A DNA stretch of 23,466 nt from positions 1-23,466 of IMG/VR virus record IMGVR_UViG_3300023180_000407. One strand, given 5' to 3'. The DNA is from a virus. The notes beneath the pieces are model-generated. The model did not search any database, was not told where the DNA came from, and saw nothing but the letters and a program-made list of their open reading frames with translations. A program made the position numbers and the translations under genes. Each line of letters opens with the position of its first letter. Positions within the stretch are counted from its first letter, which is position 1. Of the stretch, positions 1 to 23,466 are shown piece after piece.

Positions 1-147
1 GAGAAGCAATCTTCATATCAAGAATTGAAGTATAGCGTTGCAGATCTCCCTGAGTTCTCCTCGTTTGCTGTCAAGATTGTGATGAAGACTGTCGATCCAG
101 CATTCGCTCCTAAGGTTCAAGATATCAGAGCAGTAGCATCGTTCTAA
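1..147 (+). CDS. Virion structural protein, C-terminal 48 residues (partial)
   Basis: An open frame runs from the first base to a TAA stop at 145-147 with no start inside the window, so this is the 3' end of a gene lying to the left. The visible tail reads 'YQELKYSVADLPEFSSFAVKI' (split: SSYQELKYSV..., FSSFAVKIVMKT) and ends in 'VQDIRAVASF'. An ending with a beta strand, a DPAFAPK-like turn and a final RA(I/V)A(S) stretch is familiar from large baseplate or tail proteins of cyanomyoviruses, and the genes that follow support a baseplate/tail assignment. The exact family cannot be named from 48 residues. It is followed nine bases later by the next gene on the same strand. Confidence 0.75.
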   Translation, partial: EKQSSYQELKYSVADLPEFSSFAVKIVMKTVDPAFAPKVQDIRAVASF

Positions 148-156
148 TTTCCGCGT

Positions 157-372
157 ATGTCTTATATCAAAGTTGAAGGGCATGATGGTCTTGTCAGAGA
201 CGAGACCACAGGTGCCATCTTGAATTACAACGATTCTGCTATCGAAGCTCGTCGTAAAATGAAACGATTGAATTCCGCGTTAGACGACATAAATATGTTG
301 AAGGATGAAGTCTCTGAAATCAAATCCCTACTTAGAGAGTTAATAAAAAATGCCAGCAATTCAAGTCGCTAG
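157..372 (+). CDS. Small coiled-coil virion-locus protein, conserved in cyanomyoviruses
   Basis: A 71-residue protein in two parts. Residues 1-30 have a compact motif (MSYIKVEGHDGLVRD, then GAILNYND), and residues 30-66 form a charged heptad-like helix with Leu/Ile/Met spaced as in a coiled coil (LNSALDDINMLKDEV, IKSLLRELI). I recognise the type as a small protein that commonly sits just before tail-fibre-like genes in cyanophages; its function is unknown. A role as a chaperone or linker for the following fibre protein is inference from position only. Its last 23 bases overlap the start of the next gene, which suggests coupled translation. No clear Shine-Dalgarno sequence precedes the ATG at 157. 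Confidence 0.8.
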   Translation: MSYIKVEGHDGLVRDETTGAILNYNDSAIEARRKMKRLNSALDDINMLKDEVSEIKSLLRELIKNASNSSR

Positions 373-3300
373 AACTGACACCTTTGAGATACAAAGGCAA
401 AAGATTAACCAGATTGGAGATCAGATTTTCCAAGTTAGTTCTGGTGGATCTGACTTATCAACTGGTAATCTAAAATTAGGAGATGGAATAAAAACCGCTC
501 CATCTCTAGCATTTGAAAGTGAAAATAGTCTAGGTCTCTATAGACCATCTGCACAGACTATTTCATACGTTTCTTCTGGAAAAAATATTCTTGATATTAC
601 TTCCGATAATTTGACTTTGTTCAAAGATGAAATTATCAAGAAAAAATCAGTACCTACTTCTGGTGGATTAACAGTAGTTCCTGGTTCTGGATATGAATAT
701 GGAACTTTTTCTGGAGTTTCTTTAAACGGTGGTTCTGGTAGTAATGCTATTGCAACATTTTTTATTGATTACTTTGAGGGGACCCCAGGATCTGGATCTG
801 GATATGCATCGGGAACATTTACACTTGTTCCTCTTGTTGGAGGATCTGGGTCTGGAGCTACTGTAGATTTTAGTGTTTCTGGACTTACTGGTGTTATTAC
901 TCAAAATGGAACTGGATATGCAGATGGATTTTATCCAAATGTTCCATTCGTATATGTTTCTGGATCCAATAACGGATCTGGTGCTCTTGCAATTGTAGAA
1001 ATTACTGGAAATGCTGTAGGAAACGTCTCCATTTCTTCAAATGGAAATAATAGTTATGAAGATGGAGACATTCTTACTATTTTAGATTCCGATCTTGGCA
1101 ATGGTGGTGGTTCTGGATTTTTATATGAAGTAACTACCGATGCGGGAGTTCTAAATTTTTCATTAATTAATAAAGGACCTGGATATACTGCTGGAGATGT
1201 TTTAACACTACCAACATCATCATCTGCAAATGGAGTTAATATTCCAGGAACTCATGTTGCCCCAGCATGTACATTGGTACAAGGAAGCTTCACAGTATCT
1301 TTACCAACACCAACTACGGAAGTTATCCCTGGTCAAATTGTTGCTATTGATCAGGGTGGAGCTGGAACAGGATCTTTTGGTGGTGCTACTGTTACTGTTG
1401 TTAGTATTACAGATGCATCAACGGTTGTAGTTGATGTCGCAGCTACTGTTTCTGGATCTGCCGATATTACTTTTAGCAGCCCAGTAGTTGACAGAATTAC
1501 AATTCCTGGAGGAACATCAAATCTATATCCAGGATTTATTCTGAGTGGATCTAATTATAGTGGTATCGATGGAGCAGAAATTACCGCTATTATTGATGCA
1601 AACACTATTCAGGTAGACACTCCTGGATCTGCAGCATTTTATGGAGCAAATCTCACATTTACTCCAAAATGGGGAGATGGAGGTTCTACCCAATTTACTT
1701 ATACAGTTGATACTGTCGGATCTGTTAATACTTTAACAATTACTAATGGTGGAACTGGATATGCAGTAGGTGACGTATTGACAGTAAGTTCTAGTGATCT
1801 TATCAACCCGATTGAATACACAATATCAGTTCAAAGCGTACAAAAAATTACTTTTACAACTACAGTATCTGATACATCTATTTCAGTTGGAGATACTTGG
1901 GAAATTGATGGGGGAGGAGAAGGTGGTGCAGCATATGAAGTAGCTTTTGTAAAAGCATCTGGAGGAAATATTGATTACATCCTATTACTAGGTTCTTCAT
2001 TTGCTGCATCTGATAGTATTAGAGAAGTTGGAACTACAACTCCAGTTTTAACTCTCTCCACAGCAGATACTAAAAACAAATATTATATCGATACTGGTTC
2101 TGGGGATTCTTTACATCCAAATCTATCTTTATATGTTGGCGAGACATATAAGTTTAATTATGGATCTGGAATGACTGGACATGAGTTAAAATTTAGCGAA
2201 TTTTCAGATGGCGTTTGGAATATCTTTGGTCCATTTACAACTAATGTAACATCAGGATCTGATATAGTAGTTCTATCCAGCACTTCCTCTATTTCAGTTG
2301 GAATGTTGGTAAGTGAAAATGGCAATAATCCTGGTCAACTTTCTGAAGGAACATTAGTATCAGAGATTGTCAATGGAACTACTATAAGATTAAACAAACC
2401 AGCATTGATTACTGGATCCATTGATTTAGATTTTTCTGGAAGCACTTATTCGACAGGAGTATCCTCTAGTGCTGGACTTTATGTTGAAATTAAAGTCTCA
2501 GATGCCACTCCATCTCCATTGTATTATTATTGCGAGTCCCATGCTGATATGGCAGGTGAGGACGGCGATGAGGCATTTATTACTATTGATCCAAATAACC
2601 CCAGAGTATTTGGTTCTGGATTTAGTGCAACTATAGATTCGATAGATGAAACAGATGTTATCACAATGGATGTTGAGACTGGAGAATTAGAGTGTCTCAG
2701 TATCACATCTTCAAATGCAACATTTGATACGACACAAGTTTCCCAGTCATTAATAGCTCCAAGTATTACTGGATCTGCCATTTCGGCAATTAATATCAAT
2801 TCATCTTCCACTTTAGAGTTAACTGCTTCTTCAACTATTACTTTAACAGCGGATTTGAATTTAGGCGCGGCAGTAACAATTACAAGAAATTCTGGAAATA
2901 TATTATCATCTGGAGAAATCAAGACTACTAATGTATTTAATTCAAATGATGCTTTAACTATTACCGATGCAGAGATTGAAAGTATTAATAATTATGATTT
3001 AGTTTTGAAACCAGCCGATGGTAGAATTGCTAAAGTAGATTCGACATCTGCATTTATTCTCCCTGTTGGAACAACAAACGATAGACCCATTGGACTAGCA
3101 GTTGATGGATCCGTAAGATTTAACAGTGAAACAAATCAATACGAAGGTTATAGTTCTCAGAGTTCTTCTTGGTCTTCTTTGGGTGGAGTTAGAGACCTTG
3201 ATGGAAATACTTACATTCTGGCAGAAGAAACAGTAGGAGCAAATGATAATAGACTGTGGTTTATTAATGATAATATAACCACTCAGCGTTTTACTCCAAC

Positions 3301-4591
3301 TTGGCATGAATATGTTAATGTAAAGAAAGTTAGATCCGTTAACGTAACTGCTCCAACTTATCTTGCTTGGACTGCTAATACTCCCGCAAATCTTGGAGAA
3401 TATCTAAAGTATAGAAATAATATTTACGAGGTAACTGTTGCTGGTGTTACAGCTAGTTCTGGAAACGAACCGACACATACTTCTGGAGCTGAGTTAAATA
3501 ACACAGCAGAATTAACATGGTATGCATCTGCTGTTGCTCCAATTACGTTTGAAGAGGTTGAGGAGGTAAGAATTTCCCCACTTGGATTTACTCCATTGGT
3601 AATTAGCGGCGACTTAAGACTATTCAAAAACATATTATCAACAGACATCAACGATCTTGTACTGAAACCAAATAGTGGAAGAAGAGTTGATATTCAATGC
3701 GAAACAACTCTCACCGTTCCTGTTGGCGGCACAGGAGATAGAGGAACAGCAGCTCGAGGTGGTATTAGATTCAATACAACTTCCAGTCAGTTTGAAGGAT
3801 TTGATGGAACAAACTGGGGATCTCTTGGAGGAGTTAAAGATGTAGATCAGAATACTTATATTATTCCAGAAACATCTCCTGGTGCAAATGAAAATATCCT
3901 ATATTTTTATAATGATAATAACAACACATTACAATTAACTACTACTTCGTTAGATTTTGTTTCCACCGATACCATTAGATCAACTGTATCTGATGAATTA
4001 GAGATTACTGCTTCTTTAATTACATTTGATCAAGCTGCTGTTACTTTAGATAACACCAGTTCTACTACAACTTTCTTACATTCTGCTAAGCAGTATTTCG
4101 ATCTTGGTTTATCATCTGGTTTATATGTCGAACCAGTTTTAAGACTTGACAATCAAGGTGATGTTTATTTCAACACAACATTTGGAACAGGATCATTCAC
4201 TGGAGTAAAAGTATTTGATGGTGAACTTAAAGAATTTGAATTGTCTGATTTGAGAATACGCACTACAGATATTTCTCTAGTAAAAGGGACTTCAAATATT
4301 GGCGGAGCGGTAATCTATGATACCGCAATAGAAAAGGGATCGAAAACAACAGTGGTTGCAAAAAATCCAACAACTGGTGATACCGAATTTATTGAATTTG
4401 CAATTATAGATGATGGAACTGATGTTTTCCATACAGAGTATGGAAATATCAGAACTGGATTGGAACTAATTGTTCCAACATTTGAACTCACTGCAAACAA
4501 TGAAGTTCGAATTAATATCGAACTAGGTGCTGACATCGGAAGCACTCAGACAGTTAATATTACATTAGTCTCACACATTACCAAGAAATAA
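350..4591 (+). CDS. Large multidomain tail/baseplate-associated virion protein with cupredoxin-like domain
   Basis: A 1413-residue protein starting at ATG 350 (MPAIQVARTDTFEIQRQKIN), an opening typical of cyanophage tail-fibre-like proteins; it overlaps the upstream gene by 23 bases. Domains in order: N-terminal head with a 'LAFES..SLGLYRP' segment (about 50-70); five GSGY/GTGY/PGY glycine turns at about 112, 149, 187, 277 and 468; two small beta modules (about 311-380 and 381-440); a cupredoxin-like domain (about 577-745) with candidate copper ligands H611, C728, H731 and M734, interrupted by another small beta module (about 634-697); an 'RFN...W.SLGG' module at about 910-985; an aromatic 'YLKYRNNIYEVT...PTHTSG' fibre module (1005-1065) resembling small carbohydrate-binding-like folds; a second 'RFN...W.SLGG' copy at 1130-1205; and a beta-rich C-terminus ending SHITKK. 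There is no signal peptide or membrane segment. I infer a location in the distal tail or fibre network. Precise gp identity is not assigned. Confidence 0.85.
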   Translation: MPAIQVARTDTFEIQRQKINQIGDQIFQVSSGGSDLSTGNLKLGDGIKTAPSLAFESENSLGLYRPSAQTISYVSSGKNILDITSDNLTLFKDEIIKKKSVPTSGGLTVVPGSGYEYGTFSGVSLNGGSGSNAIATFFIDYFEGTPGSGSGYASGTFTLVPLVGGSGSGATVDFSVSGLTGVITQNGTGYADGFYPNVPFVYVSGSNNGSGALAIVEITGNAVGNVSISSNGNNSYEDGDILTILDSDLGNGGGSGFLYEVTTDAGVLNFSLINKGPGYTAGDVLTLPTSSSANGVNIPGTHVAPACTLVQGSFTVSLPTPTTEVIPGQIVAIDQGGAGTGSFGGATVTVVSITDASTVVVDVAATVSGSADITFSSPVVDRITIPGGTSNLYPGFILSGSNYSGIDGAEITAIIDANTIQVDTPGSAAFYGANLTFTPKWGDGGSTQFTYTVDTVGSVNTLTITNGGTGYAVGDVLTVSSSDLINPIEYTISVQSVQKITFTTTVSDTSISVGDTWEIDGGGEGGAAYEVAFVKASGGNIDYILLLGSSFAASDSIREVGTTTPVLTLSTADTKNKYYIDTGSGDSLHPNLSLYVGETYKFNYGSGMTGHELKFSEFSDGVWNIFGPFTTNVTSGSDIVVLSSTSSISVGMLVSENGNNPGQLSEGTLVSEIVNGTTIRLNKPALITGSIDLDFSGSTYSTGVSSSAGLYVEIKVSDATPSPLYYYCESHADMAGEDGDEAFITIDPNNPRVFGSGFSATIDSIDETDVITMDVETGELECLSITSSNATFDTTQVSQSLIAPSITGSAISAININSSSTLELTASSTITLTADLNLGAAVTITRNSGNILSSGEIKTTNVFNSNDALTITDAEIESINNYDLVLKPADGRIAKVDSTSAFILPVGTTNDRPIGLAVDGSVRFNSETNQYEGYSSQSSSWSSLGGVRDLDGNTYILAEETVGANDNRLWFINDNITTQRFTPTWHEYVNVKKVRSVNVTAPTYLAWTANTPANLGEYLKYRNNIYEVTVAGVTASSGNEPTHTSGAELNNTAELTWYASAVAPITFEEVEEVRISPLGFTPLVISGDLRLFKNILSTDINDLVLKPNSGRRVDIQCETTLTVPVGGTGDRGTAARGGIRFNTTSSQFEGFDGTNWGSLGGVKDVDQNTYIIPETSPGANENILYFYNDNNNTLQLTTTSLDFVSTDTIRSTVSDELEITASLITFDQAAVTLDNTSSTTTFLHSAKQYFDLGLSSGLYVEPVLRLDNQGDVYFNTTFGTGSFTGVKVFDGELKEFELSDLRIRTTDISLVKGTSNIGGAVIYDTAIEKGSKTTVVAKNPTTGDTEFIEFAIIDDGTDVFHTEYGNIRTGLELIVPTFELTANNEVRINIELGADIGSTQTVNITLVSHITKK
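683..1762 (+). repeat. GSGY glycine-turn repeats in the 1413-residue virion protein
   Basis: Five in-frame copies of a (G/P)(S/T)GY turn (codons near 683, 794, 908, 1175 and 1751) are each followed by a short beta-rich segment and often by a second Gly-Ser cluster such as GGSGSGA. At DNA level the repeated unit is dominated by GGATCT or GGAACT followed by GGATAT. The same turn recurs in the 2922-residue protein. Repeats of this kind are known in phage and bacterial surface proteins; that they give a stiff beta fibre here is inference. Confidence 0.7.
2078..2585 (+). other. Cupredoxin-like domain with complete type 1 copper ligand set (within 350-4591)
   Basis: Residues about 577-745 of the large virion protein. 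Directly visible: a beta strand 'LSLYVGETYKFNY', then 'GHELKFS' supplying H611, then after an insertion a strand 'GLYVEIKV' and the loop 'LYYYCESHADM' supplying C728, H731 and M734. The C-x2-H-x2-M spacing is the one found in amicyanin-type blue copper proteins; plastocyanin and pseudoazurin have C-x2-H-x4-M. 'YYYC..H..M' segments are known in marine phage structural proteins, usually unannotated. Copper binding is predicted, not shown. A small beta module of about 60 residues (bases 2249-2440) is inserted between the first His and the Cys loop. Confidence 0.6.
3080..3860 (+). repeat. Duplicated 'RFN...W.SLGG' module (two copies)
   Basis: Two copies within the 1413-residue protein share the order 'DR(P/G)...G(S/G)(V/I)RFN', 'Q(Y/F)EG(Y/F)', 'W.SLGGV(R/K)D', '(D/G)NTYI', 'GAN(D/E)N' and an aromatic 'NDN'. 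The first is at about bases 3080-3280 and the second at about 3740-3930. They are separated by an aromatic fibre module. Shorter relatives form the heads of three other proteins in the window (13935, 14134, 22119). Confidence 0.7.
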
Positions 4592-4593
4592 AA

Positions 4594-5094
4594 ATGGCAA
4601 CTTCTCTAGAAAAATTCGATTCAGCTGGTGGATTTTCGATTGATAAAACCACAATCGTAGATGAACTCAGAAATGCAAAAGATCTCAACACACTTGAGAT
4701 TAAGAATTCTTTTTACAGCGATAGTAAAAATAAGCATTACATTTTAAGAGGGTTGAATACATCTGTTCTACAACTTGATGATATTGGAACTCAAATTACT
4801 ATAGACAGTAATACTATTAATTTTATTACTGGGCATATAATCGCTGTAAATCCAGCAGGCACTGTTTACTCAGCAAAGATTGAGAGTGCTGTTTTTTGTG
4901 ATGGAGTAGGAGCAGTTTCTATTCTTTCTAGTATGACTACAGTAATTAAAGATGATATTCCTACTGGTCAATCATGGGAGATTTCCCCTCTAGGAGCAGC
5001 AAATCGTTTTAGTTATTCTACTACAAGAGCAGGCACTACAAATACCATCAAATGGATTGTTTCAACACAAGTTATTAGTATTGCCTGGGCTTAA
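4594..5094 (+). CDS. Virion-locus protein of unknown function, 166 residues
   Basis: Starts two bases after the stop of the 1413-residue protein. The N-terminal 50 residues are polar and partly helical (MATSLEKFDSAGGFSIDKTT, then DELRNAKDLN). The rest alternates hydrophobic and polar residues in short strands (YILRGLNTSVLQLDD, ITIDSNTINFITG, VYSAKIESAVFCDG), ending in an aromatic/hydrophobic strand IKWIVSTQVISIAWA. This suggests a beta-sandwich tail accessory or fibre-tip protein. Similar small proteins next to fibre genes are common in cyanophages, but I cannot assign a named function. There is one cysteine and no catalytic motif, signal peptide or membrane helix. It is probably cotranscribed with its neighbours. 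Confidence 0.75.
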   Translation: MATSLEKFDSAGGFSIDKTTIVDELRNAKDLNTLEIKNSFYSDSKNKHYILRGLNTSVLQLDDIGTQITIDSNTINFITGHIIAVNPAGTVYSAKIESAVFCDGVGAVSILSSMTTVIKDDIPTGQSWEISPLGAANRFSYSTTRAGTTNTIKWIVSTQVISIAWA

Positions 5095-5102
5095 TGTCTA
5101 AA

Positions 5103-5110
5103 TATAAAAA
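5103..5110 (+). promoter_or_regulatory. Possible degenerate late promoter
   Basis: TATAAAAA lies in the 46-base gap before the giant fibre gene and differs at one base from the T4-type late box TATAAATA that occurs three times elsewhere in this window. It sits 38 bases upstream of the ATG at 5141, compatible with a late promoter, and a GGAG at 5124-5127 could serve as a distant ribosome site. With one mismatch in an AT-rich gap, chance is a real alternative. Confidence 0.3.
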
Positions 5111-5140
5111 GGAATAACTAGGCGGAGCTAAGCAGGCACC

Positions 5141-8100
5141 ATGAGTTTTAATATCAATTCGGATAAAGAATTTGTTAGAGGTTCTCAACCAAAATTTATT
5201 GGCGATCAAGAACTCACAATTAGATCTGGAACTGGCTCCGCCGAGAAAGAAATCTTAAGAGCACAGTTAGATGAAGTAACTGGATTGCCTCGTGTTGGTA
5301 TTAATAGAACTGGCCAGCGCGTAAATGCTATAACAATTGTTTCTGGTGGCAGTGGATATACTACAGAACCTTCTGTTACAATTGGCGCACCACAAACTGC
5401 TGGTGGTGTTCAAGCTTTAGCTTCTGCATTTATCTTTAATGGATCTGTTGTAAATATTGCTATTAATAATCCTGGCAGTGGATACACTTCTCCGCCAAGC
5501 GTTACGATTACTGGTGGAAATGGCGGTGGAGCAACTGCTACCAGTGTTTTAGATACTGTAGACTACGAACTTGATATTAATGGTGCTATCAGAACTTCAA
5601 CATCGATTATTTCTGATACTGCTAGAATTTTAAACCTAGATATTGATAACTTCATTACTCCAGATGCCAATTTCAGAGCTCCAAATCTGAAGACGTTTGT
5701 AAACAATACAGGCGTTCAATGGTCTTCTGGAATTATTCTTCAAAAAGATAGTTATAGATATTTTGGTCAAAATGTCTATCAGGCATTAAACACTGGAGTT
5801 ACTGGCGACAGTGGTCCAGTTCATGTTGATGGTATCGAACTCAATGGAGAAGTTCAATTCAAGCACATTGGATTTCGTGTAATTGACGAAAATTCTTTTG
5901 CATATAACGAAACTGGTGATGCAGGTATCTACCCAAGGTCTATTACACCACTACTAGGTGATAGATCTGATAAAATTGCAACCACAGAATACGTCCTCAA
6001 CCTAGCAACGAATGATGTTGGTGGTCGTATTTACGTTTCGCAGCAGATTGGTTCTGATCTAAACGATGGTCGTTCTGCTGTAAATCCAGTTAGATCGATT
6101 AAAAAGGCAGCACAACTTGCTTGGGCAACTCCTGGCGTCAAGGAAACTATTATTGTTTCTGGTGGAGACTATGTAGAAGACAACCCGATTTCCCTCCCAC
6201 CAGATGCTTCTGTTGTTGGTGATAACCTTCGTCTCGTAATTATTCGTCCAGCAAATCCAAACAAGCACATCTTCAAGTTTGGCGATAAAAACTATGTTAT
6301 TGGTGTCACTTATAGAGACCAAGTTGATTCCGTTGGAGATTCTGTTGCAACTTGGGATTTTGCAATGGTATTTGATGACAAACAGCGTATTGTTATCGAC
6401 AATGAAGTTAATGGGGATTTTGGAATTAACTTCCCAATTGGACATCAAATTTTTGGACCAGATCAGTTTAGAGTTGATTTCCAAGAAAACACTGGTCTAT
6501 CTAGTTTGCAAACTGGATTAGAAGTAGTTGGTGTAAACACTGGTGCTAGAGCAAAAATTATTGGCGTAAGGTTTGATTCCACTGCTGGTGCAGAAGCATA
6601 TCTAACTGGAGAACTTGATGTAACTCTTACCAGTGGTTCTTTCCTTGAAGGTGAAAGATTTAATTATTTGATTACTGGTACAGTAGGAAACTCTATTTCT
6701 CTAAACATTACACAGACTTCTGGAATTAATACTTTTAGAACTACTGATGATCCAGATACACTAATTCCCCCTGGCACATATATCCATCTTGATGATACAG
6801 ATGATAGCAGCTTTACTCAAGGTTTTTATGAAGTAAAGAGTATTAATGATGATAATTCTCCAACTTTCTGGGATGTTGAGGTTGTGCCTATTCTCAACGC
6901 ACCAGAGTGGGATACAACACAATCAGAAACAATCAACATCAGTGAAGGAAACATCGTTGTTGAAAGTGTTGATACCACTTCCCTATTATCAATTAGAGCT
7001 GAGGGAGAGGTTGTATCTACAAATTATGATATCACATCATCAATTCCCATTCAAAGACTTGATTTCTCTTTACAGGGAGATCCATCTATAGCAACAGGTG
7101 GTTTCCAAAATGAGCAATTTGGAAATGCTGAAGATCTTGGTGGTGTTGTTTTTTACACAAACGCCCTTGTAGGTAGAAGTAATATTCATGACTTTAAAGA
7201 GGGTCAGGAAATTTTAATTGAAGGATTGCCAACTGCTGGACCAGACTTATCTGCTTTAAATGGCAAGCAAAGAATTTATAAAGTTTTAGAAGATGCTGAT
7301 GGTAGGTCAAGAAGATTTGTTATTCCTAAGAAATTTCCAGCAATTGTAGATGCTGAGTTTGATCCTGGTCAAAATGCTACAGTAAAGTCATATTCAAAAT
7401 CTATTACGTTATCACTTCTCAACTCACCAAACACATTCCCAATTTCAACTCCAGTTGAAAGAAGATTTCAAGATGCATGTGTTTTCTTACGCAACAATAG
7501 AGATTTCATTGCGGATGAAGTTGTAGGAAAGATCAACGATCAATTTAAGAGAGAATATTATTCCGTATACAATATTAGTGGAAATTCTTTTGACATTTAC
7601 TTAGGAACTCTAGACCACGCCAATACTTGGATAAGTGGAGGAACAGTAACTTTCAATGGAGTTACACACAATGTAACTGATTTTGTTTATGATACTGCAA
7701 TCACAGGCGTTGCAACAGTAACAACCGACAATCCATTCCCAGGAATTTCTGAAGATGATACAGTTCAGTTAGCTGGTCTTCTAATTGAGTGCGATGCTGG
7801 ACAGAAGATCTATCCTTCATATAGCTCGCCAACTTCTGGAAGCAATCTTGGTTCAAACGGAGACGATCAGTGCCGTCAGGATATTGTTCACTTTATTAAT
7901 GCTTTAGTAAGAGATTTAGAATTTGGAACAAACCATAACGTAATCGAAGCGGCAAAGAAATATATTGTCAATGATAAATTGACTTATATTGACGATGAAA
8001 TTATTCAAATCACTCGTGGTATTGAATATGCCAGAGAACTCGCTATCTACGCGATGTGCAATTGGAGAACAGGAAATAGAACAACGGGTGATCCAGTATA

Positions 8101-11100
8101 TGCTCCCCAATACTCTTCAATTACCAGATACTTTGATAGCACAGTTATCACATCAACTGCTGGAACTCCAGCTTGTGATGATGTAAGAGCGGCTATCGAT
8201 ACCCTTGCATATCTTTGGGTTGATGTTATTACTAACAATTCTGCTGGTAGGTATCTAGATGCTGCATATTTGATTGCTAGAAACAGAGATCTTATCGCAG
8301 ATCAAGCATTAATTAATACAGAAACTGCATTTACTTCTCTGAATTTATCAGATATTCACCAGAGAAAATGCCGTAGGGATATTAATTATATTCTAACTGG
8401 CGTTATCAAAGACTTAGTTACTGGAGGAAACTCTGGAATTGTTGAAAATGCAGAATTCTATTTCAGTGGTAATTCATTAACTGGCATTGATGCATCTCAA
8501 CTTGCCGAAACAAGATATGCATATGAGCAAGTAAGAGATCTTTCAATTGCTGCAATGCGTAATTGGACAGATGGAGCAGGAAATGCTATTGCAACAACAT
8601 CTCCAATTCCACAGTTTACTGATGGCACAATCATTGCAGATCCATCTTCTCCAGATTGTGCAAATGTAGCATCTTCTCTAACAACCATTTTTGGAACTCT
8701 TGATGGTATTCTCGAATACGCAGATGATCCAAACAGTCCAACTGCTATTGAACCAGGATCTACCACCAAAACATATGGAACGTTATATGATACCAACGAT
8801 ATCATTTCATATCCAGATAGCTATGTTTATGACCAAAATGGTCAGCGTATGGCAATCCGTGCTGACTATGATGACTACCCAATCATTGAAGCATCACCAT
8901 ATACCCAAAACTCTTCTGTTATCTCCTTCCTAGGCGGTGGAGGTGCTTTGGTTGATGGTTCCAAGGTCAAGCAACCAAACTGTCCTTTCCCTGGTCTAGA
9001 ACTTGACGGAACTGCGTCTTATCCTAATCAGGGTAAGTCGATGGTTGCATCGGCATTCACTATTGTATCCTTTGGAGGAACGGGTTACAAGGTCATCAAC
9101 GATGGTTACACTCAGTTGGTTTCTGTCTTTGTTATCTTCTGTGCCGATGGTGTTCTTGCTGAATCTGGTGGTTATTGTTCTATCACCAACTCCGCTACCA
9201 ACTTTGGTATCTATGCTCTGCGTGGTATTGGATACAGAGAAGAAGCTTATAGTTTCGACGTTGGAACTATCAGCAATATTTCATCAACTCCAACAGGAAG
9301 AACTATTCTGACTGTAAGTGGTCTTGGAAGAGAACCATTGGAGCACTATGTCGTTAAAATTGATGGATATAGAAACACAAATACAGAAATTGAATACTTT
9401 GTTGATGCTGTTAGTGGAGTAACAGTAGGTCCTCCATTCTCTGCTCAACTCACACTTGATAATGGAACAGGAGATGGATTAGACTTAACAAATGTATCTA
9501 CTGGTTCTGTAGTTGGTTTACCTCCTACTGGAACTACCATTAGATTACATAGACCTTCTATCGTTAACTCTTCCTCACACACATGGGAATTTGCTGGATC
9601 TGGAACAAACTATCTGGCTCTTCCAGAAAACGGTGGAACTAAGGTTGAGGCATATGAACAAGTTTCTCAACAGTATGGTCGTGTCTATGTTTCTGGAACA
9701 GATGAATTAGGCGACTTTAAGGTTGGCACATTTGCTAGAATTGAAAACAGAACTGGTGCTATTACATTTACTGGTACTGTTACAATCTCCGAAGTTGAAT
9801 TCCTCAAACTAAAAGGTGGTGATGTTGTTGTCACTGGTTTTGATGCGTCAAACACCCTAGGTGGTGCTAACTCAACAGATTCTAAACTACCAACTCAAAA
9901 GGCAGTTAGAGATTATATCACTAACAACCTTGGACCATACATCAACAAACCATATTCAACCAACGCTGTTCCTAGAGCACTTGTAGAACTTACCGATTCT
10001 GGCAAGATTTCTGTTGATCAAATTCCAGCACTTAGACCATTTGAGGTTTATACTGTTGCCAATCAGACAGAAAGACTTGCTATTGAAGGTGCTCTTGCTG
10101 GAGACATCGCAATTGAACAAGATACATCAACATCATATATTCTAAACAATGATCTGGATAGTCAGTTCTTAGGTTTTGATGTAGATACAGGACTTCAATT
10201 TACTATTGGAGACATCTTTACTGGAAGTGTAAGCAGTGGTCGCTTGCAGGCAACTGAATACAGACAGGGTGTTGTATATCAAATTAATATTACATCTGGA
10301 GGTTCTGGATATGCATCGCCACCAACGGTAACTTTATCTGGAGGAGCTCCTCAATCAGGATCAGTAGAATGTAAGGCAGAATCCGTAATCGCAAATGGTG
10401 AGGTTGTTGCAATTGATATTATCACATTTAATGGATATAAAGGTGGTAAAGGATATACTACCCCACCAGTCGTAACAATCGCAGCACCAGCAGGATCTGG
10501 CACTCAAGCAACTGCGGTGTCGGTAATTGAAAGTAGACTTTATGGAGATATTGTTAATAGAATTAAACTAGAAGATACCGATAGCATTGATAGTAGCGAC
10601 ATTCCAGCGGTAACGGTTGCTATTGATAGAGTTGTTAATACTTCAGCGTCAGATTCTAACAACTGGGTTTCTCTATCATCAAATCAGATTTCTGCTACAG
10701 ATATTGTATCTGGTGTTATTGAAACAGATCGTCTTGCTAGTGGCGGAGCTGCTAACTCTTTCACTTTCTTGAGCGGAGATCAAAACTTTGCGTTAGCAGT
10801 ACAATCTATTAAAGGTGCAGAGAGAAGATATTTTGCAAAATTAACATCTCAATGTAACAGTGGATCCAGTCAAATGATATTTGCTACATTGGCAGATGCT
10901 TTGATTGGACATGAAGTAATTGATAATGTAACTGGTATTCAACCAAATACAAACATCACCGCAGTTCTAACTGTTGGTGGATCAACTACAATTACTCTAG
11001 ACAGTCCAGTAACATCTACAATTGCCGCTGGTACTATTATTGAATTTGAACGTGGTGCTTCTCCAATCATTTTTGATTCCACATACACTCAAGGCAATTT

Positions 11101-13909
11101 TATTGATGATGTCATCATTGGAAATGGAGGAACAGGATTTACAAATGGTCAATATTTTGATCAAGATCTTGTAGGTGGAACTGGAACAGGATTAAAAGCG
11201 AATTTAACTATCTCTGGTGGAACAATTACTGAGATTACAGTAACTGATGGTGGTAGTGGATATGATGCTGACTTTGCAATCACAGTTCCACCAACTGCTA
11301 TTGGTGGTGGTTCTGGTCTAAACTTACTTGCTAAGGTAAGCACCGTAAATAAGCAATATGCAAACGTTGCACTTGATATTCAGAGAGTATCAGATCTAAC
11401 TATTTCAACTGATCTATTTGGAACAATTGGTGTTGCTAGATTTAAGAAATCGCAATTTATTATTGGTGCTTCTGGAAATGGTTCTGTTGAATTGGATGTA
11501 GGCGCTGATTCTGGTCTAGATGCGGACCTTCTAGATGGTCAGCAAGGTGAATACTATACTAATGCTACCAACCTATTCTCAGGAACAGTACCAAGTGATA
11601 GACTTTCTGGAACTTATAATATTAGTGTTTCTGGTTCTTCTGGTAACACACTAAGACTATCTACTGGAACAAACAACCCAACATCAAACCCATCTCCAGA
11701 TAACTTTGTTGGTGGTGTAGTTTCAAACACAATCAACAACAATGCCAATTCTCTCAGTGATGGTGGAACCAAAAATATGGTTCTCACACTTAGAGCAGGA
11801 GGAACTAGTTTCGATGCATCATTTGGTGGTGTAAGACAACTTGCATTTACTGATAATGATAATATGTGGTTGCGTGGTTCTGGAACTGGTGTTACTAGTT
11901 TTGGATCATGGGCAAAAGTTTGGACATCATTGAATGATGGTATTGGATCTGGTTTAGATGCTGACAGACTTGATAACAGACAAGGAGAATGGTATCAAAA
12001 TGCTCTCAATATTAACTTCGGAACTCTATCTGATAACAGACTTCCAAGATTTATTAGTGCAACGACTGTTAAAGATAGTTTAACTATTAAAGCATTTAAC
12101 GGAGATCCTAAGTATAGAATTTATATTTCGGGTCAAATTCTAAACACTACGCCATTTACTCCTGGAAACACAGTAAATCTTTATGATGCAGATGGTCAGG
12201 GAACTGGTGTAATTGCGATCGATAATATTATTGTTAACGACGAGACTGACAATTTTAATGACTACACTATTATTGTTGGCAGATTAACAACTGGTAACTT
12301 TATCGGTGCTCTTACAATTGGAGATGCTGGCAATAGAAAAGAGTTTGAAGATTTTACGATTGAAGATGGAAACACAATTCAAGTCGCAAAACTCGAAAGT
12401 GATGGGGGAACTGCTAACCTAAGATTAGGTAGAAAGGATGGAATTGCTTCTTCCCCTGGAATTTATTTCAATAGTTCTATTTTAACAGCAAACTATAATA
12501 CTGCTATTGTTGCAACTGGAGGTAATGCTACCGATGGTTCTGGAACACTAAATGCTTTGGTTGTTAATGCTGATGGATTTAATATTAACGGTAATGTTAT
12601 TTGGAACGCTGGTAATATTGAATTCCAGTCATCAAATGTTGCAAATACTGCTGTAAAGCGTGATGCAAATGGCAACTTTAGTGCTGGAACAATCACCGCT
12701 AATTTAACTGGTGCTGCTTCAGCAAACGTCTTGAAGGCTGGCGACAGAATGAGTGGTGGTTTGACAATTGGAACAGACGGAACTGCCGCAACGGTTGGTC
12801 TTCGTGTTCAAGGTCAATCTGCATTCTTGAATACTGTTACAATCGTTGATGACCTAGCAGTAGATACTGATACATTCTTTGTTGATGTATCTCAAGATAA
12901 TGTTGGTATTAATGTCGGAACAACACTAACTGCTGGTGTTGGTCTTGATATTCTTGGTGGTAATATTGCTGCATTGAGATTGCGTGGTCCTGCAAATACT
13001 TCAGGACATATGCTACTTCTTGATGGATCCAGAAGCACATGGTATGATGATGCTAACCATGCGATGATGTTTATTACATCTGGTGCTGGGGATGCAATGT
13101 ATGGAGCGGGTGAAGGCGCACACTGGATCTTCAACGGTAGGGCAGAAGATAGAGACTTTGTTTTCCGTAACAACTCTTCCAACAAACTAATCATTCAAGG
13201 TAATGGTGGTCTCAAGATTGAGAACAGTGGAACAAATTACGCTATTGATGCCGACAAGAAAGTTCTCTTTAGAGAGGGTGTTGTTCTTGATACTGGCAAT
13301 GATAACTCTGGCACATTCGTTGAAATGTTTGGTGCTCAGAACTATAGAAACTTTAGACTAAGTGCTCAGTCAACAGGAAACAATCGTTTTGCAATCCAAG
13401 CATCTAATACTGCTGGAAATAATGATTGGAATACAACCCCAGCATTACAAATTGATGGTAGCAATAATAGAGTTTCTATTAATACCACTGCTACTTCTGG
13501 AACAGATCCAGAAGACGGAACAACGGTAAGAAATTATCAATTAAATATTCAAGGAGATGTTAACTTTAATGGTCAGTTATTCCAAAATAATTCAGAATTT
13601 GTAACTTCTCGTTGGACTGAGGCAACCAATGAAGTTGATATCTATAGACTATCTAAGGTTGGCATTAATCAAGCAGATCCATCATATACTCTAGATGTAA
13701 ATGGAGATGCCAATGTTAGAGGAACAACCCGTGTAAGAGGAGATGCTCAATACTTAGATAGTTATGGTGTCATCAAGAGAAATAGAAATACTATTGCTGA
13801 AAATATTACCATTGGAGGTTCCGACAACGCTGCTTCTTATGGTCCTATTACAATTCAATCTGGATCTACAGTCACCATTTCTTCTGGTGGGGTTTGGAAT
13901 ATTCTATAA
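5141..13909 (+). CDS. Giant tail-fibre-like virion protein, 2922 residues
   Basis: The largest gene in the window. In order: N-terminal head; GSGY turns at 70-73 and 112-115; an aromatic 'VQWSSG..YFGQNVYQ' fibre module (about 191-245); an 'IATTEYV' collar-type motif (279-285); a predicted right-handed beta-helix beginning 'GGRIYVSQQIGSDLNDG' (about 294-420), as in pectate-lyase-like fibre domains; helical modules (778-975 and 1012-1175); a Gly-rich conserved block (about 1250-1370); 'GRVYVSG..GDFKVG' plus 'LPTQKAVRDYI' (1513-1605); a 'RLAIEGALAGDIA' module (about 1640-1670); more GSGY turns (1721, 1769, 1996-2067); two 'LDAD.LD..QGE.Y' units (2126, 2272) flanking a pyocin-knob-like 'MWLRGSG...SWAKVW' segment; 'WNAGN' and 'VKRDANGNFSAGTIT' segments (about 2485-2530); and a C-terminus ending 'TVTISSGGVWNIL'. 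I see no convincing C-terminal chaperone protease. A fibre or baseplate-skirt role is the likely function; receptor binding is inference. Confidence 0.85.
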   Translation: MSFNINSDKEFVRGSQPKFIGDQELTIRSGTGSAEKEILRAQLDEVTGLPRVGINRTGQRVNAITIVSGGSGYTTEPSVTIGAPQTAGGVQALASAFIFNGSVVNIAINNPGSGYTSPPSVTITGGNGGGATATSVLDTVDYELDINGAIRTSTSIISDTARILNLDIDNFITPDANFRAPNLKTFVNNTGVQWSSGIILQKDSYRYFGQNVYQALNTGVTGDSGPVHVDGIELNGEVQFKHIGFRVIDENSFAYNETGDAGIYPRSITPLLGDRSDKIATTEYVLNLATNDVGGRIYVSQQIGSDLNDGRSAVNPVRSIKKAAQLAWATPGVKETIIVSGGDYVEDNPISLPPDASVVGDNLRLVIIRPANPNKHIFKFGDKNYVIGVTYRDQVDSVGDSVATWDFAMVFDDKQRIVIDNEVNGDFGINFPIGHQIFGPDQFRVDFQENTGLSSLQTGLEVVGVNTGARAKIIGVRFDSTAGAEAYLTGELDVTLTSGSFLEGERFNYLITGTVGNSISLNITQTSGINTFRTTDDPDTLIPPGTYIHLDDTDDSSFTQGFYEVKSINDDNSPTFWDVEVVPILNAPEWDTTQSETINISEGNIVVESVDTTSLLSIRAEGEVVSTNYDITSSIPIQRLDFSLQGDPSIATGGFQNEQFGNAEDLGGVVFYTNALVGRSNIHDFKEGQEILIEGLPTAGPDLSALNGKQRIYKVLEDADGRSRRFVIPKKFPAIVDAEFDPGQNATVKSYSKSITLSLLNSPNTFPISTPVERRFQDACVFLRNNRDFIADEVVGKINDQFKREYYSVYNISGNSFDIYLGTLDHANTWISGGTVTFNGVTHNVTDFVYDTAITGVATVTTDNPFPGISEDDTVQLAGLLIECDAGQKIYPSYSSPTSGSNLGSNGDDQCRQDIVHFINALVRDLEFGTNHNVIEAAKKYIVNDKLTYIDDEIIQITRGIEYARELAIYAMCNWRTGNRTTGDPVYAPQYSSITRYFDSTVITSTAGTPACDDVRAAIDTLAYLWVDVITNNSAGRYLDAAYLIARNRDLIADQALINTETAFTSLNLSDIHQRKCRRDINYILTGVIKDLVTGGNSGIVENAEFYFSGNSLTGIDASQLAETRYAYEQVRDLSIAAMRNWTDGAGNAIATTSPIPQFTDGTIIADPSSPDCANVASSLTTIFGTLDGILEYADDPNSPTAIEPGSTTKTYGTLYDTNDIISYPDSYVYDQNGQRMAIRADYDDYPIIEASPYTQNSSVISFLGGGGALVDGSKVKQPNCPFPGLELDGTASYPNQGKSMVASAFTIVSFGGTGYKVINDGYTQLVSVFVIFCADGVLAESGGYCSITNSATNFGIYALRGIGYREEAYSFDVGTISNISSTPTGRTILTVSGLGREPLEHYVVKIDGYRNTNTEIEYFVDAVSGVTVGPPFSAQLTLDNGTGDGLDLTNVSTGSVVGLPPTGTTIRLHRPSIVNSSSHTWEFAGSGTNYLALPENGGTKVEAYEQVSQQYGRVYVSGTDELGDFKVGTFARIENRTGAITFTGTVTISEVEFLKLKGGDVVVTGFDASNTLGGANSTDSKLPTQKAVRDYITNNLGPYINKPYSTNAVPRALVELTDSGKISVDQIPALRPFEVYTVANQTERLAIEGALAGDIAIEQDTSTSYILNNDLDSQFLGFDVDTGLQFTIGDIFTGSVSSGRLQATEYRQGVVYQINITSGGSGYASPPTVTLSGGAPQSGSVECKAESVIANGEVVAIDIITFNGYKGGKGYTTPPVVTIAAPAGSGTQATAVSVIESRLYGDIVNRIKLEDTDSIDSSDIPAVTVAIDRVVNTSASDSNNWVSLSSNQISATDIVSGVIETDRLASGGAANSFTFLSGDQNFALAVQSIKGAERRYFAKLTSQCNSGSSQMIFATLADALIGHEVIDNVTGIQPNTNITAVLTVGGSTTITLDSPVTSTIAAGTIIEFERGASPIIFDSTYTQGNFIDDVIIGNGGTGFTNGQYFDQDLVGGTGTGLKANLTISGGTITEITVTDGGSGYDADFAITVPPTAIGGGSGLNLLAKVSTVNKQYANVALDIQRVSDLTISTDLFGTIGVARFKKSQFIIGASGNGSVELDVGADSGLDADLLDGQQGEYYTNATNLFSGTVPSDRLSGTYNISVSGSSGNTLRLSTGTNNPTSNPSPDNFVGGVVSNTINNNANSLSDGGTKNMVLTLRAGGTSFDASFGGVRQLAFTDNDNMWLRGSGTGVTSFGSWAKVWTSLNDGIGSGLDADRLDNRQGEWYQNALNINFGTLSDNRLPRFISATTVKDSLTIKAFNGDPKYRIYISGQILNTTPFTPGNTVNLYDADGQGTGVIAIDNIIVNDETDNFNDYTIIVGRLTTGNFIGALTIGDAGNRKEFEDFTIEDGNTIQVAKLESDGGTANLRLGRKDGIASSPGIYFNSSILTANYNTAIVATGGNATDGSGTLNALVVNADGFNINGNVIWNAGNIEFQSSNVANTAVKRDANGNFSAGTITANLTGAASANVLKAGDRMSGGLTIGTDGTAATVGLRVQGQSAFLNTVTIVDDLAVDTDTFFVDVSQDNVGINVGTTLTAGVGLDILGGNIAALRLRGPANTSGHMLLLDGSRSTWYDDANHAMMFITSGAGDAMYGAGEGAHWIFNGRAEDRDFVFRNNSSNKLIIQGNGGLKIENSGTNYAIDADKKVLFREGVVLDTGNDNSGTFVEMFGAQNYRNFRLSAQSTGNNRFAIQASNTAGNNDWNTTPALQIDGSNNRVSINTTATSGTDPEDGTTVRNYQLNIQGDVNFNGQLFQNNSEFVTSRWTEATNEVDIYRLSKVGINQADPSYTLDVNGDANVRGTTRVRGDAQYLDSYGVIKRNRNTIAENITIGGSDNAASYGPITIQSGSTVTISSGGVWNIL
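5342..5545 (+). repeat. GSGY turn pair near the N-terminus of the giant fibre protein
   Basis: Two units of the form 'GSGYT..PSVTI' followed by a Gly/Ala-rich linker (residues 70-84 and 112-130). The same unit returns around bases 10292-10520 ('GSGYASPPTVTL' and 'GKGYTTPPVVTI') and in looser form at 11126-11340. All are in frame and appear to be structural spacers. Confidence 0.7.
7469..8590 (+). repeat. Tandem helical module in the giant fibre protein (two copies)
   Basis: Two diverged copies share 'DA(C/A)..(L/I)(R/A)(N/R)NRD(F/L)IAD', then 'C(R/Q)(Q/R)DI', 'KDL' or 'RDL', a 'N..(V/I)(I/V)E(A/N)A' segment and 'YARELAIYAMCNW' or 'YEQVRDLSIAAMRNW'. Copy 1 covers residues about 778-975, with a beta insertion at about 805-905; copy 2 covers about 1040-1148. 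A partial third start lies near C1173. The copies carry matched cysteines (C911 and C1077). The module is predicted alpha-helical, in contrast to the beta-rich remainder. Confidence 0.65.
10844..11059 (+). repeat. Small beta module shared with the 1413-residue protein
   Basis: The stretch has the order 'IGHEVI...GI..NT.I..V....TITLDSPV...IAAGTIIEF'. It matches the pattern of the modules at about 1283-1486, 1493-1670 and 2249-2440 in the upstream gene (a hydrophobic-Gly pair, a variable loop, an I..I/V strand, 'T(I/V)xL/V', a short gap, then 'I.F'). The similarity is by eye and the copies are strongly diverged. Confidence 0.45.
11519..12050 (+). repeat. Duplicated 'LDAD.LD..QGE.Y' fibre units flanking a knob-like segment
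   Basis: Residues 2126-2155 and 2272-2300 share 'GLDAD(L/R)LD', '(Q)QGE(Y/W)Y.NA.N' and 'GT...(D)(R/N)RL'. 'LDADLLDG' elements are common phage tail-fibre motifs. Between them is a segment ending 'NMWLRGSG..SFGSWAKVW', which resembles the pyocin-knob carbohydrate-binding type found at phage fibre tips. Function is inferred from family resemblance. Confidence 0.6.
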
Positions 13910-13912
13910 ATA
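13905..13912 (+). promoter_or_regulatory. T4-type late promoter TATAAATA fused to the stop codon of the giant fibre gene
   Basis: A perfect TATAAATA box, the late promoter core used by T4-like phages with a gp55-type sigma factor. Bases 13907-13909 of the box are the TAA stop of the preceding gene. It lies 23 bases upstream of the ATG at 13935 and is the only perfect box before the oxygenase block, so it probably drives the run from 13935 onward. Confidence 0.75.
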
Positions 13913-13934
13913 AGTATACTAGATCATATTAATT

Positions 13935-14126
13935 ATGTCTACGGGTAAACTAACAGTTACGACGGCTAATCCATCAGTTGCTGTAAACCTTCCAATCCAT
14001 CCAGTTGGAGCTATGCCAAGAGCTCAGGAAGGTTCAATTTGTTTTAATCCAGATAATGGTAAAGTGTATTTGTATGCACCAAATAGTGATGGTGTTTTAA
14101 TTTGGCAAGAACTACAGAGGCAGTAA
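13935..14126 (+). CDS. Small fibre-head module protein, 63 residues
   Basis: The whole protein is one module: 'MSTGKLTVTTANPSVAVNLP', then 'PRAQEGSICFNPDNGKVYLY', then 'WQELQRQ'. It aligns with the first 50-60 residues of the two Gly-rich proteins in this window (14134 and 22119) and with the 'RFN...W.SL' copies in the 1413-residue protein. It therefore looks like a stand-alone version of a virion attachment or trimerisation module. It follows a perfect late promoter with a 22-base leader and is seven bases from the next gene. No Shine-Dalgarno sequence is obvious. The role is unknown; part of a fibre, or a remnant left after loss of a downstream fibre domain, are both possible. Confidence 0.75.
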   Translation: MSTGKLTVTTANPSVAVNLPIHPVGAMPRAQEGSICFNPDNGKVYLYAPNSDGVLIWQELQRQ

Positions 14127-14133
14127 AAGAATT

Positions 14134-15189
14134 ATGTCTACATTAAATGCTGGAACTTTAAACGTAACTGGAACCCTTCAGTTACCATCTTACACAGTTG
14201 CTCAAAGAAATGCTTTAAGCAAGTCTGTTGGGATGATGATTTATAATAGCGAGGACGGTGGTATTGAAGTTTGGGATGGAAGCGAATGGAAATCTGCTGT
14301 TGGAGCAGGTGGAGGATTTATCGAAGCAGCTGGCGGAGCAATTGCCAACGACGGAGATTTTAGAATTCACACATTCAATAGTGTAAATAGTTTTGTTGTT
14401 AATGCAGTTGGAGATTCCACTCAACCATTTGGAAACACTGTAGATTATCTAATTGTCGCTGGTGGCGGTGGCGGTGGCGGATTTGGTTCTGGAGATTTCA
14501 ATAACTTTGGATCTGGCGGCGGCGGTGGCGCTGGTGGAGTTCTAAAAACCAATGGATACAATTACGCTGTTTCTGCTGGATCATTTAGTATTTCTGTTGG
14601 TGGCGGTGGAAACGGTGGAACTGGAAATGCTGCTGGAAGTCCTGGTGGAAACAGTTCATTTGGAACTCAGATTGCTTATGGTGGCGGCGGTGGCGGTCAG
14701 CAAGATAAAGCAGGACAATCTGGTGGATCTGGCGGTGGATCTGGAACTGATGGCGATGGTTACAACCAACCAACCGCTCCTGGCGTCTCTGGACAGGGAA
14801 ATAGAGGTGGTCGAGGCGCTTCTTCTCAGAATGGCACTAGTGGTGGAGGCGGTGGTGCTGGAGAAGCAGGTCAAGATGGTTACACTAGACCTAACTCAGC
14901 TCCAGCTAGAGGTGGAAATGGTTTTGGTTCATCCATTTCTGGAACTGTTCAAACTTATGGTGGAGGCGGAGGTGGTGCAAACTACCCAGGCGGTCCACAC
15001 TCTCCCAATGGAGGAGCTGGTGGTGGAGGATCTGGTGCTCTGTCACCAACCGCTTCTGGAAACCCAGGAACGGATGGTCTTGGTGGAGGCGGTGGTGGTG
15101 CTGCTGACCAAGATCCTAGAGATTATCCAGAACCAAAAGGTGGTAATGGTGGCGGTGGCGTCGTAATTGTTAGATATAAATTCCAGTAA
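14134..15189 (+). CDS. Glycine-rich adhesin-like tail-fibre protein (copy 1), 351 residues
   Basis: Two parts. Residues 1-55 are a fibre head (MSTLNAGTLNVTG, P18-S-Y20-T, R25, then 'GMMIYNSEDG' and 'WDGSEWKSAV'). After a short beta region (60-105), the strand 'VDYLIVAGGGGGG' opens a polyglycine domain (about 107-345) with many G4-G7 runs separated by Asn/Ser/Gln/Pro loops; it closes with 'GGGVVIVRY'. Glycine-rich domains of this class occur in phage tail proteins, and the T-even-like phage S16 adhesin gp38 uses a polyglycine sandwich for receptor binding. A receptor-binding role here is inferred from that parallel. The protein is paralogous to the product of 22119-23198: both heads align without a gap through residue 25. 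A long open frame in another phase (14552-15166) is only a by-product of GGT/GGC codon runs. Confidence 0.8.
   Translation: MSTLNAGTLNVTGTLQLPSYTVAQRNALSKSVGMMIYNSEDGGIEVWDGSEWKSAVGAGGGFIEAAGGAIANDGDFRIHTFNSVNSFVVNAVGDSTQPFGNTVDYLIVAGGGGGGGFGSGDFNNFGSGGGGGAGGVLKTNGYNYAVSAGSFSISVGGGGNGGTGNAAGSPGGNSSFGTQIAYGGGGGGQQDKAGQSGGSGGGSGTDGDGYNQPTAPGVSGQGNRGGRGASSQNGTSGGGGGAGEAGQDGYTRPNSAPARGGNGFGSSISGTVQTYGGGGGGANYPGGPHSPNGGAGGGGSGALSPTASGNPGTDGLGGGGGGAADQDPRDYPEPKGGNGGGGVVIVRYKFQ
14455..15165 (+). repeat. Polyglycine-coding GGN repeat tract (copy 1)
   Basis: Dense runs of GGT, GGC and GGA codons encode G-tracts of four to seven residues, with short non-glycine loops in between. The base pattern GGTGGCGGTGGC is locally repetitive on the + strand and would favour slippage or recombination with the matching tract at about 22400-23185. 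Confidence 0.8.
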
Positions 15190-15194
15190 GAAAA

Positions 15195-15782
15195 ATGGCA
15201 CATTTCGCAAAAATCGATCAGAGTGGTACAGTAGTTGACATCGTAAAGGTGGACGACGAAATTTTATTGGACGAAAATGGAGATGAAAATGAAAATCTTG
15301 GAATTAAGTTTCTTCAAGATGTTCTTGGTGGACCATATGATTGGAAACAAACCTCATACAATGCATTCAAAGGTAGACATAGATTACATTTAGCTCAATC
15401 TGATGGAGAATATGTAGAACCAGTGTATGGCACTAAACCATGTCTAAGAAAAAATTATGCATCTATTGGCGGAAAATATGACTATGTAAGAGATGCATTT
15501 ATTGGGGTAATGCCAGATGCTATAAATGTTGTTTTGGATGAAGATTGTTGTCACTGGGAATGCCCATACGAATCAAATCAGACAACTGACAATACTGGAA
15601 ATCCTTTGTCATACACAGACGAAACAGATTATAAACCTGTAAACTCAAATTTAAATGCATCGAGAAATTGGGTTTGGGATAATGTTAATAAAACATATAC
15701 GAAAGTTCCATCTTTTGAAACTGTTCCAGTAAACTATGTTTACGATTCAATTCAAGGGAAATGGGTTAAACAATATTTTTAA
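15195..15782 (+). CDS. Phage accessory protein, 'MAHFAKI...W.QTSYN...RKNYASIG' family, 195 residues
   Basis: I recognise the N-terminal pattern (MAHFAKIDQSGTVVDIVKVDD, then LLDENGDENE.LGI.F) and the core 'WKQTSYN', 'RKNYASIGGKYDY' and 'RDAFIG' as a small protein family common near tail and structural genes in cyanophages and other marine phages; its function is unknown. Relative to the compact form I know, there is an insertion between QTSYN and RKNY (residues about 57-88) and an extended C-terminus with repeated 'W..(N)...(Y/K)' elements (NWVWDNVNKTY, GKWVKQYF). C118, C119 and C123 with H120 cluster around 'DEDCCHWECP', possibly a metal-binding or disulfide spot. It is five bases downstream of the adhesin-like gene and eight before the oxygenase run. 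Confidence 0.75.
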   Translation: MAHFAKIDQSGTVVDIVKVDDEILLDENGDENENLGIKFLQDVLGGPYDWKQTSYNAFKGRHRLHLAQSDGEYVEPVYGTKPCLRKNYASIGGKYDYVRDAFIGVMPDAINVVLDEDCCHWECPYESNQTTDNTGNPLSYTDETDYKPVNSNLNASRNWVWDNVNKTYTKVPSFETVPVNYVYDSIQGKWVKQYF

Positions 15783-15790
15783 AATAAATT

Positions 15791-16354
15791 ATGATTACAT
15801 TATGGTTTCCAAAGGCGATTTACTTTCAACCTAATATTTTAAATGATAACCTAGATTTATACGAGAGAGAAATAAAGAAATCTTTCTCTGAAGTAGGATC
15901 ATTACGAGATGGTGCAAAGAACGTCAACTCCACGCATAGATTAAAACCAAATTTATTTGAGGTTTGTAATCTAGATGAATTGAGAAGAGAATTTTTTGAT
16001 CGATCAAAATATTTTCTAAATGAACTTGGATATAAGAATACACAATCTCTTCATTTTGACAATTGTTGGGCAAACATTAGTTATCCAGGAGATTATATCT
16101 TCCCACATAATCATAACGGGTCTATGATTTCTGGAGTTTATTATGTAAAGTCTTCTCTACACGAAAAGATTAAATTTTTTAATTCGCCAACAATGCATTC
16201 AGACCCAGATGTTTGGAATGATTTAAATCATCAGCATTGCGAGTATACTTGTATTCCAGGATCAATGTTGATTTTTATGAGTGACCTTATGCATGGAACC
16301 GAAAAGCAACACTGCGAAGAAAAAATATCAATATCATTTAACATGTCATTATGA
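15791..16354 (+). CDS. 2OG-Fe(II) oxygenase-like protein 1, 'PHNH...SGVYYV' type
   Basis: 187 residues, close to the usual size of this class. The core reads 'YIFPHNHNGSMISGVYYV' with H106 and H108, followed by 'PGSMLIFMSDLMHGTE' with distal H168, then 'KISISFN' beginning at K178. This layout matches the putative 2OG-Fe(II) oxygenase family (TIGR02466 / PF13759-like), whose proximal element is P-H-x-H-P and whose last strand usually reads R-I-S-I-S-F-N. Here the expected co-substrate arginine appears as K178, which could weaken or alter 2-oxoglutarate binding. Catalysis and substrate are unknown. It is the first gene of the coupled oxygenase block, and its last four bases (ATGA) overlap the next start. 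Confidence 0.8.
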   Translation: MITLWFPKAIYFQPNILNDNLDLYEREIKKSFSEVGSLRDGAKNVNSTHRLKPNLFEVCNLDELRREFFDRSKYFLNELGYKNTQSLHFDNCWANISYPGDYIFPHNHNGSMISGVYYVKSSLHEKIKFFNSPTMHSDPDVWNDLNHQHCEYTCIPGSMLIFMSDLMHGTEKQHCEEKISISFNMSL

Positions 16355-16968
16355 GTGAATTCCCCATTTTAAATCAAACTCCTAATTTTATTTCTGGTTG
16401 GTTTATTGACGAGAAAGTATGTGATGATCTTATTTCTTTCTTTGAAGAATCTCAAGACAAAACGCCAGGAAAGGTGGGAAGTGGTGTAAATGAAGACTTC
16501 AAAGTTTCTACCGATGTAACGGTAGTTCCAAGAAATCCAGACATAAGAATACAAAAATACCTAGAAGAACTAGGAAAGGTGTGTGATAGTTATACAGAAA
16601 AATATCATTGGTGCTCAACAAACCATGCTAGGTGGGGTCTGAATACAAATTTCAATATACAAAGATACTTACCAGGGGAAGGATTTCATGGGTGGCATTC
16701 CGAAAGAGGGACTTACAAAGATCTGATATCAACACGTTTCCTGGTGTTTATGACTTATCTAAATACAGTTACGGATGGTGGTGAAACGGAATGGTTTTAT
16801 CAGCAGACCAGAATTCAACCAAGAAAAGGTTTGACCTTATTCTGGCCAACTGATTGGACACATACTCATAGAGGTGTCACATCAAAAACTCAAACAAAGT
16901 ATATTGCAACAGGATGGTATACTTTTAAAATAGAAGACTTTGATTATACATCTTATAATGGAGGATAA
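16351..16968 (+). CDS. 2OG-Fe(II) oxygenase-like protein 2, P4H-type with 'GGETEW' motif
   Basis: 205 residues. The double-stranded-helix core has 'GFHGWHSERG' (H116-S-E118, a H-x-E variant of the usual H-x-D), 'DGGETEWFYQ' (143-151), 'KGLTLFWPTDW' and the distal 'THTHRG' with H171 or H173 as third iron ligand. 'TKYIATGWY' then places K183 where 2-oxoglutarate would be bound. Lys at this position and a GGETE(F/W) strand are features of prolyl-4-hydroxylase-type enzymes (P4Hc). The likely reaction is hydroxylation of a protein or peptide side chain in the cytoplasm; the substrate is unknown. It overlaps the preceding gene by four bases, and its end carries GGAGG for the next gene. Confidence 0.82.
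   Translation: MSEFPILNQTPNFISGWFIDEKVCDDLISFFEESQDKTPGKVGSGVNEDFKVSTDVTVVPRNPDIRIQKYLEELGKVCDSYTEKYHWCSTNHARWGLNTNFNIQRYLPGEGFHGWHSERGTYKDLISTRFLVFMTYLNTVTDGGETEWFYQQTRIQPRKGLTLFWPTDWTHTHRGVTSKTQTKYIATGWYTFKIEDFDYTSYNGG
16960..16964 (+). promoter_or_regulatory. Strong Shine-Dalgarno GGAGG
   Basis: GGAGG lies four bases before the ATG at 16969 and inside the last codons of the preceding oxygenase gene. It is one of the few strong ribosome sites in the block and fixes the start of the third oxygenase-like gene. Confidence 0.7.
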
Positions 16969-17589
16969 ATGAACTTAAAGTATAATTATTGGTATTTTAA
17001 AGAGGCAATTAGTCCAGAAATCTGTGATAGGATTATATCTATTGGAAACTCACAAACTTTAAATTACGGTGAGATTAATAGGGAATCTAGTAAAGGCATT
17101 GAAGACTATTCTGAAGAAGATTATGAGCATCTTCTCAAAACAAGAAATTCACATATTGCCTGGTTGGATATTCCGTGGATTTACAATATCCTAAAACCGT
17201 ATATTCAAAGAGCCAATAAAATGGCAGGATGGAATTTTCAATGGGATTATACAGAGCAATTACAATTCACTACTTATAATGAGGGTCAGTTTTATGACTG
17301 GCATCCAGACCAACATCATTACACATATTCGAATGATGATGAGAATGTTCAGATGCGTGGTAAATATAGAAAATTATCAAGCACACTACTTTTAAATGAT
17401 CCGCAAGACTATGAGGGTGGTGAGTTAGAATTTCATTTCAGTAGGAATAAATCATGCATAGCTAAAGAGTTGGACAAAAAAGGATCTTTAGTTGTTTTCC
17501 CATCTTTTGTATATCATAGAGTAAGACCTGTTACAAGTGGAACTCGACATTCTTTAGTTAGTTGGAATATTGGAGAACCTTTTAGATGA
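16969..17589 (+). CDS. 2OG-Fe(II) oxygenase-like protein 3, canonical H-x-D...H...R
   Basis: 206 residues with a complete canonical set: 'FYDWHPDQH' gives H112 and D114, 'YEGGELEF' is the typical acidic strand, 'GSLVVFPSFVYHRV' gives H183, and 'GTRHSLVSW' gives R193, ten residues after the distal His as expected for 2-oxoglutarate binding. The pattern fits the PF13640 / PKHD-type hydroxylase group (PiuC/YbiX relatives). The N-terminal part (1-100) is helical and aromatic-rich and could recognise substrate. It is probably an active dioxygenase acting on protein or peptide; the substrate is unknown. It begins directly after the upstream stop and ends with an ATGA overlap. Confidence 0.85.
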   Translation: MNLKYNYWYFKEAISPEICDRIISIGNSQTLNYGEINRESSKGIEDYSEEDYEHLLKTRNSHIAWLDIPWIYNILKPYIQRANKMAGWNFQWDYTEQLQFTTYNEGQFYDWHPDQHHYTYSNDDENVQMRGKYRKLSSTLLLNDPQDYEGGELEFHFSRNKSCIAKELDKKGSLVVFPSFVYHRVRPVTSGTRHSLVSWNIGEPFR

Positions 17590-18110
17590 TCTATATTTCA
17601 CATAACGATCTAGATCAAAAATTTATAGTTGATAGTATAAATTTTTTTAAAGAAAATATTATACACACCTATGTTTGGGACGAGACAAGGGTCCTCGGAT
17701 TGAATAGATATGGATTTAATGAAGTCAATCCGCCAGAAATTTATTTCAAAATACTAGACCTAGTAAAGTTGATAAAATCAAATGTTGATGGAGATGAAAG
17801 ATTTTTAGATTTACAAGAAGTCGAAATTGTTAAGTATCCATGTGGAGCTCATAAAAATTTTCATTATGACAAAGCAAGAAAAACTACTACTGGTGCATCA
17901 ATAACTTACATTAATGACGGTTATATTGGGGGCAACACAATAATCGAAGGCGTGGATGTACAACCAATATCTGGTAGAACAGTTTATTTTGACGGAAGAA
18001 AATACAGACATGCTGTGTCAAACGTTATAAAAGGCGATAGATATACGTTATCAATGTGGTATGGAAAAGATAAAACCATGCCAATCAACAAAGAATTTTT
18101 GGAGATTTGA
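17586..18110 (+). CDS. 2OG-Fe(II) oxygenase-like protein 4, canonical triad
   Basis: 174 residues. 'KNFHYDKARK' supplies H93 and D95. 'GASITYINDGYIGGNTII' is the following strand pair with the GG turn, 'SGRTVYFDGRKYRHAV' supplies H142, and 'GDRYTLSMWY' supplies R152, again ten residues downstream. All four expected residues are present, so this is a good candidate for an active enzyme despite the short length. The N-terminal 70 residues are helical, without a recognisable extra domain. It overlaps the previous gene by four bases and is followed after one base by the next start, whose GGAG ribosome site lies in its last codons. Confidence 0.82.
   Translation: MIYISHNDLDQKFIVDSINFFKENIIHTYVWDETRVLGLNRYGFNEVNPPEIYFKILDLVKLIKSNVDGDERFLDLQEVEIVKYPCGAHKNFHYDKARKTTTGASITYINDGYIGGNTIIEGVDVQPISGRTVYFDGRKYRHAVSNVIKGDRYTLSMWYGKDKTMPINKEFLEI
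18101..18104 (+). promoter_or_regulatory. Shine-Dalgarno GGAG fixing the start at 18112
   Basis: GGAG lies seven bases before the ATG at 18112. It supports that start over an in-frame ATG at 18061, which would overlap the preceding gene by 50 bases and add a 17-residue extension unlike the family's opening. Confidence 0.6.
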
Positions 18111-18111
18111 A

Positions 18112-18594
18112 ATGATTGAAGTAAAGGACAATTTTATGGAAAAGGAACTCTTCCATAAAGTAAAAGAATCTATTATTTCATCTCAGGCTATGGGATGGTT
18201 TTTAGAGACAAATATTTCTGGAGAAGGCGAAGAAGAAAACTGCTATTTTACACATCTTTTCTTTTCAGATTATTCTAGAAGAAGTGAAAATTTTTCGTTA
18301 GCAGTTGAACCTCTCGCTTTTCTTCTTCAAGCAAAGTCATTAATTCGTGCTAAAGCAAATCTATATCCAAGAACTGACAAATTGGTTCACCATAAAGATC
18401 ACATTGATTATGGATTTCCACATAAAGCAGCAGTGTTCTATTTAAATACAAATAATGGGTATACTGTTATTGGGGATAGAAAAATAGAATCCGTAGAAAA
18501 TCGGGTTGTTATATTTGATCCAACTGTTCTACATCACAGCACTAACTGCACAGATGCCCCTTTTAGGGCGAATATAAACATAAATTATTTCTAA
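18112..18594 (+). CDS. 2OG-Fe(II) oxygenase-like protein 5, 'PHKAAVFYLNTNNGYT' type
   Basis: 160 residues from ATG 18112, chosen because of the GGAG at 18101 and the natural opening 'MIEVKDNFMEKELF'. The core contains 'HHKDHIDYGFPHK' (H97-I-D99 is the likely pair, H94-K-D96 the alternative), the conserved-looking 'FYLNTNNGYT', 'ENRVVIFDPTVLHHST' with H141 or H142, and 'FRANININYF' with R152. This combination is a small oxygenase type I know from marine phages, where it is often annotated only as hypothetical or as a 2OG-Fe(II) oxygenase. The substrate is unknown. The stop overlaps the next ATG by one base (TAATG). Confidence 0.8.
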   Translation: MIEVKDNFMEKELFHKVKESIISSQAMGWFLETNISGEGEEENCYFTHLFFSDYSRRSENFSLAVEPLAFLLQAKSLIRAKANLYPRTDKLVHHKDHIDYGFPHKAAVFYLNTNNGYTVIGDRKIESVENRVVIFDPTVLHHSTNCTDAPFRANININYF

Positions 18595-18953
18595 TGCATC
18601 AACTACTTAGTCCTAGAATGCTATATGAATTTCCAGAATATCTGGATAATTTAAACACAATTCCTCCTATAGAAGATTTGATCAAATCGATAAGTAAAAT
18701 CTTTTCTGAAGAATTTTCAATTTTGTGTGAGTTAGATTGTTACGAAGAAATTTTTTCGAAAGAAGTTTCTTCATATGGTAAATTTATTTCTTGTTTATGT
18801 TTAGACACTGGAACTCTATATCATTATTGTTTAGATGTAAAGAGACATCAAAATGGATTTGATTTAATTCCAAAGTCAAAATATTTTAATCATGTTTTAG
18901 TTTTTAGATGGAAATCTGTTGTGGAAATAGATAATGCAAAATTTTATTTTTGA
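18594..18953 (+). CDS. Unrecognised small protein inside the oxygenase block, 119 residues
   Basis: The product opens 'MHQLLSPRMLYEFPEYLDNL', followed by a helix (about 25-45) and an alternating Cys/aromatic stretch 'GKFISCLCLDTGTLYHYCLDV', and ends 'VFRWKSVVEIDNAKFYF'. It has five cysteines (near 44, 48, 68, 70 and 79). I see no H-x-D...H layout and assign no function. Coding is supported by the TAATG junction with the gene before it and a 20-base overlap with the gene after it, which fits the coupled operon. The pattern of short beta strands could belong to a small alpha/beta fold; a partner or adaptor of the neighbouring oxygenases is possible but only positional inference. Confidence 0.65.
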   Translation: MHQLLSPRMLYEFPEYLDNLNTIPPIEDLIKSISKIFSEEFSILCELDCYEEIFSKEVSSYGKFISCLCLDTGTLYHYCLDVKRHQNGFDLIPKSKYFNHVLVFRWKSVVEIDNAKFYF

Positions 18954-19539
18954 GAGGATATCAGATCTGCCAGTTTTGTTTATTCGAGACTTTTATGATA
19001 AAGAAGAATATTCTTTAATATTTGCAGAGCTCGATTACCTATCTAAGATTGATAGATTTAAACATCCACAAGATCCTGGAGGTCCAGGAACAGCTATATC
19101 AAATGGCAAACCATTAAAAATTGGTAAAGGATTGCACTTAGATGTGGTTTACGAAGATAGAGATTTTTCTGATATTCTAAAGTTAAATCGAAAGTTATTT
19201 GATAAAGAATTGACTAAAACAATGGAAGGATATCACTCCTTTTTTAGATATGTAAATAGATCCAGCAAGGACAGCACAAAACTACACTACTTTGAGGATG
19301 GAGATCATTATAAATCTCATATAGATGATTGTGTTATTACTGCGGTATCATGGTTTTATAAACAACCAAAATCATTTACTGGTGGTGATATAATCCTAGA
19401 AAACAAGGTTAAATTCCCATGTCTAAATAACTCAGTGATAATATTTCCATCGATACTTTATCACGAAGTTACTGAAGTAGCAATGGAAAATCTCCCAGGG
19501 ATGGGAAGATATTCAATGAGTCAATTTTTGTATATGTGA
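18934..19539 (+). CDS. 2OG-Fe(II) oxygenase-like protein 6, canonical triad
   Basis: 201 residues. 'DHYKSHIDDC' gives H129 and D131, 'FTGGDIILENKVKFP' is the GG strand, 'NSVIIFPSILYHEV' gives H177, and 'GMGRYSMSQFL' gives R192. The set is complete, with a 15-residue His-to-Arg gap caused by a small loop (TEVAMENLPG). It resembles prolyl-4-hydroxylase-like phage proteins (PF13640 type). The N-terminal segment has a Pro/Gly-rich 'HPQDPGGPGTA' stretch unlike its neighbours. The reaction is probably hydroxylation of a protein or peptide; the substrate is unknown. It overlaps the unrecognised upstream gene by 20 bases. Confidence 0.82.
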   Translation: MQNFIFERISDLPVLFIRDFYDKEEYSLIFAELDYLSKIDRFKHPQDPGGPGTAISNGKPLKIGKGLHLDVVYEDRDFSDILKLNRKLFDKELTKTMEGYHSFFRYVNRSSKDSTKLHYFEDGDHYKSHIDDCVITAVSWFYKQPKSFTGGDIILENKVKFPCLNNSVIIFPSILYHEVTEVAMENLPGMGRYSMSQFLYM

Positions 19540-19541
19540 TT

Positions 19542-20183
19542 ATGAAGATAACGCAATTTGAAAACGACAAACCAATAACTAGATTTGCTCCAGTTTTTAA
19601 TTATTATATCTACGAAGATAGTGTAGATGTAAAAAATTTAAAAGATCTTATCTTATCAAAAGAAAAGGATGTAATTGATAATAATCCTTACAAGTCTGAT
19701 TGGAATACTGGTCTTGGTTCTGATAGTATGACATCGAGATCTAATTGCTATAATGTTTTGAAATGGGATGACGCATTTTTTCTCAGAGAGATTATCAGGA
19801 CGGCGCATGATAATTTTATTACCACATTAGAATATAATTGGGAAGACAAAATTTATGTTCAATGCTGGGCAAATGTTTTAAGAAACGAACAAAGAATAAA
19901 GCAACATCAACATTGGAATAGCAAATACACATATCTTGGTGGACATATTAGTTTGGATGATTACGAAACTAAAACTCACTATGTAGATCCATATACAAGA
20001 AAAGAATACATTTCAGAAAATAAAAAAGGAAATGTTGTGTTGTTTCCAAATTGGTTAGAGCACTACACTGATACTTACGAAGGAGATGATGTTCGCGTTA
20101 CAATTGCATTTGATATCATTACGCAAACTGTGTATGACGAAGATATCTTTGACAATATGAAAGATCATTGGGTGCAATTATGA
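19542..20183 (+). CDS. 2OG-Fe(II) oxygenase-like protein 7, H-x-H type
   Basis: 213 residues from ATG 19542. A GTG at 19536 would overlap the previous stop and add only two residues, so ATG is preferred. 'IKQHQHWNSKYTYLGGHISL' gives H122 and H124 in place of H-x-D, 'GNVVLFPNWLEHYTD' gives H174, and 'VRVTIAFDIIT' gives R185. The arrangement matches the PF13759-like group, as in oxygenase-like proteins 1 and 8. Its closest relative in the window appears to be the gene at 20874-21485, which shares 'LFP..L.H..D' and '(I/L)AFD(I/L)IT'; the two flank the QueG-like gene. The substrate is unknown. The stop overlaps the next start as ATGA. Confidence 0.8.
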   Translation: MKITQFENDKPITRFAPVFNYYIYEDSVDVKNLKDLILSKEKDVIDNNPYKSDWNTGLGSDSMTSRSNCYNVLKWDDAFFLREIIRTAHDNFITTLEYNWEDKIYVQCWANVLRNEQRIKQHQHWNSKYTYLGGHISLDDYETKTHYVDPYTRKEYISENKKGNVVLFPNWLEHYTDTYEGDDVRVTIAFDIITQTVYDEDIFDNMKDHWVQL

Positions 20184-20881
20184 ATGTCAGACAAGTAGAA
20201 GAAGCTATCAACTGGGTGACCAGAGACACTCCAATCATGTTTGACGTTACTGTTACTACACCACCCAAAGATCTTATTCGTCAGAGGGCACAAGACAATT
20301 TCAACAGAGGAAAACCAAACTCTTTGAATAAAAATTATTACCTCTCTGATGAGTGTAAATCTGTGATCGTATGGAATGTCTTTAGTGATGTTGCATACGA
20401 TTACTATTATAAAAATAATTTCTTGCCACAGATTATCACATATTTAAATCTAAGGTATGAATATAACTTTGGATATGATGGATACAATCTCAACCGCAAA
20501 CAGTTTGCTATCAGATCTGGAGCTGCAAAGTTAGCAAAACCATCTCTGGCATTTCATAGAAAGTTTGGGATGAATTATAAGATTGATCTTATCTTTACCA
20601 ACGCAGAATTTGAAGATGCTGTTGTTGTAGAAGGACAACCACGATATGAGAACTGTGAAGGTTGTGGTGCCCCATGTGAGAGCAAATGTCCAATGGGGTG
20701 CAAAATGGACTTTGATCTAGTTGATTGGGAGAAGTGTGCAAATTTTGTAGATGTTCCTGAAGCATTTAAGAATTTGGATACTATCTGTAGAATATGTCAA
20801 GAGGAGTGTCCATACTCGGAAGATCTTAGACAAAAGATCTTGGAGCAAAATATAAACTACGGAGGTAGGATCAATGGGTGA
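20180..20881 (+). CDS. QueG-like iron-sulfur protein, short form, 233 residues
   Basis: ATG 20180 overlaps the previous stop (ATGA); an in-frame TTG at 20168 is less likely. The C-terminal third holds two cysteine motifs: C159-x2-C162-x3-C166-x3-C170-P, then C186, then C203-x2-C206-x3-C210-P. This is the layout of a two-[4Fe-4S] ferredoxin-like domain as in epoxyqueuosine reductase QueG and reductive dehalogenases. Upstream, 'QFAIRSGAAKLAKPSLAF' with 'FG' and 'FTNAEFED' (108-150) resembles the QueG segment 'A.RAG.G..GK.(S/N)L....FG......(T)(D/N)'. QueG is about 350-380 residues; here the N-terminal cobalamin-binding part is short or missing, so queuosine synthesis cannot be assumed. It could instead donate electrons or act as a radical-free reductase. 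C174 is an extra cysteine. Confidence 0.72.
   Translation: MNVRQVEEAINWVTRDTPIMFDVTVTTPPKDLIRQRAQDNFNRGKPNSLNKNYYLSDECKSVIVWNVFSDVAYDYYYKNNFLPQIITYLNLRYEYNFGYDGYNLNRKQFAIRSGAAKLAKPSLAFHRKFGMNYKIDLIFTNAEFEDAVVVEGQPRYENCEGCGAPCESKCPMGCKMDFDLVDWEKCANFVDVPEAFKNLDTICRICQEECPYSEDLRQKILEQNINYGGRING
20861..20865 (+). promoter_or_regulatory. Strong Shine-Dalgarno GGAGG
   Basis: GGAGG lies eight bases before the ATG at 20874, within the last codons of the QueG-like gene. It supports the start of the next oxygenase-like gene even though the two frames overlap by eight bases. Confidence 0.7.
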
Positions 20882-21485
20882 ATGGCGTTCTTGGAGATCA
20901 AATCCTCCACACAATTACTTCTCCCCTAGATTTTCTGTAGATATGTGGTTTGATCAAATCGATATAGAGTTGATTGATTGTTTACTAGAGGAAGCAAAGA
21001 AGAAAGAAGATCTTTATCTGGAAGACAGATGGGAACACTACAACACATTTCAATGGGAATGTGAATGTGTCAACACTCTTCGTGAAAAGATAAAAACATC
21101 TTACTATGATTTCTGTAATAAGATTTTACTAAATCCAGAACCACTGTGGATACGTGGATGGATATATCCACAAAAGAAAGGTATGTCATTGAAAAGACAT
21201 TATCATGCAATTCACGAAAACTCATATCTCAGCGGTAATATTTGTCTTACACAAAATAGAACTTCTACGGACTACGATATTCCATATCTCGGTTGGATTA
21301 GTGTTGCAAATAAAAAAGGAGACATGACATTATTTCCTTCATGCCTTCCACATGCTGTAGATAAACTAGAAGAACAAGAAAGATATTCTCTTGCGTTTGA
21401 TTTAATTACAGAACAGGGTATGGATTATTTCTGGTGTAACAATACAAATGAATGTGATCCTTTATTATTGGCGATAGAACTATGA
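20874..21485 (+). CDS. 2OG-Fe(II) oxygenase-like protein 8, H-x-H type
   Basis: 203 residues. 'SLKRHYHAIHENSYLSGNICL' gives H109 and H111 (H114 nearby), 'GDMTLFPSCLPHAVD' gives H160, and 'ERYSLAFDLIT' gives R170, ten residues later. It is paralogous in its core to oxygenase-like protein 7 (19542) and shares the H-x-H proximal pair with protein 1. The N-terminus is Trp- and Glu-rich with a helical segment (about 30-50), and the C-terminal tail has 'YFWCNNTNECDP' with two cysteines. The substrate is unknown. It overlaps the Fe-S gene by eight bases and the next gene by four. Confidence 0.8.
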   Translation: MGEWRSWRSNPPHNYFSPRFSVDMWFDQIDIELIDCLLEEAKKKEDLYLEDRWEHYNTFQWECECVNTLREKIKTSYYDFCNKILLNPEPLWIRGWIYPQKKGMSLKRHYHAIHENSYLSGNICLTQNRTSTDYDIPYLGWISVANKKGDMTLFPSCLPHAVDKLEEQERYSLAFDLITEQGMDYFWCNNTNECDPLLLAIEL

Positions 21486-22087
21486 AAACTAACGAATTTT
21501 TTTGGAACAACGGATATTTAGTGGTTCGTAATTTTATATCCGAAGCGGAGAAACTAAGTTTTCTACCAGATGATCTTTATGCTGAAAAACATATTGAATG
21601 GTTATATGATGGAACATTTGAAGGTGAATATGAAAATGAATATCAGGTAAAAGGATCATATTCCAGAACATGTTTCCCTCCACTCAAAAAATTTCATCAA
21701 GAGATGAAATACCAAATACAAAAAATTATATTGCCGCCACATCAACTTCACCCCACTTATTACTTTGATAGAATTTATTATCATGGCAATGATCTTAAAC
21801 CACACAAAGACTGGGAACCTTGTGAGATCAGTGTAAGTTTACAATTAAGAACAACTTTGGCAAAACCATGGAAATTTTATATTGAAACAAAAAATGGTAA
21901 GGTTGTTGATGTTGATATGGAAAATGGAGATGCTGTTATTTACTTAGGCAATGAGGTTAATCATTGGAGAGAACCAATGCCTGGTGGAAAAAAAGATTTT
22001 CACCATCAACTATTCTTACATTATGTTGTATACAAGGGAAGAGCTTTTACAGAACTTCAGGACTGTGGATATCTTCAAGGAGTATAA
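21482..22087 (+). CDS. 2OG-Fe(II) oxygenase-like protein 9, lacks the usual arginine
   Basis: 201 residues. 'YYHGNDLKPHKDWEPCEISV' gives H108 and D110, and 'GDAVIYLGNEVNHWREP' gives H161. The strand that normally carries Arg or Lys reads 'FHHQLFLHYV', with H175/Q176 in the expected place. This matches a cyanophage protein type with the 'CEIS(V)', 'NGDA..Y.G.E..HWRE' and 'Q.FLHYV' pattern, so the substitution may be a family trait rather than decay. R163 could substitute. An N-terminal 'NGYLVVRNFIS' strand is typical of the phytanoyl/P4H entry. The stop codon TAA is part of the late promoter TATAAATA of the next transcript. Confidence 0.78.
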   Translation: MKTNEFFWNNGYLVVRNFISEAEKLSFLPDDLYAEKHIEWLYDGTFEGEYENEYQVKGSYSRTCFPPLKKFHQEMKYQIQKIILPPHQLHPTYYFDRIYYHGNDLKPHKDWEPCEISVSLQLRTTLAKPWKFYIETKNGKVVDVDMENGDAVIYLGNEVNHWREPMPGGKKDFHHQLFLHYVVYKGRAFTELQDCGYLQGV

Positions 22088-22090
22088 ATA
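22083..22090 (+). promoter_or_regulatory. T4-type late promoter TATAAATA fused to the stop codon of oxygenase-like protein 9
   Basis: A perfect TATAAATA box in which bases 22085-22087 are the TAA stop of the preceding gene. It is 29 bases before the ATG at 22119, giving the second Gly-rich adhesin-like gene its own late transcript. Confidence 0.78.
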
Positions 22091-22118
22091 AATCTAAGGA
22101 TAAACGTTATTTGTTACA

Positions 22119-23198
22119 ATGTCTCAGTTAAATGTAGGAAAACTTGTTGCGAGCACTGAGGTTGTTTTTCCAACCTATACTAATAGCAACAGACCAGTAT
22201 CCGCAACGCAGGGATCTTTGATTTTTAACAGCGAAGAATCGGTCCTTCAATTATACACGGGAACTGAGTGGGTTAGTTTACAAAATGCAAACCCACAAGA
22301 TTTCAGCAACGTAACAATTTTCAATTATACTGGAAGCGATCAATCTTTCTCAGTTCCAACTACTGGTGGAACGGTTAATGAACTATTGGTCTTTATGTGG
22401 GGTGCTGGCGGAGGAGCAGATGAAGGTGGAACTGCAACTGCTGGAGCTGGTGGATATGCTTCTGGAACTATCAGTAGATTTGATGGACAATCATTGAATG
22501 GTGATGCTTTTACAATTGTAGTTGGTCAAGGTGGATTAAGAGGTGTTGGTGGTTCAAATATGTCAGCCATGTATGGTGGCGGGGGTAGAGGATCTGTAGA
22601 TAGTGGTGGTGGTCACGTCTCTGGATGTGGTGGAGGATTGAGTGGAATTTTTGCTGGAACTGCCCCAGTATTCAGTGGTGCCAATCCTCAAGGAGGAGCA
22701 CAGGCACGCGCTATCATAGTTGCTGGTGGTGGTGGCGGATGTAATGACCAAACAACTAACTTTGCTTACGGTGGTAGCGGAGGTGGTATTGAAGGTGGAA
22801 GAGGTGGATCAGAACCAACTAACAATAATAAAGGTGGTTGGGGTGGTCGCCAAGTTTCTGGATATTCTGGATCAAACTCATCTGCCACTTATGCAAACGG
22901 ATCCGAATTGAGAGGTGCTGATGGACCATCTAACACTGACAACCCTGGAGGTGGAGGTGGATATTGGGGTGGTCAATCTGGAGGAGATGACAACTCTGGA
23001 GCTGGAGGTGGATCTGGATACACTGGAGGAACATCTACTTATAAAGTAGTATCTGGTCTTACAACAAATGGTGGATCGGGAACTTCATCTAGTGGTTACA
23101 ACCCACCAGAAACTGGTAGTGAATATTATAGTGCTGGAGTAGGTTCTGCATACAGAACTCAAGGCGGCGGAAATGGAAAGGTTGTTGTTCTCTACTAA
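22119..23198 (+). CDS. Glycine-rich adhesin-like tail-fibre protein (copy 2), 359 residues
   Basis: Same plan as the 351-residue protein at 14134: head residues 1-55 ('MSQLNVGKLVAS', P18-T-Y20-T, R25, 'GSLIFNSEES', 'GTEWVSL'), a short beta region (60-100), then 'NELLVFMWGAGGGADEGG' opening a glycine-rich domain (about 90-350) that closes with 'GGGNGKVVVLY'. The polyglycine runs are shorter and the loops carry more Ser/Tyr/Thr than in copy 1, so the tips differ while the head is conserved, as expected for alternative or co-displayed receptor-binding parts. The receptor role is inferred from the S16 gp38-type polyglycine adhesins. It has its own late promoter. Confidence 0.8.
   Translation: MSQLNVGKLVASTEVVFPTYTNSNRPVSATQGSLIFNSEESVLQLYTGTEWVSLQNANPQDFSNVTIFNYTGSDQSFSVPTTGGTVNELLVFMWGAGGGADEGGTATAGAGGYASGTISRFDGQSLNGDAFTIVVGQGGLRGVGGSNMSAMYGGGGRGSVDSGGGHVSGCGGGLSGIFAGTAPVFSGANPQGGAQARAIIVAGGGGGCNDQTTNFAYGGSGGGIEGGRGGSEPTNNNKGGWGGRQVSGYSGSNSSATYANGSELRGADGPSNTDNPGGGGGYWGGQSGGDDNSGAGGGSGYTGGTSTYKVVSGLTTNGGSGTSSSGYNPPETGSEYYSAGVGSAYRTQGGGNGKVVVLY
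22400..23185 (+). repeat. Polyglycine-coding GGN repeat tract (copy 2)
   Basis: Runs of GGT/GGA/GGC codons encode G2-G5 clusters separated by Ser/Asn/Thr/Tyr loops. It parallels the tract at 14455-15165, and the two together bracket the oxygenase block as imperfect direct repeats. Confidence 0.75.
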
Positions 23199-23206
23199 TA
23201 TAAATA
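23199..23206 (+). promoter_or_regulatory. T4-type late promoter TATAAATA
   Basis: A perfect TATAAATA box immediately after the TAA stop (23196-23198) of the Gly-rich gene and 29 bases before the ATG at 23235. The distance from box to start equals that at 22083. Confidence 0.75.
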
Positions 23207-23234
23207 TCGATACACACTATTCAATGTGATAACT

Positions 23235-23426
23235 ATGGATCCCGCACAACTAAAAGCAAATTTTGAAGAGCAAATTGCTACAACTGATAAGCAAATCAAA
23301 GAACTAGAAGAAAATCTAGTTAAGGCAAAAGAGTACAAAATCAAACTACAAGGTGGTCTTGAAACTCTGGGACTTCTAGAGCAAGAACCAGAAGCAGAAA
23401 CAGCACCAACCGAAGTAGTAGAATAA
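23235..23426 (+). CDS. Small acidic coiled-coil protein, 63 residues
   Basis: Starts at ATG 23235; a GTG at 23226 would only add three residues. The sequence 'MDPAQLKANFEEQIATTDKQ', then 'IKELEENLVKAKEYKIKLQG' and 'LETLGLL', forms one long amphipathic helix with heptad-spaced Leu/Ile, followed by a short Glu/Pro/Ala-rich acidic tail. This is a small cyanophage protein type known from structural gene clusters; its function is unknown. An oligomerisation or fibre-assembly role is inference. It has its own late promoter and is followed directly by a terminator hairpin. Confidence 0.8.
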   Translation: MDPAQLKANFEEQIATTDKQIKELEENLVKAKEYKIKLQGGLETLGLLEQEPEAETAPTEVVE

Positions 23427-23431
23427 ATACT

Positions 23432-23466
23432 AAATCCCTTCTTCCTAAATAGGTAAGAAGGGATTT
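23432..23466 (+). terminator. Hairpin terminator at the end of the late gene run
   Basis: A perfect 12-base inverted repeat (23432-23443 with 23455-23466, AAATCCCTTCTT and its complement) encloses an 11-base loop that can pair further (CCT with AGG, one bulged base, AAAT loop). The 3' arm ends in TTT at the window edge; any longer T-run lies outside. It starts five bases after the stop of the last gene. Confidence 0.8.

Follow-up and report, generated by a model that had tools for sequence, protein, structure and literature searches.

Nine 2-oxoglutarate/Fe(II) oxygenase-like genes linked to a glycine-rich gene in a phage tail-fibre locus: a proposed adhesin-maturation cassette

The DNA analyzed (the window) belongs to a marine cyanobacterial virus and comprises 23,466 nucleotides of the IMG/VR virus record IMGVR_UViG_3300023180_000407, and the features relevant to this work are collected in Table 1. 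Between 15791 and 22087 there are eleven open reading frames, g1 to g11 (g9Q being the ninth), all on the + strand, with junctions of, in order, −4, 0, −4, +1, −1, −20, +2, −16, −8 and −4 bases. The −16 value of the g8/g9Q junction comes from a TTG start of g9Q at 20168. A better start is the ATG at 20180, which is common to the orthologues, so this junction is also a 4-base overlap. The pattern of junctions is nearly the same in other phages. The operon of nine 2-oxoglutarate (2OG)-type genes among eleven described in the original prediction stands. That prediction overlooked that the block contains a QueG-like 4Fe-4S gene, that the genes starting at 13935, 14134 and 15195 belong to the same unit, and that the whole block is present in the sequenced cyanophages S-RSM4 and S-SM1.

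Table 1. Features of the unit and its surroundings in the window
Feature	Coordinates	Strand	Evidence and remarks
T4-late-promoter-like TATAAATA	13905–13912	+	~23 bases 5' of gene a; consensus match only
Gene a, 63 aa, unknown	13935–14126	+	tblastn synteny; mostly heads the unit
Gene b, 351 aa, Gly-rich, candidate substrate	14134–15189	+	PF21722 61.9 bits; cassette linkage; conserved loops
Gene c, 195 aa, phrog_7759 family	15195–15782	+	In phages almost always directly 3' of Gly-rich gene
g1, 2OG/Fe(II) oxygenase-like, HxH...H...K	15791–16354	+	PF13759 52.7 bits; missing from S-SM1
g2, 2OG/Fe(II) oxygenase-like, HxE...H	16351–16968	+	PF13640 42.6 bits
g3, 2OG/Fe(II) oxygenase-like, HxD...H...R	16969–17589	+	PF13640 61.9 bits
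g4, 2OG/Fe(II) oxygenase-like	17586–18110	+	PF13640 33.9 bits; phrog_2297, misnamed 'DNA endonuclease'
g5, 2OG/Fe(II) oxygenase-like, invariant H97xD99...H141...R152	18112–18594	+	phrog_274, misnamed 'DNA endonuclease V'; no Pfam match
g6, 119 aa, unknown, without metal motif	18594–18953	+	Position conserved; evolves faster than neighbours
g7, 2OG/Fe(II) oxygenase-like, HxD...H...R	18934–19539	+	PF13640 31.6 bits
g8, 2OG/Fe(II) oxygenase-like, HxH...H...R	19542–20183	+	PF13759 46.2 bits
g9Q, QueG-like, 233 aa, eight invariant Cys	20180–20881	+	Cys spacing of two 4Fe-4S motifs; invariant Asp aligned with QueG
g10, 2OG/Fe(II) oxygenase-like, HxH...H...R	20874–21485	+	PF13759 33.1 bits; distant paralogue of g8 (28%)
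g11, divergent 2OG/Fe(II) oxygenase fold, HxD...H	21482–22087	+	AlphaFold model; without canonical Arg/Lys; misnamed 'ferrochelatase'
Gene h, second Gly-rich protein	22119–23198	+	Optional, outside cassette; own late-promoter-like site at 22083–22090

Concerning transcription, the late co-transcription predicted for the block is probable, and it probably extends to the whole unit: a promoter-like site of the late type precedes the unit, such a site was found upstream of gene a or gene b in 21 of 21 related loci examined, and none was found between g1 and g10. The window contains five matches to NATAAATA, all on the + strand, the chance expectation for the whole window and both strands being 9.6. 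Although ATAAATA is depleted within the cassette, this was left out of the evidence, since the depletion is seen on the reverse strand as well.

The nature of the nine oxygenase-like genes was examined by the profile searches proposed with the original prediction. The curated Pfam cut-offs were exceeded by seven of them (g1, g2, g3, g4, g7, g8 and g10), g5 and g11 staying below. The g5 protein cross-matched, weakly, the 2OG-type PHROGs 61 and 2297 (E 0.0017 and 0.0034, respectively), and the best Pfam match of the g11 sequence was PhyH, with an E value of only 0.13. The predicted metal ligands, HxD/E/H and a distal His, were invariant across the orthologue alignments in all nine cases. The Arg/Lys expected to bind 2OG, about 10–15 residues past the distal His, was found in eight. 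At that position g11 has an invariant H174/H175/Q176, so that eight genes display the full layout that had been attributed to nine, and one is divergent. Although the g11 profile had no match among PDB sequences, a fold search with its AlphaFold model (pLDDT 91.3) matched Pseudomonas prolyl-4-hydroxylase, PHD2, AsqJ and AlkB, and 432 matches in the PDB had E ≤ 0.001. The double-stranded beta-helix, the absence of which had been set beforehand as a possible refutation, is thus present in the model of the weakest case, the only gene modelled for it. Comparison of the block alignments with each other by hhalign yielded probabilities of 66% for g5/g4 and 63% for g1/g8 and nothing for the other pairs, which is uninformative because the alignments are shallow (Neff about 2). 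On these grounds, the nine genes are confirmed as 2OG/Fe(II)-oxygenase-like, eight canonical and g11 divergent, with a putative enzyme activity. The database names 'DNA endonuclease' and 'DNA endonuclease V' match PHROG names, and the sequences do not support them.

Concerning g9Q, its invariant Cys residues (C159/162/166/170 and C186/203/206/210) are spaced as two 4Fe-4S motifs, and cluster binding is predicted. Its D100 is also invariant and aligns to an Asp of QueG (5d6s) which we take to be the catalytic Asp near cobalamin. The alignment covers the cobalamin domain only in part, and the C-terminal tRNA-binding domain is absent, as the protein stops shortly past the Fe-S motifs. With the QueG model TIGR00276 (cut-off 200 bits), three g9Q orthologues scored 15–19 bits and no match was listed for the window protein. 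The AlphaFold model of g9Q (pLDDT 50.7) was too poor for use, and a pattern scan of cellular genomes found no relatives. In one locus, L027, a lone g9Q lies behind gene 46, so g9Q is not absolutely bound to the cassette.

The comparison across cyanophage genomes, also proposed at the outset, recovered the same block, largely misannotated, in two isolates (S-RSM4 and S-SM1) and in dozens of contigs of IMG/VR. The gene order and the overlaps are conserved to about 60% identity and in two different genome positions, some loci having extra 2OG genes inserted between g10 and g11. All the block genes are under purifying selection, the median dN/dS being 0.08–0.20 for every one of them. The best match of each of the nine oxygenase-like genes lies outside the block, even when only a few genomes are compared (g10 narrowly). 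This indicates that they are not tandem duplicates, but nine different enzymes that were assembled and kept in order. As had been remarked, nine 2OG genes in one block are exceptional: the 24 2OG genes of S-SCSM1 (PMC9602691) are scattered and form only short runs, and HTVC008M has five in a block.

Gene b lies behind a large tail-fibre gene and is composed of an N-terminal tag of ~52 aa, common to other cyanophage tail-locus proteins, and a PF21722-like Gly-rich body. When IMG/VR was searched with the loop motifs of b, the cassette was directly downstream in 48 of 48 contigs, which do not count as 48 independent events because the contigs are related by descent; in a search with g9Q, b was upstream in all the contigs long enough to tell (28/28). 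What the cassette is linked to is the Gly-rich body of b rather than its N-terminal tag or the locus. In ACG-2014e, the same tail locus and tag occur with another C-terminal domain, with neither Gly-rich body nor cassette. Two other loci (L272 and L273) contain the Gly-rich body, with its ANYPGG and DQDPR loops, next to a reduced cassette, and in L272, where gene b is complete, the N-terminus differs and the tag is absent. In S-SM1, which belongs to another genus and has the genes in another genome neighbourhood, a, b and c are found together with the cassette. Considering non-Gly columns, conservation is no lower in the body of b (83%) than in the tag (80%), and its conserved loops (ANYPGGPH, DQDPRxYPEP and NRPNS) contrast with the hypervariable ones of gp38 adhesins. 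In the S-SM1 record b appears as a hypothetical protein with no virion-protein label, though the virion proteome of this phage was measured. The linkage of the cassette to b is new here, the block itself being already present in sequenced cyanophages. Gly-rich adhesins had been put forward as a hypothetical target, and this linkage strongly favours b in that role; it does not extend to h, which is optional.

Gene c was considered as well. In 54 further distinct phage loci with members of its family, the density of 2OG genes is 3.2 per 10 kb in the first 2.5 kb downstream of the Gly-rich/c pair, 0.81 per 10 kb further downstream, and zero in 205 kb upstream. The very next gene behind the pair is a 2OG gene in 19 of the 54 loci. 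In 29 of the 54, the pair is without detectable 2OG genes, meaning that such adhesins in general need no modification. In a test on c-family loci, no association between Gly-rich presence and 2OG presence was found (p = 0.19), as nearly all carry a Gly-rich gene. The idea of c alone as the specific partner of the cassette was rejected, since its family occurs widely where the cassette is absent. A proline enrichment of Gly-rich bodies beside 2OG genes, noticed post hoc (p = 0.004), was predicted beforehand for new loci and replicated on them (one-sided p = 0.0019). It was nevertheless rejected as evidence for modification, because the GC content of the loci accounts for it (residual p = 0.21 after GC control; p = 0.32 in the low-GC stratum).

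The interpretation that we favour, and consider rather probable, is that the block is a maturation cassette that would oxidise a polyglycine-type tail adhesin, both substrate and chemistry being presumed. Genes b, c and g1 to g11 would form one late transcription unit for a Gly-rich, probably polyglycine-type, tail adhesin and its dedicated modifying enzymes. The eight canonical oxygenases and the divergent one would each oxidise side chains, most simply by hydroxylation, at sites that could be the conserved loops in the Gly-rich body of b, or be located in the partner c. With its two predicted 4Fe-4S clusters and possibly cobalamin, g9Q would perform or supply a reductive step, and the exchangeable N-terminal tag of b would mount the mature adhesin on the tail. 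Linkage by itself is not chemistry; a modification system is what we infer, and this applies to the enzyme activity, to b or c as the substrate, to the residues modified and to the gain, be it host recognition or adhesin stability. We know of no reported modified peptide.

Other interpretations have to be weighed against a maturation cassette. Auxiliary metabolism has been proposed for cyanophage 2OG genes generally (Sullivan et al. 2010, PMC3037559; the S-SCSM1 paper, PMC9602691), and here it would mean oxygenases that reprogram nitrogen metabolism and energy supply through turnover of 2-oxoglutarate or host metabolites. It leaves unexplained nine sequence-divergent enzymes in a fixed order, the single late-promoter-like site and the close association with a single Gly-rich tail gene, and for this block it seems improbable. 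The 2OG genes located elsewhere in these genomes could still serve auxiliary metabolism. The presence of multiple 2OG enzymes and a possibly cobalamin-dependent protein would fit also the synthesis of a small molecule, a decorated glycan or a RiPP-like product, for which b or c would serve as carrier or precursor and which would either leave the cell at lysis or be attached to the virion. Production of a secondary metabolite or decoration of the capsule has been suggested (PMC7824862) for another cyanophage cluster, in which several 2OG enzymes occur with a halogenase and carbamoyltransferases. Such a product is unlikely for a block without any scaffold-building, transferase, leader-peptidase or export gene, probably transcribed late within a tail-fibre locus, next to a gene whose tag is common to other tail-locus proteins.

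It could also be thought that insertions are simply tolerated between the tail fibre and g13, and that 2OG genes pile up at this site without a joint function. Cyanophages have a hyperplastic region according to Millard 2009, as cited in PMC3037559; the site is empty in ACG-2014e, and some loci have additional 2OG genes between g10 and g11. The maintenance of order and overlaps down to about 60% identity and at two genome positions, together with the purifying selection seen for each gene, makes mere accumulation quite improbable. Least probable, and by our estimate very much so, is a role of g9Q and the oxygenases in modifying phage DNA or tRNA. In its favour, QueG acts on tRNA, 2OG enzymes include AlkB and TET, and the lone g9Q of L027 sits behind gene 46, a recombination gene. 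Against this, g9Q scores at most 19 bits versus the QueG cut-off of 200 and ends where the QueG C-terminal domain would begin, the 'endonuclease' labels match PHROG names and find no support in the sequences, the solved folds closest to g11 are protein hydroxylases, and the promoter-like site is late-type.

Few genes of marine phages are as common, or as poorly understood, as those of 2OG-Fe(II) oxygenases, which are classed as auxiliary metabolic genes affecting host 2-oxoglutarate. With the linkage described here, they acquire a concrete target that can be put to the test, namely a specific Gly-rich tail protein. It is quite possible, and we propose it tentatively, that phages carry dedicated multi-enzyme adhesin-maturation islands, in which Fe(II)/2OG oxygenases and a QueG-like Fe-S enzyme would yield a multiply oxidised polyglycine adhesin, and that smaller versions, with one to four oxygenases behind a Gly-rich/c pair, occur in many phages. 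If so, many 'auxiliary metabolic' 2OG genes would be tail-maturation genes, post-translational chemistry would be a new layer of phage host recognition, and labels such as 'DNA endonuclease V' and 'ferrochelatase' would need correcting.

Among the closest known systems is that of Synechococcus phage S-RSM4 (SRSM4_130 to SRSM4_145, NC_013085), with the whole a-b-c-g1...g11-h-i unit in the same order and with the same neighbours; b is SRSM4_144 there and c is SRSM4_143. Its products are named 2OG oxygenase, 'DNA endonuclease', 'DNA endonuclease V', 'ferrochelatase' or hypothetical, and the record states no joint function. Synechococcus phage S-SM1 (SSM1_048 to SSM1_061, NC_015282) has a-b-c, with b as SSM1_049 and c as SSM1_050, and g2–g11 in the order of the window, but lacks g1 and h, has two g11-like genes and presents a different genome neighbourhood. 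Pelagibacter phage HTVC008M (I899_gp068-072) has a run of five 2OG-type genes, among them relatives of g2, g3 and g11; in contrast to the window, they lie on the strand opposite to the surrounding structural genes, with no Gly-rich gene annotated beside them and no QueG-like gene. With the families PF13640, PF13759 and TIGR02466, the block shares the seven scores over Pfam cut-offs and the invariant metal ligands, g5 and g11 being outside the Pfam models. With epoxyqueuosine reductase QueG (PDB 5d6s, TIGR00276), g9Q shares the Cys spacing and the aligned Asp; it differs in having 233 aa, a score far under the curated one and no C-terminal domain, and its cobalamin binding is putative. Finally, b, known here from its sequence, resembles the polyglycine-II adhesins of T-even phages (gp38 of S16 and PP01) in having a Gly-rich body with intervening loops and in its location beside tail-fibre genes; the receptor loops of gp38 are hypervariable (PMC12892980), while those of b are conserved across phages.

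The original prediction described 15791-22087 as a coupled operon with nine 2OG/Fe(II) oxygenase-like genes. The gene block was confirmed as eleven abutting or overlapping plus-strand ORFs (g1-g11). Seven of the nine claimed oxygenases exceeded the Pfam cut-off of PF13640 or PF13759, while g5 and g11 did not and were backed by other evidence: weak cross-matches of g5 to 2OG families in PHROGs, with HxD...H...R kept in every aligned orthologue, and for g11 the structure prediction that had been proposed as a check. The AlphaFold model of g11 was confident (pLDDT 91.3) and resembled known 2OG oxygenases, its best PDB fold matches being Pseudomonas prolyl-4-hydroxylase, PHD2, AsqJ and AlkB. The predicted H-x-(D/E/H)...H...(R/K) layout held with g11 as the single divergent member, without the standard Arg/Lys for 2OG. 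The RefSeq labels of g4, g5 and g11 (NC_013085, NC_015282; same as the PHROG family names) have no support from sequence or structure. The block oxygenases are not recent duplicates: only g8 and g10 clearly recognized each other by BLAST and, in comparison with other phages, all nine had their best match outside the block (g10 narrowly, 72.8 versus 66.6 bits).

Coordinates of features in and around the gene block (a single position is a start)
Feature	Position	Strand	Remark
a	13935		
b	14134		Gly-rich, PF21722-like
c	15195-15782		phrog_7759
g4	17586-18110	+	2OG-oxygenase-like; labelled 'DNA endonuclease'
g5	18112-18594	+	2OG-oxygenase-like; labelled 'DNA endonuclease V'
g6	18594	+	non-oxygenase
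g9Q	20180-20881	+	QueG profile match, invariant Cys/Asp
g11	21482-22087	+	2OG-oxygenase-like; labelled 'ferrochelatase'

The unit begins upstream of the block, with a, b and c. When b was searched independently by its own loop motifs, NYPGGPH and GGAADQD, c and the cassette lay directly behind it in 48/48 contigs; in the reverse search, by g9Q, b was present in all 28 sufficiently long contigs. The two sets have contigs in common, and the contigs share ancestry, so the counts do not represent independent events and the cases of dissociation carry more weight. At the same tail locus of ACG-2014e, one gene joins b's N-terminal tag to another body, and the cassette is absent. L272 and L273 keep a Gly-rich body with the ANYPGG and DQDPR loops (in L272, where the gene is whole, behind a different N-terminus) and have a reduced cassette, from which g7 and g9Q are missing, as is a g1 at the usual position. 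The Gly-rich body of L194/L195 is distant, has none of these loops and is paired with four 2OG genes only. The cassette therefore tracks, in these few cases, the Gly-rich body of b and not the site or the tag. Reduced cassettes with differing 2OG subsets (L272, L273, L209, L219) are useful to match single enzymes with single loops in the Gly-rich product.

Concerning the two other genes, no relatives of g6 are known outside the block. In profile comparison the product of g9Q matched the epoxyqueuosine reductase QueG (5d6s, E 4e-6); eight cysteines, and an Asp that aligns with one of QueG, are invariant among its orthologues. It is designated no more than QueG-like, because it fell far short of the QueG family score and lacks the C-terminal domain. 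In 48/49 and 39/40 contigs its neighbours were g8 and g10. The exception was L027, a T4-like phage contig, where a gene-46-like recombination gene overlaps at its end with a lone QueG-like gene (3910-4665), with no cassette genes in the fetched piece.

The comparison of block content across genomes found the unit complete in S-RSM4, with the same neighbours, and without g1 in S-SM1, of another genus and genome neighbourhood. Dozens of IMG/VR contigs also carry it, order and overlaps being conserved down to about 60% identity. Every gene was under purifying selection (median dN/dS 0.08-0.20). Several lineages (L024, L026, L052, L067) carry extra g5-like 2OG genes between g10 and g11, so the cassette is still growing. 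In one lineage (L013, L015, L020, L035, L079) b is tandemly duplicated, the copies being about 67% and 82% identical to that of the window.

Relatives of c, with the N-terminus MAHFAK (L187-L364), occur in many phages, nearly always right behind a Gly-rich ORF (65/70), which makes c a candidate adhesin partner or chaperone. The density of 2OG genes was 3.2 per 10 kb behind the Gly-rich/c pair and 0.81 further downstream, whereas the 205 kb of upstream sequence on these contigs contained none. The next gene was a 2OG gene in 19/54 distinct loci; since 29/54 had none within 3.5 kb, modification would be optional for such adhesins, not a rule.

As for expression, the window contains five copies of the T4-late-promoter-like NATAAATA, always on the plus strand (before a, before the second Gly-rich gene, before the last gene, near the right end and inside the ORF at 157), which are consensus matches no commoner than chance. 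Each of the 21 related loci examined has a copy ahead of a or b and no copy between g1 and g10, a placement that fits the predicted late transcript, which may comprise b, c and all the enzymes.

The most parsimonious reading is a maturation cassette, whose enzymes would mature adhesin b, or the b/c pair. The analysis demonstrates linkage of the genes, selection on them and the family of the enzymes, whereas we infer enzyme activity, substrate and modified residues as parts of this proposal. Proline enrichment in Gly-rich bodies with 2OG neighbours, a prediction fixed ahead of the validation scan, was replicated there (p = 0.002), but GC content accounts for it and it was not counted as support.

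The block genes themselves were already sequenced. Published counts of 2OG genes in cyanophages reach 24, in S-SCSM1 (PMC9602691), and the genes have been given roles in nitrogen metabolism, energy or repair (PMC3037559); for another cyanophage gene cluster, which includes 2OG enzymes, secondary-metabolite synthesis or capsule decoration was proposed (PMC7824862). A full-text search of open-access literature returned no paper joining phage 2OG genes with Gly-rich and tail-fibre terms; as far as the tools used can tell, the linkage of b to the cassette and the proposed function are new. Pelagibacter phage HTVC008M has five 2OG-type genes in a block (10337-13210) adjoining g13; the structural genes around this block lie on the other strand. 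Whereas the receptor loops of gp38 are hypervariable, those of b are conserved, which a need for recognition by enzymes would lead one to expect, although other constraints could give the same.
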